Origin: Bacteroides fragilis NCTC 9343
GTDB taxonomy: Bacteria > Bacteroidota > Bacteroidia > Bacteroidales > Bacteroidaceae
Length of the DNA: 64,000 bases
Assembly (NCBI RefSeq): GCF_000025985.1
Contig: NC_003228.3
Span: 2,542,001 to 2,606,000, forward strand
Direction: 5' to 3'
Both the position numbers and the translations under genes were made by a program. Each line of letters starts with the position of its first letter. Within the stretch, counting starts at the first letter, position 1. Of this stretch, positions 1-64,000 are shown piece after piece. The notes below the pieces were generated by a model. The model was not told where the DNA came from, did no database searches, and worked only from the letters and a program-made list of their open reading frames with translations.

Positions 1-511
1 CACTCAACAGTTTATGGGCATGGACCGCTTTGTCCGGTATGTGCATTCCCGATAAGCTGTTTGGGGTACGTATTTTTCCATTTTGATAAATCCATCTGCA
101 CAGGCGAAACTTTGATAAGTATTCGTACGAAGAATAGAGGGTGAAAGGAATTACGTTCGAAGCGGTATATATCTTCGTGCTGATATCATCTTTTACGTAG
201 TTGAATATGCGCAGATAGCGTTCTATAATCTCATAATAACTTTCCAGAGGATCGGGTGAGTGAAGCAGGTTTAAATCGAAAGTCACACGGTTCGACTGGT
301 GATTTCCAATAATCTGATCAATTGATATTCCCAGTTTGCATGAAATCATGGCAATTTCGTCAAAGGTGAAAGCCACTTCGCCTCGTAATCTTCGGTATAC
401 AGCCTCTTTTCCCATACATAGGGCATCTGTCAGGTAGTTGGCCAGATTTATTCCACGGGGAATCCGTTCTTTCATTGCTGCAATGAGTTCGTTAACGATA
501 TAATTTTTCAT
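1..511 (-). CDS. Helix-turn-helix regulator, 3' part beyond the left edge
   Basis: This is the first 170 codons of a minus-strand gene that continues past base 1. It begins at the ATG at 511-509 and has no internal stop. The protein is a clear paralogue of the complete gene at 761-1720: both start with a short helix, then NLAN-L-D-L---GKEA-YRRLRGEV-FT, then a second helical stretch ending KLGIS-D--IG, followed by FDLN--H. The N-terminal part (about residues 25-75) looks like a Cro/XRE-type helix-turn-helix; the rest matches no family I can name. DNA binding is inferred from this helical pattern. An inverted repeat lies just downstream of its -7 element. Confidence 0.8.
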   Translation of the reverse strand, partial: MKNYIVNELIAAMKERIPRGINLANYLTDALCMGKEAVYRRLRGEVAFTFDEIAMISCKLGISIDQIIGNHQSNRVTFDLNLLHSPDPLESYYEIIERYLRIFNYVKDDISTKIYTASNVIPFTLYSSYEYLSKFRLCRWIYQNGKIRTPNSLSGMHIPDKAVHAHKLLS

Positions 512-550
512 AACTGCCGTTTGGGTTATTGATTAATAATATTGCGAGAA

Positions 551-580
551 TCACAATGGCTTGTGACATATGCAAATATA
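551..580 (-). promoter_or_regulatory. Promoter -7 element and TCACAA-N4-TTGTGA operator-like repeat
   Basis: On the minus strand TATATTTG (580-573) matches the Bacteroides -7 element TAnnTTTG; I see no good -33 TTTG at the right distance. Just downstream, 551-566 is a perfect 6-4-6 inverted repeat, TCACAA-TGGC-TTGTGA, covering the expected first transcribed bases. That is a position suited to a repressor. The half-site TTGTGACATA recurs at 1916-1925. Confidence 0.5.
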
Positions 581-677
581 GAGTAAGTAGACCGAACTTT
601 TGTATGGTATATCATGTGTAGAAAAAAGAGGGATTTTCTGATTGGAGAATTATTGCCGGAGGGATGGCTGGAGAATG

Positions 678-707
678 AAAAAAAACAGATGGCATTGCCA
701 TCTGTTT
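678..707 (-). terminator. Intrinsic terminator of the 761-1720 gene
   Basis: A perfect 10-bp stem (683-692 with 698-707) with a five-base loop is followed, reading the minus strand, by a run of eight T (complement of 678-685). It lies 54 bases past the stop of the minus-strand regulator gene. Confidence 0.85.
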
Positions 708-760
708 CCGATAATTGTCACTGTTCTCCTACCTTGTTTCGTTTTTCGTTTTTAATAAAG

Positions 761-1720
761 TTATAAGGTATTTATTATTTCACGCTGTTCATTAAAGAAA
801 CGTATACGTTGCATCTCTCCGCTTTCGGATATTTGAGTTGAGAATTTTTTGAGTGATTGTACCCACTCTTTCAGGCTGCGGAACATGCCGTCATCCTGCG
901 TTGTAATGGCATTGATAGAGTATATGCGTATCATACTGATATGGCTGTTGCTGGTTGCCACATAGCTATAGGTGGCATCGAACTTGATATTTGAGATATA
1001 GATACGTACATCGTTACCGGTTTCATACTTACCTTTTCCGGCCAACTCTTCCAATTCATCCGTCAGAAGCAATAAATCGTCTTTTATCAACTCTTTGTCT
1101 TCTTCCGAAACCAGGTGGATTTCCGAAAAGAACTGTATGTCTCTCACTACATGTTCGAATACGGTATTGTCCCAGATATAATCAGTCGTCTTCATCTGCT
1201 GTGTCATATTGACAAAGTCTTTCTGGATGTTATATATTTTGTGGGGAATCTCCAGTTCATCAAAATGCTTGCATTTGATATTTTCATTCTGGTACATCCA
1301 TTTAAACAGACGAAACTTTGAAAGTACATCATGTTTGAGATATAATGCTTGAGGCAATATGTTTGAAGAGGTTGCCATTTCTGTAGTGGGATCTTCCCGG
1401 ATGTTATCGAATGCATCGACATATTTCGTGAGAATATCGTGATAGGTTTCGAATGTATTGGTATGGTGTACGACGTTCAGGTCGAATACCGCATTGTTGC
1501 TGAAACTCACACCGATCATCTTGTCGAGCGATATTCCCAATTTTCTCGAGATGACGGCAGCTTCTGCCAAAGTAAACGGTACTTCTCCCCGCAGTCGGCG
1601 ATAGATGGCCTCCTTACCTATATATAAAATGTCCATTAGAGTGTTTGCCAGGTTGGTTCCGGTCGGCATCTTTTCTTTTGCGGCTTCTATTAAGCCTATA
1701 TTTAATTCGTTTGTTATCAT
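761..1720 (-). CDS. Helix-turn-helix regulator paralogous to the 1-511 gene
   Basis: The protein has 319 residues and no signal peptide or membrane segment, so it is probably cytoplasmic. Residues about 20-70 contain NLANTLMDILYIGKEAIYRR, then a stretch ending KLGISLDKMIG, which resembles a Cro/XRE-type helix-turn-helix. The remainder is mostly helical, carries a KFRLFKWMYQNE stretch also present in the upstream paralogue, and matches no family I recognise. The two genes are tandem with 249 bases between them and each seems to have its own transcription unit; an intrinsic terminator follows this one. Regulatory function is inferred from the N-terminus only; the ligand and targets cannot be told from sequence. 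Confidence 0.75.
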   Translation of the reverse strand: MITNELNIGLIEAAKEKMPTGTNLANTLMDILYIGKEAIYRRLRGEVPFTLAEAAVISRKLGISLDKMIGVSFSNNAVFDLNVVHHTNTFETYHDILTKYVDAFDNIREDPTTEMATSSNILPQALYLKHDVLSKFRLFKWMYQNENIKCKHFDELEIPHKIYNIQKDFVNMTQQMKTTDYIWDNTVFEHVVRDIQFFSEIHLVSEEDKELIKDDLLLLTDELEELAGKGKYETGNDVRIYISNIKFDATYSYVATSNSHISMIRIYSINAITTQDDGMFRSLKEWVQSLKKFSTQISESGEMQRIRFFNEQREIINTL

Positions 1721-1884
1721 AATTTTCAGTTTGTACTGTTTCTCTGTTTAACACTTTTATCCCCCGGCTTGTTTCGCAATTCGCAACTATTTTTTATTTG
1801 ATGCCCTTACTTGCAAAAAGAGGAAGTCTGTCACGATCAATCTACATATAGAGAAAGGGCCGGAGGGACAGAAACATTCTGCCG

Positions 1885-1922
1885 GTCACAAATATCCTTC
1901 AATCCCGATGTAGTTTTGTGAC
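1885..1922 (+). promoter_or_regulatory. Inverted repeat GTCACAAA / TTTGTGAC over a -7 element
   Basis: GTCACAAA at 1885-1892 and its exact complement TTTGTGAC at 1915-1922 flank a 22-base gap. The right arm overlaps TAGTTTTG (1911-1918), which fits the TAnnTTTG -7 element for the small gene starting near 1972. The right arm with its flank contains TTGTGACATA, also found in front of the 1-511 regulator, so it may be a binding site for one of the two paralogous regulators. No matching -33 element is evident. Confidence 0.45.
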
Positions 1923-1971
1923 ATAAGCCGGAAAGCTTGTTTTTTTATGTCAAACTCCTAAAGTGATTACG

Positions 1972-2289
1972 ATGGATTTAGAAAAGGTATTAATTAGAGA
2001 GATAAACAATGATAGTCGTATTTTTCTGTATAAAGAGGGAGATTGCTGGAGTGCGCACGATAATTCCGCACGGCATCTTTGCTTTTTATATTCTCAGTTC
2101 AACGCGTATGATCGCATTTATCAGGCGTATGAGATTGTATTAAAGTGCGTTATGTTGAGTAATGCAATGATTGAGAAGTTTATCGAACATACATTGGTGA
2201 GTACGGTTCATGAAGATGAAATTGAAATCTGCATTCCAAAAGAAAAAAGAGCAGAATTAGAAAGCTGGCGTAGTACGTCCGGCTTATAA
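1972..2289 (+). CDS. Small hypothetical protein
   Basis: This encodes about 105 residues if the ATG at 1972 is used; a GTG nine bases earlier (1963) is in frame and would add three residues. The protein starts MDLEKVLIREINNDSRIF and has no signal peptide, membrane helix or motif that I recognise. An aromatic-rich middle (CFLYSQFNAYDRIYQAYEIV) is followed by a charged C-terminus. It lies between the regulator pair and the UDP-glucuronate decarboxylase gene, with separate promoter-like sequences on each side, so neighbours say little about its role. Codon use resembles the surrounding genes, which supports it being real. Confidence 0.65.
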   Translation: MDLEKVLIREINNDSRIFLYKEGDCWSAHDNSARHLCFLYSQFNAYDRIYQAYEIVLKCVMLSNAMIEKFIEHTLVSTVHEDEIEICIPKEKRAELESWRSTSGL

Positions 2290-2339
2290 AAGAATTTTTA
2301 GAATCAGTTTCTTTTTATTAAAAATATATGTTCGAAAAA

Positions 2340-2371
2340 CTTGCATATTTTAATCAAATCTTATACATTTG
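2340..2371 (+). promoter_or_regulatory. Bacteroides-type promoter for the UXS gene
   Basis: CTTG (2340-2343) stands 20 bases before TACATTTG (2364-2371), matching -33 TTTG and -7 TAnnTTTG spacing. The start codon at 2430 would leave a leader of roughly 55 bases. Confidence 0.6.
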
Positions 2372-2429
2372 TCCAGATATAGATGAGAAGAGAGCATGTA
2401 TTTGCCCTTTGTCATTATAAAATAATTAC

Positions 2430-3368
2430 ATGAAAAGAATCTTAGTTAGCGGAGGTGCGGGTTTTATTGGTTCGCATCTTTGTACCCGGCTAATCAACGA
2501 GGGGCACGACGTTATTTGTCTGGATAATTTTTTTACCGGATCAAAAGAAAATATTATCCATTTGATGGATAACCACCATTTCGAAGTGGTACGTCATGAT
2601 ATAACATTTCCATATAGTGCTGAAGTAGACGAAATATACAACCTTGCCTGCCCGGCTTCTCCCATACATTATCAGTACGATGCCATTCAAACCATTAAAA
2701 CATCCGTAATGGGAGCTATCAATATGTTGGGGTTGGCCCGTAGACTCAATGCTAAAATATTGCAAGCTTCAACCAGTGAGGTTTACGGAGATCCGGAGGT
2801 TCATCCGCAACCTGAATCTTATTGGGGAAATGTCAATCCGATCGGCATCCGTTCTTGTTATGATGAAGGGAAACGTTGTTCTGAAACTCTCTTTATGGAT
2901 TATCATCGGCAGAATAACGTACGCATTAAAATTGTTCGTATTTTCAATACATACGGTCCTCGGATGTTGCCGAACGACGGGAGAGTGGTTTCTAATTTTC
3001 TTATCCAGGCACTGAAGAACGACGATATTACTATCTATGGGACAGGTGAGCAAACCCGTAGTTTCCAGTATATTGATGATTTGGTCGAGGGAATGATCCG
3101 GATGATGAATACGGGTGATGATTTTACCGGACCGGTAAATCTTGGCAATCCGAATGAATTTTCCATGCTTCAGTTAGCGGAGAAGATCATCCGGAAGACC
3201 GGATCGAAGTCGAAGATTACTTTTAAGCCCCTGCCGCACGACGATCCCCAACAGCGTAAGCCTGATATCAGACTGGCACAGGAGAAATTGGGTTGGCAAC
3301 CGACTATTTTGCTGGATGAAGGTTTGGATCGTATGATTGACTATTTCAAAATGAAGTATAAGTTATAA
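2430..3368 (+). CDS. UDP-glucuronate decarboxylase (UDP-xylose synthase family)
   Basis: This is an extended short-chain dehydrogenase of 312 residues, the usual length of bacterial UXS. It is expected to oxidise UDP-glucuronate with NAD+, decarboxylate it and reduce the product to UDP-xylose in the cytoplasm. The NAD-binding [10 protein letters not shown] sits at residues 8-17, the catalytic Y-x3-K at about 144-148 ([11 protein letters not shown]), and [10 protein letters not shown] and NTYGPRM, typical of this family, are visible. The ending around [14 protein letters not shown] is the usual sugar-nucleotide epimerase/decarboxylase tail. It has its own promoter and is followed 34 bases later by a kinase gene. 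Another UDP-sugar epimerase is possible, but the CPASPIHYQ and EGKR motifs favour UXS. Confidence 0.88.
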
Positions 3369-3402
3369 TAAAATAAGAACTCAAGATTAAAGCTACATAA
3401 AG

Positions 3403-4530
3403 ATGAATATGGAAATTAATCCCTCGGAATATAAAATTCTCATTGTAGACGATGTTATGTCCAATGTCCTTTTATTGAAGGTATTGCTGACCAATGAGAA
3501 GTTTAACATAGTGACAGCTAGCAATGGGAATCAGGCATTGGACCAAGTAAAGAAAGAGAATCCCGACCTGATATTGCTGGATGTGATGATGCCGGATATG
3601 AGTGGTTTTGAAGTTTCTCAAAAGTTGAAGGCGGATCCCGAAGCGGCCCATATTCCGATCATCTTTTTGACCGCACTGAATAGTACCGCCGATATAGTCA
3701 AAGGATTTCAGGTAGGCGGCAACGATTTTATCTCTAAACCTTTTAATAAAGAAGAACTGATTATTCGGGTCAGTCATCAGATTTCTTTAGTAGCGGCCAA
3801 ACGTATTATTGAAGCCAAAACGGAGGAACTTAAAAAGACTATTATCGGGCGTGATAAGCTTTATTCTGTGATTGCCCATGACCTCCGTTCGCCTATGGGA
3901 TCTATTAAGATGGTGCTTAATATGCTGATTCTTAGTTTGCCCAAAGAAAAAATCGGCGAAGATATGTATGAGCTGCTGACTATGGCCAATCAGACTACCG
4001 AAGATGTGTTTTCGTTGTTGGATAACTTACTGAAATGGACAAAAAGCCAGATAGGTAAGCTTAAAGTCGTATATCAGGATATCGACATGGTGGAAGTTGT
4101 AGAAGGAGTAGGAGAAATCTTCGCAATGGTTGCCGGCCTGAAGAATATTCGTTTGCGAATTGAATCGCCGGAATGTCAGGCGGTACATGCCGATATCGAT
4201 ATGATAAAGACAGTGATACGCAATTTAATAAGCAATGCCATTAAATTCAGTAATGAAGGTTCCGAAGTTCTTATAAAAGTTGAAGAGTCGGATGGAATGT
4301 CGGTAGTTAGTGTTAAAGATAGCGGATGCGGTATTGACGAAGAAAGCCAGAAAAAACTGTTGCATACCGATACACATTTCAGTACATTCGGTACTAATAA
4401 TGAAGAAGGTTCGGGACTCGGGTTACTTTTGTGCCAGGATTTTGTTGTGAAAAATGGAGGAAAGTTGTGGTTTACTTCTGTTAAAGATGAAGGTTCAACT
4501 TTCTATTTCTCGATTCCACTGAAAAAATAA
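3403..4530 (+). CDS. Receiver-histidine kinase (response regulator fused to kinase)
   Basis: This is a soluble protein of 375 residues with an N-terminal receiver domain and a C-terminal kinase. The phospho-acceptor aspartate is in LLDVMMPD (about residue 60) and the conserved lysine in SKPF (about 111). The dimerisation/phosphorylation helix has AHDLRSPMGSIK (histidine about 158). ATPase boxes follow: NLISNAIKFS, VKDSGCGID and GSGLGLLLC. No membrane segment or sensor domain is present, so its input is probably phosphorylation by another kinase. An ATG two codons later (3409) is an alternative start. It lies 34 bases after the UXS gene and may be co-transcribed with it; no cognate regulator lies nearby. 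Confidence 0.88.
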   Translation: MNMEINPSEYKILIVDDVMSNVLLLKVLLTNEKFNIVTASNGNQALDQVKKENPDLILLDVMMPDMSGFEVSQKLKADPEAAHIPIIFLTALNSTADIVKGFQVGGNDFISKPFNKEELIIRVSHQISLVAAKRIIEAKTEELKKTIIGRDKLYSVIAHDLRSPMGSIKMVLNMLILSLPKEKIGEDMYELLTMANQTTEDVFSLLDNLLKWTKSQIGKLKVVYQDIDMVEVVEGVGEIFAMVAGLKNIRLRIESPECQAVHADIDMIKTVIRNLISNAIKFSNEGSEVLIKVEESDGMSVVSVKDSGCGIDEESQKKLLHTDTHFSTFGTNNEEGSGLGLLLCQDFVVKNGGKLWFTSVKDEGSTFYFSIPLKK

Positions 4531-4602
4531 GGATTCCGATAGCGATGGAAGAATCGTTCCGAGTATAGATTATTCTAATAAAAATGGAGATGTACTCCCA
4601 TT

Positions 4603-4639
4603 CATCACAGGGTGAACTTTATCTGTGTTATCTGTGATG
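4603..4639 (+). repeat. Dispersed CACAG/CTGTG hairpin repeat, copy A
   Basis: CATCACAG (4603-4610) pairs exactly with CTGTGATG (4632-4639). The interior GGTGAACTTTATCTGTGTTA resembles copies at 29587-29646 (reversed) and 60407-60459. All three sit just past the stop codon of a gene in the same sense. Confidence 0.6.
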
Positions 4640-4651
4640 TCTTAACATAAT

Positions 4652-4695
4652 AAGTAAACCCCGAAAGTTGGACAAAAAACTTTCGGGGTTTACTT
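4652..4695. terminator. Bidirectional intrinsic terminator
   Basis: A perfect 17-bp inverted repeat (4652-4668 with 4679-4695) surrounds a ten-base loop. It separates the plus-strand kinase gene from the converging minus-strand addB gene. T-rich flanks are short on both sides, so termination strength is inferred from the stem. Confidence 0.8.
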
Positions 4696-4762
4696 CATTT
4701 CGACACAGCTCCATTTTTTCTATTGCCGGATTCCGGTGTTATATATGGATAGGAGGTTTTTA

Positions 4763-7636
4763 TTATCGTTTGCACATTGCTTTAAAATCGCAATATTCAC
4801 ATTTCTTTGTATCCTTTGTTTGAGTGAATTCCTCTTTGTCATCGTATATCTCTTCAAGCAATTTCAGGAGACGCTCACGGAATTCATCTTCATAAACCGA
4901 AAAATCATCGACCGGCAGTTTAGGCTTGCGAGCTTCTCCTATTTCAATTACAGGAGAGTAACTCTCGGAAGCTGCCCGATGAATATAGAGTAGCGAGGGA
5001 GCTACTTTTAGTGCCTGTTGCCGTGCCATAATGGCGGCGTATAGGAAAGTTTGGAAGATGTAGTTGGGGCGTCCTTCGGCAGGTGTGAATAATTGTTCTA
5101 TATTTGCCGGTACTTTGGGGCTGCCTCCGGTCTTATAATCCACAATTCGGAGTGTACCTTCTTTGCTATCCATACGGTCGATGGTGCCTCCGATTCTTAG
5201 TGATAACTTTCCCACAGGCCCTTCTATCCGGATATCCTCCACTACTTCCTGTTCCATACCCATCATTCGGAAAGGGGCATATTGCAGGTCATTACGCAGC
5301 AGTTGGCGGAGATACGAAGTGATAACCTTTGAGTTTATTAGCTGGATTCCGTTATACTCGGGCTTCTCGTCGATAGGAACATGAAAAAATATTTCTTTAA
5401 AAGCTATATCCACGTAGTTTTGAAGACGGATATTATCGCGCAATAGGCGTTCAAGATCTTCTTTATGGACATCTCGTTTGTTGGCTGTCAGATCTAAATA
5501 AACCAATTGGGCAGAACGGTGGAAGATGGTTCCGAACAGGGCGGAGTCAATTTCAGCACTGACTTCATCGGGAGCTTTAAGGCGTGCCACATAACGGAAA
5601 TAAAACTTCAGCCGACAATCAAGATAGGTGTTTAATGCTGAAGGCGAAAGTATTAGGGCATCCGGGTTGCGTGAGAAGTCATAAGTCCGGTATAAACGGT
5701 CAATAATTTCCGGGGTTTTTGTAATGCGGATTTCCTTGCTGTTTTGTGGCGATTGTCCGGCTTCAAGATATTCACGGCTGATTTCATGTGGCCATTCAAT
5801 CAGAAACTGTAGCATGAAACGTGACCATTCTCCTCTGTTTAACCCATCTGATGAGGTGTTATACATTAAGGTTATATTTTCTGCACGCTGAATCAGGCGA
5901 TAGAAATAATAGGCATAAACAGCATTCTTATGTTCAATAGTAGTCATGCCGAAAGCTTTGCGTAAATTATAAGGGATGAATGATGACTCACCTCCCGATT
6001 TGGGCAATTGGCCTTCATTAAGCGATAGAAGGAGCAAGTTACGGAAGTCGAGGTTACGTGTTTCCAATACTCCCATGATCTGCATTCCTATAGCCGGTTC
6101 ACCATGAAAAGGAATGTTGGCTGCATTCAGTATTTTATTTAATAAACGTTTCAGAGTTTCTATGCGTACCTGCAATTCGTTGTTGTCTATCAGATTGAGC
6201 AACCTGTTGACTAATGTGAAACTTTTGAAGAGAGATTCACGGTACAGCTGATTGAAAATGTCATCGCTTTCCTGTTCCTGACGATATAAAACAGATACTT
6301 CTTTCAGCAGTTCCGTGATGTAGACACAGAGTTCACGGATACCATTGCGAGGCGTAAACAATATGTCCAGAAATTTGTCTTTCTTTAATTCGGATGGAAA
6401 AGGATAAAAACGGTTGGTCTTTGTAAGTTCCCGTTGCAGCGGCTCAGCTTTATCTGAGAGGCGGCGGGTATAGGGATGTTTCAATACCGTCTGTACGGCA
6501 TCATAGATATATCGTCCCGAGTCTGTCCGGTATCCGCTGGTTTGCAGTTCGAGTATGGCGTTGATAAAACTATATACCGGAGTCTGTGCTAACGGAAATC
6601 CCATGGTGATATTGACATTCCTTACTACCTCCGGTATAGAGTGCAAAACAGGGAGAAGTAAAGCCTCATTGCACAGCACAACGGCATTTTCTTTTTCTTC
6701 GTTACTCAGGTTCTCATGTACCCATTGAGGCAGATAACGGGCTTGTGCGTTCTCGGTTGGGGAAGAGATAAAACGAACTTTTTTGGGTTTTATCAATTCA
6801 TTGAACAATTCGGCAGGAAGCTCATTGGGGAAGAGTTTGAGATTGCGGTTGATAAATTCTCCGGCCTCATGGCGTTGTTTTTGCCGGGAAGGAAGCTGAG
6901 TGTAAAACACGTCATAATCCCAATAGAAAAGAGCCTTACCCGCATTCTGCAATTGTTGGAAGAAGTGAGTTTCCACCTTGTTCAGTACGTTGAAGCCGAC
7001 AAATACATAGCAGTCATATTTCAATGAATCCGGTTCAAGTTGTTCAATAACGTTTCGGTAGAGCATACCTTCGTAGGCAAATCCTAATTCTTCCAGCTTT
7101 TTATGATATCGGCGATAAATATCACCCAATTTATCCCAAAGAGAAATAAACTTTTCTTTTAACAGTGTTCTCTTTTCGATAGAAAAATTTTGGAAAAACT
7201 GCTGGATAGCCTGTTCTTGCTCTTGGTCGAGAAATTCATAATCATCCATGACATTCTTTAAGTCCTGCAGATTAGTAAATAACTTATCTGCATGAACCAG
7301 ATTTTTGTCTACATCATCAAAATCACTGATTAATAACTCACCCCAGAAGTAGAAGTCGTCCAGTGATTCGTCACTATTTGTTTCTTCACGGAATATTTTA
7401 TAAAGCTCGCATACTAACCGAATCGGATCTCCTAGTTTTAACACCGATAAATGCTGAAATAATTCGCTGATACTTAAATATGCCGGTGACCAAAGAGGTT
7501 GATCGGACTGATTTGCCAAATGTTCATTAAAGAACAGACTGGCACGTTTGTTAGGGAATATGATAGCTGTGCGTGACAGATCATTTCCTATTTTACAGTA
7601 AAGGTCCTGCGCGACCAATTGGAGAAATGTTTTCAT
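4763..7636 (-). CDS. addB: AddB-like helicase/nuclease subunit with PD-(D/E)XK domain
   Basis: This is the partner of the AddA gene directly upstream, expected to process double-strand DNA ends for recombination. I place the start at the ATG at 7636, giving 957 residues, because it overlaps the addA stop as ATGA; an in-frame ATG at 7669 would lie deeper inside addA. Near the C-terminus, IGGTIDRMD and VDYKTGG (about residues 820-835) form the nuclease core. YLDCRLKFYFRY (about 675) plus CEYCDFKAMC (about 950) give the four cysteines of a probable iron-sulphur cluster. The N-terminus has FPNKRASLFF where other AddB proteins carry a Walker A, so it probably does not hydrolyse ATP. Confidence 0.85.
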   Translation of the reverse strand: MKTFLQLVAQDLYCKIGNDLSRTAIIFPNKRASLFFNEHLANQSDQPLWSPAYLSISELFQHLSVLKLGDPIRLVCELYKIFREETNSDESLDDFYFWGELLISDFDDVDKNLVHADKLFTNLQDLKNVMDDYEFLDQEQEQAIQQFFQNFSIEKRTLLKEKFISLWDKLGDIYRRYHKKLEELGFAYEGMLYRNVIEQLEPDSLKYDCYVFVGFNVLNKVETHFFQQLQNAGKALFYWDYDVFYTQLPSRQKQRHEAGEFINRNLKLFPNELPAELFNELIKPKKVRFISSPTENAQARYLPQWVHENLSNEEKENAVVLCNEALLLPVLHSIPEVVRNVNITMGFPLAQTPVYSFINAILELQTSGYRTDSGRYIYDAVQTVLKHPYTRRLSDKAEPLQRELTKTNRFYPFPSELKKDKFLDILFTPRNGIRELCVYITELLKEVSVLYRQEQESDDIFNQLYRESLFKSFTLVNRLLNLIDNNELQVRIETLKRLLNKILNAANIPFHGEPAIGMQIMGVLETRNLDFRNLLLLSLNEGQLPKSGGESSFIPYNLRKAFGMTTIEHKNAVYAYYFYRLIQRAENITLMYNTSSDGLNRGEWSRFMLQFLIEWPHEISREYLEAGQSPQNSKEIRITKTPEIIDRLYRTYDFSRNPDALILSPSALNTYLDCRLKFYFRYVARLKAPDEVSAEIDSALFGTIFHRSAQLVYLDLTANKRDVHKEDLERLLRDNIRLQNYVDIAFKEIFFHVPIDEKPEYNGIQLINSKVITSYLRQLLRNDLQYAPFRMMGMEQEVVEDIRIEGPVGKLSLRIGGTIDRMDSKEGTLRIVDYKTGGSPKVPANIEQLFTPAEGRPNYIFQTFLYAAIMARQQALKVAPSLLYIHRAASESYSPVIEIGEARKPKLPVDDFSVYEDEFRERLLKLLEEIYDDKEEFTQTKDTKKCEYCDFKAMCKR

Positions 7637-10600
7637 ACTTTTTCGATTATTTCTTCTTCTACATACCACAGATAACCTGTGATGTTTTTGTATCCCATTC
7701 GGGAGAGGAGCTGCATGTATCCTTTTACCTGTTTGTTGTATTTTTTGTTTGCTTTACCAAATTTGAAGTCTACCACAACTACTTGCTCGTTTTTCATCAT
7801 TACACGATCAGGGCGACGGGTTTGTAATACACCTTTGTCTTTGTAAATGATTGCGCACTCGTTGAACAATCTCCATTCACCGGAGTACCACTCTTGTACT
7901 TCAGGCAGGGAGAAGGCCTTTACGGTCAGAGAACGTATTTGTTTTTCCGCTTCTTTGCTGCCAATGATTCCCTCGAATATCAAGCGCTGAATGGCCGGTT
8001 CTATGTCATCCTTGGTCTCAATGGCAGAAAATAAAGTATGCAACAATTGTCCGTGATTTATGAAGCGGTCATCGGATTCTTCTTCAGAAAGCCCCTTGAT
8101 AAAATCAGCAGATCGGTTGGACTGTCGGAATTCTATATCCGGATGCATAGATTCCATATTGACCGGAAGTTTTTCCGGTTTGCGAGTCAGCTTGTTACCT
8201 GAATCGATTTTTTTCTCATTTTCGGATGGGCAAAGGTCACCTAATTCATATACCTGTTCTTCATCCCATTCCTGATCTAATTTGTTGGCAGCCTGTGGTA
8301 GTGCTCCGGTTAGCAATTCGGCCATTGTATTTCTTTGTCCTTTCCGACTCCAGATAATCAAATTTTTTCCGGCACGTGTAAATGCTACGTAAAGCAGATT
8401 CAGATTGTCTACCCATAGTTGCAGGCGTTCGTGTAAATAATCTGTGCGGTATACTGATTCTGCCATGGCGGAAGAGTAATTTACCGGCACAATATCCAAC
8501 TCGTTGAAAGGGGCTTCTTGAGGTACGCACCAGACGAGTTGGTTGTTTGTTTCATTTTCCAGTTTCCAGTCGCAGAAGGGTAGGAGTACCGTATGAAATT
8601 CCAGTCCTTTGGATTTATGTATTGAAAAGATACGTATACCCTCCACTTCGCCGCTCGGAATTGTTTTCCCGGATAACGTCTCGTTCCAATATCGTATAAA
8701 GCTGTCCGGATCAGAAGAGTGGCTTTGCAGATAATCGGTTACTGCATCAAAGAAAGCAAACAGGTAAGCGTCCTGTTGTTCAATACGGTGCAGTTCAAAT
8801 AAACTGAAAAGTTCCTCTAACAGTTCATACAGAGGCATCAACCGTAGTTCTGCCATTCGTTCCAGAAAAGCCGGTGGAAATAATTCTTCGGCTTTATGGA
8901 GGAGCAGCGAATTGAGATCATACTCCGAATGAAGTATTTGTAATTGGTAATTAGTGGCCAACTGTGCTTTCACGATCCGATTCTCCGGATCGGAAAGATA
9001 GCGCAAGGCATCCAACATCATACAGATGGCGAGCGAGGCATCCAGACGGAAGGCTTCGTCAGACACAATCTTATAATTTAGTTGTTTATCGAAGTAATCG
9101 GCAATACGCGGAATACTTTTATTCTTTCTTACGAGAATAGCTATATCGTTCAGTTTAACGCCGGATTGTAACAGATGTTCTACTTCCATTCCCAGGCTGA
9201 TAAGGGTTTGTTCTGTATAATCGTGTTCTTCGTCCGGTTCGAGAAACTCTACCTTAACGTATCCTTGTTGTTTGTTTCGGGGGGATTCCTGTTCCACGTC
9301 GGCATATGCATTGATCAGAGGCTCACAAATACTTCCCAACTGCTTATTATACATTTCGTTGAGATAGTCCACAGCCGCGGAGAATATACTATTGTTGAAT
9401 CGTATGATATTGGTTTCACTTCGACGGTTGGTTTTTAACGTTTCTGTACGGATAGAAAAATATCCAAGTTGCTTGTTTAATCCGTTAAGGATTCCCCAAT
9501 CGCCGTTTCGCCAACGATAAATAGATTGCTTGACATCACCTACAATCAAGCTGTCGGCTCCTTGAGACAATCCTTCAAGTAGCAGGAGTTTAAAATTATC
9601 CCATTGCATTCGACTGGTGTCTTGAAATTCGTCTATCATCACATTGCGGATGTTAGTTCCGATTTTTTCGAAAACAAAAGAGGAGTCACCGTCTTTCACT
9701 AATTGGTGGAGCAAAGCGTTGGTATCCGAAAGGAGGAAACGATTGTTTTCACGATTCAGTTGACGTACTTCTTCATCAATATTGGTTAAAAGCCGGACTT
9801 TGTTCAGGTGCTGTGTCGACAGTCGGCAGCTGTTCACTATTCGATTGTTGCGTGAGCGATATTGTTCGGCATTTTGTAGAAGTGGCATTAAGATGGAAGA
9901 AGCCAACAATATAATATCCGTATATTGTTTTGATGTTTTTGCAGCCCAATTAGTCTCGTCATCGAGGCATTTGATTACAGTAGCATTGACTATCTCGTCT
10001 CCGAGTATACCGTTTTTTAGTTTATTGAAATAGCTTCCTATTCCTTTGGCTCCGTTCTTTAAATCAGTTGGTTTCAGTGATTGACTGGAAAGTACATTTT
10101 CAAACTGTTGAGCGAACTCTTTCATCTGTTCAAGAGCGGCTGTTTCCATCTCTTTTAATGTCTTACGATAATTATGGATTACATTCGGGTCACGGAGGCG
10201 TCGGCGGAGACCATCACCTTTCTCGATGTATCCTTCATCAAAAATATTCCGTCCGAAACTTTTGATCTCATCCGAAACATTCCAGCGTTTATCGTCAGCG
10301 ATACGTTCATCTATATAATCGAGCAGCCATACCAGTACAGGTGAATTGGGTCCCAACTTTTCAATCATACTGTCCACAGCATCGCTCAATACTTCTACGT
10401 TGTTCAGTTCGATATTCAGATTGGGACTCAATTCAAGTTCACGAGCCAGATTACGCATGACCGATTGAAAAAAGGAATCAATGGTTTCGACGCGGAACCG
10501 ACTGTAGTCATGAAGCATATAACCCAAAGCTATGCCTGCCGTTGTTCGTATCTCGTCTTCTGAATGCCCTGTCTCGGCAATTATGCGTTTTAGATAGGCA

Positions 10601-10806
10601 TCCGAATCCGGATCGCCTATCTGTATTCCATATAATTGACTAAGAATACGCTCCTTCATTTCAGCAGTAGCTTTATTAGTAAAGGTTACTGCTAAAATCT
10701 GGCGATAGGCACGCGGATTCCGGATTAGTAACTTGATATATTCAACAGCCAGGGTGAAGGTTTTTCCGGACCCGGCGGAGGCTTTATAGACAATGAGTTC
10801 GCTCAT
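7633..10806 (-). CDS. addA: AddA-like UvrD-family helicase/nuclease
   Basis: This is a superfamily 1 DNA helicase of 1057 residues with a C-terminal nuclease, the motor subunit of an AddAB-type recombination complex. Walker A is ASAGSGKTFTLA at residues 9-20 and motif Ia is FTNKATAEMKERI. Walker B and the following motif, IDEFQDTSRMQWDNF, are near 391. SIHKSKGLEFHTVLLP is near 732 and LYVAFTRAGKNLIIW near 807. The nuclease core RRPDRVMM, VVDFKFG and the following glutamine-containing helix lie near 1000-1030. The gene follows the GH20 gene by 23 bases and overlaps addB by four (ATGA), so all three may share a transcript; only addA and addB are functionally linked. Confidence 0.9.
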   Translation of the reverse strand: MSELIVYKASAGSGKTFTLAVEYIKLLIRNPRAYRQILAVTFTNKATAEMKERILSQLYGIQIGDPDSDAYLKRIIAETGHSEDEIRTTAGIALGYMLHDYSRFRVETIDSFFQSVMRNLARELELSPNLNIELNNVEVLSDAVDSMIEKLGPNSPVLVWLLDYIDERIADDKRWNVSDEIKSFGRNIFDEGYIEKGDGLRRRLRDPNVIHNYRKTLKEMETAALEQMKEFAQQFENVLSSQSLKPTDLKNGAKGIGSYFNKLKNGILGDEIVNATVIKCLDDETNWAAKTSKQYTDIILLASSILMPLLQNAEQYRSRNNRIVNSCRLSTQHLNKVRLLTNIDEEVRQLNRENNRFLLSDTNALLHQLVKDGDSSFVFEKIGTNIRNVMIDEFQDTSRMQWDNFKLLLLEGLSQGADSLIVGDVKQSIYRWRNGDWGILNGLNKQLGYFSIRTETLKTNRRSETNIIRFNNSIFSAAVDYLNEMYNKQLGSICEPLINAYADVEQESPRNKQQGYVKVEFLEPDEEHDYTEQTLISLGMEVEHLLQSGVKLNDIAILVRKNKSIPRIADYFDKQLNYKIVSDEAFRLDASLAICMMLDALRYLSDPENRIVKAQLATNYQLQILHSEYDLNSLLLHKAEELFPPAFLERMAELRLMPLYELLEELFSLFELHRIEQQDAYLFAFFDAVTDYLQSHSSDPDSFIRYWNETLSGKTIPSGEVEGIRIFSIHKSKGLEFHTVLLPFCDWKLENETNNQLVWCVPQEAPFNELDIVPVNYSSAMAESVYRTDYLHERLQLWVDNLNLLYVAFTRAGKNLIIWSRKGQRNTMAELLTGALPQAANKLDQEWDEEQVYELGDLCPSENEKKIDSGNKLTRKPEKLPVNMESMHPDIEFRQSNRSADFIKGLSEEESDDRFINHGQLLHTLFSAIETKDDIEPAIQRLIFEGIIGSKEAEKQIRSLTVKAFSLPEVQEWYSGEWRLFNECAIIYKDKGVLQTRRPDRVMMKNEQVVVVDFKFGKANKKYNKQVKGYMQLLSRMGYKNITGYLWYVEEEIIEKV

Positions 10807-10829
10807 TCACAGTTTGTATTGGATAATGA

Positions 10830-12407
10830 TTATTTTCTTTTTACTATTTCGAATGGTACACGTATTGAAACGCCTTTTTTCATTAAGTTATTCAGATTGG
10901 GATATAAACGTTCTTTGAAAGAATCCCAATTGCGATGTTCCATTTGGGTCCATCCTGCTTCTGCCAGTGCCAGACCGCGGGGATAGGTCATATATGTCAC
11001 TCGGTTAATGTCCTTTATTGCTTCTCCCCAAAGTGTTCCCATTACTCCCAGAATGTGTGCCTGTTCTGCTGCGGGTTTTCCGTATCCCGGATCAAACTGA
11101 TAGCATGTTTCGAGTGTAGTTACCGGCATTCCCCAGTTATTAAATTCCGGAAGATCTCCTTTGAACTGCGGATAATCCAGATATGCAAATTCTCCCGGAG
11201 CCATAATCAGAGGGTTACCATGCTGTTGGGTCAGTTTCTGGCAAGTTGGCGTCAATCCGTATCTCCAGCTCACAAGTGTTACATTTTTAGGGTAAGGGAA
11301 CAGATAATCGTTGGCCGGCATGCGAATGTTATCTAATTCACACCAGAGAATAGGGTATTTTCCATCAGCCTCTACGAAACTGAGCATACGGCTGAAAAAA
11401 GGAATCATTAATTGGGAAGCCTTTTCGTATTTCAGTTCCTTCATCATTTTTTGACAGCGTTCACATTTGGTCCAGTTCTTTTCTATAACTGCTTCGTCAC
11501 CACCCAGGTGAATATAACGTGAAGGAAAGAGAGCACTTACTTCATCAATAATATCTTTGTACACTTCATACACTTTTTCATTATTGGCACAAAGCATTAA
11601 GTTTACAGTCTCACCTACATTCTTTGCAATGGTATCGGTGTGTGTACATCCCAGTTCAGGATAAGCGGCTAATACAGCGACAGTGTGTCCCGGAATATCC
11701 AATTCCGGCACTATTTCAACATGGCGTTCGGCTGCATAACGAATCAGGTCGGCCAACTCTTCTTGAGTATAAAAAGATTGTCCTGCGGTAAGTTTCGGAT
11801 GCTTTCTAATTTCGATTCTCCATCCTTGATCATCTGTCAGGTGAAGTTGAAGCACATTATATTTGTAGCGTACCATCTGATCGATGTAGAACTTTACATC
11901 TTCTATTGGTAAAAAATGCCGGGCAGGGTCTAGCATTAAAGCCCGGTAGCCAAAGCGAGGCGCATCATCGATACTGATAGGAGTCATTTCTTTCCGATTG
12001 CTGGAGCATACATCTCCCAAGAGAACTTGATCGACAGTCATTACACCATAGAAAACGGCTGCTGCACTGGCTCCGCTAATGGTCATCCCTTTCTGGTCAA
12101 CTTTGAGTTGATAATGTTCTTTTCCTTCCAATTGTGGATCAATAATTAACCGGATGGGGGATTGGCGAGAGCCGGAAAGGGGAATGTCTACTTGCATGCG
12201 GTCTTTCAGTATACTTTGCAGAGTAGTAGCCGCAAACTTTAATTCCGGTTGTCCGGGGTGAATCGTGATGTTCTTACCTGTTAAGCTAAAAGGTTTACCT
12301 TGCACTTGCTCTATGTGATTGGGCATAGGCAACAGGGCTGAACGATTGTTTTGTGCGGTTGCTGTAAAAGCAAACAAGAGGAAAATCAGTCCTAAATAGT
12401 TTTTCAT
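10830..12407 (-). CDS. Beta-N-acetylhexosaminidase, glycoside hydrolase family 20
   Basis: This is a secreted enzyme of 525 residues expected to remove terminal N-acetylglucosamine or N-acetylgalactosamine from glycans such as mucin or N-glycans. A signal peptide (MKNYLGLIFLLFAFTATAQ) has no lipobox cysteine, pointing to the periplasm. A GH20b-like N-terminal domain precedes the barrel. The catalytic pair is in HLGGDEAV (Asp-Glu about 303-304); HLTDDQGWRIEI, LDIPGHT and the later WRYGL and GTLWGE segments are typical of the family. A -7 element (TATATTTG) lies upstream. No SusC/SusD genes run in the same direction beside it. Confidence 0.93.
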   Translation of the reverse strand: MKNYLGLIFLLFAFTATAQNNRSALLPMPNHIEQVQGKPFSLTGKNITIHPGQPELKFAATTLQSILKDRMQVDIPLSGSRQSPIRLIIDPQLEGKEHYQLKVDQKGMTISGASAAAVFYGVMTVDQVLLGDVCSSNRKEMTPISIDDAPRFGYRALMLDPARHFLPIEDVKFYIDQMVRYKYNVLQLHLTDDQGWRIEIRKHPKLTAGQSFYTQEELADLIRYAAERHVEIVPELDIPGHTVAVLAAYPELGCTHTDTIAKNVGETVNLMLCANNEKVYEVYKDIIDEVSALFPSRYIHLGGDEAVIEKNWTKCERCQKMMKELKYEKASQLMIPFFSRMLSFVEADGKYPILWCELDNIRMPANDYLFPYPKNVTLVSWRYGLTPTCQKLTQQHGNPLIMAPGEFAYLDYPQFKGDLPEFNNWGMPVTTLETCYQFDPGYGKPAAEQAHILGVMGTLWGEAIKDINRVTYMTYPRGLALAEAGWTQMEHRNWDSFKERLYPNLNNLMKKGVSIRVPFEIVKRK

Positions 12408-12435
12408 GGGGTTAATTTATTAATTAGTTTCGTGG

Positions 12436-12443
12436 CAAATATA
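12436..12443 (-). promoter_or_regulatory. -7 element upstream of the GH20 gene
   Basis: The minus strand reads TATATTTG, matching TAnnTTTG, 29 bases before the GH20 start codon. No convincing -33 element lies 19-21 bases upstream. Confidence 0.4.
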
Positions 12444-12580
12444 CAGTTTTTGTACGAGAAAACGGACACTTCAGCACAGAAAGAGAGTATGCCGATACTT
12501 TCTTTTCGATTAGAATTTTGCATAAAAATGTGAGATTCATTCGCGAAATAGAGAAAAAAGATAAAAATAGATCATTCTTA

Positions 12581-12641
12581 TTAGGTAATATGAGCTATTT
12601 TGTTACCTTTGCGCCCCCTTATTCCATAGCGTAGAATAAGG
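12581..12641 (+). promoter_or_regulatory. Promoter and leader hairpin of the metalloprotease gene
   Basis: TAccTTTG (12604-12611) fits the -7 element, with TTAG (12581-12584) 19 bases upstream as a weak -33. CCTTATTC (12617-12624) and GAATAAGG (12634-12641) form a perfect 8-bp hairpin right at the expected 5' end of the mRNA. Confidence 0.5.
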
Positions 12642-12663
12642 TTAAGTGCTAATTAGATTTAAC

Positions 12664-15303
12664 ATGAGACTAAAAACAATCCTACTGACCACTATGGCCA
12701 CCGGTTCATTTTTGTGCGAGCCTGTTGCTGCTATGTGTATTGAACCTCCCGCAACTCCTGATATGGGATGGTTTTTGAAAAAGAAAAAAAAGAGTAATCC
12801 CCAAGACAGTATTAAGGTTAAGAATGAGTATGAGAAATTAACAGGAAGCGATAGTGTCGTTCGTCGTGGTATGTTCAATGTATACCAAAAGAAGAACGAT
12901 TATTACTTTGAGATTCCTTCCACCCTGTTGGGGCGTGATATGCTGGTGGTGAATAAACTGCAACGGGTACCTGCAGAACTGAATGAAGCCGGAGTGAATC
13001 GTGGAACTAATTATGAGAATCAGATGATCCGCTTTGAGTTGGATAAATCGGCTAATAAATTATTAATCCGTCAAAGTCGTCCGTTACCTATTTCACCATC
13101 TGAAGATGCCATTAGCCAATCGGTGAAGGATAATTATATTTCTCCGCTGATAGCCGGGTTTAAGGTAGAAGCATATAATAATGATTCTACCAGCATACTG
13201 ATTAAAGTGAACGATATATATGATGGTACAGAGACAAGCATAAATAACGTATTTACCAATATTAATCTTGGCACATCGGCCATCAAGAATTTATCAAGAA
13301 TTCTATCCATCAAGTCCTTTGATAATAATGTGGTAGCAACCTCCGAACTGACTACTCGTGTGACCGAAGGTACTACTACTATCTATGTGACGGTAGAGGT
13401 TAGTTCCTCTATTTTGTTGCTTCCTGAAGTGCCGATGACCGGACGTTTGGATAATCCGCGTGTGGGATATTTCACTAATCCTCTGACTAATTTCAGTGAT
13501 GGACAACAACGGGTAAATAAAAAACAATTTATAACTCGATGGCGTCTGGAGCCCAGGCCTGAAGATCGGGCAGCGTATTTACGTGGAGAATTGGTAGAAC
13601 CCCGAAAACCTATTGTCTTTTATATAGAAAATTCGACACCTTATCGTTGGAGGAAGTATATTAAACAAGGAATTGAAGACTGGCAAGTAGCCTTTGAACG
13701 TGCCGGATTTAAAAATGCCATTATCGCTAAAGATATTACCGAGGACATGGAGGTAGATATGGATGATGTGAATTATTCTGTGCTGACTTATGCCGCATCT
13801 ACCAAAGCAAATGCAATGGGACCTTCTATTCTTGATCCGCGTTCGGGAGAAATCCTTGAGGCTGATATCATGTGGTGGCATAATGTACTTTCAATGCTTC
13901 AGGAGTGGATTACGGTACAAACAGGTGTAGTGCGTCCTGAGGCTCGTGGTGTTGCTTTACCGGATAGTCTGATGGGAGATGCCATGCGCTTTGTTGCCTG
14001 TCATGAAGTGGGACATTCACTCGGACTGCGCCATAACATGATGGGGTCATGGGCTTTTCCTACAGATTCTCTCCGTTCGAAAACATTTACCGACCGAATG
14101 AATTCGACTTCATCGTCTATCATGGATTATGCCCGCTTTAACTATGTGGCACAGCCGGGTGATGGTATAAAGGCACTTTCTCCTCACATCGGGCCGTATG
14201 ATATGTTTGCTATAGAATATGGTTATCGTTGGTATGGCAAGCAAACACCGGAAGAAGAAAAAGAATTGTTGCAGGATTTTTTAGCGAAACACACTGATCG
14301 GCTTTATAAATATAGTGAGGCACAGGATCCGCGGGATGCCGTTGACCCTCGTGCACAGAACGAAGATCTTGGCGATGATCCGATCCGTTCTTCACAGTAT
14401 GGCATTGCCAATTTGAAATGTATTGTTCCCCAAATCATTCAATGGACAACTACCGGAGAGAAAGGACAGACGTACGAAGAGGCTTCTCGTTTGTATTATG
14501 CCGTTATTAATCAATGGAATAATTATCTTTATCATGTAATGGCGAACATTGGAGGTATTTATATTGAAAATACAACGGTAGGTGATGGTGAGAAAACTTA
14601 TACGTTTGTGGAAAAGGAGAAGCAGCAGGCTGCTTTGAGGTTTTTGCTTGATGAGGTGCTATGCTATCCGAAATGGTTGTTCGACCCTGAAATAGCTCAA
14701 TATACTTATCTGCTTAAAAATACTCCTTTGGGAGTAGTAGAGAATGCCCCAACACAAGTGCTGAAAAATGCACAGGCTTATGTTTTCTGGGATTTACTGT
14801 CGAATAATCGCCTGATGCGTATGCTTGAGAATGAATCGGTAAACGGGAAAAAAGCCTTCACAGCTGTTGAATTGATGGATGGTTTGCATAAAAGTATTTT
14901 TGCTGTAACAGAGCGTGGTGGACTGCCCGATGTTATGACACGTAACTTACAGAAAGGTTTTGTAGATGCATTGATTACTGCTGCTGCCGAAAGCGAGGGA
15001 GTGAAAGTTAACAAGAAATTGATTGATAATCACTTCTTGTTCGACCTTCAGACACCGATTTGTAGTTGTGATGACCATGCACATCGTTCGGCACATACTG
15101 ATCGCATGGGGGCTCGCCGTGAACTGAATTTTTATGGGTCTCAGATAAACCGTATTTCCGATGCCATTTCAGTAAAACGTGGTGAATTGCTTCGCATTAA
15201 AGATTTGCTTCAAAGCCGTTTGGGCACATCGGATGTAGCTACCAAATATCACTATAAAGATTTGATTTTACGCATAAATACTGCGTTGGGCATTTCGAAA
15301 TAA
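12664..15303 (+). CDS. Exported zinc-dependent metalloprotease (DUF5117/DUF4953-type)
   Basis: This is an exported protein of about 879 residues. The start at the ATG at 12664 gives MRLKTILLTTMATGSFLC, a signal-peptide-like N-terminus; an in-frame start six codons earlier would precede it with a poorer sequence. The zinc site is HEVGHSLGLRHNMMGS (about residues 447-462), the HExxHxxGxxH pattern of metzincins, and the preceding LDPRSGEILEADIMWWHN segment is typical of the DUF5117 metalloproteases. It should cleave peptides or proteins in the periplasm or at the surface. The SusC and SusD genes follow after 128 bases, which suggests a locus for uptake of protein or peptide products. The substrate cannot be told. 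Confidence 0.87.
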   Translation: MRLKTILLTTMATGSFLCEPVAAMCIEPPATPDMGWFLKKKKKSNPQDSIKVKNEYEKLTGSDSVVRRGMFNVYQKKNDYYFEIPSTLLGRDMLVVNKLQRVPAELNEAGVNRGTNYENQMIRFELDKSANKLLIRQSRPLPISPSEDAISQSVKDNYISPLIAGFKVEAYNNDSTSILIKVNDIYDGTETSINNVFTNINLGTSAIKNLSRILSIKSFDNNVVATSELTTRVTEGTTTIYVTVEVSSSILLLPEVPMTGRLDNPRVGYFTNPLTNFSDGQQRVNKKQFITRWRLEPRPEDRAAYLRGELVEPRKPIVFYIENSTPYRWRKYIKQGIEDWQVAFERAGFKNAIIAKDITEDMEVDMDDVNYSVLTYAASTKANAMGPSILDPRSGEILEADIMWWHNVLSMLQEWITVQTGVVRPEARGVALPDSLMGDAMRFVACHEVGHSLGLRHNMMGSWAFPTDSLRSKTFTDRMNSTSSSIMDYARFNYVAQPGDGIKALSPHIGPYDMFAIEYGYRWYGKQTPEEEKELLQDFLAKHTDRLYKYSEAQDPRDAVDPRAQNEDLGDDPIRSSQYGIANLKCIVPQIIQWTTTGEKGQTYEEASRLYYAVINQWNNYLYHVMANIGGIYIENTTVGDGEKTYTFVEKEKQQAALRFLLDEVLCYPKWLFDPEIAQYTYLLKNTPLGVVENAPTQVLKNAQAYVFWDLLSNNRLMRMLENESVNGKKAFTAVELMDGLHKSIFAVTERGGLPDVMTRNLQKGFVDALITAAAESEGVKVNKKLIDNHFLFDLQTPICSCDDHAHRSAHTDRMGARRELNFYGSQINRISDAISVKRGELLRIKDLLQSRLGTSDVATKYHYKDLILRINTALGISK

Positions 15304-15313
15304 AAACACCAAA

Positions 15314-15374
15314 ACACAAAGTTCTCTCTGACAAACACTCAACGAATTTATTTGCTGAGCGAGGGACTTTGTGT
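15314..15374 (+). terminator. Hairpin between the metalloprotease and SusC genes
   Basis: ACACAAAGT (15314-15322) pairs exactly with ACTTTGTGT (15366-15374), with a smaller CTCA/TGAG stem inside. Only a weak T-rich tail follows, so it may reduce read-through or stabilise the 3' end rather than terminate fully. Confidence 0.45.
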
Positions 15375-15431
15375 ATTTATACCAAAACAGACAGTTTTCA
15401 AAATGAGTATTAATTTTATAGGATGTAACAA

Positions 15432-18400
15432 ATGAAAAGACACGTTTTTATTCTTTTATTGTCTTTTGCCGGAGTTTTGACTTCTGCTTTTGCTGCCAGT
15501 AGGCAAGTACAAGGAGTGGTGATCTCTTCAGAAGATAATATGCCGTTGATCGGTGCTTCTGTCTATATAAAAGCAGAAGACCTGTCGAAAGATGGTAATT
15601 CTCCGACAATAACAGGAGTAATTACCGATATAGATGGAAAATTCAATATTTCAGTACCGGAGGGGGTGACACGTTTATTCTGCAGTTATGTAGGACATGA
15701 AGTACAGGAACTCAAGCTCGTTCCCGGAAAAGATCAATATGAAATCACGCTTTTTCCATCAGCTCAGATGCTTGATGCTGTGGTAGTGACTGGTTATCAG
15801 ACAGTGGAACGCCGTAAGTTGACAGCAGCTGTCGGGAAACTGAACATTTCGGATGAAACCATCGGTGCTGTGAAAAGTATTGACCAGGCACTGGCCGGGC
15901 AAATTGCCGGTCTTTCCGTAACCTCTACTTCCGGAGCGCCGGGTGCACCTGCAAAAATACGTATTCGTGGAACTTCGTCATTGAACGGAACTCAGGATCC
16001 ATTGTGGGTATTGGATGGTATTCCGTTGGAAGGTACGGATGTACCTCAGTCGAATGTATTGAATGATGTTTCTAATATACAGCAATCGTCTATTGCCGGA
16101 CTGAATCCTGCAGATATTGAAAATATTACCGTGCTAAAGGATGCGGCAGCTACAGCCATTTATGGAGCACGTGCTGCAAATGGTGTAATTGTGATAACGA
16201 CTAAAAAAGGAAAAGTAGGGAAACCGGTGATTAATTTCTCCTCGAAGTTTACTTATATGCCTACATTGAGTACAAACCGACTCAATATGTTGAATTCACA
16301 AGAGAAAGTAGATTTGGAACTTGAATTGCTTCGTTCTAATTTTGCGTACGGTGACAATAAGGGGGGAGTTTCTAAAATAATTTCCGGTTACGGATTGACT
16401 GATGCCTATAAAAAGGGGGGGTGGAGTGCGCTGACTCCCGAAGCCCAAACGGATATAAGTCGGTTGCGGAATACAGAAACTGATTGGGGCGATATTCTTT
16501 TCCGCGATGCATTCAATCAGGAGTATAGTTTAAGTCTTTCGGGAGGTAACGAACGGGTGACTTATTATACTTCTATCGGATATTATCAAGAAAATGGTAA
16601 TGTTAAAGGCGTCGGGCTGGATCGTCTGAATATTGTAGCGAAGACTTCATATAAAGTCAACCGGATGTTGAAATTCGGAGTTTCTTTATTTGTTAATCGC
16701 CGCAACAATAAAACCTACCTGACCGATACTTATGGATTGGTGAATCCGGTATACTATTCGCGTAAGGCTAATCCATACTATCAACCTTTCGATGCAAACG
16801 GAAATTATGTATATGATTTCGATGTTCAGAACAATTCTGATACGGATTTAGGGTTTAATATTTTTGAAGAGCGTAAAAATACTTCGAATGAGGAAACGAT
16901 TAATGCGCTTTCGTCTATTTTTGATGCAGAGTTACGTTTTAATGATAAACTGAAGTTTACAACTCAACTTGGTTTGCAATTGGATAAAGCATCGAAAGAA
17001 CAGATTGCCGATAAGGAGAGTTTTTCAATGCGTATAATTCGCAAAAACAGTAAATATTGGGATTCTGCCTCTCAAAGCAATAAATACTTTATTCCGGACG
17101 GAGGAGTGCATAAAGCGTATGAGAATACGAACTCCCAGATTACCTGGAAAGCAATGGGAGAGTACCGGGACAGTTTCAATGATATCCACGAACTGGAAGT
17201 AATGGTAGGTACCGAGTTGCGTAAAACTTGGTATGAAACACTTTTCTCTGCAGGATATGGTTTTGATCGCCAGACGTTGACTACAAAACCGGTTGTCTTT
17301 CCGGATGAAGACCGTGCCAGACAGTTTCCTCTTCATCAGAAAACGTATAAAGAAAATGCCTATGTCTCTTTCTTCTCTACAGCTTCCTATTCGTTGATGA
17401 ACCGTTATACATTCGGAGGAAGTATCCGTTTTGATGGTTCTGACTTATTTGGCGTAGACAAGAAATACCGTTATTTGCCTCTGTACTCTGTAAGTGGATT
17501 ATGGAGATTGTCAAATGAACCTTTTATGCAGGGAACTAGAAAATGGATGGATAACCTTGCATTCCGTGTTTCGTATGGTATTCAGGGAAATATTGATAAA
17601 AATACATCTCCCTTTCTGTTGGGTAAATATATTGTAGATAATATTTTGCCGGGTGGTTCGGAACATATGATTGATATAAATTCTGCTCCAAACAAGAAAC
17701 TTCGTTGGGAGAAAACTCAATCAGTAAATGTTGGACTTGATTTTTCGGTACTCAATCAGGCGATTAATCTGAGTGTAGATTACTATTATCGTAAAGGTAC
17801 AGACCTAATCGGAAAACAAATGCTTCCACTTGAAACCGGCTTTGTTTCGACCAATATAAACTGGGCAAGTATGGTCAATAAAGGTGTTGAGGTATCTCTT
17901 TCTACGCGAAACGTTGCAACAAAAAATTTCTCGTGGTATACTAATTTAAATTTTGCTTATAACAATAACAAGGTATTGAGAGAAGCTATTCCTGAAGCGC
18001 AAACTATTCCGGGACGTGAGGGGTATCCGGTAGATGCTATCTTCGCGATAAAAACTGCCGGTCTGGATGAAGAAGGTTATCCTTTGTTTTATGATAAAGA
18101 AGGGAAAAAAGTAACTTTGAAAGAACTGTATCGCTTGCAGGATCCTTTTGGATTAGGTTTTACGGTTAATTCGGATGTAACTCCGGCAGAAGAGCGTAGC
18201 TTTTATTCGTATATTGGTTCACAAGATACTCCTTATACGGGTGGCCTGATCAATACATTCAGTTATAAAAATTGGGAATTAACAGCCAATTTATCATTTA
18301 ATCTGGGAGGATATGTGCGTACAACGCCTTCCTATAATTTCATTAATTTTGATAGAGGGCAGAACGTAAATAGTGATATTTTAGATCGTTGGACTCCGGA

Positions 18401-18737
18401 GAATACCGATGGGCGTCTGCCGGCATTAATCACCAGCGAGAAACGGGCTGACGAGTATTATTGGTATGATCAGAAGAGCGAAATTTACAAGAATTTAGAT
18501 ATTTGGGTAAAGAAATTAAATTATTTCCGGTTGCAAAATTTGCGTTTAGGTTACCGTCTACCTGAGAAAATGACTAAATCTTTAGGAATGGGATCGGCTT
18601 CTGTGGCTATTGAAGGACGCAATTTACTTGTTTTTGGTTCAAGTTATAAGAATTTTCTTGATCCGGAGTCGATGTATAATCCGTATGCACCGCCTATCCC
18701 TAAATCAATTACGTTTAGCTTGAATTTAAATTTTTAA
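15432..18737 (+). CDS. SusC/RagA-family TonB-dependent outer-membrane transporter
   Basis: This encodes 1101 residues, within the SusC range. A signal peptide (about 1-21) is followed by a carboxypeptidase-like beta-sandwich domain (VQGVVISSEDNMPLIGASVY), then a TonB-box region with LDAVVVTGY near 113. The plug domain has the SusC signature around residues 220-257 (NPADIENITVLKDAAATAIY, then GARAANGVI). The rest is a beta-barrel ending in SLNLNF, a terminal phenylalanine as in outer-membrane proteins. It forms the channel that takes up substrate captured by the SusD partner encoded 22 bases downstream. Linkage to a metalloprotease instead of glycoside hydrolases hints at peptide or glycopeptide import, which is inference. 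Confidence 0.95.
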   Translation: MKRHVFILLLSFAGVLTSAFAASRQVQGVVISSEDNMPLIGASVYIKAEDLSKDGNSPTITGVITDIDGKFNISVPEGVTRLFCSYVGHEVQELKLVPGKDQYEITLFPSAQMLDAVVVTGYQTVERRKLTAAVGKLNISDETIGAVKSIDQALAGQIAGLSVTSTSGAPGAPAKIRIRGTSSLNGTQDPLWVLDGIPLEGTDVPQSNVLNDVSNIQQSSIAGLNPADIENITVLKDAAATAIYGARAANGVIVITTKKGKVGKPVINFSSKFTYMPTLSTNRLNMLNSQEKVDLELELLRSNFAYGDNKGGVSKIISGYGLTDAYKKGGWSALTPEAQTDISRLRNTETDWGDILFRDAFNQEYSLSLSGGNERVTYYTSIGYYQENGNVKGVGLDRLNIVAKTSYKVNRMLKFGVSLFVNRRNNKTYLTDTYGLVNPVYYSRKANPYYQPFDANGNYVYDFDVQNNSDTDLGFNIFEERKNTSNEETINALSSIFDAELRFNDKLKFTTQLGLQLDKASKEQIADKESFSMRIIRKNSKYWDSASQSNKYFIPDGGVHKAYENTNSQITWKAMGEYRDSFNDIHELEVMVGTELRKTWYETLFSAGYGFDRQTLTTKPVVFPDEDRARQFPLHQKTYKENAYVSFFSTASYSLMNRYTFGGSIRFDGSDLFGVDKKYRYLPLYSVSGLWRLSNEPFMQGTRKWMDNLAFRVSYGIQGNIDKNTSPFLLGKYIVDNILPGGSEHMIDINSAPNKKLRWEKTQSVNVGLDFSVLNQAINLSVDYYYRKGTDLIGKQMLPLETGFVSTNINWASMVNKGVEVSLSTRNVATKNFSWYTNLNFAYNNNKVLREAIPEAQTIPGREGYPVDAIFAIKTAGLDEEGYPLFYDKEGKKVTLKELYRLQDPFGLGFTVNSDVTPAEERSFYSYIGSQDTPYTGGLINTFSYKNWELTANLSFNLGGYVRTTPSYNFINFDRGQNVNSDILDRWTPENTDGRLPALITSEKRADEYYWYDQKSEIYKNLDIWVKKLNYFRLQNLRLGYRLPEKMTKSLGMGSASVAIEGRNLLVFGSSYKNFLDPESMYNPYAPPIPKSITFSLNLNF

Positions 18738-18759
18738 TCATTAAGTCGAAAAAAAGAAG

Positions 18760-20091
18760 ATGAAGAAAATATATGTTTTGGCTTTGTTGAGCTGTCTGTT
18801 GATGTTATCAGCTTGTGACAGTTATCTTGATATCAGACCCGTGGGGAGCGTGATTCCTCAAACCGCTGAGGAGTATCGTGCTTTGCTGGCACGTGCTTAT
18901 CTGAATGTGCCCAATGACAGAGGGCTGGCTTGTCTTCGTTCTGATGAAATGTTGGTTAATGATAATGAATATGACCGAAATTCGTATGGAGACATTGAAC
19001 GTTGGAACGATGTGTCACCATTTCCGGGAACCAGCCAGTTTACCTGGTCTAATTTCTATAATGTACTTTTTATTGCTAATCAAGTAATTGAGAGTCAAAA
19101 GGAGATTACAGAAGGAACTCCGGAGGTCGTGAATCAGTTGGTGGGTGAAGCTCATTTGCTTCGGGCTTATTTGCATTTTGTATTAGTGAACCTGCATGGA
19201 CAGCCATATACGAAGTCCGGTGCTTTAAATTCAAAATCAATACCTTTAAAATTGGACACGGATCTTGAAAAAACGTTGGGACGTAATACGGTAGAAGAAG
19301 TTTATACTTCTATTTTATCGGATATAGAGCATGCCCGTGAATTAATAAATAAGGAAAAGTGGGAAACTGTCTTTTCATATCGGTTCAATGTTTTGTCTGT
19401 AGATGCGTTACAGTCTCGTGTCAGCTTATATATGGGAGCATGGCCGAAGTGTTTGGAATCGGCTGAAGCAGTATTGGCAAAGAAATCTGTTCTTGTCGAT
19501 ATGAATGAAACTCCTTTGGCTCTTCCCAATCATTTTGAGTCGGTTGAATCGATAACTGCTTTGGAACAGGTTATGGGTTCTTCTGTCAACAATGCTGTGT
19601 GGGTACCTGCTACTTTTCTGGCTCTTTATCAGGAAGGAGATAAGAGATTGGCCGCTTATTTTGCTGCTCCGGATGAAAATGGGAACCGAAAAAGTTCTAA
19701 AGGAGGAAAAAGAGAATTTTCTTGTACTTTTCGTGTAGGTGAACTTTATCTTAACGCAGCCGAAGCTGCAGCAAACATGGATAAACTGCCACATGCACGT
19801 ATGCGTCTTTTAGAATTAATGCGGAAGCGTTATACTCCCGAAGCATATGACAAGAAAGAGAATGCAGTGAATGTGATGGATAAAAATGCCTTGATTAGTG
19901 AAATACTGAACGAGCGTGCTCGTGAATTAGCTTTTGAGGGACATCGTTGGTTTGATCTTCGTCGTACTACACGTCCTCGGATGGTGAAAGTACTTCAAGG
20001 TAAAACTTATATATTGGAACAGGACGATCCTCGTTATACAATTCCTATTCCGAGAGATGCTATTGCTGCCAATCCGGGATTAGCTAACTAA
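18760..20091 (+). CDS. SusD/RagB-family outer-membrane lipoprotein
   Basis: The product has 443 residues, short for SusD (often 500-650). The lipobox LSAC at about 16-19 predicts lipidation, with surface placement as partner of SusC. The N-terminal DSYLDIRPVGSVIPQTAEEY and the C-terminal ILNERARELAFEGHRWFDLR are hallmark SusD segments, and PRYTIPIPRDAIAANPGL is the usual tail. The gene begins 22 bases after susC, so the pair is co-transcribed. The short middle suggests a reduced ligand-binding region compared with glycan-binding relatives. A terminator follows, and no further lipoprotein or regulator gene belongs to the locus. Confidence 0.93.
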   Translation: MKKIYVLALLSCLLMLSACDSYLDIRPVGSVIPQTAEEYRALLARAYLNVPNDRGLACLRSDEMLVNDNEYDRNSYGDIERWNDVSPFPGTSQFTWSNFYNVLFIANQVIESQKEITEGTPEVVNQLVGEAHLLRAYLHFVLVNLHGQPYTKSGALNSKSIPLKLDTDLEKTLGRNTVEEVYTSILSDIEHARELINKEKWETVFSYRFNVLSVDALQSRVSLYMGAWPKCLESAEAVLAKKSVLVDMNETPLALPNHFESVESITALEQVMGSSVNNAVWVPATFLALYQEGDKRLAAYFAAPDENGNRKSSKGGKREFSCTFRVGELYLNAAEAAANMDKLPHARMRLLELMRKRYTPEAYDKKENAVNVMDKNALISEILNERARELAFEGHRWFDLRRTTRPRMVKVLQGKTYILEQDDPRYTIPIPRDAIAANPGLAN

Positions 20092-20122
20092 TACACATGA
20101 AAATCTGAACACACACAACCCC

Positions 20123-20159
20123 AAGCCGTAGAGTTTATAAAAGGACCCTACGGCTTTTT
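20123..20159 (+). terminator. Intrinsic terminator after the SusC/SusD operon
   Basis: AAGCCGTAG (20123-20131) pairs perfectly with CTACGGCTT (20148-20156) and is followed by TTT on the plus strand, 32 bases after the susD stop. Confidence 0.8.
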
Positions 20160-20454
20160 AATTAATATATTATTCTGTATTACCAAGCTGGGATATAGTC
20201 TTTAGCTATTTTATAGAGGATGTGGAGATGGACTCTATAAAATTATGTAAGGAAACTCTTAACGGTCTAAAAGTATAAAATCAAAACTTTAGAAAAATCA
20301 ATCGGACTTTTTGTAGATGGTATATATGGTATTATCGACAGACAGACGAAGAAAAGGATCTGGCAAATAACCTTTATTGCATTTATCAATGGGTAATAAA
20401 GAAGCAAGAGGACAAATGAAATTTATGGTGGAAATATAATCCTGTTAAGGATAG
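20160..20454. other. Gene-free stretch with no recognisable feature
   Basis: About 300 A/T-rich bases lie between the susD terminator and the small RNA terminator. I see no open frame with gene-like composition, no promoter pair and no clear repeat. Short palindromic fragments around 20210-20250 are not convincing. Confidence 0.5.
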
Positions 20455-20522
20455 AAATAAAAAAGGAGTACCGCCGTACTCCAACCTTTGTTAACCTTAA
20501 AATCTAATACTATGAAAAACAC
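20455..20522 (-). ncRNA. Candidate small RNA of about 65 nt with its own promoter and terminator
   Basis: Transcription from the minus-strand promoter at 20556-20526 should begin near 20522 and stop at the intrinsic terminator at 20481-20455: a perfect GGAGTAC/GTACTCC stem with a GGCG loop, then TTTTT. The transcript carries GTTTTTCATAGTATTAG, the complement of a start-codon context of the type CTAATACTATGAAAAAC, so it could pair with initiation regions of mRNAs for exported proteins. The terminator also lies 112 bases past the viaA-like stop and could serve that operon, in which case the RNA could arise as an operon 3' end as well. Targets are inference. Confidence 0.6.
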
Positions 20523-20525
20523 ATT

Positions 20526-20556
20526 GCAAATGTACGTACTTTGGTTTAAATAGCAA
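20526..20556 (-). promoter_or_regulatory. Exact Bacteroides-type promoter of the candidate small RNA
   Basis: On the minus strand TTTG (20556-20553) is followed by a 19-base spacer and TACATTTG (20533-20526), a full match to TTTG-N19-TAnnTTTG. It points away from the viaA-like gene and toward the terminator about 45 bases on, with no open frame between. Confidence 0.75.
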
Positions 20557-20592
20557 ATTATTCAGAATGGAAAATGTGTTTTATAACATACT

Positions 20593-21963
20593 TTAAACAA
20601 ACCAGAACTTATTGCAGACGTTTAAATAGGTATTTTCACTTTGTTTATGTACAGAGAGGGCGTATAAATGAGTCTTATTTTGCTTTATTTTTTTTATTTC
20701 CTCTGAAAGTTCTTCGTTTAAAGGAGGCATTTCAAAATCTGACATCATTACTAAATCGGCATTTCGATAGGACTTTGTTTTTAGAATGTATATTGCGTGT
20801 AGAAGTGCGGGAGTTAAATCTGTACCCCCATGAAAACTTTGACAAAGAAAGTTTGCCAGTTCCTGTATATTTTGTCCCAGACGTTCGATTTCGATACAAG
20901 CTATGTCGTTGGAGAAATTTATAAGATAACATTTTCGATCTTGTTGTTCTGTAAGTTCTGCAATGGCAAGAATGGCCGATTTCACGAACTCTTCTCTTTC
21001 TCCACTCATGGATCCTGAAGTATCCACGCAAATGATAAATGGGCCTGATTGTTCTTCTACAATTTCATTCCCTTGTATTTTTATATCTTTAATGCGATGT
21101 TGATCTTTTGATTCATAATCCATCATTTGCAGCTTCTTCTTGTTGAATCGCTCAAAGAAAAGTGGTTGCAAAGCAGGATCTGACAGATAACAATACTCTA
21201 TGGGTAGGAGGCTGTTTAAATCATTACCTTCACATACTCCGGTAATATCACTTTTAGTGGCATGAGTGATGATTTGTTCCCGGTGGATACCTGCAACCAT
21301 ACGGAATTTCTTTTCTTTACCATAATGCTGCTTTCCCAGTATCTTTGTCAGTTCTCTGATAGCCGGATGATTTTTGGCTATTTCATCATAATGAAACAGT
21401 TGTTTGGCAAGTTCTTGGTGTGTTCTCAACAGCCACATTAAACGGGCATTGCCTCGTTGGGGAAGTTGATCTGCAATATTTTTCTGTAAGCGATAGAATC
21501 TCTCACAAAGATTGTTGATACGTTCTATTTGGTAATTATATTCATTATTTGCCAACAGGTGATACCATTTATCAAAAAAAAGATTACGAAGGTGTTTCCA
21601 CTCTTTTGATCGTTTTTTGAGTGTATGAAATCGGTCAATATAATATTGAAGATTTAAATCACCACGGTTATATTTCATTTGTAGAGGGTAAGCCGAATTT
21701 TCAAGAAAGCGTAAAAATGCACTGTCTGTAAGCTCATGTCCCTCGTAAAAATGTTCCCACTGTGTAGCGTAGTGTGAATAAAACTCTTGTAGAGAAGGTT
21801 GTGTATGTTGATAATAAGACATAATTTCTCCCTCAAGTTCCTCTTGTTTCACGATACCATTTTGAAAATGTGACTCGTATACTCTATAAGCAATGTTTTT
21901 CAGCTTCTCTTGATAAATCTCCCTGAGTTCTTGTAGCCTAATATTCCTTATTTTCCAATCCAT
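20593..21963 (-). CDS. VWA-domain protein, ViaA-like partner of the MoxR ATPase
   Basis: This is a cytoplasmic protein of 456 residues. Its C-terminal half is a von Willebrand A domain: DTSGSMSG (about 313-320) is the DxSxS metal site, GGTDLTPAL supplies the threonine and MMSDFEMPP the later aspartate. The N-terminal half is long and helical, as in ViaA. It overlaps the end of the upstream MoxR ATPase gene by 26 bases, so the two are translationally linked. In enterobacteria RavA-ViaA act as a chaperone-like pair affecting respiratory complexes and aminoglycoside sensitivity; the Bacteroides role is unknown. A specialised client is likely but cannot be named. Confidence 0.82.
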   Translation of the reverse strand: MDWKIRNIRLQELREIYQEKLKNIAYRVYESHFQNGIVKQEELEGEIMSYYQHTQPSLQEFYSHYATQWEHFYEGHELTDSAFLRFLENSAYPLQMKYNRGDLNLQYYIDRFHTLKKRSKEWKHLRNLFFDKWYHLLANNEYNYQIERINNLCERFYRLQKNIADQLPQRGNARLMWLLRTHQELAKQLFHYDEIAKNHPAIRELTKILGKQHYGKEKKFRMVAGIHREQIITHATKSDITGVCEGNDLNSLLPIEYCYLSDPALQPLFFERFNKKKLQMMDYESKDQHRIKDIKIQGNEIVEEQSGPFIICVDTSGSMSGEREEFVKSAILAIAELTEQQDRKCYLINFSNDIACIEIERLGQNIQELANFLCQSFHGGTDLTPALLHAIYILKTKSYRNADLVMMSDFEMPPLNEELSEEIKKIKQNKTHLYALSVHKQSENTYLNVCNKFWFV

Positions 21964-23512
21964 GCGTATAAGCTATTTCTCTGATTTCATTTTGGTAAAT
22001 TTCCAACATTTCTTTTTGTCTGTTTAATATTTGTTTGACCATATTACGTTGTTTGTCATCCATGAATAGATGTTCTTTACAATAGGTCAGTTCAATGTCG
22101 GTCATGCGCTTTAATTCGTTCTCCCTGTTGTGATATAAATCGATCACTTCCTGAAAACGAAATTCAAAGGGTAAAGAGGCTTCTTGAGGGTAAGCTATGT
22201 CGTATCCTGCGTTGCAAGCTAGTGGATACTCTTGATTGTTGATGAATACAGAACGTGTGCCTTTCTTGAGTGAAACTATGGCTGATTGGGATATGTTCCG
22301 GTTGCGGACATGGTCATATACTTTTAATATCCAGTTAACAGGACGATATTTATCTCTTTGAACGTAAAATAATTTTTGAGTATCTTTTTGTAAACTTTGG
22401 TAGTCGGAAGCAAAAATCAACAGATTGCCTGCTACAGGATATCTTTCAATTTGATGATAGAAGGTGTCTACAATTTGCAAGGCCGGATCTTTTGTTTCAC
22501 GCAAACTGTGTTCTGACTTCATGTCTTCCCGAATACTGCTCAGCTTTTGTTCTAAAGTCCGTTCGCCACAAAGATAATGGCTGATACATTCGTCAAGTGC
22601 CGATGACACCATTTGTTCGATAATTGGTATTTGTTCTATTTCATTCCATAAGCAATGAAGTAATAAAGTACAATCTGAAAAGCGGATGGTATCTGTTTCA
22701 TTCAGAAAAGCAGAAGTTCTGAGCAGCGATATGATTTTCTTCCATCGACGGTCGGAAATATAGAGCGTTGAGTGTGGAACCTCTTCTTTCTGTATGTTAT
22801 ATTTTTCAATTTGCCGCTTGATGGAATGAATTAATTCAAAGACAGTATAATGTATCTTGATTTGGCTGATTTGAGTTCTCCAATCTGTATATTGTTCTTC
22901 TGTAATAGAAAGTCCGGTGGGAATTTCTGCTTCCATGTCATTGACAGAGGCTATCATTTGATCGAAAGCGAATTCCTGTTCGATATTCCCTATAAAATAG
23001 CGTATTAAGAAACGATCCCACAGGGCTTCTAATCCTTCTCCCTGAGCCGGCAATTCATTGGAAGCTGCAATTAATCCTTTTAATGGTAACTGTATGGTAT
23101 ATTGTCCATTGCGGTATACCTTTTCGTTGATAACTGTTAGCAGTGAGTTTTGTATGCTTGGTCCTGCTTTCCATATTTCATCTAAAAAAACGATTGTTGC
23201 CGAGGGGAGATAACCTTCAATAATGCGTTCGTATTTGTCTTCATCTTTCAATTTTGAGATAGATACCGGACCGAATATTTCATCAGGGGTGCTAAAACGA
23301 GACATCAGATATTCAAAAGCAGTACTTTGGTCGAAAGCCAGTTTCAAGCGCCTTGCAATAAGGCTCTTGGCAACTCCCGGAGGCCCGAGGAAGAAAATAC
23401 TTTCTCCTGAAATTGCGGAGAGTAGTGATAATGCGATGGGATGTTCTTTTTCGAAAATTCCCTTGTTCATGGCATGCAATAATTGGGTGATATGTGTTTT
23501 GACAGTTTTCAT
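21938..23512 (-). CDS. MoxR-family AAA+ ATPase, RavA-like
   Basis: This AAA+ protein of 524 residues has Walker A GPPGVAKSL at about 43-51 and Walker B IVFLDEIWKAG near 111-121, the aromatic after DEI being typical of RavA. The segment ASNELPAQGEGLEALWDRF is the usual sensor-1 and arginine-finger region. A C-terminal half of about 250 residues, rich in charged helices, corresponds to the RavA discoidal region only by position. It probably remodels protein complexes together with the VWA protein encoded next. A TAAATTTG -7 element lies just upstream on the minus strand (23539-23532). Confidence 0.85.
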   Translation of the reverse strand: MKTVKTHITQLLHAMNKGIFEKEHPIALSLLSAISGESIFFLGPPGVAKSLIARRLKLAFDQSTAFEYLMSRFSTPDEIFGPVSISKLKDEDKYERIIEGYLPSATIVFLDEIWKAGPSIQNSLLTVINEKVYRNGQYTIQLPLKGLIAASNELPAQGEGLEALWDRFLIRYFIGNIEQEFAFDQMIASVNDMEAEIPTGLSITEEQYTDWRTQISQIKIHYTVFELIHSIKRQIEKYNIQKEEVPHSTLYISDRRWKKIISLLRTSAFLNETDTIRFSDCTLLLHCLWNEIEQIPIIEQMVSSALDECISHYLCGERTLEQKLSSIREDMKSEHSLRETKDPALQIVDTFYHQIERYPVAGNLLIFASDYQSLQKDTQKLFYVQRDKYRPVNWILKVYDHVRNRNISQSAIVSLKKGTRSVFINNQEYPLACNAGYDIAYPQEASLPFEFRFQEVIDLYHNRENELKRMTDIELTYCKEHLFMDDKQRNMVKQILNRQKEMLEIYQNEIREIAYTHGLENKEY

Positions 23513-23632
23513 GTAATCTCTGAATTTTGTGCAAATTTAAGAGATTTTTCTGCCAAAATCAGGCATAGTTGTATTTTTGTCTATCAATAGGTTCTATAAA
23601 CATATATTCATAAGAAAGTGTTATCGATTGAA

Positions 23633-23664
23633 ATTGGTGAAATAGAAACAATATCGTATCTTTA
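23633..23664 (+). promoter_or_regulatory. Promoter of the HipA-like kinase gene
   Basis: ATTG (23633-23636) is followed 20 bases later by TATCTTTA (23657-23664), a 7/8 match to TAnnTTTG. A purine-rich AAAGGAG at about 23685 precedes the start codon, unusual for Bacteroides genes. Confidence 0.5.
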
Positions 23665-23699
23665 TCACCTGTAATAGCATATAGAAAGGAGCTTTATCT

Positions 23700-24482
23700 A
23701 TGGAGTTGCGTACTGTCAATGTCACTCGTTATATTATGCCTCTGCGTGAAGGTGGTTCACTGCCTGCATTGGCAGAAGCTGATGACAGTTTTAAGTATGT
23801 TGTCAAGTTTCGGGGAGCGGGACATGGAACCAAGGCATTAATTGCAGAACTGATTGGCGGTGAGGTTGCACGAGTATTAGGCTTTCGTGTACCGGAGTTA
23901 GTGTTTTTGAATTTAGATGAAGCTTTCGGACGTTCGGAGGGTGACGAAGAGATACAGGATTTATTGCAAGGAAGCCGCGGATTAAATATGGGATTACATT
24001 TTCTCTCAGGGGCTCTACCATTCGATCCGGTTGTCACTGAGGTTGATGAAAAACTGGCATCACAGGTGGTATGGTTAGATGCTTTATTGACTAATGTAGA
24101 TCGTACAGTGAAGAATACCAATATGCTTATGTGGCATAAAGAGTTGTGGTTGATAGATCATGGTGCATCTCTATTTTTTCATCATTCATGGGTCAATTGG
24201 CATAAACATGCACTTAGTTCTTTTACCCAAGTTAAAGACCATGCCTTATTGCCGCTTGCCGGTAAGTTAGACGAAGTGGATGCCGAATTTCGGAAATTAC
24301 TGACTTCGGAAAAAATACGTGAAATAGTGGATCTGATTCCTGACAGCTGGATAGAGTGGCGTGATAAAGATGAAACTCCTCAAGATATTCGTGATATCTA
24401 TTATCGATTTTTGAAAGAAAGGATTGAACATTCTGAAATATTTGTAAAAGAAGCACAACATGCCAGAAAAGCATATTTATGA
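23700..24482 (+). CDS. HipA-like kinase (compact, HipA_2 type)
   Basis: The protein has 260 residues and lacks the N-terminal subdomain of classical HipA toxins. The segment YVVKFRGAGHGTKALIAELI holds the probable ATP-binding lysine and glycine loop. NVDRTVKNTNMLMW (about 131-144) is the catalytic loop with aspartate and asparagine, and LIDHGASLFF (about 150-159) corresponds to the metal-binding DFG-like site. All key kinase residues seem present, so activity is plausible. It overlaps the DUF3037 gene by 23 bases, and that pairing recurs in many bacteria. Whether this is a toxin-antitoxin, a defence module or a housekeeping kinase cannot be decided from sequence. No HipB-like antitoxin gene lies beside it. 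Confidence 0.82.
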   Translation: MELRTVNVTRYIMPLREGGSLPALAEADDSFKYVVKFRGAGHGTKALIAELIGGEVARVLGFRVPELVFLNLDEAFGRSEGDEEIQDLLQGSRGLNMGLHFLSGALPFDPVVTEVDEKLASQVVWLDALLTNVDRTVKNTNMLMWHKELWLIDHGASLFFHHSWVNWHKHALSSFTQVKDHALLPLAGKLDEVDAEFRKLLTSEKIREIVDLIPDSWIEWRDKDETPQDIRDIYYRFLKERIEHSEIFVKEAQHARKAYL

Positions 24483-24843
24483 ATACGCCGTTGTTCGGAT
24501 AGTTCCGAAAGTGGAACGTGAGGAATTTATCAACGTTGGGGTTATCTTGTTTTCTAAACAGGCTGCCTTTATCCGGATGCGTTATGAAATTAATAAGAAG
24601 AGGTTGGAGGCCTTATCACCGGAACCTGATATCGATTCTTTCCGGAAATATTTGGAGGCTTTCAGTAAAGTGTGTGCAGGCTGTCCGACGGGAGGAGTCA
24701 TTGCTAAACTGGAAGTTCCGGAACGTTTTCGTTGGTTGACAGCCCATCGTAGTTCCTGCATTCAGACCTCAAGACCTCATGTTGGCTATTCTGACAATTT
24801 AGAGGAAACATTGGAGCGGTTGTTCGAGGAATTGGTTCTTTGA
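24460..24843 (+). CDS. DUF3037 family protein, partner of the HipA-like kinase
   Basis: This 127-residue protein starts with YEYAVVRIVPKVEREEFINV and continues GVILFSK, the diagnostic opening of DUF3037. A helical middle (NKKRLEALSPEPDIDSFRKY) and the ending TSRPHVGYSDNLEETLERLF also fit the family. It overlaps the kinase gene by 23 bases in a different frame and shares its transcript. It could be a substrate, inhibitor or adaptor of the kinase; none is established. It ends five bases before the converging acyl-CoA ligase gene, with no terminator between. Confidence 0.82.
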   Translation: MPEKHIYEYAVVRIVPKVEREEFINVGVILFSKQAAFIRMRYEINKKRLEALSPEPDIDSFRKYLEAFSKVCAGCPTGGVIAKLEVPERFRWLTAHRSSCIQTSRPHVGYSDNLEETLERLFEELVL

Positions 24844-24848
24844 TCCTT

Positions 24849-26513
24849 TTATCCTTTTGCTTCCTGATACATGAATCGTTTAATGCTCTTCTTCGCTGTT
24901 TTCTCAAACTCCTCGAAGTGGATTTTGATTTTAGTAATCTGACAGTAGGCCGGAAGTTGTTGATTGAGTTCTATTCGGTTGGTTTCCATTATCTTCTCAA
25001 TATCGCTTTGCAACAGTCCGTGTGCGAAAGCATCGTCAAAATCCGGGTAGATTAGTGCTACAAGTTTATCTTTCTGGAGTAGAACCAACGATTCGGACAC
25101 ATAAGGCATGTTATTCAACTTACTTTCTATTTCTTCCGGATAAATATTCTGCCCGCTTGAAGTAAGTAACATATTCTTGCTTCGACCTCGTACTGTTACA
25201 TATCCTTCCGAATCCATGGTAGCTAAATCTCCGGTGTGGAGCCATCCGTTTACATCGATGATTTGTGAAGTGGCCCCCGTATTTTTGTAGTATCCCAACA
25301 TTAAGTTTGTACCTTTACAAATAATTTCTCCTGCAATATTTTCCGGATCAGGAGAATCTATTTTCACTTCCATTCGGCTGGTAGCTTTACCGCATGAAGC
25401 CTGTTTGAGGGTTTCCCAGCGGCTGGAACAAATGATGGGACCACATTCTGTCATACCATAGGCAATGGTGTATGGAAATCCTATTTGTTTAAGAAAAGCT
25501 TCCACTTCTGCATTGAACGGAGCTCCTCCGATAATAATTTCATCAAAATTTCCACCAAAAATTTCCATTGCTGCCTGCCGGGCAGCTGCTTTAATTTTAT
25601 CGTTAACAATGGGTACTCTCAGCAATAACTTACCTATTTTATTATCCAGTTTGGGGAGAATATCTTTTTTAATAATCTTTTCTACAATCAACGGTACACA
25701 AGCAATTACTTTCGGTTTGATTTCGGCAAATGATTGTGCAATGATTTTGGGAGACGGCATACGTGTCAAGAAGTAGAGGTGTGCACCCGCAGAAAATCCG
25801 TAAAGAAAATCGTAGACCATGCCGAATACGTGTCCCATGGGAAGCATCGAAACGATGTGATCACCAGGTTTTACCGGAAGCATTTCGTGACAATAAGCAA
25901 TGTTTGACCAAAGACTACGATAGGGTAACATCACTCCTTTGGAATAACCTGTTGTTCCTGATGTGTAATTTATAACAGCCAGCTCTTCCGGCATATCTTT
26001 ACGGTAGGAGATATGTTCCGGACGAAAATTTTTAGGATATCGCTGTCCATATATCTCATTACGGTGTTCATGTGCATATGTCAGTTTGTCATTGCGCGAC
26101 ACAAGTGGAGTAAAGTCTGTCAAAGAAGATATACCTTCAAGTAAAGGCATCCGATCTTCATTAAGGTTTTCCCATACCTGATCACCTACAAAGAGGAGTT
26201 TTGCCTCAGAGTGATTGACGATATTATGGATATTGTCAGCCTTAAATTCATGTAAAATGGGAACAATTACAGCACCATAAGTCACGGTGGCCAAAAAGGT
26301 TACAGCCCAATGGGCACTATTGCGGCCACAGACAGCGATCTTATCACCCGGTTGAATACCGGCCATTTCTAATATAATGTGAAATTTGGCTATTTTGCGG
26401 GCTACATCCTTATATTGAAGGGTGATTCCTTTGTAGTCTGTCAGGGCGTTTGCATCCCAGTTGTTTATGATGCTTTGTTCAATATAACCAATGAACCGTT
26501 GTTCTTGTTCCAT
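24849..26513 (-). CDS. AMP-binding acyl-CoA synthetase / ligase
   Basis: This adenylate-forming enzyme of about 554 residues is expected to activate a fatty or aryl acid to its CoA thioester. I prefer the ATG at 26513 (MEQEQRFIGYIEQS); another in frame at 26531 adds six residues. The P-loop-like INYTSGTTGYSKGVML is near 185, the A5 region has YGMTECGPI, the ATP-binding GWLHTGDLATMD follows, and the C-terminal lysine motif is in FEKTAKKSIKRF. Its length and order match long-chain fatty acid CoA ligases. A promoter and a palindrome (26597-26609) lie upstream. Substrate chain length is not predictable. Confidence 0.88.
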   Translation of the reverse strand: MEQEQRFIGYIEQSIINNWDANALTDYKGITLQYKDVARKIAKFHIILEMAGIQPGDKIAVCGRNSAHWAVTFLATVTYGAVIVPILHEFKADNIHNIVNHSEAKLLFVGDQVWENLNEDRMPLLEGISSLTDFTPLVSRNDKLTYAHEHRNEIYGQRYPKNFRPEHISYRKDMPEELAVINYTSGTTGYSKGVMLPYRSLWSNIAYCHEMLPVKPGDHIVSMLPMGHVFGMVYDFLYGFSAGAHLYFLTRMPSPKIIAQSFAEIKPKVIACVPLIVEKIIKKDILPKLDNKIGKLLLRVPIVNDKIKAAARQAAMEIFGGNFDEIIIGGAPFNAEVEAFLKQIGFPYTIAYGMTECGPIICSSRWETLKQASCGKATSRMEVKIDSPDPENIAGEIICKGTNLMLGYYKNTGATSQIIDVNGWLHTGDLATMDSEGYVTVRGRSKNMLLTSSGQNIYPEEIESKLNNMPYVSESLVLLQKDKLVALIYPDFDDAFAHGLLQSDIEKIMETNRIELNQQLPAYCQITKIKIHFEEFEKTAKKSIKRFMYQEAKG

Positions 26514-26547
26514 TTTGTAATTTCTGCACATTCAGTTAAAAACTGCG

Positions 26548-26578
26548 CAAAATTAATATTCTATTAACGGAAACCGAA
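26548..26578 (-). promoter_or_regulatory. Promoter of the acyl-CoA ligase gene
   Basis: On the minus strand TTCG (26578-26575) stands 19 bases before TAATTTTG (26555-26548), a full match to TAnnTTTG with a 3/4 match at -33. Confidence 0.5.
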
Positions 26579-26596
26579 TTCTCTCGTAAAGTTTTA

Positions 26597-26609
26597 CGTT
26601 AAATTAACG
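26597..26609. promoter_or_regulatory. Palindrome CGTTAA-A-TTAACG upstream of the ligase gene
   Basis: A perfect 6-1-6 palindrome lies about 25 bases upstream of the -33 element of the ligase gene. The arm ATTAACGGA occurs again at about 26564, inside the promoter spacer. Spacing is compatible with an operator, but the binding protein is unknown. Confidence 0.35.
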
Positions 26610-26651
26610 GAGGGTAGATTATTCTATTTATCGATTATCTAAGATAGAATG

Positions 26652-26715
26652 AACACAGAGACACGTTCTGCCAATATCGAAAATGATATGTGGATTTCAC
26701 GTTCTCTGTGTTTTT
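26652..26715. terminator. Hairpin past the antiporter gene
   Basis: AACACAGAGA (26652-26661) pairs with TCTCTGTGTT (26703-26712), extended by three pairs across a one-base bulge. The T-run follows on the plus strand only, so termination of the minus-strand antiporter is uncertain. The ACACAGAG arms resemble the dispersed hairpin repeats elsewhere in the window. Confidence 0.5.
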
Positions 26716-26726
26716 ATCATGATTTT

Positions 26727-28199
26727 CTATTCATTCTTAACCGTTTCCTGCTTATTTTTCTCTGAGATCAGCAGTAGTTTGTCTCCTACATGTAATTTTA
26801 GTGTGCCGTTGGGGATAAGAAATTCATCACCACGTTTGACGATCATTACTAAAGTACCTTTTGGCAAATTCATATCTTTCAGGGTGTCTGCCTCATTCAG
26901 CATTTCCATAGTAATGGTCATATCCGAAAGATCAGTATCTATCTCTTCCGGAAGTTCTACACCGAAGTCATTTCCGGTCTTTTCGAGTGGAGTGGACAAG
27001 TGTAACAAGCGTGCCACAAACGAAACACTTGTTCCTTGTACAATCAATGAAACAATCGTAATAAAAAACACGATATTGAAAATCATATTCGATCCTTCCA
27101 CGTTTGCCACTACCGGATAAGTTGCGAAAATGATGGGTACAGCTCCTCGTAGCCCTACCCACGAGACAAACAGACGGGATTTTAAAGTAATCTTCCTAAA
27201 TGGTAAAAGACAAAGGAATACGCTTAATGGTCGTCCGATAACGATCATGAATACTCCGATAAGCAATGCTACAACGGCAACTTCAATCATTTCGTGAGGA
27301 TTGACAAGCAGTCCTAACATAAGGAACATAATGATTTGGAACAGCCAGGTCAGACCATCCATGAATGTTGCAATTTCCTTTCGGAAAGTTATTTTATGGT
27401 TACCTACCATCATGCCGGCAATGTATACAGCCAAATACCCATTACCGCGAAGCAGATCGGTGATGGCAAAAGTGAAGAATACAAAAGACAATAACAGAAT
27501 GGGATAAAGTGATTGGTTATCGATATTTATTTTGTTGAGTATCAATATCGCCAGTTTTCCCAAGATATATCCGGCAGCAGCACCTACCAAGAATTGGATG
27601 ATGAATGAACCGATTATGTTGCCTGTACCCATGCCATCTGATTGAATGAATTGTATCAGGACTATGGTAAGCATATAGGCCATTGGGTCGTTGCTTCCGC
27701 TCTCCAGTTCAAGCATAGGACGTAGGTTATGTTTCAGATTCATCTTTTGCGAACGGAGGATGGCGAATACTGAAGCAGAATCCGTTGACGACATGGTAGA
27801 TGCAAGTAATAGGGAAGTGATCAATGGAAAGTGGATATTGGTCCAACTCATTCCCGAAAGATACCAAATGAATAATCCGGTAAAAAGTGCCGTGAGAAAT
27901 ACTCCCACTGTTGAAAGTACGATTCCCGGAGAAAGAATAGGACGAATTTCTTTGAATTTAGTATCCATACCTCCGGAGAACAGAATGACGCTAAGGGCAA
28001 CCATACCTATAAATTGGGCTATCTTGGCATTATGAAATTGTAATCCCAATCCGTCGCTTCCGAAAAGCATACCTACAAGAAGGAATAATAATAAGGCCGG
28101 CACTCCGAAGCGATATCCGGTTTTTCCGACAACAATGCTGACAAATAGTAAAATAGAACCAATGAGTAGAATGTTTTCAGCGGTAAAAATCATAAGCAA
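26727..28199 (-). CDS. Cation/proton antiporter, NhaP2/CvrA type with TrkA-C domain
   Basis: This inner-membrane protein of 490 residues has about 12 hydrophobic segments, then a cytoplasmic tail. The membrane part shows FSGGMDTKFKEI, STDSASVFAIL and LELESGSNDPMAYM, characteristic of CPA1 antiporters; the aspartates in the last two are likely ion-binding. The tail from about residue 405 ends with PKGTLVMIVKRGDEFLIPNG and VGDKLLLIS, a TrkA-C ligand-binding domain, as in the NhaP2/YcgO family. It should exchange K+ or Na+ for protons in pH or osmotic balance. Selectivity cannot be told. The gene stands alone; the ligase is downstream on the same strand. Confidence 0.88.
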   Translation of the reverse strand: MLMIFTAENILLIGSILLFVSIVVGKTGYRFGVPALLLFLLVGMLFGSDGLGLQFHNAKIAQFIGMVALSVILFSGGMDTKFKEIRPILSPGIVLSTVGVFLTALFTGLFIWYLSGMSWTNIHFPLITSLLLASTMSSTDSASVFAILRSQKMNLKHNLRPMLELESGSNDPMAYMLTIVLIQFIQSDGMGTGNIIGSFIIQFLVGAAAGYILGKLAILILNKINIDNQSLYPILLLSFVFFTFAITDLLRGNGYLAVYIAGMMVGNHKITFRKEIATFMDGLTWLFQIIMFLMLGLLVNPHEMIEVAVVALLIGVFMIVIGRPLSVFLCLLPFRKITLKSRLFVSWVGLRGAVPIIFATYPVVANVEGSNMIFNIVFFITIVSLIVQGTSVSFVARLLHLSTPLEKTGNDFGVELPEEIDTDLSDMTITMEMLNEADTLKDMNLPKGTLVMIVKRGDEFLIPNGTLKLHVGDKLLLISEKNKQETVKNE

Positions 28200-28328
28200 T
28201 GAGTACTAAGGGTTGTTAATTTGTTATTTTACATTTCACTGTGCGAAGTTACTTAAATTATGTAACAAATAGAAACGCTCTTTGGATGTATTTATGTTCC
28301 AAATAGCTGTAAAATAGTTTAAAAATGT

Positions 28329-28336
28329 TATTTTTG
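28329..28336 (+). promoter_or_regulatory. -7 element upstream of the nucleobase permease gene
   Basis: TATTTTTG matches TAnnTTTG 28 bases before the start codon at 28365. No clear -33 TTTG lies 19-21 bases upstream. Confidence 0.45.
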
Positions 28337-28364
28337 CAGTTTAAATAATATTATTCTATTCTAT

Positions 28365-29552
28365 ATGGATTCAAATCATCTTTCTCCTTTACGCAAAGGA
28401 GTAGTAGGAGTACAGTTCCTTTTTGTGGCTTTTGGAGCTACTGTACTTGTCCCCTTATTGGTCGGGCTCGATCCTTCTACAGCTTTGTTTACTGCCGGTA
28501 TCAGCACACTTCTTTTTCATCTGGTAACAAAAGGGAAGGTCCCTATTTTTTTAGGTAGTAGTTTTGCATTTATTGCTCCTATTATTAAAGCAACCGAACT
28601 GTATGGACTTGCCGGCACACTTTCGGGAATGGTAGGCGTTGCAATGGTCTACTTTGTTATGAGTGCTTTAGTTAAATGGCAGGGTATCAGGTTGATCGAG
28701 CGCCTGTTTCCACCGGTAGTTATTGGTCCGGTAATTATATTGATAGGGCTTTCACTTGCCGGGACTGGAGTGAATATGGCAAAGGAAAACTGGACATTGG
28801 CGTTGCTTTCGTTGTTTACTGCCGTGATTGTATCTATTCGGGCGAAGGGACTATTGAAGTTAATACCTATTTTTTGTGGAATTATTATGGGATATATTGC
28901 TGCGCTGATCTTTTATGATGTTGATATGTCGGGAGTCAGAAACGCTGCGTGGTTGGGTTTTCCACAGTTTGTGTTTCCACAGTTTTCGTGGGAACCTATT
29001 TTGTTTATGATGCCGGTGGCTATTGCTCCGGTGATAGAACACATTGGGGATGTGTATGTGGTAAACACTGTGACGGGAAAAGACTATGTAAAAGATCCCG
29101 GGTTGCATCGCACACTATTAGGTGATGGCTTGGCATGTCTTTGTGCCGGTTTATTGGGAGGACCTCCTGTAACTACCTATTCGGAAGTTACAGGAGCCAT
29201 GTCGCTTACTAAAGTGACGAATCCTCAAGTAATAAGAATAGCGGCGATTACGGCCATTCTGTTTTCCGTAATCGGTAAAGTCAGCGCTTTATTGAAGTCT
29301 ATTCCTTCGGCTGTATTAGGAGGAATCATGTTACTCTTATTCGGTACGATCGCTTGCGCGGGAATTGCTAACCTTGTCAATAATTGTATTGACTTGAGCC
29401 GGACACGTAATATCATTATTGTCTCACTGACTCTGACTATTGGCATCGGTGGTGCCGTATTGGCATGGGGCGAATTCTCACTGTCGGGAATCGGTCTTGC
29501 CGCATTGGTAGGAGTAGGCTTGAATCTGGTACTGCCAAGAGAAGAGAGATGA
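28365..29552 (+). CDS. Uracil/xanthine permease (nucleobase:cation symporter-2 family)
   Basis: This membrane transporter of 395 residues has about 12-14 hydrophobic segments. QFLFVAFGATVLVPLLVGLD near residues 18-37 is the conserved TM1 region. VPIFLGSSFAFIAPI, PVVIGPVIILIGLSL and the central VAIAPVIEHIGDVY with GGPPVTTYSEVTGAM are NAT/NCS2 signature segments; the glutamate in APVIEHIGD is the usual substrate ligand. The close match to UraA-like proteins favours uracil. It has its own promoter and converges with the hcp gene through a shared hairpin region. Confidence 0.9.
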   Translation: MDSNHLSPLRKGVVGVQFLFVAFGATVLVPLLVGLDPSTALFTAGISTLLFHLVTKGKVPIFLGSSFAFIAPIIKATELYGLAGTLSGMVGVAMVYFVMSALVKWQGIRLIERLFPPVVIGPVIILIGLSLAGTGVNMAKENWTLALLSLFTAVIVSIRAKGLLKLIPIFCGIIMGYIAALIFYDVDMSGVRNAAWLGFPQFVFPQFSWEPILFMMPVAIAPVIEHIGDVYVVNTVTGKDYVKDPGLHRTLLGDGLACLCAGLLGGPPVTTYSEVTGAMSLTKVTNPQVIRIAAITAILFSVIGKVSALLKSIPSAVLGGIMLLLFGTIACAGIANLVNNCIDLSRTRNIIIVSLTLTIGIGGAVLAWGEFSLSGIGLAALVGVGLNLVLPREER

Positions 29553-29555
29553 ATG

Positions 29556-29668
29556 AAAAAAGTAAGAAGAGGTGTCAGTATTCATATTCACCACAGGATT
29601 ACACAAATAAATAGATTAAGTTCACTCTGTGTTACTCTGTGGTGAATTATAACGCTCCTCTTACTTAC
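29556..29668 (-). terminator. Composite hairpin terminator of hcp
   Basis: The outer stem GTAAG-AAGAGG (29562-29572) pairs with CCTCTT-A-CTTAC (29657-29668, one bulge). The inner repeat stem lies at 29587-29646. Reading the minus strand, six T follow the outer stem, giving a terminator for hcp. It also lies just past the stop of the permease gene on the plus strand. Confidence 0.65.
29587..29646 (-). repeat. Dispersed CACAG/CTGTG hairpin repeat, copy B
   Basis: TTCACCACAG (29587-29596) pairs exactly with CTGTGGTGAA (29637-29646). In the hcp sense the interior contains GAACTTAATCTATTTATT, nearly identical to GAACTTAATCTATTGATT in copy C (60407-60459), so these are members of one family and not chance hairpins. 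Confidence 0.65.
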
Positions 29669-29678
29669 TTGTACATTA

Positions 29679-31310
29679 TCATGCTAAAAATTTTGCAATA
29701 TCTTCGTCTGCTGTACTGATACCGCCAATTCCAAAATTATCGATCAGTACCTGCTTCACGTTAGGAGATAAGAATGCAGGAAGCGTCGGCCCTAAATGAA
29801 TCTTTTTCACTCCAAGTGCCAACAGAGCCAGCAGAACAATAACGGCTTTTTGTTCGTACCACGCAATGTTATATACAATCGGAAGATCATTGATGTCTTT
29901 TAGTCCGAAGACTTCCTGCAACTTCATAGCAATTATAGCCAATGAGTAACTGTCATTACACTGTCCTGCATCCAGTACACGAGGAATGCCATTAATATCC
30001 CCCAGAGGTAATTTATTATATCGGTATTTGGCGCACCCTGCTGTCAGGATTACCGTATCTGCCGGTAGCTTTTCTGCAAACTCTGTGTAGTAACTGCGAC
30101 TTTTCATTCGCCCGTCACATCCGGCCATAACAAAAAATTTACGGATAGCACCGCTTTTTACTGCTTCAACCACCTTATCGGCCAGTGCGATTACTTGCGC
30201 ATGAGCAAATCCACCTACAATCTTACCACTTTCTATTGCCACTGGTGGTTGGCAACGCCGTGCATGCTCAATAATAACGGAGAAATCTTTCTGCTTTCCG
30301 TCTTTTCGTTCGGGTATGTAGGTAGCACCTTCCAAGCCGGTTGCGCCTGTCGTATAGATGCGATCTTTATAAGTCGCATTCGGGCGTGGTGGAACAATGC
30401 AATTAGTAGTGAAGAGAATAGGACCGTTGAAACTTTCAAATTCCTCTTTCTGTTTCCACCAGGCATTACCGTAGTTTCCTACCAGGTGTTTATATTTCTT
30501 CAACTGAGGATAATAATGAGCCGGTAGCATTTCACTGTGTGTGTATATGTCGATACCGGTACCTTCAGTCTGTTGCAAAAGTTCTTCAATATCTTTCAAG
30601 TCATGTCCACTGACAAGGATACCCGGATTGTTTCGAACACCAATGTTTACTTCGGAGATTTCCGGATTTCCGTAATGGCTGGTATTGGCAGTATCGAGTT
30701 GGGCCATAGCCTGCACACCATGGTTACCCGTAGCGAGTGTGAGGGTTATCAGTTCGTCCACAGTAATATCTTCGCGGGTCAATTCAGCCAAAGCATATTG
30801 CATGAATGCAAATATCTCCGGATTCTCATATCCTAAATTATAGGCATGCTCCACATAAGCAGCCATTCCTTTGATACCATAGTGAACCAACTCCTTCAAT
30901 GATCGAATGTCTTCGTCAGAAGTTCGCAGCACCCCCACCGTTTGGGCTTTCTCTTCAAACTCTGTTTCGTCACCATACCAAGTACATTCGTCGGGCGCAT
31001 GTTCTATTGTGACTTGGTTACTTAGATCTTTCTTTAGCTCCAGTCCTTTCTTTATTTTCTTGATAATGGCGTGTTTATCAAAGTTGGCATTTGTAATGGT
31101 AGTGAACAATGCGTCAAAGATAAACTTATCTGCCCGGGCAGAAGAACGTCCATCTTTGCGTAACGCCTGATTGTAGACTGCGATTCCGCGTACTACAAAA
31201 AGCAGCAAGTCTTGCATATTGGCTACTTCGGGAGTTTTCCCGCATACTCCGCTTAAGATACAACCTGTACCTTTTGCGGTTTCCTGACACTGAAAACAGA
31301 ACATACTCAT
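29679..31310 (-). CDS. hcp: Hybrid cluster protein (hydroxylamine reductase / NO-detoxifying Hcp)
   Basis: This enzyme of 543 residues holds an iron-sulphur cluster and a hybrid Fe-S-O cluster. It reduces NO to N2O or hydroxylamine to ammonia under anaerobic conditions. The N-terminal cysteines are C-x2-C-x8-C-x5-C (residues 5, 8, 17, 23), the closer spacing found in class III Hcp proteins. The C-terminal half carries the hybrid-cluster cysteines in [29 protein letters not shown] and related segments. A Crp/Fnr operator and -7 element precede it and a Crp/Fnr gene lies next upstream, so nitrosative control is likely. No hcr reductase gene is adjacent. Confidence 0.95.
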
Positions 31311-31345
31311 AATTTTTACGTATTAATAGGTTTCTTTTCTGGATG

Positions 31346-31391
31346 CAAAGATAGGAGGAGGATTTGGGGTAATTCTGTAACCAATGTTACA
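31346..31391 (-). promoter_or_regulatory. hcp promoter with Crp/Fnr operator TGTAAC-N4-GTTACA
   Basis: The minus strand has TATCTTTG (31353-31346) as -7 element. A perfect 6-4-6 inverted repeat, TGTAACCAATGTTACA, lies at 31376-31391. Taking the start about four bases past the -7 element, the operator centre lies near -41, the class II activator position of Crp/Fnr proteins; no good -33 TTTG is present, as expected of an activator-dependent promoter. The Crp/Fnr regulator encoded 435 bases upstream is the natural candidate. Confidence 0.7.
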
Positions 31392-31825
31392 AACAAGAGA
31401 AAAAAGATTGGAAATTTTAGAGTTTGTTTAAGAGACTGTTTTAATTTTCCTCCGGAATCATTTCAGACCGTTATTTCGATAACGAGGATGTGGCAACCGA
31501 ACGTTGCTCCATAAGCGGACCTTCTGTCCGGGTGATACAGACAGGTATCAAAGATCCGGACGCTTGAGTGACTGATACAAAGAGGAGCTTTTGTACACTC
31601 TTCCTACAAAAATGCATTTCGATCTTCCATCTTCCACCTTCTATTTTGGTAGAGAAATCAAGCGCAATGGTTTGATATATAGTGTGATGTATCTATTATT
31701 CTATCTGTTTATGCCTATAAAAGCATTTTGTTTTCCTCCATGTCTTTAGCGAAAAAGGTCCGATTCTCACTCTGTTACCGTTCCATCTGTCTGATACTTA
31801 AACAGGCTTTAAATTTTGCTCAAAC
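31392..31825. other. Gene-free stretch between hcp and the Crp/Fnr gene
   Basis: About 430 bases without a convincing gene on either strand. It includes the three-hairpin block at 31469-31565 and A/T-rich filler. The part at 31600-31825 shows no feature I can support. Confidence 0.5.
31469..31565. ncRNA. Candidate structured RNA, three consecutive hairpins, strand unresolved
   Basis: Three stems follow each other: CGTTAT-TTCG-ATAACG (31469-31484), GCAAC-CGAAC-GTTGC (31493-31507), and a nested element in which GTCCGG/CCGGAC (31526-31531, 31556-31561) encloses TGATAC-AGACAG-GTATCA (31533-31550), flanked by AAGC/GCTT. A possible minus-strand promoter, TTTG (31581-31578), N21, GATCTTTG (31556-31549), would transcribe the first two stems only. 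No intrinsic terminator was found in either direction, so an RNA is a hypothesis. Confidence 0.35.
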
Positions 31826-32491
31826 TTATTGTATCAGTTGCATCATATCTTCTTTTCTCAAGATATGCACTAATTTCCTGTCCGTTTTGATCAGACCGTC
31901 ATCCTGCATATGAGCCAGCTCGCGTGCCAGAGAGGGACGAGATACTCCGAAATAATCAGCCAGTTCCTGTTGTGAGCGGTCAAGTTGTATCGGACTGTCT
32001 CCTTGTTGTTTCAACATCCGTAGCAGATAGGAAGCAAGTTTCTGCCGAATCGTCTTAAAGGACATAAAAAACAGTTTGTCAGCAAGTGTTCGGGCATAAT
32101 TGGCAGAAAGATTCATGTAGTTCTCTAAGAATTTCTCATTCCGTCGAAATAATTTCAGTACGCTTTCTTTCGGAATTTCGAAAACTTCGGTAGCTTCGTT
32201 TGCTGTAACTTCTACCGGGTAGCGATTGTCTGCACCAAATAAGAAAAGAGGGGCAATTGCACGAGGAGCAATAATATCTTCCACTTTAATCAATCTGCCC
32301 GAGTAATCGATCATTTCTCCCCGGACACTGCCTTTCAGTAATATCATCAGCCGATTGCATACATCACCTTGCCTGGCAAGAATGTCTCCTTTACGGAACA
32401 TGCGGAGGTGAGATATGATTCCGTCAAAATCACGGGAAAGCGTTTCTGGAGAGATTCCATGGAATAGGGGGTTGGTAGCGAGGTAGGTCAT
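31826..32491 (-). CDS. Crp/Fnr-family regulator, probable HcpR-like activator
   Basis: This protein of 221 residues has an N-terminal cyclic-nucleotide-type sensor domain (about 15-130, with FRKGDILARQGDVCNRLMIL) and a C-terminal winged helix (RSQQELADYFGVSRPSLARE near 170-190). The FNR N-terminal cysteine cluster is absent, so it is not an oxygen sensor of the FNR type. In Porphyromonas a regulator of this type, HcpR, activates hcp in response to nitric oxide, and here the gene lies beside hcp with a matching operator. That makes control of hcp the leading hypothesis. I see no copy of the operator in front of this gene. Confidence 0.85.
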   Translation of the reverse strand: MTYLATNPLFHGISPETLSRDFDGIISHLRMFRKGDILARQGDVCNRLMILLKGSVRGEMIDYSGRLIKVEDIIAPRAIAPLFLFGADNRYPVEVTANEATEVFEIPKESVLKLFRRNEKFLENYMNLSANYARTLADKLFFMSFKTIRQKLASYLLRMLKQQGDSPIQLDRSQQELADYFGVSRPSLARELAHMQDDGLIKTDRKLVHILRKEDMMQLIQ

Positions 32492-32606
32492 AATTTTAAG
32501 ATTGAAATGATATTATTAATAACAGAAATCTTTTCTTATTGTTTGCCGGATATCCTTGCTATTACATTGTTAATGATGCAAGTAATTACACTATGAATCT
32601 ATGTAC

Positions 32607-33920
32607 TTATTTAAATTTCAGAATAAATTTAGTTTCTTTGCCTTGCAGCAGAGTGATGCTTCCACCTGACAGGCGCATGATCTGACGTGAAATGCTCAAT
32701 CCGATACCACTACCTCCTTCTTTGGTGGTAAAAAAAGGAATGAATATATGATCTGCTATATCTGAAGGAATGGCAGGGCCATTATTTTTTATTTCAATCA
32801 ATATTTCTTCAGCAGCATTACATCGTCCTTGTATTTCAATCTTTCCATCGGCCTGTGTATCGATAGCTTGTATGGCATTCTTCAATAGATTAATTACTAC
32901 TTGCGAAATCAGATTTTCGTCGGCATACACAATCAGATCAGCAGGAGCAATATCTATATGGAACGTTATGTTGTCACATTTGTTTTGATGGCGTGCCAGT
33001 TCTACCATTCGGTCAATAAAAGCTTTTACATAAAATAAGGATGGTTCCGGGGTCGGGATACGGGTAAAACGGCGGTAGGATTCCACGAAGGAGAGCAGGC
33101 CTTTTCCCGTAGTACTGATTGTTTGTAAGCCCCGGCGTATTTCTTCATCCCGGGTATCGGCCAACGATAGTAGTGTTTCGCTAAGAGAGGTGATGGGAGT
33201 AACCGAATTCATGATTTCATGAGTCAATACACGTGTCAGTCGTATCCACGAATCGATTTCTTTTTCATCCAATTCACTGTTGATGTCGTTAAAAGCGAGA
33301 ATGCGCAATTGTTCTTCACGAACAGTGATGCCTGATACACGAATGGATAAATTGATTGTACCCCGTTCATTGTTGAAAATAGTTTGTATTTTATCTCCCG
33401 GACGGCAGAATTCTATTTTCTTCATCAGCTGTATATCCACTTTGTTCAGTTGGCGGATATGGGTAAACACATTTAATCCGAGCAGGCGAAGCGCTTCATT
33501 ATTTTTTTGATAAACCGCTCCATTTTCATTGAGAACGAGTACACCGGTGTTTACACAGTCCATTATCAGTTCGTAATACTTTTCTTGCTGTACCGTTTCC
33601 GACTTTACATTATATAATATGCGTCCGACCCGGTTGAGTGCACGGTTGACCTCTCGGGTCTCAGGCATTATCTGCTCTTCTGGGAAGTGAATGGCGCTGT
33701 CATTGTTCTCGAGGGCGTCAATCATGAAAAGAACTCGTTTGGTATGAATACGGTAAAGTGAAAGTTGCCACCAAATGCTGAATAGTAGCAAACAGAGGCT
33801 CAATCCCATCCAAATGAAGTCTCTGTCGGCATAAGACAGAGCCGCAGTTATGGCGAAACAGAGGCTTAGTCCGAGACGAAACCAATAGCGCTCTGTGAGT
33901 AACTTTAAATGGATTTTCAT
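32607..33920 (-). CDS. Membrane histidine kinase, NtrB/NtrY-like
   Basis: The kinase has 437 residues. Two adjoining hydrophobic segments (about 12-55) anchor it in the inner membrane with almost no periplasmic loop, so it may sense the membrane itself or a partner. A PAS-like region (about 115-210, with VNTGVLVLNENGAVYQKN) follows. The phospho-acceptor is in LTRVLTHEIMNSVTP (about 234). ATPase motifs are NLLKNAIQAI and GGSGIGLSISRQI. Its start overlaps the stop of the sigma-54 activator gene upstream by four bases, so the pair is translationally coupled and very probably cognate. Confidence 0.88.
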   Translation of the reverse strand: MKIHLKLLTERYWFRLGLSLCFAITAALSYADRDFIWMGLSLCLLLFSIWWQLSLYRIHTKRVLFMIDALENNDSAIHFPEEQIMPETREVNRALNRVGRILYNVKSETVQQEKYYELIMDCVNTGVLVLNENGAVYQKNNEALRLLGLNVFTHIRQLNKVDIQLMKKIEFCRPGDKIQTIFNNERGTINLSIRVSGITVREEQLRILAFNDINSELDEKEIDSWIRLTRVLTHEIMNSVTPITSLSETLLSLADTRDEEIRRGLQTISTTGKGLLSFVESYRRFTRIPTPEPSLFYVKAFIDRMVELARHQNKCDNITFHIDIAPADLIVYADENLISQVVINLLKNAIQAIDTQADGKIEIQGRCNAAEEILIEIKNNGPAIPSDIADHIFIPFFTTKEGGSGIGLSISRQIMRLSGGSITLLQGKETKFILKFK

Positions 33921-35257
33921 AAACCAAACTTTTTCATCTTATTATATAATGTTTGGCGGGTAATGCCTAATTGAGCGGCTACAGCCGAAAGGTTGCCTCC
34001 ACATTTGTCGAGAGCCTTGCGAATCATGGCTTTCTCCATATCTTCAAGAGTAGAGGTCTCTGTTTCCGGGTTCTCCGTTTTCTGCACTAATTGGAACATT
34101 TCAGCGGGGATGGTTTCACCATCGCTAATAATGACTGCTTTCTCAATGGAATGTTCCAATTCGCGGATATTGCCATACCAGGCATGTGCGGTCAGTTTCT
34201 CGCAAGCGGCCGGACTCAGGCTGATAGAGGCTTTGTCATACTGTTTGCAAAAGCGGGCTATAAAACGCTCAGCTAGCGGAACAATATCTTCTTTACGTTT
34301 GCGAAGTGGAGGAATTTCTACATGAATGGTGTTGATACGGTATAATAAATCTTCACGGAATAAGCCTTTGTCTACCATCTCCTGCAAGTTTCGGTTAGTT
34401 GCGCAGATTAGGCGAATGTCTACGGGGATAGATTGGTTACTACCTACACGAACTATGCTTCTCTGCTGAATGGCTGTCAGTAGCTTAGCCTGCAAATGAA
34501 AGGGAAGGTTTCCTATTTCGTCAAGAAACAGGGAACTTCGGTCTGCTGCTTCAAACTTACCTGTACGGTCGGCATGGGCGTCAGTAAAAGAACCTTTCAC
34601 ATGTCCGAACAGTTCACTCTCAAACAAGGATTCGGTGATAGCACCCATATCAACGGATATCATGCTCTCGGCAGAGCGTGGTGATAAAGCATGAATCTCA
34701 CGTGCGAGCATTTCCTTTCCCGTTCCGTTTTCACCTGTTATCAGTATATTCGCATTGGTCGTTGCTACTTTCTCAATCAACGTGTGGAGCTGCTGCATAG
34801 CACTGCTTTCACCCCAATACATGGCAGAAACCGGAGATGATTCCTTTTTGCGATTCTTTTTCTTTCCGTCTTTTGCTTGTGAAGCGGCATTTAAAAGAGT
34901 TTCCAACAGCTTTTGATTATCCCATGGTTTCACTACAAAATCAGATGCTCCCTCTTTTATACCCCGTACGGCAAGATCAATATCAGCATAAGCTGTGAAT
35001 AGTACTACCGGAAGGTCTCTGTATTGCCGTTTGATTTCATGTAACCAAAACAGACCTTCGTTACCATTATTGATTCCGGAAGTGAAATTCATGTCCAATA
35101 AGACAACTTCCGGGTTTTCTTCTCTAAGCACTGTGGACAGACTGACAGGAGAGGATAAGGTAATGACTTTCGAAAAATGATTTTTCAATAGTAATTGTAC
35201 GGCTGTCAGCACTCCTTTGTTATCGTCAACAATGATGATAGTTCCCATTTTGGTCAA
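33917..35257 (-). CDS. Sigma-54-dependent response regulator (NtrC family)
   Basis: The activator has 446 residues: receiver (D55 in LLDMNF, K110 in VVKPW), linker, AAA+ domain and Fis-type helix-turn-helix (NLSAVAAQLGITRQTLYNKM near 425-444). Walker A is TGENGTGKE (174-182) and Walker B LFLDEIG (243-249). The loop that touches sigma-54 reads GSFTDA (222-227) in place of GAFTGA; the essential F and T are kept. A -7 element (35300-35293) precedes it. The activator is placed to act on the sigma-54 promoter at 37043-37058 through the palindromes at 36951-36987, on the far side of the adjacent lipoprotein gene. Confidence 0.92.
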   Translation of the reverse strand: MTKMGTIIIVDDNKGVLTAVQLLLKNHFSKVITLSSPVSLSTVLREENPEVVLLDMNFTSGINNGNEGLFWLHEIKRQYRDLPVVLFTAYADIDLAVRGIKEGASDFVVKPWDNQKLLETLLNAASQAKDGKKKNRKKESSPVSAMYWGESSAMQQLHTLIEKVATTNANILITGENGTGKEMLAREIHALSPRSAESMISVDMGAITESLFESELFGHVKGSFTDAHADRTGKFEAADRSSLFLDEIGNLPFHLQAKLLTAIQQRSIVRVGSNQSIPVDIRLICATNRNLQEMVDKGLFREDLLYRINTIHVEIPPLRKRKEDIVPLAERFIARFCKQYDKASISLSPAACEKLTAHAWYGNIRELEHSIEKAVIISDGETIPAEMFQLVQKTENPETETSTLEDMEKAMIRKALDKCGGNLSAVAAQLGITRQTLYNKMKKFGL

Positions 35258-35292
35258 TAGAATATTAAATACGAATAATAATTTGTCGGCAA

Positions 35293-35300
35293 CAAAGTTA
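35293..35300 (-). promoter_or_regulatory. -7 element of the kinase-activator operon
   Basis: TAACTTTG on the minus strand fits TAnnTTTG, 35 bases before the start codon at 35257. No clear -33. Confidence 0.4.
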
Positions 35301-35385
35301 GCAACATTTCCTTATTCTTATGAATTTCGAAAGAGTTTAAATAAGGTGTCTTTGTCTTTATGCACCTATTTTACTTCCGTATCAA

Positions 35386-36090
35386 CTAAAGCCATTGGAA
35401 TTTAAGTCCGAAGGATAAACTCAGATAATCCCGAGCCCGCAGGTAACTGTTGGTTACGCGGCTGATCAATAACAGGTCACAGGTACTCAGCTCATAAAAG
35501 AGAGTCACAGATTTTGCAAAGAACCGGCGTTCTCTATCTATATCGTATGTCAGCCGTTGTCCCAGAAAGATGTGTGTGCGTATCTTGGACGAGAATCCGT
35601 AGTATCCTTCCGGATAACGGCTAGGCTCGTGTACCCAGAATTCGTGTCCGAAAACAGTATTAAAATAGATACCACATGCCAAAGGTTCGGTTGAAAATCC
35701 TTTCCCAAGCTCCAGGCTCCAAGGCATGTAATTTTGTTTTAAGGTCATGGTCATCTTAGCCCGATGGGAGTCATGTTTGGGTATGAAGCCGAAGAACAGA
35801 TCCGTTTCCCACTGATCTCTTTTTCCGTAATCCCAACCGGTTCCGAACGAGAACATTCCCATGTTACCCGCATATTGTATTTTGTTGTGTGTAGGTATAA
35901 GTGAATTCCATCCTTTACGAAAGCGGTGAATACGTTTGTCATATTTGCTGTATTTCGACTGTGTTGTCTGGATGGTATCTATCTTTTGTTTGGTATCGTT
36001 TTTGTCGGTTTGTGCAGCGACGTTTTCTGTGTAAAACAGCAGCGATAGTACTGCCATGCCAATAATGGAATTAAAATTCAACCACTTCAT
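35386..36090 (-). CDS. Small exported protein, probable outer-membrane beta-barrel
   Basis: With the ATG at 36090 the product is 234 residues and starts MKWLNFNSIIGMAVLSLLFY, a signal peptide ending about VAAQ; in-frame ATGs at 36096 and 36102 are alternatives and overlap the preceding gene more. After a charged linker the protein has repeated amphipathic stretches rich in Gly, Tyr, Phe and Trp and ends LSLSFGLKFQWL, an outer-membrane barrel-like tail. I recognise no family. It overlaps the 3' end of the phosphoesterase gene by about 20 bases and should share its transcript. Confidence 0.7.
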   Translation of the reverse strand: MKWLNFNSIIGMAVLSLLFYTENVAAQTDKNDTKQKIDTIQTTQSKYSKYDKRIHRFRKGWNSLIPTHNKIQYAGNMGMFSFGTGWDYGKRDQWETDLFFGFIPKHDSHRAKMTMTLKQNYMPWSLELGKGFSTEPLACGIYFNTVFGHEFWVHEPSRYPEGYYGFSSKIRTHIFLGQRLTYDIDRERRFFAKSVTLFYELSTCDLLLISRVTNSYLRARDYLSLSFGLKFQWL

Positions 36091-36880
36091 AATCATAACC
36101 ATCAGGTTTTATCGTGAATACTAAATAACTGCGATTTTTCATACAATTGCTTCCATAATACATCACGCCATCGTCAAACACATCTGACGCACTGATCCGA
36201 TGTTCGTGAGCTACAGTGCAAAATTGCAAACCGGGAAATTGGCGAACATACATTTGAAACACTTTGGCCACATTGTTATTGAACTGATCACAAAGGGGAC
36301 GGGCATGCATACAGAATACGGTTTTATTAAATTCGTCGGCACGTTCTGTGAGTTGTCTTTCAATATAGTCAAAATCAGGGATCGGTTCCGAATAATCATA
36401 TTCCATTGCGTTGGTATTGAGGCATACAAATTTCACACCTCCGGCTATGAACGAAAAGTTTGTATCGCCGAATATTTGCCGGAATGCATCTTCTCCGGTT
36501 CCCAAACAATCATGGTTTCCGATAAGTCCTACATAAGGAACCTTTAGTTTATTCATTATATCCCTTTGCCAAAGAAATTCATCGGTAAGTCCGAAGTCAC
36601 TGAAGTCGCCTCCATGAACTACAAAGTCGATGTCGTCTCTTTTGTTGACAGCGTTTACAAAGTCAACGGTTTCGTCATACCAGCGTTGCGAGTCACCCAT
36701 GGCGATAAAGCGTATAGTAGACTTTCCCAGGCATTTGGCCTCGATCTTTTGAATATTTTTCGCATTAATGTCTCTTTCTCCTTTTATGTCGACGTCATAT
36801 GGATGATAATCTATCAAGTCACATCCGGAAACTAGCAGACAACAAAGAAAGATTGCGGTAATTCCTTTTATTTGTCTCAT
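36071..36880 (-). CDS. Lipoprotein metallophosphoesterase
   Basis: The product has 269 residues. A signal peptide ends with the lipobox VSGC (C20), so it is a membrane lipoprotein facing the periplasm or surface. Calcineurin-like motifs run MGDSQ, HGGDFSD, GNHD, MHARP and VAHEHRIS, with the usual first histidine of GDxH replaced by glutamine. The metal-binding residues of the other blocks are present. The substrate could be a phospho-lipid, nucleotide or protein; sequence does not say. It is divergent from the ABC transporter operon, with a promoter 32 bases upstream of its start and the activator palindromes beyond. Confidence 0.85.
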   Translation of the reverse strand: MRQIKGITAIFLCCLLVSGCDLIDYHPYDVDIKGERDINAKNIQKIEAKCLGKSTIRFIAMGDSQRWYDETVDFVNAVNKRDDIDFVVHGGDFSDFGLTDEFLWQRDIMNKLKVPYVGLIGNHDCLGTGEDAFRQIFGDTNFSFIAGGVKFVCLNTNAMEYDYSEPIPDFDYIERQLTERADEFNKTVFCMHARPLCDQFNNNVAKVFQMYVRQFPGLQFCTVAHEHRISASDVFDDGVMYYGSNCMKNRSYLVFTIKPDGYDYEVVEF

Positions 36881-36911
36881 AATTTTTATTTTAGTGCATG
36901 AAAACTCGATG

Positions 36912-36942
36912 CAAAGATAAAGTTTTCTTTATGAAAAACAAA
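36912..36942 (-). promoter_or_regulatory. Promoter of the phosphoesterase gene
   Basis: The minus strand reads TTTG (36942-36939), 19 bases, TATCTTTG (36919-36912), an exact match to the Bacteroides consensus. The first activator palindrome begins nine bases beyond the -33. Confidence 0.75.
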
Positions 36943-36950
36943 ATGTTGCT

Positions 36951-36987
36951 GTCTAATTAATAGACGACTGTGTCTAATAATTAGACA
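36951..36987. promoter_or_regulatory. Two tandem palindromes, probable activator sites (UAS)
   Basis: GTCTA-ATTAA-TAGAC (36951-36965) and TGTCTAAT-A-ATTAGACA (36971-36987) share GTCTA/TAGAC arms. Their centres are 21 bp apart, two helical turns, and lie about 110 and 89 bp upstream of the expected start of the sigma-54 promoter. That is the usual layout for an NtrC-type dimer pair. Confidence 0.75.
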
Positions 36988-37042
36988 ATATTCTCGCACT
37001 ATGAATTATGTAATCCGTTGTTATATTGTTTGTTACTTCTTT

Positions 37043-37058
37043 TGGCACGCTTTGTGCA
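37043..37058 (+). promoter_or_regulatory. Sigma-54 (-24/-12) promoter of the ABC operon
   Basis: TGGCACG-CTTT-GTGCA matches the consensus TGGCACG-N4-TTGCA with one mismatch, the GG and GC elements in correct register. Transcription should start near 37068, leaving about 66 bases of leader before the first permease. Confidence 0.8.
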
Positions 37059-37134
37059 ATTAAGAATTTCAGGTGATCTGCATGAAAGAGACACCTTATA
37101 TTTATTAAAATTCTAAAATACAAACAGGGCTGAT

Positions 37135-39423
37135 ATGAGACAATTGTACTACACTTTCCGAACTCTTCTCCGTGGAAGAGGTATAAATCTGACCAAAATA
37201 ATTTCGTTAACTTTAGGGCTTTTGGTCGGCATCCTGTTATTTGCCAGGGTTGCATTTGAGTTGAGCTTTGATGGTCATTATAAAGAAGTTGATAGATTGT
37301 GTGTGATTAATGCTGTTTATTACGTTGGCGGAGAGAAAGGAGAGGCACATCAGGTCGTTCTTGCTCCGGTTCCGGGTGCCATAGCCGAAGGTTTTCCTGA
37401 CGAGATCGAATCATCTACAGTTGTTCGTATCCGGTATGGTGATAACACTCTTTTTTATAATAATGTCCGTCAGTGTCCGAAAATGATTCTTTCTGATTCA
37501 CTTTTCTTCAAGACAATGGGTATCGATATTATTAGCGGCGATCCACGTGAATTGGTCAATCCTGAAACCATGTTTGTTTCACGGAGTTTTGCTCGTAGAA
37601 TATTTGGTGATGAAAGTCCGATAGGGAAAACGCTACTTTATAATCGCACTTTGCCCATGACGATAAAAGGAGTTTATGAAGACATTCCGGAGAACAGTTC
37701 TTTATATCACGAAGTTGTAATCTCTTTCTCTACTATTGAAAAGCATCATTGGGAATGTATGGGTTGGGAATGTGGAGATAGTTTTCAAGGATACATCCGA
37801 TTGAAAAATGCCTCTGATCTGGATAAAGTCAACTCGCGTATCGATCCTATAATCGAAAAACATCTTCCTTTCAGACCTGAAGAGGGATTTGCCATACGCT
37901 ATTCATTACAACCTATTCGTGGAGTTCATGCCAGCGCTCCTGTCATACAAAAGATGGTGATGATTATGTCACTGTTAGGATTGGTGATTCTTTTTATCGC
38001 TGCCATGAATTATGTGCTAATCTCTATCTCTTCACTTGCCCGACGTGCCAAAGCAATAGGCGTACATAAATGTAATGGTGCCAGTGAAAGGAATATTTTC
38101 TCGATGTTTCTCTGGGAGACGGGTATCATTATAATGATATCGCTGATACTGGTGGGTGTATTGGTTTTGAATTTCAGAGAGGATATTGAATATCTTGCTT
38201 CTGCTTCAATCGGTGCTCTTTTCACTTGGGAGACTTTATGGGTACCTATTTGTGTTATCGTGATTCTGTTTATAGTTGCCGGCATTATTCCGGGACATTT
38301 GTTTTCTTCTATTCCTGTCACCCATGTCTTCCGGAACTATACCGAAAGAAAGGGGGGATGGAAGCGTACTTTACTTTTTCTTCAGTTTACTGGAGTTACT
38401 TTTGTGCTGGGTATCTTATGTGTGGTGTTGCTTCAATATAACCGGATCACTACGAAACCGATAGGCTATAATCCGGAGGGAATCGCATTTACATATCATA
38501 ATTTTGCCGATTCGGAGTCTGCATTAGACAATCTTCGCCGACTTCCTATGGTCAGCGATGTTTCAGATAGTGAATCGAGTATCATCTCGGGATATGGAGG
38601 TTTGGCTGTTACCGATGAGAATGGGATTATTTTATTTACTACACGTTTGAATGCGTGCTTATATAACTATGTTCCGTTTATGGGTATCCGTATCAAAGAA
38701 GGAAGGAATCTCAATGGTCCCGATCAGGCATTGGTAAACGAAGAGTTTGTACGACAAATGCGTTGGACTGATGGAGCTGTCGGAAAGAAATATGAAAATT
38801 TCACCATAGTGGGAGTCATGGAGAATTTCCCGGTAAACAGCTATTATGAAGAGCAAGATCCCGTGGCATTCATCGGTCAACAGCAGATTAATAATTGCTA
38901 TCATGTCCGGCTCAAACAACCATACGAGGAAAATTTGCGATCACTTAATAAATCAATGGAAGAGATGTATCCTACAGAGGATATTGTTTTTAAGTCCCTG
39001 TCTTATAGCATTGAGGATCAATATCAGAATGTACGTCGTTTTCGTGATGCCGTAATGTTGGCTTTCGTCGTTATTTTGCTGATATCTCTGATGGGGTTGA
39101 TTGGGTATATTTCTGACGAAATACAACGTCGTAGTAAAGAAATCGCTATACGTAAAGTCAATGGGGCGGAAGTATCTCATATTTTGAACTTGCTTTCCAA
39201 AGATATTATTTGGACTGCCTCGCCTGCGGTGTTGTTTGGAACTGCCGGTGCATACTTTGTGGGCATACAATGGCTCGGACAGTTCGCTGAACGAATCAGT
39301 TTACAGGTATATTGGTTTGTACTGATAGCTATAGTTGTATTGGCTATGATTTTTTTGAGTGCAGTGATTAAGGTTTGGCATATTGCCAACGAGAATCCGG
39401 TAAAGAGTATTAAAAGTGAATAA
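37135..39423 (+). CDS. ABC transporter permease 1 (double MacB/FtsX type)
   Basis: This inner-membrane protein of 762 residues is built from two similar halves. Each has a transmembrane helix, a large periplasmic domain and a cluster of helices: TM1 is at about 18-42, a three-helix FtsX block near 280-410 follows, TM5 is near 420, and a final three-helix block ends about 750. The motif AKAIGVHKCNGAS in the first half is echoed by SKEIAIRKVNGAE in the second, showing internal duplication. Such a permease could pair with an ATPase homodimer as one polypeptide. The gene follows the sigma-54 promoter. Substrate is unknown: lipoproteins, peptides and lipids are all possible. Confidence 0.87.
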   Translation: MRQLYYTFRTLLRGRGINLTKIISLTLGLLVGILLFARVAFELSFDGHYKEVDRLCVINAVYYVGGEKGEAHQVVLAPVPGAIAEGFPDEIESSTVVRIRYGDNTLFYNNVRQCPKMILSDSLFFKTMGIDIISGDPRELVNPETMFVSRSFARRIFGDESPIGKTLLYNRTLPMTIKGVYEDIPENSSLYHEVVISFSTIEKHHWECMGWECGDSFQGYIRLKNASDLDKVNSRIDPIIEKHLPFRPEEGFAIRYSLQPIRGVHASAPVIQKMVMIMSLLGLVILFIAAMNYVLISISSLARRAKAIGVHKCNGASERNIFSMFLWETGIIIMISLILVGVLVLNFREDIEYLASASIGALFTWETLWVPICVIVILFIVAGIIPGHLFSSIPVTHVFRNYTERKGGWKRTLLFLQFTGVTFVLGILCVVLLQYNRITTKPIGYNPEGIAFTYHNFADSESALDNLRRLPMVSDVSDSESSIISGYGGLAVTDENGIILFTTRLNACLYNYVPFMGIRIKEGRNLNGPDQALVNEEFVRQMRWTDGAVGKKYENFTIVGVMENFPVNSYYEEQDPVAFIGQQQINNCYHVRLKQPYEENLRSLNKSMEEMYPTEDIVFKSLSYSIEDQYQNVRRFRDAVMLAFVVILLISLMGLIGYISDEIQRRSKEIAIRKVNGAEVSHILNLLSKDIIWTASPAVLFGTAGAYFVGIQWLGQFAERISLQVYWFVLIAIVVLAMIFLSAVIKVWHIANENPVKSIKSE

Positions 39424-39442
39424 ACAAATGAATTAAATAGAA

Positions 39443-40123
39443 ATGATTATGATACAGATTAGTGACATTAGTAAAGTGTTCCGCACTTCAGAAGTAGAAA
39501 CAGTAGCGTTGAATCATGTTAGTCTGAATGTAGAAGAAGGTGAATTTGTAGCCATTATGGGACCTTCCGGTTGTGGTAAATCTACACTTCTCAATATTTT
39601 GGGTCTTCTTGATAATCCTACAGAAGGTTCTTATAAACTTATGGGACAGGAAGTAGCTATTCTTCATGAAAAGGAACGTACCCGTGTTCGTAAGGGTAAA
39701 TTAGGATTTGTGTTCCAAAGTTTTAATCTGATAGACGAACTGAATGTGTATGAGAATGTAGAGCTTCCGCTTACTTATCTGGGTATAAAAGCCTCAGAAC
39801 GTCGTCAGATGGTAAATAATATACTTCATCGGATGAATATCAGTCATCGTGCCAAACATTTTCCCCAACAGCTTTCGGGTGGTCAGCAACAGCGTGTAGC
39901 TATTGCGCGGGCGGTGGTTACTAACCCGAAGCTGATCTTGGCCGACGAACCTACGGGCAATCTCGACTCTAAAAACGGTGCTGAAGTAATGAATCTGCTG
40001 ACGGAACTCAACCATGAAGGAACAACTATAATTATGGTGACTCACTCACAGCATGACGCTTCATTCGCTCATCGCACAGTGCATCTTTTTGATGGAAGTA
40101 TTGTCGCCAGTGTGAAAGCTTAA
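39443..40123 (+). CDS. ABC transporter ATP-binding protein 1 (LolD/MacB-like)
   Basis: This nucleotide-binding protein has 226 residues. Walker A is GPSGCGKST (40-48), the Q-loop FVFQSFN follows, the ABC signature is [10 protein letters not shown] and Walker [13 protein letters not shown], then VTHSQHD. This is the MacB/LolD/FtsE-type family that pairs with FtsX permeases. It differs from the second copy (42456-43136) at only about nine residues, although the DNA has many synonymous changes. The start could be the second in-frame ATG two codons later. The gene sits 19 bases after permease 1. Confidence 0.93.
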
Positions 40124-40136
40124 CTTAACGGCAGAT

Positions 40137-42446
40137 ATGATGAAACAATTTTATTATACTATTCAGACATTGCTACGAGGGCAGGGAAACAATATGATCA
40201 AGATAGTTTCACTGACTTTGGGATTATTCGTCGGAATATTACTTTTTTCCCGCGTAGCATTTGAATTAAACTATGATAGCTATTATCAAGAACCGGAAAA
40301 TCTTTTTCTAACTTTACGTACAGTTGTTTCGCAAGGTGAAAAGAAAGAGCCTGTTTGTAGTAATTACGGAAAACTTCCAGCAGCAATTCGTGAAAATTTT
40401 CCTGATGAAGTGGAAGATGCAACTTTGATTGACTTATTTAGTCGCAGTTCGCTTTACCATGAAGGCCAGGAAAAGAAAGATGCAATACTGGCTACTTCCC
40501 GAAGCCATATTTTTTCCACTTTGGGCGTTAAAGTACTTTCCGGAAATGTGTCTGAATTGGATAATATGGATGCACTGTTTATATCCCGTTCTCTTGCTCA
40601 AAGTCTTTTTGCAGATGCCGATCCTATTGGAAAGACAGTAATGATTAATATTGATTATCCATTGACTGTTCGAGGTGTTTTCGAAGATATTCCGGAAAAT
40701 GCCGAGTTTCGGTTTGATGGGGTCTATTCATTTGTGACTCGTGCTAATAGATTCAGAGATGAACGTGGTGGATGGCGGGGTGATATCAGCTATACATGTA
40801 TGGTTCGTTTTCGCCATCCGGAAGATGTAGAGAAAGTGGCGGCACGTATGCCTGATATGATGAAGAAGTATATACAGTATAATAAAGACTGGTTTGAAGA
40901 ATTTTCGTTTATAACTCCTTCACAGTTTCATTTGCAGAAAAAGGAATCACGTAAAATTATCAGTATTCTATCGATTCTCGGATTTGCTATTTTGCTGATT
41001 GCCGGGATGAATAATGTACTTATTTCTATTTCTTCTTTGCCACAGCGGGCCAAATCAGTAGGAGTGCATAAATGCAGCGGAGCTTCAACCGGACATATAT
41101 ATCGTATGTTCTTATGGGAATCGGCATTATTGATTCTCGTTTCTCTTTTGGGGGTTATAGTCCTTCTGCTCTATTTTAAACCGGAAATAGAAGACTTGTC
41201 TGGTGCCTCATTAGCAACCCTGTTTACATGGCGTACCCTATGGGTTCCTGCATTAGTAACCATTTTTTTATTTTTACTGATTGGCTTGCTTCCGGGAAAG
41301 CTTTTCTCTTCCATCCCTGTGACACAAGTTTTCCATCGTTTTACCGGGTATCGTGCTTCCTGGAAATATCCGTTGTTGTTTGTACAATTTACAGGAGTTG
41401 CTTTCATATTGGGATTGCTAATGATCATTCTTTTACAGTACAATCAAGTCATGAATCGAAGTATGGGCTATAAAATAGATAATTTAGTTATAGGGTGGGG
41501 GCCATTTGATTCAATGGATAAAATAGATGGCATTCTCCGGGGATTGCCTTTTATTGAAGCATCTTGTAATAGTGCTTCATTTATCTATAATGGTCATACA
41601 AGACAATCTTTTACTGATATTAACGGAAAACGTTTTATGGGGTGTATCGATTTTATAGATGAGCATTACGTCCCGATTTTAGGTTTGCAGATTTTGCAAG
41701 GGCGTAACGTTCATCAGGATGGTGAAGTATTGGTAAATGAAGAATTGCTACGGCAAGTAGGTTGGACTGATTCGCCTATAGGACGGAAACTGATGGAAGA
41801 TAACTATGAATGGGGGACTGTGGTTGGGGTAGTCAAAGATTATGTAGCACAAAGTGCGTATCAGCCACAAGCCTCTGTGGCATTGGTGAATAGCTTGGAA
41901 AGGAGATGGGAAGCCAATAAACGGAATCTGATTTTGAAAGAACCATTTAAAGAGAATCTTTCTAGAATCAGGGCTTTGATGAAAGAAACATTTCCTACGG
42001 AGGATATTCAGTTCCGTTCTGCTCGTCAGGAGGTCGATAATCTGTATCAGGTAGTACGCCGTTTCCGCAATATTGTGATTGTAGCTTCCGTTTCGATTGT
42101 AGTAATCGTATTGATGGGGTTATTCGGATTTGTGAATGATGAAGTACAACGGCGCAGTAAAGAAATTGCCATTCGTAAGGTGAATGGGGCTGAGTCGGGA
42201 AATATTATTAATCTTTTGAATCATAATATTTTCTGGATTGCTTTACCGGCTATCTTTGTTGGAATCGCTTTAGCCTATGTCGTCGGACATAAATGGGTGG
42301 AACAATTTACCGATCAGATCAATCTCAACGCAGGGCATTTTCTTTTGCTTCTCTTATTAATATTATTATTGATTTTAGGAAGTGTCACCGGAAAATCTTG
42401 GCGCATTGCTAACGAAAATCCGGTAAACAGTATTAAGAACGAGTAA
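40137..42446 (+). CDS. ABC transporter permease 2 (double MacB/FtsX type)
   Basis: The permease has 769 residues with the same two-half plan as permease 1, 13 bases after the first ATPase gene. The second methionine (40140) is an equally good start. Repeat motifs are AKSVGVHKCSGAS and SKEIAIRKVNGAE. By eye it is closest to permease 3: the N-terminal TLLRGQGNNMIKIVSLTLGL and most periplasmic segments line up without gaps. It ends IANENPVNSIKNE, almost the same tail as the other three. Confidence 0.87.
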   Translation: MMKQFYYTIQTLLRGQGNNMIKIVSLTLGLFVGILLFSRVAFELNYDSYYQEPENLFLTLRTVVSQGEKKEPVCSNYGKLPAAIRENFPDEVEDATLIDLFSRSSLYHEGQEKKDAILATSRSHIFSTLGVKVLSGNVSELDNMDALFISRSLAQSLFADADPIGKTVMINIDYPLTVRGVFEDIPENAEFRFDGVYSFVTRANRFRDERGGWRGDISYTCMVRFRHPEDVEKVAARMPDMMKKYIQYNKDWFEEFSFITPSQFHLQKKESRKIISILSILGFAILLIAGMNNVLISISSLPQRAKSVGVHKCSGASTGHIYRMFLWESALLILVSLLGVIVLLLYFKPEIEDLSGASLATLFTWRTLWVPALVTIFLFLLIGLLPGKLFSSIPVTQVFHRFTGYRASWKYPLLFVQFTGVAFILGLLMIILLQYNQVMNRSMGYKIDNLVIGWGPFDSMDKIDGILRGLPFIEASCNSASFIYNGHTRQSFTDINGKRFMGCIDFIDEHYVPILGLQILQGRNVHQDGEVLVNEELLRQVGWTDSPIGRKLMEDNYEWGTVVGVVKDYVAQSAYQPQASVALVNSLERRWEANKRNLILKEPFKENLSRIRALMKETFPTEDIQFRSARQEVDNLYQVVRRFRNIVIVASVSIVVIVLMGLFGFVNDEVQRRSKEIAIRKVNGAESGNIINLLNHNIFWIALPAIFVGIALAYVVGHKWVEQFTDQINLNAGHFLLLLLLILLLILGSVTGKSWRIANENPVNSIKNE

Positions 42447-42455
42447 TTAAAAATA

Positions 42456-43136
42456 ATGATTATGATAGAAATTAATGACATTAGTAAAGTGTTTCGTACT
42501 TCAGAAGTAGAAACCGTAGCGTTAAATCATGTAAGCCTGAATGTAGAAGAAGGTGAATTTGTGGCCATTATGGGGCCTTCCGGTTGTGGAAAGTCTACTT
42601 TACTCAATATCCTGGGACTTCTCGATAATCCTACGGAGGGTTCTTATAAACTCATAGGACAGGAGGTAGCCGATCTTCATGAAAAGGAACGTACCCGTGT
42701 GCGTAAAGGGAAGTTGGGGTTCGTATTCCAAAGTTTCAATCTGATAGATGAATTGAATGTTTATGAAAATGTGGAACTTCCGCTTACTTATTTAAATATC
42801 AAGGCTTCGGAACGCCGCCGAATGGTAGACAATATTCTTCATCGGATGAATATTAGCCATCGTGCCAAACACTTTCCCCAACAGCTTTCGGGTGGGCAGC
42901 AACAACGTGTGGCCATAGCCCGCGCTGTGGTTACCAATCCAAAACTGATTCTTGCCGATGAGCCTACAGGAAATCTTGATTCTAAAAATGGTGCAGAAGT
43001 GATGAATCTGTTGACAGAGCTGAATCGTGAAGGTACAACGATAATTATGGTTACGCACTCTCAGCACGATGCTTCGTTTGCACATCGTACGATACATCTG
43101 TTCGATGGTAGCATAGTGGCCAGTGTGAAAGCTTAA
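42456..43136 (+). CDS. ABC transporter ATP-binding protein 2 (LolD/MacB-like)
   Basis: This is the second 226-residue ATPase, nearly identical to the first, with all motifs intact ([38 protein letters not shown]). It lies ten bases after permease 2 and 16 before permease 3. Differences include Q/E and S/N in the first residues and a few in the helical domain near 110-130. The near identity suggests both ATPases serve the same set of permeases. Confidence 0.93.
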   Translation: MIMIEINDISKVFRTSEVETVALNHVSLNVEEGEFVAIMGPSGCGKSTLLNILGLLDNPTEGSYKLIGQEVADLHEKERTRVRKGKLGFVFQSFNLIDELNVYENVELPLTYLNIKASERRRMVDNILHRMNISHRAKHFPQQLSGGQQQRVAIARAVVTNPKLILADEPTGNLDSKNGAEVMNLLTELNREGTTIIMVTHSQHDASFAHRTIHLFDGSIVASVKA

Positions 43137-43152
43137 CCAATAAAAAAACATA

Positions 43153-45459
43153 ATGAAACAACTCTACTATACCATTCAAACATTACTACGGGGACGTGGA
43201 AGTAATGTAATTAAAGTAATTTCACTGACACTGGGATTGCTGGTAGGAATTCTGCTGTTTGCTCGCGTTGCATTCGAGCTGAATTATGATAGTTATTATT
43301 CGGAACCGGAGAATTTGTGTATAACTTTACGTACGGGTATTTCGGATGGGATAAAAAAAGAGCCGAATATCGATAACTATGGTAAGTTAGCAGAGGCCAT
43401 TCGCGAAAATTTCCCAGATGAAGTAGAAGATGCGACCGTGCTTGATCTCTTTAGCCAGAGTCCTCTCTATCATGAGGGTAAGAAGATGGAACATGTAATC
43501 TTAGCAACCTCTAAAAGTCACGTTTTTTCTACTTTAGGTATTAAAGTCTTACTCGGAGATGTTTCCCAACTCGACAGAGTGGATGTTATTTTTATCTCCC
43601 GTTCACTTGCCCGGCGTTTGTTTGCAGACGCAAATCCGATCGGAAAAACAATCAATATTGAAATTGATTATCCGTTGACTGTGCAAGGAGTTTTTGAGGA
43701 TATTCCGGAAAATACCGAATTTCATTTTGACGGAGTTTATTCCTTCGATACCCGATCTAAGCAATATGGTTCTGAACGTGGTGGCTGGGGATATGATTCC
43801 AGTTATCATTGTATGGTTCGTTTCCGCCATCCCGATGAAAGAGAGAAAGTGGAGGTACGTATGCCTGAAATGCTGAAAAAGTATATACACAACTATAAGG
43901 GTCAATCAGAGGAGTATTCGTTTATGACTCCTTCACAGTATCATTTGCAAAAACCGGAATCTCGTAAAATAGTTATGATTCTTTCAATACTCGGATTTGC
44001 CATCTTGTTGGTTGCCGGCATGAATAATGTCTTGATTTCTGTTTCATCATTGGCTCAACGAGCTAAGTCTGTTGGCATACATAAGTGTAATGGTGCTTCT
44101 GATGGGCATATCTATCGTATGTTTCTGTATGAATCAGCACTATTGATATTGCTTTCTTTATTGTTCGTGACAGTCCTGTTATTCACTTTTAAGTTGGAGA
44201 TAGAAGATCTTTCCGGAGCTTCATTAAAGGCTTTATTTACATGGCAAACTCTGTGGGTACCGATTTTGGTTTCTTTGGTTTTATTTCTGGTCATCGGACT
44301 ATTTCCGGGCAAGTTGTTTGCCGCTATTCCTGTGACACAAGTTTTCCATCGTTTTACTGCACATCGTTTTGTCTGGAAGCGATCATTGCTTTTTATACAG
44401 TTTGCGGGAATTGCATTTATTTTAGGCCTGTTGATGGTTATTCTTTTACAGTATCATCAGGTGATGACCCGTGACATGGGATATAAGGTCGATAATTTGG
44501 CAGTTGGGTGGTCGCCATATAGAGAAATTGATAAAATGGACGGTATTCTCCGAGGACTGCCCATAGTTGAGGAGTTTTGTAATGCAAGTACGATTATTTA
44601 TGGTGGCTACATGGGTCAACCTTACACAGATGCACATGGGAAGGAATTTATGGGACGTATCGAATTTGTTGATGAACATTATGTTCCGGTTATGGGACTT
44701 CAGATTATAAAAGGCAGGAATATCCAGCAAGATAAAGAGATCTTGATTAATGAAGAGATGGTTCGTCAAATTGGTTGGACGGATAGTCCCATCGGTAAGA
44801 ATCTGGAAGATGGCAAAAATAACTTTGGTACGATTGTCGGAGTTGTGAAAGACTATGTTGTACAAAGTGCGTACATGCCACAGGCTCCTGTAGCACTGAT
44901 GAGTAATTTGGAATGGATGAATGTGCTTAATAAACGGAATATTATTTTGAAAGAACCTTTTGGTGAGAACCTGGCTAAGATTAACACATTGATGAAAGAG
45001 GCTTTTCCGACAGTAGATATTGTATTCCGTTCTGCCCGTCAGGAGATTGATAAGCAATATCAAGAGGTCCGCCGTTTCCGTAATGTCGTGATTATAGCTT
45101 CTATTGCTATCCTGTTGATTGCTTTGATGGGACTGTTCGGCTTTGTAAATGATGAAATTCAACGTCGTAGCAAAGAAATTGCCATTCGTAAAGTGAACGG
45201 TGCCGAAGTGCCGGATATTCTTCGTTTGGTTTCCGGGAATATTTTCTGGACGGCACTAAGTGCTGTTCTGGTCGGAATAGTATTTGCATATATTGTAAGT
45301 AATAAATGGCTGGAACAGTTTTCTGACCGGGTATCAGTCAATGGGGGACATTTTCTTGTCGTGATCATAATTATCTTGTTGTTGATCATAGGAAGTGTCA
45401 TCGGGAGGTCCTGGAATGTGGCTAATGAGAATCCGGTGAACAGTATCAAGAACGAATAG
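43153..45459 (+). CDS. ABC transporter permease 3 (double MacB/FtsX type)
   Basis: The permease has 768 residues and the same topology, with repeat motifs AKSVGIHKCNGAS and SKEIAIRKVNGAE. It aligns with permease 2 along its whole length; the periplasmic domains differ more than the membrane parts. Together with its preceding ATPase it looks like a tandem copy of the permease 1/ATPase or permease 2/ATPase unit. The gene is followed by permease 4 after 30 bases without an intervening ATPase. Confidence 0.87.
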   Translation: MKQLYYTIQTLLRGRGSNVIKVISLTLGLLVGILLFARVAFELNYDSYYSEPENLCITLRTGISDGIKKEPNIDNYGKLAEAIRENFPDEVEDATVLDLFSQSPLYHEGKKMEHVILATSKSHVFSTLGIKVLLGDVSQLDRVDVIFISRSLARRLFADANPIGKTINIEIDYPLTVQGVFEDIPENTEFHFDGVYSFDTRSKQYGSERGGWGYDSSYHCMVRFRHPDEREKVEVRMPEMLKKYIHNYKGQSEEYSFMTPSQYHLQKPESRKIVMILSILGFAILLVAGMNNVLISVSSLAQRAKSVGIHKCNGASDGHIYRMFLYESALLILLSLLFVTVLLFTFKLEIEDLSGASLKALFTWQTLWVPILVSLVLFLVIGLFPGKLFAAIPVTQVFHRFTAHRFVWKRSLLFIQFAGIAFILGLLMVILLQYHQVMTRDMGYKVDNLAVGWSPYREIDKMDGILRGLPIVEEFCNASTIIYGGYMGQPYTDAHGKEFMGRIEFVDEHYVPVMGLQIIKGRNIQQDKEILINEEMVRQIGWTDSPIGKNLEDGKNNFGTIVGVVKDYVVQSAYMPQAPVALMSNLEWMNVLNKRNIILKEPFGENLAKINTLMKEAFPTVDIVFRSARQEIDKQYQEVRRFRNVVIIASIAILLIALMGLFGFVNDEIQRRSKEIAIRKVNGAEVPDILRLVSGNIFWTALSAVLVGIVFAYIVSNKWLEQFSDRVSVNGGHFLVVIIIILLLIIGSVIGRSWNVANENPVNSIKNE

Positions 45460-45489
45460 TGATGATTTAATATGTAAAAAGACAAAACA

Positions 45490-47784
45490 ATGAAACAATT
45501 CCATTATACCATTCAGACATTAATTCGCGATCGTAGAAGTTGTGTCATTAAGGTGATCTCATTGTCGTTGGGATTATTGGTATCTATCATTTTATTTTCT
45601 CGGGTAGCTTTCGAACTGAGCTATGATAACTGTTTTCAGGATGTGGACAACCTTTACATTGTAAAGACGGAATGGATTAAGGATGGAGTGATCAAAGGAA
45701 ATGCAGGATCATATACATTAATACCGATAGCATCGACAGTTGCTGAGGAGTTTCCGAAGGAGGTGGAAAGTGCGGTTTGCTCAAGTATATCTTTTGAAGC
45801 TATTTTCAAAATAGGTAATCGGAAGATGAATAAATCTTTTATTTTATCAGACTCCCTTTATTTCCGTACTATGGGAATTGAGGTCATTAGTGGTAATCCG
45901 AATGATTTGACCAATCCTGATGTGCTCTTTTTATCACAGTCGGTTGCACGAGAAGCATTCGGTGAAGAAAATCCTATTGGAAAGACTTTGCATATGATGG
46001 TTTGGGGCACTCCCGTAGAAGCTTTGGTAAAAGGAGTATTTGCCGATCTTCCGTATAATGTATCGTTGGAACGTCACGAAGCAGTCCTGTCTTTTGCCAG
46101 TCATAGTAAATATGGTTGGGGACGTCCTGGCTGGACGAGTGGTGGTAATTACAATGCCTTTATTCGTTTAAAAGATGGAGAAAGGAGTGCTGATGTTATT
46201 AATACTGACATTGATAAAGTAATTGCAAAACATATTCCCTCAGACATGAATATGCACTTACATATGTTTGTGGTTCCTTTGCGGACTATTCACCTGGAAC
46301 ATTCAGATGTGAAAAGGACGATTCTCATATTATCTTTGTTAGGATTCGCCATTCTTTTTGCGGCCACCATGAACTATGTGCTTATTTTTGTTTCCTCACT
46401 TTCTCAGCGTGCCAAAGGAATTGGAATTCATAAGTGTAACGGTGCATCCGATAAGGCTATATTTTCTATGTTTATATATGAAACGGCTTTGATTATCGGT
46501 GTTTCCTTGGTGCTTATGATCATATTTCTATTCCAATTTCAGGAAAAGATCGAAGAATTGGCAGAGGTATCCTTATCATCTCTTTTTACCTGGCATAATT
46601 TATGGGCTCCATTATCGGTAGTTACCTTTCTGTTTGTTATTGGAGGCATATTGCCCGGAAAAATATTTTCTTTGATTCCCGTTACTCAGGTCTTCCATCC
46701 CTATATTAAAGAGAATAGGGGATGGAAAAGGATATTGTTGTTTATTGAATTTGCAGGGGTGGCTTTTATCTTTGGATTGATGTGTGTGGCATATCTTCAG
46801 TGTCACTACATTATAAATAGGGATATGGGATATCAGCCGAAGGGTGTTGCATCTTGTAAGCATGATTTTGCTGAACCTGACAACGCACGTAATAACCTGA
46901 AATCTTTACCTTATGTGGAGGGGGTAGCTTCTATTCGTGGAAGTATGACCTGGTTTGGGAATCGGGAGGTAACTGATGAAGGTGGAAAAGTTCTTTTCAC
47001 TCCTCGTTGTGCGGCATTCGACAAAGACTTTGTTCCATTATTGGGACTTCATATCAAGACCGGGCGTAATTTTACAGGTGAAAGGCAGTTTCTGGTTAAT
47101 CAGCCATATGTAGAGAAGATGGGCTGGAAGGGTAGTGGGGTTGGCGAGATAGTTCCTAATCGAGGTACGGTGGTTGGCGTGCTTGCTCCTTTTTGTTGTG
47201 GTGTGCTTCCGGCTGATAATGAACCTTTGGAAATTGAATATGGTACTAATTTGAGGAATGTCCATGTTCGTCTCAAGGAACCTTTTACAGAGAACTTGCA
47301 TAGACTGAATAATGAAATGAAAAAGATATATCCGCAAGAGGATATAGAGTTTAGGTCTTTAGAACAGGATTTAGAACGATACTATCGCCCCACAATAATT
47401 TTTCGTGACGCCACTTTTTTGGCTTTTATAACGATACTGTTTATCACTCTGATGGGATTGATTGGTTATATAAATGATGAAGTCCGTCGGCGTAGCAAAG
47501 AGATAGCTATTCGTAAAATAAATGGTGCCGAAGCCAGATCTATTCTCTTTTTATTATCTAAAGATATCTTCTGGGTTGCAATTCTCTCGGTTGCCATCGG
47601 TACATACGGAGCTTACTACATGAGTCTGTTGTGGATAAGTCAATTTGAAGATACAATCTGTGTTTATGCAGGTTGGTATGTAGTGACAGCTATTTGTTTA
47701 TTGGTCTTTATCTTTGTTTTCATTATAGGGAGATCCTGGCATATCGCTAATGAAAATCCGGTGAACAGCATCAAGTCTGAGTAA
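45490..47784 (+). CDS. ABC transporter permease 4 (double MacB/FtsX type)
   Basis: This is the last gene of the array, 764 residues, with repeat motifs AKGIGIHKCNGAS and SKEIAIRKINGAE. It looks more like permease 1 than permeases 2 and 3, for instance in the DSLYFRTMGIEVISGNPNDL stretch, which corresponds to DSLFFKTMGIDIISGDPREL. It has no ATPase of its own and would depend on those encoded upstream. A strong terminator follows 16 bases after the stop. Confidence 0.87.
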   Translation: MKQFHYTIQTLIRDRRSCVIKVISLSLGLLVSIILFSRVAFELSYDNCFQDVDNLYIVKTEWIKDGVIKGNAGSYTLIPIASTVAEEFPKEVESAVCSSISFEAIFKIGNRKMNKSFILSDSLYFRTMGIEVISGNPNDLTNPDVLFLSQSVAREAFGEENPIGKTLHMMVWGTPVEALVKGVFADLPYNVSLERHEAVLSFASHSKYGWGRPGWTSGGNYNAFIRLKDGERSADVINTDIDKVIAKHIPSDMNMHLHMFVVPLRTIHLEHSDVKRTILILSLLGFAILFAATMNYVLIFVSSLSQRAKGIGIHKCNGASDKAIFSMFIYETALIIGVSLVLMIIFLFQFQEKIEELAEVSLSSLFTWHNLWAPLSVVTFLFVIGGILPGKIFSLIPVTQVFHPYIKENRGWKRILLFIEFAGVAFIFGLMCVAYLQCHYIINRDMGYQPKGVASCKHDFAEPDNARNNLKSLPYVEGVASIRGSMTWFGNREVTDEGGKVLFTPRCAAFDKDFVPLLGLHIKTGRNFTGERQFLVNQPYVEKMGWKGSGVGEIVPNRGTVVGVLAPFCCGVLPADNEPLEIEYGTNLRNVHVRLKEPFTENLHRLNNEMKKIYPQEDIEFRSLEQDLERYYRPTIIFRDATFLAFITILFITLMGLIGYINDEVRRRSKEIAIRKINGAEARSILFLLSKDIFWVAILSVAIGTYGAYYMSLLWISQFEDTICVYAGWYVVTAICLLVFIFVFIIGRSWHIANENPVNSIKSE

Positions 47785-47799
47785 TGTTTCAATTCCATG

Positions 47800-47840
47800 A
47801 AAGAAAGGCTCGGTTTCGCTGAAACCGGGCCTTTCTTTTG
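47800..47840 (+). terminator. Intrinsic terminator of the ABC operon
   Basis: An 18-bp stem (47800-47817 with 47821-47838, one G-U pair) with a tight loop ends in TTTT on the plus strand. It lies between the array and the converging MATE gene. Confidence 0.88.
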
Positions 47841-47867
47841 TCTGTATCAAGTCTCTGTTTCACCGGT

Positions 47868-49232
47868 TTATAGCTTCTGTCCGGATGTTTTCTCTTTTAC
47901 TTTCTTGATATACACCATCAAAATCACTACCGCTGTTACAAAAGCCAATCCGTCAGAGACAGGCATGCTGATCCATACCCCCTTTACACCATATAAGGGT
48001 GGAAGCAGAAGTAATCCCGGGAGCAGGTATACTAACTGGCGCGAAAGTGACAGAAAAATACTGATCTTAGCCATTCCTATACTCTGGAAGAAATTTGATA
48101 TAACGATTTGTGCACCTACAAACGGGAACATCAACGTGCAAATGCGCAGCCCGGACGATGCCATGTCAATCAATTCATCGCTATCGGTAAAGATGGCCGA
48201 AACTGTGTGCGGAAAAAGTTCACAGATAATGAAACCGCTACTCGTTATCAATACACCGACAATGATACCGAGACGGAGTGTATGCTTTACACGGTCGATC
48301 TTCTGTGCACCGTAATTGTATCCGACGATGGGTTGCATTCCCATAGTCAACCCCATTACCACCATTACATACAGCATCAGCAGGCGATTAATGATACCAT
48401 AGGCACCGATAGCCATATCGCCACCGTATTTTTGCAAACTATTATTAATGAGTATGACAATGATACATGCCGTAACATTCATGGCAAAAGGAGACATTCC
48501 TATGGAGAAGATACTGCCGATGATGCGTTTCTTCATTTTCCAGAAACCCGGCATGAAATGGACAAAACTCTCTTTGTTACGGAAGTGGTTTACTACCCAT
48601 ATCATTCCGATAAACTGTGACAGGACTGTAGCCATAGCAGCTCCCCGAATCCCCCAGCCGAAATGGAAAATGAAGACAGGAGCGATGATGACATTGGCAA
48701 TAACTGTCACCAGGGATGTCAACATGGCCTTTTTCGGATATCCCGTAGCACGCATCACGTTGTTCAACCCTATCATGGTATAAGTGATGGGAGTTCCCAA
48801 GAGAATCACTTGCATAAAATCACGGGCATAGGGAAGTGTACCGGTACTGGCGCCGAAGAAAAACAATATCGGGTCCAGGAATAGATAAGCCAATCCACCG
48901 AACAGCACTGCATTCGTCAGGCAAAGCATCAATGTATTTCCCAGAACATCGGTCGCACCCTTGATGTCTTTTTGTCCCAAGCGTATGGATGAGATGGTAG
49001 CTCCACCTGCCGAAATCAGTACACAGAACGCTACGACCAGATTCATTAGCGGGAAGGTGATCGCCAGTCCGGAGATAGCCATGGGACCGACACCGTGCCC
49101 GATAAAAATACTGTCGATGATATTATAAAGTGACGTAATAGTCATTCCGATGATGGCCGGGATGGAATATTGTAACAGAAGTTTGCCAATAGGTTCTGTA
49201 CCCAGTATGCGGGGATCGGTTTGTTGTGCCAT
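47868..49232 (-). CDS. MATE-family multidrug/cation exporter
   Basis: This inner-membrane protein of 454 residues has about 12 helices in two homologous halves. The conserved start GTEPIGKLLLQYSIPAIIGM and the segment ISGLAITFPLMNLVVAF fit MATE transporters. MGLTMGMQPIVGYNYGA in the second half is a family signature. It should use a proton or sodium gradient to export cationic drugs or metabolites. The gene converges with the ABC array and has its own -7 element, so it is probably not part of the sigma-54 circuit. Confidence 0.92.
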   Translation of the reverse strand: MAQQTDPRILGTEPIGKLLLQYSIPAIIGMTITSLYNIIDSIFIGHGVGPMAISGLAITFPLMNLVVAFCVLISAGGATISSIRLGQKDIKGATDVLGNTLMLCLTNAVLFGGLAYLFLDPILFFFGASTGTLPYARDFMQVILLGTPITYTMIGLNNVMRATGYPKKAMLTSLVTVIANVIIAPVFIFHFGWGIRGAAMATVLSQFIGMIWVVNHFRNKESFVHFMPGFWKMKKRIIGSIFSIGMSPFAMNVTACIIVILINNSLQKYGGDMAIGAYGIINRLLMLYVMVVMGLTMGMQPIVGYNYGAQKIDRVKHTLRLGIIVGVLITSSGFIICELFPHTVSAIFTDSDELIDMASSGLRICTLMFPFVGAQIVISNFFQSIGMAKISIFLSLSRQLVYLLPGLLLLPPLYGVKGVWISMPVSDGLAFVTAVVILMVYIKKVKEKTSGQKL

Positions 49233-49263
49233 ATAGTGAAGCGTTACATATTTTTAAGTGCAG

Positions 49264-49271
49264 CAAAGGTA
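49264..49271 (-). promoter_or_regulatory. -7 element of the MATE gene
   Basis: TACCTTTG on the minus strand, 31 bases before the start codon; the -33 region is weak. Confidence 0.45.
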
Positions 49272-49278
49272 CAAATAA

Positions 49279-49310
49279 TTTGCCTGATTCGATGATTATT
49301 CTGAACTTTG
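49279..49310 (+). promoter_or_regulatory. Promoter of the HAD phosphatase gene
   Basis: TTTG (49279-49282), 20 bases, GAACTTTG (49303-49310): full -33, 7/8 match at -7. Confidence 0.6.
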
Positions 49311-49345
49311 CCCACAGAGTTTAACAAACACGTAAAAGAATGTTT

Positions 49346-50002
49346 ATGGATGCAACAAAGAAAATAACGGCATTATTCGATTGTGATGGTGTAATTGTCG
49401 ATACAGAAGGGCAGTATACCGTTTTCTGGAATGAAATGGGCCAAAAGTATGTAAATGATGCAAACTTTGGTTCCAAGGTTAAGGGCCAGACACTGGTACA
49501 GATTTATGATAAATACTTTGCAGGAGAACCGGAAAAACAGCGGGATATAACCGAGGCATTGAACCGCTTTGAAATAAAAATGAATTATGACTATGTTCCC
49601 GGAATAGTTGAGTTTATAGCAGATCTGCGTCGGCATGGTGTGAAAATAGCTTTGGTTACCAGTTCCAATACGGCAAAAATGGAGAATGTTTATCATGCCC
49701 ATCCCGAGTTTAAATCCCTTTTTGATGAAATATTGACTGCAGAGCGTTTTAAGCGTTCTAAGCCTGATCCTGAATGTTTCTTGTTGGGAATGACAATTTT
49801 CGGTTCCGATTCAAAAGATTCGTATGTGTTCGAAGATTCATTTCATGGTTTGCAGGCCGGTAGATCATCCGGAGCCATTGTTGTCGGATTGGCAACTACG
49901 AATTCACGCGAAGCCATTGCCGACAAGGCAGACTATGTAATAGACGATTTCAGAGGGATGACTTACGAAAAACTGCTGACTATAACTTCACGTTATATCT
50001 GA
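49346..50002 (+). CDS. HAD-superfamily phosphatase, beta-phosphoglucomutase-like
   Basis: The protein has 218 residues (an ATG two codons earlier is possible). Motif I is FDCDGVIVDTE, with the nucleophile and acid aspartates; motif II is VTSSNT; motif III lysine is in RSKPDPE; motif IV is VFEDSFHG. The helical cap between motif I and II places it with the beta-phosphoglucomutase and small sugar phosphatase group. It should dephosphorylate or isomerise a sugar phosphate in the cytoplasm, which one is not clear. It is followed 71 bases later by pyrD, which has its own -7 element. Confidence 0.85.
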   Translation: MDATKKITALFDCDGVIVDTEGQYTVFWNEMGQKYVNDANFGSKVKGQTLVQIYDKYFAGEPEKQRDITEALNRFEIKMNYDYVPGIVEFIADLRRHGVKIALVTSSNTAKMENVYHAHPEFKSLFDEILTAERFKRSKPDPECFLLGMTIFGSDSKDSYVFEDSFHGLQAGRSSGAIVVGLATTNSREAIADKADYVIDDFRGMTYEKLLTITSRYI

Positions 50003-50039
50003 TAAGAAAGATTGAATAGCATCTCAGGGAAGAATCCCT

Positions 50040-50047
50040 TAGCTTTG
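50040..50047 (+). promoter_or_regulatory. -7 element of pyrD
   Basis: TAGCTTTG matches TAnnTTTG 26 bases before the start codon at 50074; the nearest -33-like ATTG is 25 bases upstream, longer than usual. Confidence 0.4.
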
Positions 50048-50073
50048 CATGGTATTTAAAAAGAGAGAAAGCC

Positions 50074-51069
50074 ATGTATAAGCAAACGATTCGTCCTGTT
50101 TTATTTCTGATGGAACCCGAAAAGGTACATGCCTTGTTGGTTTCCTGCCTCAAATGTTACCGGCATTTGCCATGGTGCAGATGCTGGATACGTCACCTTT
50201 ATACTTGTTCCGACAAACAGTTGATATGGAATCATCTTACTTTTCGAAACCGTATCGGTCTGTCGGCCGGTTTCGATAAAGGAGCCGAAATTTTTGATGA
50301 ATTGGCCGATTGTGGTTTCGGATTTATCGAAGTAGGTACTGTAACTCCCGATTCTCAGGATGGAAATCCCCGTCCGCGTATTTTTCGCTTGCCTCAGTGT
50401 GAATCTTTAATTTCCCGTACGGGCTTCAATAATCCCGGATTGGATGTTATTAAACGCCGTCTTGAACAGAAAAGCGGTTCGTATGTTTTAGGTGTAAATA
50501 TAAATAAGAATCCCTCTTCGGAAGGAGAGCAGGCGGTGGCTGACTTTTTGCGTCTGTATAAGGAGTTACATCCTCATGTCGGTTATTTCACACTTAATTG
50601 GGGATCTGTGGATGTTGCTCTGATGAAACAGGTGCTACAGGGGTTGGCAGTTTTTCGTGTGGAGCAAAACATACATGTTCCGTTGTTACTCAAACTTCCT
50701 GCCGATATCACAGAAGAAGGAATGGATGATGTGATCGACTGTACTCGTCTGTACCGGGTAGATGGAGTGATAGCTACCGGACCTACCATGGAGCGGAGTT
50801 ACTTAAAAGGTTATTCACCTGCACAATTACAGAAGATCGGCTCCGGTGGAATCAGTGGACGCGGGATAGGGGAGAGGTCATTAAAAGCCGTCAGCTATTT
50901 GCGTGCCCATGCCGGAAAAAGCCTTCTGATAGTAGGGGCAGGCGGAATCATTACTCCCGCTGATGCCCGTAGGATGTTGGATGCGGGGGCCAATCTGATA
51001 CAAATCTATTCTTCGTTTATTTATGAAGGGCCGGGTATAGTGAAAAAAATGATTCAGGAAATTAAATGA
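50074..51069 (+). CDS. pyrD: Dihydroorotate dehydrogenase, class 2 (quinone-dependent)
   Basis: This enzyme of 331 residues oxidises dihydroorotate to orotate in pyrimidine synthesis, passing electrons to quinone. FMN-binding and active-site segments run IGLSAGFDKGAEIFDEL, FGFIEVGTVTP, RTGFNNPGLD and VNINKNP. The FMN phosphate loop is LLIVGAGGIITPADA, and LLLKLPADI holds the conserved lysine. The N-terminal 40 residues form the class 2 membrane-associated helical extension. Its stop overlaps the next gene's start by four bases. Confidence 0.94.
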   Translation: MYKQTIRPVLFLMEPEKVHALLVSCLKCYRHLPWCRCWIRHLYTCSDKQLIWNHLTFRNRIGLSAGFDKGAEIFDELADCGFGFIEVGTVTPDSQDGNPRPRIFRLPQCESLISRTGFNNPGLDVIKRRLEQKSGSYVLGVNINKNPSSEGEQAVADFLRLYKELHPHVGYFTLNWGSVDVALMKQVLQGLAVFRVEQNIHVPLLLKLPADITEEGMDDVIDCTRLYRVDGVIATGPTMERSYLKGYSPAQLQKIGSGGISGRGIGERSLKAVSYLRAHAGKSLLIVGAGGIITPADARRMLDAGANLIQIYSSFIYEGPGIVKKMIQEIK

Positions 51070-51812
51070 TAAGGAATAAAGTTATGGAACAGAGTTTTAT
51101 CGAATATTCATTAGGAAAAGATGCTTCTTCGGCTGTCCTTTGGGTTTATCCGGCTCGCAAGCCAAGAGGTAAAGCCATTATTATGTGTCCCGGTGGTGGG
51201 TTCAATCAGATAGCTTCAGATCATGAAGGACGTGATTTTGCTGCGTGGTTTAATAATCAGGGCATCACATATGCCGTACTGAATTATCGCATGCCTCACG
51301 GTGATGTTGAAGTGATTCGTGAGGATATTCGTGAAGCGATTCGCCTGATCCGCCGTCAGTCGGCAGAGTGGGGAATCCATCAACTGGGTGTTATGGGAGC
51401 TTCTATCGGAGGCTATATCGCTGCTACTGCCGCAACTCTTTATACCGGAACAGACCGGCCCGACTTTCAAGTATTGCTTTATCCCGTTATCAGCATGACC
51501 GACAGGCTGACTCATTGGCCTTCACGCGAACGTATGTTGGGAGAAACTATCTCTGAAGGTTTGAAAGAAACACTATCCCTTGAACTTCACGTCACAGCCG
51601 ATACTCCTCCTACATTCATCGTTTTGGCCGAGGATGATCAGGCCGTATCTCCTCTCAACAGTATTGTCTATTATACAGCATTATTGAAACATGGAGTCTC
51701 TGCCGGACTGCATATTTATCCGGAAGGCGGACATAGCTTCGGATTTCGTGACAGTTTCATATATAAGGAGTTATGGACTGATGAACTACAAAAATGGTTG
51801 CTGACCTTTTAA
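51066..51812 (+). CDS. Alpha/beta hydrolase, esterase/lipase-like
   Basis: The product has 248 residues, or 242 if the second in-frame ATG (51084) is used. [14 protein letters not shown] is the oxyanion-hole HGGG-like region and [10 protein letters not shown] carries the nucleophile serine, with D in EDDQAVSP and H in EGGHSFGF completing the triad. No signal peptide is visible, so it is cytoplasmic. It resembles the acetyl-esterase/acetylxylan-esterase group in this family, but the substrate is open. ATGA overlap with pyrD shows co-transcription without telling a shared role. Confidence 0.85.
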
Positions 51813-51840
51813 TGTGGATCCGCTAATTTATTCACTTTTA

Positions 51841-51873
51841 CTTGTATGGTATGAATTAAAAGTTATACCTTTG
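51841..51873 (+). promoter_or_regulatory. Promoter of panB
   Basis: CTTG (51841-51844), 21 bases, TACCTTTG (51866-51873). It lies downstream of an in-frame upstream start at 51814, which rules that start out. Confidence 0.65.
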
Positions 51874-51903
51874 CGCCCGATTTTTAATTTAAAAAGATTG
51901 GAT

Positions 51904-52725
51904 ATGGCTGGTTATATATCAGATGACACAAGAAAAGTGACGACTCATCGCCTAATCGAAATGAAGCAAAGAGGCGAAAAAATATCTATGCTTACATCGT
52001 ATGACTACACAATGGCACAGATTGTCGACGGTGCCGGTATCGATGTAATTCTTGTAGGCGATTCCGCATCGAATGTGATGGCAGGTAATGTGACTACACT
52101 TCCTATTACCCTGGATCAGATGATCTATCATGGAAAATCGGTTGTACGTGGTGTAAAGCGTGCAATGGTAGTAGTGGATATGCCTTTTGGCTCTTATCAG
52201 GGTAATGAAATGGAAGGGCTTGCTTCAGCTATCCGCATAATGAAGGAGAGTCATGCCGATGCATTGAAACTGGAAGGTGGTGAAGAGATTATAGATACTG
52301 TGAAACGTATTCTGAGTGCCGGTATCCCCGTGATGGGACATCTTGGACTGATGCCACAATCTATCAATAAATATGGTACATACACGGTTCGTGCCAAGGA
52401 TGATGCCGAAGCAGAGAAATTGATTCGTGATGCACATTTACTTGAGGAGGCCGGATGTTTCGGACTTGTTCTTGAAAAGATTCCTGCAGCATTGGCATCA
52501 CGTGTCGCAAGCGAACTGACCATTCCGGTGATCGGTATCGGTGCCGGTGGAGATGTAGACGGACAGGTATTGGTAATTCAGGATATGTTGGGTATGAATA
52601 ACGGTTTCCGCCCGCGCTTCCTTCGTCGTTATGCCGATCTTTATACGGTAATGACCGATGCTATCAGTCACTATGTTTCAGATGTAAAGAACTGCGACTT
52701 CCCGAACGAGAAAGAACAATATTAA
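51904..52725 (+). CDS. panB: 3-methyl-2-oxobutanoate hydroxymethyltransferase
   Basis: This first committed enzyme of pantothenate synthesis adds a hydroxymethyl group from methylene-tetrahydrofolate to ketoisovalerate to give ketopantoate. I set the start at the ATG at 51904 (273 residues, the usual PanB length), since earlier in-frame codons lie upstream of the promoter. Visible motifs are [57 protein letters not shown] and [15 protein letters not shown]. panC and panD are not in the window. Confidence 0.95.
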
Positions 52726-52732
52726 TTGTCGT

Positions 52733-53899
52733 ATGGCGACTAAATTATGGACATTGCATTTTATGCGGATATGCCTTGCTAATTTATTGTTGTTCATGTC
52801 CCTGTATTTGTTGTACCCTGTACTCCCGGTAATGATGGCTTCACGTTTAGGCGTGCCTGTCAGTCAGACGGGAGTCATATTTATACTTTTTACGCTTGCA
52901 ATGTTTTTTATCGGCCCGTTCCATGCCTATTTGGTCGATGTTTACAAGCGGAAATATATATGTATGCTTTCGTTTGGGGTAATGGTTGCAGCAACAGCCG
53001 GTTATACGTTGGTGCAGAACGCAACACATCTGTTGATGCTTTGCATTGTGCAGGGATTATCCTTTGGAATGGCTGCCACGGCAGGCATCACATTGGCCAT
53101 CGATATCACCAATTCCACTTTTCGCAGCGCAGGTAATGTGGTCTTTTCCTGGGCTGCACGCTTGGGGATGATTATCGGAGCGGCTTTGGGGGTGTATCTG
53201 TTTCGGACACATGGCTTTGAGACTTTGCTATATGTTGCTGTGGCGTTGGGAGCGTTGGGAATATTATTTGTGTCAAGGGTATATGTTCCCTTTCGTGCAC
53301 CTATCGGGATGAAAGTTTGTTCCATGGACCGATTCCTGCTTCTCCGGGGACTTATTCCGGCATTCAATTTAATATTGATTGCTTTTATACCGGGATTGAT
53401 GCTTCCTGTGCTTGCCGGTGCGCCGAGTGATGTGCCGGTAGGAGGCGAGACAGTACCTTTTTTTGCTTTGGTCGGATGCGGATTTCTCTTATCAGTATTA
53501 ATTGTGAAATTGTTTTTCCGCTATGATAACAAAATGTGGTTGCAGATAGTTGTCGGGCTGGTGACAGTAATCGGATCGATGGCTATGCTGTTCTCTCCTG
53601 AAACAAGCTGGAATGCTCCGGCAGCTGTATTGATGGGTTTAGGACTCGGCTTGGTCACTCCGGAGTTTCTTATGATGTTTGTCAAATTGTCGCAACACTG
53701 CCAGCGCGGCACGGCTAATACCACTCATCTACTTGCATGGGAACTTGGAGTCGGATTGGGTATTGCATCTGCGTGTCATTTACATCTTACGGCTAATGAA
53801 CAGGCCGTTTATCGGGTCGGATTGTTATCGGCAATCGTGTCTTTGGCATTCTTCGTTTTACTTACGTATCCTTATTTTAAAAGGAAGAAGGTAAGATAA
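52733..53899 (+). CDS. Major facilitator superfamily transporter
   Basis: This inner-membrane protein of 388 residues has about 12 helices. LYPVLPVMMASRLGV near residues 27-41 and GPFHAYLVDVYKRKYICM near 61-78 (the MFS loop 2-3 motif, here degenerate) support the family. It lies seven bases after panB and may be co-transcribed, so transport of a pantothenate-pathway compound is possible, though weakly supported. A terminator separates it from dgkA. Substrate is unknown. Confidence 0.85.
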   Translation: MATKLWTLHFMRICLANLLLFMSLYLLYPVLPVMMASRLGVPVSQTGVIFILFTLAMFFIGPFHAYLVDVYKRKYICMLSFGVMVAATAGYTLVQNATHLLMLCIVQGLSFGMAATAGITLAIDITNSTFRSAGNVVFSWAARLGMIIGAALGVYLFRTHGFETLLYVAVALGALGILFVSRVYVPFRAPIGMKVCSMDRFLLLRGLIPAFNLILIAFIPGLMLPVLAGAPSDVPVGGETVPFFALVGCGFLLSVLIVKLFFRYDNKMWLQIVVGLVTVIGSMAMLFSPETSWNAPAAVLMGLGLGLVTPEFLMMFVKLSQHCQRGTANTTHLLAWELGVGLGIASACHLHLTANEQAVYRVGLLSAIVSLAFFVLLTYPYFKRKKVR

Positions 53900-53915
53900 A
53901 TGTGATATAATTATG

Positions 53916-53973
53916 AAAAGCGGACTCCGTATATTTGCAACGAATTGTAGCATAATATACGGAGTCCGCTTTT
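53916..53973. terminator. Bidirectional intrinsic terminator
   Basis: A perfect 20-bp stem (53916-53935 with 53954-53973) has an 18-base loop, flanked by TTTT on the plus strand and TTTT on the minus. It separates the MFS gene from the converging dgkA gene. Confidence 0.9.
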
Positions 53974-53985
53974 TTAATGTATCAT

Positions 53986-54372
53986 TTATCCCATATTACA
54001 CAGTAAAACAGCAAGTACATAAGGCATGAAGATGATAATTCCTACAATGGCAGCAACTATAGCACATATCAGAACGGAACCCGCTGCGATATCTTTCACA
54101 TCACCTGCTATCGGATTACGTTCCGGAGATACAAGATTGACCAATCTTTCTATAGCCGTGTTGAATCCCTCTGCTGCCAGTACTACTCCAAAACAAAGTA
54201 TGATAGCTATCCATTCGTTCCGGGTGATGCCGAAACAGAATCCGGTCACTGTTACTATAATAATTGCCGTGCAATGTATCCAGGCATTATGTTCTTTGCT
54301 TACAAAACTTCGGATACCTTTCCAGGCATATCCGAAGCTCCGTATTCTTTTTCTGGTGCTGAATTTTTCCAT
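53986..54372 (-). CDS. dgkA: Diacylglycerol/undecaprenol kinase
   Basis: This small membrane kinase of 128 residues has three transmembrane helices. The motifs are FVSKEHNAWIH, LAAEGFNTAIERLVNLVSPE and AGDVKDIAAGSVLI, with the catalytic glutamates of the DgkA family. The PNPIAGD-like loop is of the Gram-positive undecaprenol kinase type. It phosphorylates diacylglycerol or undecaprenol, recycling lipid. The gene begins two bases after the rel stop, so the two are co-transcribed. Confidence 0.92.
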   Translation of the reverse strand: MEKFSTRKRIRSFGYAWKGIRSFVSKEHNAWIHCTAIIIVTVTGFCFGITRNEWIAIILCFGVVLAAEGFNTAIERLVNLVSPERNPIAGDVKDIAAGSVLICAIVAAIVGIIIFMPYVLAVLLCNMG

Positions 54373-54374
54373 TC

Positions 54375-56588
54375 TTAATTTCTGCTAACCTGTTTTACTC
54401 CTTTTACTGTGCGCAACTTCTTGATCAGCGCTTCCAGACGTCCGGTATCACTTACCATAATGGTCAATGTACCCGAGAAAAGGCCGTCGTTCGAATCGAT
54501 ACCGATAGAACGTAGCGAGATACCATTTTCTTTTGAGATGATCGAAGTAATATTTGTTACAATACCGATATCATCATGACCCACAACGCGGAGTGTTATT
54601 GGGTATTGAGTACCTTCCGATTTACCGGCCCAGCGTGCTTTTACAATCCGATAGCCGAAGCGTTCGCGCATCTGTCCTGCATTGGGGCAGTCATTTCGGT
54701 GTATCTTGATACCTCCGGATACTGTGACAAACCCGAATACATCGTCTCCGTATATGGGATTACAACATTTGGCGAGTTTGAAATCCAATCCTTTCAGGTT
54801 TTGGTCAATAACGAGTACATCTTCTTTAGTGACTGTTGTTTCGTCTATCTGGTTTTGCAGGTTGTATTCTTCTGCACTGCGATAGGTCACCTCATCACGT
54901 TCGCTGTCCCGCTTTTGTTGTTCGATGTATTTATCCAGAATATCGTTTACGTCGAGTACCTCATCGGCAATCTTCTGATAAAACTCTGTCACGTTCTTGA
55001 ATCCCAAGCGTTTGATTAAGCGCATCATCACAGCTTCGTCGTATTCCATCTTCCGGTTCTTGAACTTGCGTTCCAGGGTCTCTTTGGCAAAATCATGCTG
55101 ACGCGCCACCATCTCCTTGAGGGCCTGACGAATCTTAGTACGGGCTTTTGAAGTAGTGACAATGTTCAGCCAGTCTTGTTTCGGAGTCTGTGTGTTCGAT
55201 GTCATAATCTCTACCTGATCCCCGCTGTTCAGCTTTTGTCTTAACTGTACATTTTTACCGTTTACTTTTGCTCCGATACATTTACATCCCAATTTGCTGT
55301 GAATGTGGAAAGCAAAATCAAGTACGGTAGCCCCTTTGCCCAGTTTAAAAAGGTCTCCCTTCGGTGTAAATACGAATACTTCGTCTTCATACAGATCCAG
55401 TTTGAACTGGTCCATCATTTCCAGGTCGTTCTCCGTATTCTCCAGTGCTTCACGTATTGAAGTCAGCCATTCGTCCAGTCCGCTTTCACCCTTCACGCCT
55501 TTATATCTCCAATGGGCTGCCAATCCGCGCTCGGCAATATCGTCCATACGCTCCGTACGAATCTGTACTTCAACCCATTTGCCTTCGGGCCCCATAACAG
55601 TGATGTGTAATGACTCGTAACCGTTACTTTTGGGAACCGACAGCCAGTCACGCAGACGTTTGGGGTTAGGTTGATACATATCCGTCACTATGGAATATGC
55701 CTGCCAACATTCCTGCTTCTCTTTTTCAAACTGAGATTCCAGGATGATACGGATAGCAAACAAGTCATATACGTTTTCGAACTGGCATTTCTGTTTCTTC
55801 ATTTTCTGATAGATGGAATGAATGGACTTGGTACGTCCTTTCATGTGGAAATGCAGTCCTGCTTCCTCCAATTTCTGTTGTATCGGAGCAATGAAGTTGG
55901 CAATATAACGGTCACGTGACTTTTTCGTCTCGTTCAGCTTTTCCTTGATATGGTAATAGATGTCATGTTCGGTATATTTTAGTGACAAATCTTCCAGTTC
56001 CGATTTCAGCTTATACAATCCCAGTTTGTGGGCTAGCGGAGCATACAGATAGGCTGCTTCATTGGCCACCCGTCTGCGGGCCTCGTCATTTTCGGCATCT
56101 TTTATTTGTCGCATCACGTTTACACGGTCGGCAATCATGATCAGAATTACCCGCATATCTTCGGCAAAAGACAGTAGCAGATTGCGGAAATTCTCCGATT
56201 CTATGGTCGGACTCTTATCATAGAGGTCATTGATCTTGATTAATCCCCGGATAATTCCGGCCACATCTTCACCATACTCCTGTTGAATGTATTCTATTGT
56301 ATAAGAGTGGCAACGTACAGGCGTGTGTAGCATAATGCCTAAAATAGATGCCCGTTTCATGCCGATTTCTTCAGCCACGATTACAGCAGTCTGCATATCT
56401 TTGATAACAGGATTCAGCCCAAAACTGTCCCTCTGCATCGTATTGTTTTGAGTGGAGTCGATAAGATGCTTTTTCAGCTTTCTGCAATCTCCTTTTTGTA
56501 AGGTTTCTCCGGTGAGACGCAGTAGTTTTTTGTATAGTGAGAACAATAATTCTCTCTCTTCTTTCGTAAAGAATTCATCTCTTTCCAT
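54375..56588 (-). CDS. Bifunctional (p)ppGpp synthetase/hydrolase, Rel/Spo family
   Basis: The product has 737 residues from the ATG at 56588 (MERDEFFTKEERELLFSL). Earlier in-frame codons up to 56876 would add a 96-residue tail that overlaps the upstream promoter region and does not resemble Rel. The order is HD hydrolase domain, then the synthetase with YESLHITV and RTERMDDIAERG. TGS (EDEVFVFTPKGDLFKLGKGA), a zinc-finger-like region (LAKCCNPIYGDDVFGFVT) and a C-terminal ACT domain follow. In the hydrolase part the usual HDxxED is replaced by MLHTPVRCHSYT, so hydrolase activity is doubtful. It makes ppGpp on amino-acid starvation. Confidence 0.85.
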   Translation of the reverse strand: MERDEFFTKEERELLFSLYKKLLRLTGETLQKGDCRKLKKHLIDSTQNNTMQRDSFGLNPVIKDMQTAVIVAEEIGMKRASILGIMLHTPVRCHSYTIEYIQQEYGEDVAGIIRGLIKINDLYDKSPTIESENFRNLLLSFAEDMRVILIMIADRVNVMRQIKDAENDEARRRVANEAAYLYAPLAHKLGLYKLKSELEDLSLKYTEHDIYYHIKEKLNETKKSRDRYIANFIAPIQQKLEEAGLHFHMKGRTKSIHSIYQKMKKQKCQFENVYDLFAIRIILESQFEKEKQECWQAYSIVTDMYQPNPKRLRDWLSVPKSNGYESLHITVMGPEGKWVEVQIRTERMDDIAERGLAAHWRYKGVKGESGLDEWLTSIREALENTENDLEMMDQFKLDLYEDEVFVFTPKGDLFKLGKGATVLDFAFHIHSKLGCKCIGAKVNGKNVQLRQKLNSGDQVEIMTSNTQTPKQDWLNIVTTSKARTKIRQALKEMVARQHDFAKETLERKFKNRKMEYDEAVMMRLIKRLGFKNVTEFYQKIADEVLDVNDILDKYIEQQKRDSERDEVTYRSAEEYNLQNQIDETTVTKEDVLVIDQNLKGLDFKLAKCCNPIYGDDVFGFVTVSGGIKIHRNDCPNAGQMRERFGYRIVKARWAGKSEGTQYPITLRVVGHDDIGIVTNITSIISKENGISLRSIGIDSNDGLFSGTLTIMVSDTGRLEALIKKLRTVKGVKQVSRN

Positions 56589-56661
56589 AAGCAGCTCAAA
56601 TTTATCGTCGGTAAAGATAGTTTTTTTCCGGGTTTTGTAGGGTGTCCTCTTCCTTTTTTTG

Positions 56662-56669
56662 TATTTTTG
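56662..56669 (+). promoter_or_regulatory. -7 element of the DUF4301 gene
   Basis: TATTTTTG matches TAnnTTTG; the best -33 (TTTG, 56634-56637) is 24 bases away, longer than usual. Confidence 0.4.
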
Positions 56670-56695
56670 GGCATGAATTAATAAAATTAGATAGT

Positions 56696-58213
56696 ATGAT
56701 AACACCTGAAGACAAAGAATTGCTTGCCAAAAAGGGCATTTCGGAAGTACAAATCGCTGAGCAGTTGGCTTGCTTCCAAAAAGGCTTTCCTTATTTGAAG
56801 TTAGATGCTGCCGCATCTGTAGAAAAAGGCATTTTGGCTCCTGATGCCGAGGAGCAGAAAGCTTATCTTGCAGCATGGGATGCCTATACCAATTCAGACA
56901 AAACGATTGTGAAGTTTGTACCCGCTTCGGGTGCTGCCAGCCGTATGTTCAAGAATCTATTTGAATTTTTGGATGCTGACTATACTGAACCCACTACAAA
57001 GTTCGAACAAACTTTTTTTGAATCGATTGAAAAATTTGCTTTTTATGATGATTTGAATACGGCTTGTGTGCGGACAGAAGGCAAAGATATTCCTACCCTG
57101 ATTGCAGAAGGCAATTATAAAGCGGTCGTTTCAGGATTGCTTAATGTAGCGGGACTGAATTACGGTGCGCTTCCTAAGGGGTTACTTAAGTTTCATAAGT
57201 ATGAAGAAGGTTCGCGTACCCCGCTTGAGGAACATTTGGCAGAAGGTGCTATGTATGCTGCCGGAAAAAGCGGAAAAGTCAATGTGCATTTTACCGTCTC
57301 TACCGAGCACCGTGAACTGTTTAAATCATTGGTTACCGAAAAAGTCGATGCTTTTGCCAAACGTTATGGCGTAGATTATAATATCACTTTCTCCGAACAG
57401 AAACCAAGCACTGATACAATTGCCGCTGATATGGAAAACCAGCCATTCCGCGATAACGGTAAGCTTTTGTTCCGTCCCGGCGGGCATGGTGCGCTGATTG
57501 AGAATCTGAATGATCTGGATGCGGATGTTATTTTTATTAAGAACATTGACAATGTGGTTCCTGATAAATTGAAAGGCGATACAGTGCTTTATAAGAAACT
57601 GATTGCCGGTGTACTGGTATCTCTCCAGAAGCAAGCTTTTCAATATCTGGAATTATTGGATAGTGGTCGTTATACACATGAGCAGGTGATGGATATCCTG
57701 CAATTTGTACAAAAGAAACTTTTCTGTAAGAATCCTGAAACAAAAGATCTGGAAGATGCCGAGTTGGTCATTTACCTGAAGAATAAATTGAACCGTCCGA
57801 TGCGTGTTTGTGGTATGGTGAAGAACGTGGGCGAGCCGGGCGGTGGTCCGTTCCTGGCATATAATAGTGATGGAACTATCTCCCTGCAAATCCTTGAAAG
57901 CTCACAAATCGATATGAATAATCCGGAAGCAAAGGAAATGTTTGAAAAGGGTACGCACTTCAACCCGGTCGATCTGGTTTGCGCCGTACGTGATTATAAG
58001 GGTCATAAATTTGATTTGGCGAAATATGTGGATAAAGCTACCGGCTTCATCTCTTATAAGTCGAAGAGTGGTAAGGATCTGAAAGCTCTTGAACTTCCCG
58101 GTTTGTGGAATGGTGCTATGAGCGATTGGAGTACGGTATTTGTGGAGGTTCCACTTTCCACTTTCAATCCGGTAAAGACTGTGAACGACCTGTTGCGTGA
58201 ACAGCATCAGTAA
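56696..58213 (+). CDS. DUF4301 family protein
   Basis: With the ATG at 56696 the protein is 505 residues and starts MITPEDKELLAKKGISEVQI; in-frame codons 18 residues earlier precede the -7 element. The segment VPASGAASRMFKNL near residue 75 resembles the glycine-rich NTP loop of sugar nucleotidyltransferases, and RPGGHGALIENLNDLDADVI with IKNIDNVVPD is like the UTP-binding region of UDP-sugar pyrophosphorylases. I therefore place it near nucleotidyltransferases, without a biochemical assignment. The gene stands alone, divergent from rel. Confidence 0.85.
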   Translation: MITPEDKELLAKKGISEVQIAEQLACFQKGFPYLKLDAAASVEKGILAPDAEEQKAYLAAWDAYTNSDKTIVKFVPASGAASRMFKNLFEFLDADYTEPTTKFEQTFFESIEKFAFYDDLNTACVRTEGKDIPTLIAEGNYKAVVSGLLNVAGLNYGALPKGLLKFHKYEEGSRTPLEEHLAEGAMYAAGKSGKVNVHFTVSTEHRELFKSLVTEKVDAFAKRYGVDYNITFSEQKPSTDTIAADMENQPFRDNGKLLFRPGGHGALIENLNDLDADVIFIKNIDNVVPDKLKGDTVLYKKLIAGVLVSLQKQAFQYLELLDSGRYTHEQVMDILQFVQKKLFCKNPETKDLEDAELVIYLKNKLNRPMRVCGMVKNVGEPGGGPFLAYNSDGTISLQILESSQIDMNNPEAKEMFEKGTHFNPVDLVCAVRDYKGHKFDLAKYVDKATGFISYKSKSGKDLKALELPGLWNGAMSDWSTVFVEVPLSTFNPVKTVNDLLREQHQ

Positions 58214-58226
58214 TCAAAGGAAAATA

Positions 58227-58262
58227 AAAAAGGGGATATTCACGGCGAATATCCCCTTTTTA
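58227..58262. terminator. Bidirectional intrinsic terminator
   Basis: A 15-bp stem (58227-58241 with 58247-58261) with a five-base loop ends in T-runs on both strands, between the DUF4301 gene and the converging RRM gene. Confidence 0.9.
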
Positions 58263-58282
58263 TTATTTAATTGCTTTTCAGA

Positions 58283-58528
58283 TCAATTTCTTGGCAAAGC
58301 TTCTTTTACTACCATCGGACGACCGGCATATTCTGCTCCGTTCAATTCTTTAATGGCATTGCTTGCTTCTGAAGATTCCGGCATTTCGACAAACGCAAAC
58401 CCTTTAGATCTTCTTGTTTCGCGGTCTGTGATCAGTTTTACTGATTCTACTACTCCATACTCTTCCATAACTTGTCTCAAATCTGACTCCTTAACATTAT
58501 AGCTAAGATTTCCAACGTACATATTCAT
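58283..58528 (-). CDS. RRM-domain RNA-binding protein
   Basis: This 81-residue protein is a single RNA recognition motif: RNP2 MYVGNL at residues 3-8 and RNP1 KGFAFVEM near 43-50, with the usual beta-alpha-beta-beta-alpha-beta plan. Bacteroides lack Hfq, and small RRM proteins of this type (Rbp family) are reported as global RNA-binding regulators in the genus. The leader contains a hairpin with a UUCG loop (58600-58617) that may be used for self-control, which is inference. Upstream is a 600-base gene-free stretch with a palindrome array. Confidence 0.93.
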   Translation of the reverse strand: MNMYVGNLSYNVKESDLRQVMEEYGVVESVKLITDRETRRSKGFAFVEMPESSEASNAIKELNGAEYAGRPMVVKEALPRN

Positions 58529-58821
58529 AAATATACAAAAATAAAAAATTAATAAAATAACAATAAAGCTTTAGGAAGTGTAAATCAGAGATGAAAGTTC
58601 TCAATGCGAACATTGAGGAAATACATGTGAGAGTTAAACCAATAAAAACCTCTTATTGTTTGATGTTGCAAAGTAAGGCATTAATTCCGGATAATACACC
58701 ATATCCGCTTCTTTTTATCCTTTTAAATATTCTTTATTGTGTAATTAGACCAAAAATTAACATTTCTCTTTGGCTATATGTGTCTTATTTGTTATAATAT
58801 TGGAAATTATATTATGACATT
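58529..58821. other. Leader region of the RRM gene
   Basis: The stretch is A/T-rich. The minus strand has a hairpin CTCAATG-TTCG-CATTGAG at 58617-58600 and a partial -7 element TTACTTTG at 58676-58669. No open frame with gene-like composition is seen. Confidence 0.45.
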
Positions 58822-58928
58822 TACGAAGTTAACATCCTGTCATGTACGATGTTAACAACGTATTTATACGAAGTTAACATCGTATCTGCAGGAAGTTAAC
58901 TTCTTGGAACTACGATATTAACTTCGTA
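58822..58928. repeat. Five near-palindromic 18-bp repeats at 22-23 bp spacing
   Basis: Copies of TACGAWGTTAACWTCGTA start at 58822, 58845, 58867, 58889 and 58911. The third and fifth are near perfect; the first has a degraded right end and the fourth (CAGGAAGTTAACTTCTTG) differs at both ends. All keep TTAAC at the centre. The period of 22 bp is two DNA turns, so proteins bound to them would lie on one face. It looks like an iterated operator or iteron-like array. Confidence 0.85.
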
Positions 58929-59140
58929 AAATCTCCTTTTTACTATCGGTGTAAGTGCTTGATAATCATGATTAATATGCTGTTAAATAATGTTCCCGTT
59001 CTCTTTTAAAGGAGGACTTTGTTCTTGAAGAACAGCTTGTTGTTCTGTGACCTGTTAATCTTTTTCTATGTAATTGTCTTTTTCTCTCTTTTATCGTAAT
59101 CATTTAGTAGCTCGTTCGGGATTTATTGGAAGAAAAGTAG
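58929..59140. other. Gene-free leader region before purT
   Basis: Between the repeat array and the purT promoter there are small palindromes such as GTTCTT-G-AAGAAC (59021-59033), but no gene or clear promoter pair. Confidence 0.45.
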
Positions 59141-59148
59141 TATTTTTG
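59141..59148 (+). promoter_or_regulatory. -7 element of purT
   Basis: TATTTTTG matches TAnnTTTG 28 bases before the purT start at 59176. It lies inside a longer in-frame open stretch, which shows that the upstream start codon at 59074 is not used. Confidence 0.55.
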
Positions 59149-59175
59149 CGTCATTATATCTTAAAATATTCAATC

Positions 59176-60342
59176 ATGAAGAAAATACTTTTACTCGGAT
59201 CGGGCGAATTGGGCAAGGAATTTGTAATTTCTGCTCAACGTAAAGGTCAACACATCATTGCTTGTGATTCATATGCCGGGGCACCTGCCATGCAGGTTGC
59301 TGATGAATGCGAAGTATTCGATATGCTGAACGGTGAAGAACTGGAGCGTATTGTAAAAAAGCATCGGCCGGACATTATCGTCCCCGAGATTGAAGCCATT
59401 CGTACGGAACGTTTATACGATTTCGAAAAAGAAGGGATTCAGGTAGTGCCGAGTGCACGTGCCGTTAATTACACAATGAACCGAAAGGCTATCCGTGATT
59501 TGGCCGCTAAGGAACTGGGACTGAAAACTGCGAAATACTATTATGCCAAGTCATTGGAAGAACTGAAGGAAGCCGCTGAGAAAATCGGTTTCCCTTGTGT
59601 CGTGAAGCCTTTAATGTCATCATCGGGTAAAGGGCAGTCATTGGTCAAGAGCGCTGCCGAGTTGGAACATGCTTGGGAATATGGGTGTAATGGCAGCCGT
59701 GGAGATATTCGTGAGCTAATCATTGAGGAATTTATCAAATTCGATAGTGAGATAACTTTGCTTACAGTGACACAGAAGAATGGTCCGACTCTGTTTTGTC
59801 CGCCTATCGGGCATGTACAAAAGGGTGGGGATTATCGGGAAAGTTTCCAACCTGCACACATTGATCCTGCACACTTGAAGGAAGCAGAAGATATGGCTGA
59901 AAAAGTAACTCGTGCATTGACCGGTGCAGGACTGTGGGGAGTAGAATTTTTCCTGAGCCATGAAAACGGGGTTTACTTTTCGGAACTGTCTCCACGTCCA
60001 CATGATACGGGAATGGTGACATTGGCCGGAACACAAAATCTGAATGAATTTGAACTTCACCTACGTGCCGTATTGGGGTTGCCCATTCCGGGAATAAAAC
60101 AAGAAAGAATAGGAGCGAGTGCCGTTATTCTGTCGCCGATTGCCAGTCAGGAACGTCCGCAGTATAGAGGTATGGAGGAAGTTACCGGAGAAGAGGATAC
60201 TTATCTGCGTATATTTGGTAAGCCGTATACACGTGTGAATCGGCGTATGGGAGTAGTGCTTTGCTATGCTCCAAACGGTTCGGATCTGGATGCTTTGCGT
60301 GATAAGGCAAAGCGGATAGCCGATAAAGTAGAAGTATATTAA
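59176..60342 (+). CDS. purT: Formate-dependent phosphoribosylglycinamide formyltransferase
   Basis: This ATP-grasp enzyme of 388 residues converts glycinamide ribonucleotide to its formyl derivative using formate and ATP, step 3 of purine synthesis. The start at 59176 gives [15 protein letters not shown], the usual PurT opening. [12 protein letters not shown] is the ATP-grasp glycine loop, and WGVEFFLS with [18 protein letters not shown] is characteristic. A hairpin-repeat terminator follows the gene. Confidence 0.95.
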
Positions 60343-60373
60343 ATACTGGGATTATTGGTTGAAAAACCATAGT

Positions 60374-60490
60374 GGGGTGTGCCGAAACTCCTGTTTACCA
60401 CAAAGTACCACAGGATGAACTTAATCTATTGATTACTTTTATCTGTATGAATCTGTGGTGAATACGAGTCTTGGTACACCCCTGTTTTTT
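60374..60490 (+). terminator. Composite hairpin terminator of purT
   Basis: The outer stem at 60374-60390 pairs with 60466-60482 (17 bp, one mismatch, two G-U pairs), then a six-base T-run (60485-60490). The inner stem is the repeat copy C at 60407-60459. Confidence 0.7.
60407..60459 (+). repeat. Dispersed CACAG/CTGTG hairpin repeat, copy C
   Basis: ACCACAG (60407-60413) pairs exactly with CTGTGGT (60453-60459). The interior GATGAACTTAATCTATTGAT closely matches copy B and partly copy A. It is in the purT sense. Confidence 0.65.
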
Positions 60491-62502
<2,012 letters not shown>

Positions 62503-62513
62503 AATAAGGAATC

Positions 62514-62759
62514 ATGAAAGAACTGCATTTGAATATTGTATCGCCGGAAAAAGAGGTCTTTAATGGTGAAGTGAAGAGTGTTACCCTTCCGGGCACCAGT
62601 GGAGTCTTTTCTATTCTGCCGCAGCATGCACCGATTGTTTCTTCCCTGCAAGAAGGGACAGTCAGTTACACGACAACGGATGGCGAAGAGCATACGCTGG
62701 ATATTCACAGCGGTTTTGTGGAGCTAAGCAATGGTGAAGCTTCCGTTTGCGTATCCTGA
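62514..62759 (+). CDS. atpC: ATP synthase F1 subunit epsilon, short form
   Basis: The product has 81 residues. It holds only the N-terminal beta-sandwich (LHLNIVSPEKEVFNGEVKSV, then GVFSILPQHAPIVSSL) and lacks the C-terminal helical hairpin that inhibits ATP hydrolysis in other bacteria. Short epsilon is common in this phylum. It follows atpD by 11 bases. Confidence 0.93.
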   Translation: MKELHLNIVSPEKEVFNGEVKSVTLPGTSGVFSILPQHAPIVSSLQEGTVSYTTTDGEEHTLDIHSGFVELSNGEASVCVS

Positions 62760-62792
62760 GCCTTGATCTCCGCACAATAATCTGTTTTTACT

Positions 62793-63221
62793 ATGAATAT
62801 GAGCATCACAAAACGCAATTTTCTGGGTTATCTCAGCATCCTTACTCTTGTAGGGGGAGGATTGGGAGCCTTGGTCTTGCATTATCTGGAACCCGGACAT
62901 TATTTCGGAGGTTATCCGTTGATACCGGTGTACTTTTATATATTCGGTGTATTTTATATTTATATGTTTGATGCCTGCAGGCGTCATGCACCGGAGAAGA
63001 TGGTGATGCTCTTTTTAGTGGCAAAAGTATTGAAAATGATTGTATCAGTTTTCTTACTAATCATTTATTGTGTGGCTGTGCCCGATTCCGCTATTGAATT
63101 TCTATTGACATTCCTGGCGTTCTATCTGGGCTATCTTATATATGAAAGCTGGTTTTTCTTCGTTTTCGAGTGGAATCAGAAACTTAAAAAGAAATCAAAA
63201 AAATATGAAACAGTTGCGTAA
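62793..63221 (+). CDS. Membrane protein of the atp operon, AtpI-like
   Basis: The protein has 142 residues with four hydrophobic segments (about 12-30, 43-62, 71-95, 100-123) and a basic C-terminal tail. Its place between atpC and atpB and its topology fit AtpI, the c-ring assembly factor, but sequence resemblance is low. A second in-frame ATG two codons downstream (62799) is a possible start. Its end overlaps the atpB start by 17 bases. Confidence 0.7.
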   Translation: MNMSITKRNFLGYLSILTLVGGGLGALVLHYLEPGHYFGGYPLIPVYFYIFGVFYIYMFDACRRHAPEKMVMLFLVAKVLKMIVSVFLLIIYCVAVPDSAIEFLLTFLAFYLGYLIYESWFFFVFEWNQKLKKKSKKYETVA

Positions 63222-64000
63222 CATAGTTGCCGGAATGCTTGTCTTGATAGGAGGAATGTTGCCTGCTACAACCTTTGCACAGGAGCCTGTACCGGGTGAT
63301 ACCACCGCTACTTTGCAGCAGGAGATTATTGTAGGTAAAGACACAATCAATCAGGAAGCTAATCAGGTAGATGTAAAAGGCATTGTGTTCGGCCATATTG
63401 GAGATTCTTACGAGTGGCATATCACGAATATAGGAAAAACTTCGATTTGCATTCCGTTGCCGATTATCGTGTATAGCGAAACTTCTGGTTGGCATGCTTT
63501 TCTGTCTTCGCGCCTAGAAGAGAATGGCGGCAAATACGAGGGATTTTATATAGCTCCTGCCGGGAGCAAGTATGAGGGGAAAGTAGTAGAACGTAATGCG
63601 ACGGGAGAGGAAGTACGTCCGTGGGATATTTCCATTACAAAGGTAACTTTGTCTCTCTTTATCAATAGCGCTATTTTGCTGGCGATCATTCTGAGTGTAG
63701 CGCATTGGTATCGCAAACGTGAACAGGGTGCATATGCTCCGGGAGGATTTATCGGATTTATGGAGATGTTTATTATGATGGTTCATGATGATGTGATTAA
63801 GAGTTGTGTGGGACCCAACTATAAAAAGTTTGCTCCCTATCTGCTCACAGCCTTTTTCTTCATTTTCATTAACAATATTATGGGACTGATCCCCATCTTT
63901 CCCGGAGGAGCGAATGTAACCGGAAATATTGCCATAACATTGGTATTAGCTTTATTCACATTCGTTATTGTTAATATATTCGGAACAAAACACTATTGGA
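63205..64000 (+). CDS. atpB: ATP synthase F0 subunit a, 5' part
   Basis: This is the first 265 codons of a gene that runs off the right edge. It begins with a signal peptide (MKQLRNIVAGMLVLIGGMLP, then ATTFAQ) and a long periplasmic extension (about residues 27-150) before the first helices of subunit a, a feature of Bacteroidetes AtpB. The membrane part starts at about 150, with a conserved NIMGLIPIFPGGANVTGNIA near 234-253. The proton-channel arginine lies beyond the edge. Confidence 0.93.
   Translation, partial: MKQLRNIVAGMLVLIGGMLPATTFAQEPVPGDTTATLQQEIIVGKDTINQEANQVDVKGIVFGHIGDSYEWHITNIGKTSICIPLPIIVYSETSGWHAFLSSRLEENGGKYEGFYIAPAGSKYEGKVVERNATGEEVRPWDISITKVTLSLFINSAILLAIILSVAHWYRKREQGAYAPGGFIGFMEMFIMMVHDDVIKSCVGPNYKKFAPYLLTAFFFIFINNIMGLIPIFPGGANVTGNIAITLVLALFTFVIVNIFGTKHYW

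Follow-up and report, generated by a model that had tools for sequence, protein, structure and literature searches.

Organization of the locus

The window analysed here is a stretch of 64,000 nucleotides of Bacteroides fragilis NCTC 9343 (G000:C1:2542001-2606000, in a genome of 5,241,700 bases on two contigs), and coordinates given without a locus handle refer to it. The plus strand carries the array of six ABC transporter genes that an earlier note on this DNA had described (37135-47784), which are separated by gaps of 9–30 bp and encode permease 1 (37135-39423), ATPase 1 (39443-40123), permease 2 (40137-42446), ATPase 2 (42456-43136), permease 3 (43153-45459) and permease 4 (45490-47784). 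Both the MacB_PCD and the FtsX domains score above cut-off in all four permeases, which identifies them as MacB-type ABC permeases. The operon (37135-47784) includes neither an HlyD adaptor nor an outer-membrane gene and is thus not tripartite in its gene content, unlike the arrays of two related loci (L190, L260). The best NCBIfam match of ATPase 1 is DarD, and its assignment as a darobactin exporter was rejected at a score of 283 bits, below the cut-off of 375.

Divergently from the exporter genes, the minus strand encodes a calcineurin-like phosphoesterase with a lipoprotein-like N-terminus (36071-36880), an unnamed protein of 238 amino acids with a signal-like N-terminus (35386-36102), for which no Pfam or NCBIfam family was found at E ≤ 0.001, a response regulator (33917-35257) and a sensor kinase (32607-33920). 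The phosphoesterase and the 238-residue protein (35386-36880) accompany the regulator in many relatives. Just past the kinase, a gene for a CRP/FNR-family regulator adjoins a hybrid-cluster-protein (Prismane) gene (29679-32491), a gene order that is kept in several relatives.

The sigma-54 activator and kinase which had been placed on the strand opposite to the exporter are indeed encoded there. The regulator contains receiver, AAA and Fis HTH domains (PF00072, PF00158 and PF02954, all above cut-off) and is therefore of the NtrC type. All 25 NCBIfam models shown score below their cut-offs. The L1 loop of the regulator reads GSFTDA, and the canonical GAFTGA is not found in this protein. The same holds for its relatives, since among the 79 regulator frames of the 80 named loci (among the matches listed) the loop is GAFTDA in 47 and GSFTDA in 32. 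The conservation of the associated promoters suggests that this form of the loop is functional. The kinase has a hydrophobic N-terminus (approximately residues 13–56) that leaves no room for a periplasmic domain. Simple hydropathy, on which all transmembrane calls rest, detects one segment in the window kinase (residues 33–56) and adds a second (13–32) in a close relative (L201); by this method, 5 of 64 kinase frames have no segment and some have a single merged one.

Candidate promoter and upstream sites

The intergenic region contains a sigma-54-type −24/−12 element, TGGCACGCTTTGTGCA (37043-37058, plus strand), in which GG and GC are 10 bp apart, the canonical spacing of such promoters. This is the single exact match to TGGCACG-N4-GTGCA within the window and, as reported earlier, it ends 77 bp before the start of the first permease gene (37135). 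By counting the C of the −12 GC as position −12, transcription is predicted to start at approximately 37069 on the plus strand. The genome encodes one RpoN (a single PF04552 locus, E = 1.4e-50). The element by itself is weak evidence, because at ≤2 mismatches the pattern has five matches in the window against 2.7 expected, and 11 of 100 shuffles reach five.

Two candidate activator palindromes of 17 bp lie upstream of this element on the plus strand: a distal one, TGTCTAATTAATAGACG (36950-36966, centre approximately −111), which deviates from the consensus at two positions, in the right arm and at the last base, and a proximal one, TGTCTAATAATTAGACA (36971-36987, centre approximately −90), which is perfect. 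Their starts, 36950 and 36971, are 21 bp apart. The pair agrees with the earlier note, apart from the centres, which that note gave as about −89 and −110, and from the start of the first palindrome, here 36950. At ≤3 mismatches the palindrome pattern has three matches in the window against 0.46 expected, so that within the window alone the palindromes are remarkable and the −24/−12 element is not. The third match, at 31788 (3 mismatches), was regarded as a chance occurrence, as was a 2-mismatch site elsewhere in the genome (G000:3147111, L071), where no sigma-54 element lies between the genes.

Conservation of the module and its geometry

The conservation of this arrangement was assessed in 80 named loci (among the matches listed), which were picked solely by regulator similarity, span Bacteroides, Phocaeicola, Parabacteroides, Tannerella and others, and from which the absence of a species is uninformative. 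The palindrome pair together with the −24/−12 element was found in 41 of these 80 loci, as compared with 0/80 when the loci were reversed and 0/80 in each of three shuffles. When the gap between proximal palindrome and element was left free (20–150 bp), all 41 modules still fell at 53 (6), 54 (13) or 55 bp (22). Among the same 80 listed loci, the module is present in 38 of the 45 that contain a transporter homologue and in 3 of the 35 that do not. Six loci (L232, L240, L253, L267, L268 and L269) combine a regulator and a transporter homologue with no module at the threshold used, and the module of L205 falls just under it.

A wider collection of 94 modules, most of them from loci picked by palindrome or regulator, was thinned to 62 by sequence identity. 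In these, the palindromes are spaced by 21 (49 modules), 22 (12) or 23 bp (1), where the module definition allowed 19–25, and the distance from the proximal palindrome to the −24 element is 53–55 bp in 62/62, where 50–58 was allowed. The GG of the −24 element is invariant, while the G of the −12 element is kept in 61 and its C in 44 of the 62. The first homologous gene downstream of the element encodes a permease in 39 modules, an ATPase in 6 and an outer-membrane efflux protein in 16; such a gene is thus found in 61/62, with none in the remaining one, an assignment confined to the families included in the query. Three loci, L190, L260 and L161, start with the outer-membrane efflux gene, and the first two of them continue with HlyD.

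The sites themselves can also be used to retrieve the module. The palindrome at ≤1 mismatch occurs in 32 of 60 genus genomes, whereas the backward-read control occurs in 6, and at 25 of the 29 palindrome loci fetched a second palindrome lies 21–22 bp away; the other four (L077, L083, L085 and L094) have a single palindrome at ≤3 mismatches. A search of other Bacteroides genomes for the sites, which the earlier note had proposed, detected a half-site and an element separated by 52–56 bp in 58 of 158 genus genomes, a few of which look like chance, compared with 5 of 158 for the reversed pattern. Elements were further scored in 46 loci, made up of the window, the 29 palindrome loci, three regulator loci and 13 loci that had been selected by context from the 26 of the order. 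An element scoring at least 11 was found in 39, in 38 of these at 53–55 bp from the palindrome, and scores on the opposite side peaked at 11 over all loci. L084 (G007, 1205-1538) departs from this ruler: its palindromes are normally spaced, but no good sigma-54 element lies closer than 280 bp.

Among 393 genomes of the order, a search with the palindrome by itself gave no enrichment (28 genomes versus 33 for the reversed pattern, a control counted by hand), and a regulator or kinase homologue adjoins 6 of the 26 order palindrome loci. Since the motif alone is not enriched, the case beyond the genus rests on loci with regulator context. Pair, spacing and element are kept in orthologous loci of Bacteroides, Phocaeicola and Parabacteroides, a conservation on which the earlier note had made its proposal depend.

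The 55-bp spacer of the window contains a further site that was absent from the earlier note. It lies at 37011-37023 on the minus strand, reads TAATCCGTTGTTA on the plus strand and differs at one position from YAANNNNTTGATW, which we take to be the complement of the IHF consensus. At ≤1 mismatch, YAANNNNTTGATW is present in under half of the module spacers (28/62), against a shuffle mean of 4.7 and maximum of 10, and 25 of these 28 matches begin 22–23 bp past the palindrome. The other orientation of the consensus occurs in 16/62 spacers (shuffle mean 3.9, maximum 10) with more scattered offsets, and a reversed control in 5/62 (mean 4.2). This IHF-like sequence is probably a DNA-bending site and would constitute an additional part of the switch.

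Co-occurrence of regulator and palindrome

Among 60 genus genomes, 31 contain both the regulator (counted as present at ≥57 % identity) and the palindrome, 1 the palindrome only, 7 the regulator only and 21 neither, an association with a Fisher p of 3e-9, uncorrected for shared ancestry. Three of the seven regulator-only genomes (G054, G055 and G034) have modules with variant palindromes, and a fourth (G024) has a half-site with an element. In five genomes (G042, G057, G047, G040 and G007), no palindrome was found in the stretch around the regulator, the two being on separate contigs or approximately 190–360 kb apart. The regulator–kinase pair stands alone, with no palindrome beside it, in 11 of 41 loci (L166-168, 171, 173, 176, 179, 180, 182, 184 and 185), and some of the genomes concerned carry palindromes elsewhere, beside an exporter. 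Because these unlinked palindromes adjoin an exporter, the association points to a regulator that acts in trans rather than to simple hitch-hiking.

The sole palindrome-only genome of the 60 is G039. At its locus (L083, 1134-2936) the regulator gene has been lost, only the final ~90 residues of the kinase remain, and the former position of the regulator gene is taken by a single palindrome with no good sigma-54 element.

Candidate paralogous circuits in the same genome

The B. fragilis genome yields 15 matches to the sigma-54 activator domain, ten of them strong. Three of these ten activators (L065, L067 and L070) are, like the window regulator, divergent from operons with MacB-type permeases, the L070-side operon starting with two DUF4933 genes. 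The loop carries D in all four exporter-linked activators (GAFTDA or GSFTDA), whereas it carries G in the five other activators read (GAFTGA or GSFTGA); the tenth (L018, G000:C1:1719048-1719548) contains an in-frame TAG. In the three paralogue kinases and in that of L201, the short hydrophobic N-terminus is resolved into at least two overlapping segments with almost no loop.

Each of the three paralogous activators has its own palindrome pair, with a pair spacing of 21 (L065), 23 (L067) and 21 bp (L070). The distance from the proximal centre to the −24 element, which is 64 bp in the window, amounts to 63.5 bp in 9/10 loci of the L065 group, 62–63 bp in 4/7 of the L067 group and 62.5 bp in 5/6 of the L070 group, all measured with palindrome patterns that had been defined by eye on these very loci. 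The exceptions are L300 in the L065 group, in which this value was not found; L284, with only a weak match on the other strand, and L285 and L286, with none, in the L067 group; and L293 in the L070 group, where the script chose a different, higher-scoring element. The activator of L067, whose recognition helix (RQTLYNK) is nearly identical to that of the window regulator, has similar sites (TGTCCAAT) with nearly the same half-site, and the two paralogues with other recognition helices have other sites.

Two further features of these circuits were observed. An extra lone palindrome of the TGTCCAATAATTAGACG type lies near the activator start at L067 (8790-8806) and, by eye, at L281-L286, which possibly reflects autoregulation. 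At L065 (8991-9006) and at L287-L292, L294 and L295, the −12 part reads TTTGAA, that is GG-N10-GA rather than GC, in 9/9 loci of this group that yielded the module.

Proposed mechanism and alternative explanations

The gene order, the sites and their comparative conservation suggest that the exporter operon is most probably driven by a sigma-54 promoter with a tandem enhancer bound by the NtrC-type regulator. On stimulation, the membrane-bound kinase would phosphorylate the regulator, two dimers of which may occupy the 17-bp palindromes centred near −90 and −111. The spacing of these sites would place the dimers on one face of the helix, where they could form the active AAA+ ring. Once the 55-bp spacer had been bent at the conserved site by an IHF/HU-type protein, the ring would contact RNA polymerase–sigma-54 at 37043-37058 and melt the promoter, which would switch on four MacB-type permeases and two ATPases as one operon.

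That chance alone brought an AT-rich palindrome next to a sigma-54-like string is hardly conceivable: single −24/−12 matches are common in the genome (189 at ≤1 mismatch, compared with 123 for the reversed pattern), but all of the comparative evidence on conservation refutes such an assembly. Palindromes of such a length often serve as operators, and the half-sites TGTCTAAT-N-ATTAGACA could belong to another factor, such as a repressor, with an incidental link to the regulator. The retention of the palindrome in G039 after the loss of the regulator gene would fit such an operator, but this relic lacks a good sigma-54 element, and the fixed distance of 53–55 bp to the −24/−12 element, the in-trans co-occurrence with the regulator and the nearly identical geometry of three paralogous sigma-54 activators with different palindromes make another factor very improbable.

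Two other proposals concern the reach of the circuit and its signal rather than the existence of the promoter. The palindromes might work both ways, the regulator also controlling the divergent phosphoesterase–orf238–regulator–kinase genes. In B. fragilis the distal palindrome is centred ~52 bp before a phosphoesterase-side start predicted from a minus-strand promoter, TTTTG/TATCTTTG (36939-36943 and 36912-36919), judged by what we assume to be the relevant consensus, and in 55/62 modules, many of which come from loci picked by the regulator, the closest divergent gene with homology is that of the regulator or of the phosphoesterase. Nevertheless, the distance from the palindrome ranges from 61 to 1141 bp to the phosphoesterase (n=20) and from 57 to 3970 bp to the regulator gene (n=35), whereas that to the sigma-54 element is fixed; in L172 and L174 the phosphoesterase has been relocated while the sites remain with the exporter; and in the 11 loci with a lone regulator–kinase pair the sites are not adjacent to the pair. 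Because the distances to the divergent genes vary, two-way control is not a conserved property; we consider it unlikely, and the earlier suggestion of an action on the phosphoesterase finds no comparative support, although control of this gene in B. fragilis itself is possible. As regards the signal, the transporter and the kinase may form a sensing complex, in which the kinase reads exporter activity and sigma-54 replaces an OmpR-type output. This analogy to the Bce modules draws on the short, almost loop-free hydrophobic N-termini (by simple hydropathy) of the window kinase, its three paralogues and relatives, and on the position of all four kinases beside operons with MacB-type permeases; against it, kinase–regulator pairs stand alone in the 11 of 41 loci mentioned above, and kinases of such a family may sense otherwise in the cytoplasm or membrane, so that a sensing complex can be offered only tentatively.

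Relation to known systems

NtrC-, AtoC- and ZraR-type systems have a general enhancer architecture, and the sigma-54-driven exporter switch proposed here resembles it in the receiver–AAA–Fis HTH regulator, the paired dyads upstream, the IHF-like site and the GG-N10-GC promoter. It differs in the enhancer–promoter distance, which is kept within 2 bp across genera, in the GAFTDA/GSFTDA loop and in its MacB-type exporter target. The Bce modules of Firmicutes (BceRS-BceAB) comprise a kinase without an extracellular domain beside an FtsX-superfamily ABC permease, and gene order and simple hydropathy point to the same combination at the B. fragilis locus, a kinase lacking an extracellular sensor domain beside an FtsX-type permease, with one of the two expected helices of the window kinase under the script threshold. 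In contrast to Bce, the regulator of this locus is NtrC-type rather than OmpR-type, its permeases carry MacB_PCD and an outer-membrane efflux gene comes first in 16/62 modules. Permeases with MacB_PCD and FtsX and a LolD/MacB-like ATPase are shared with MacAB-TolC, from which the window operon differs by having no adaptor or outer-membrane gene and by its multiplied permeases and ATPases. As to DarBCD, the likeness is the ATPase nearest to DarD, and the difference is its score under the cut-off.

Taken together with the paralogues, these likenesses raise the possibility, on balance a doubtful one, that Bacteroides has a family of parallel sigma-54 circuits with one ruler and several half-site codes (TGTCTAAT, CGTCCAAT, GTGCG and TGTACG), in which each kinase would sense how active its own exporter is, so that the family would be the sigma-54 equivalent of the Bce detoxification modules. 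Such a family would comprise the four GAFTDA/GSFTDA activators, each paired with a kinase devoid of a periplasmic domain and each governing an operon with MacB-type permeases, with palindrome pairs 21–23 bp apart and the proximal centre 62–64 bp before the −24 element.

The bare link between sigma-54 and FtsX-type permeases in Bacteroidia is already in print (PMC12316311). That study of 2025, in the portion covered here, reported the FtsX-like permease COG0577 to be enriched in Bacteroidia sigma-54 regulons and called this the first such evidence; its analysis is statistical and performed per class, and its activator pipeline retained only GAFTGA proteins, a criterion that, as worded, would exclude all four activators linked to exporters here. 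The same portion gives no activator or palindromes for the COG0577 link. According to the covered part of PMC9723704, sigma-54-type promoters in Flavobacterium psychrophilum precede protein quality-control, envelope-stress and gliding genes. The earlier statement that sigma-54 regulons are poorly charted therefore holds in part: the permease link had been described in PMC12316311, and, judging by the portions of the literature searched, Bacteroidales are otherwise little charted. The cognate activator, palindromes, fixed ruler, IHF-like site and parallel circuits were not found in the open-licence literature searched, and neither the locus nor its activator or palindromes are described in the covered portions of PMC12316311, PMC9723704, PMC10865816, PMC10434189 and PMC7366714.

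Implications

At this locus an activator, its sites, a promoter and a target can all be proposed from sequence and are directly testable. The fixed geometry provides a search rule for more sigma-54 circuits in the phylum, while screens that require GAFTGA would miss activators of the GAFTDA/GSFTDA kind. The circuit is likely to prove a stress-induced exporter system in a gut commensal.
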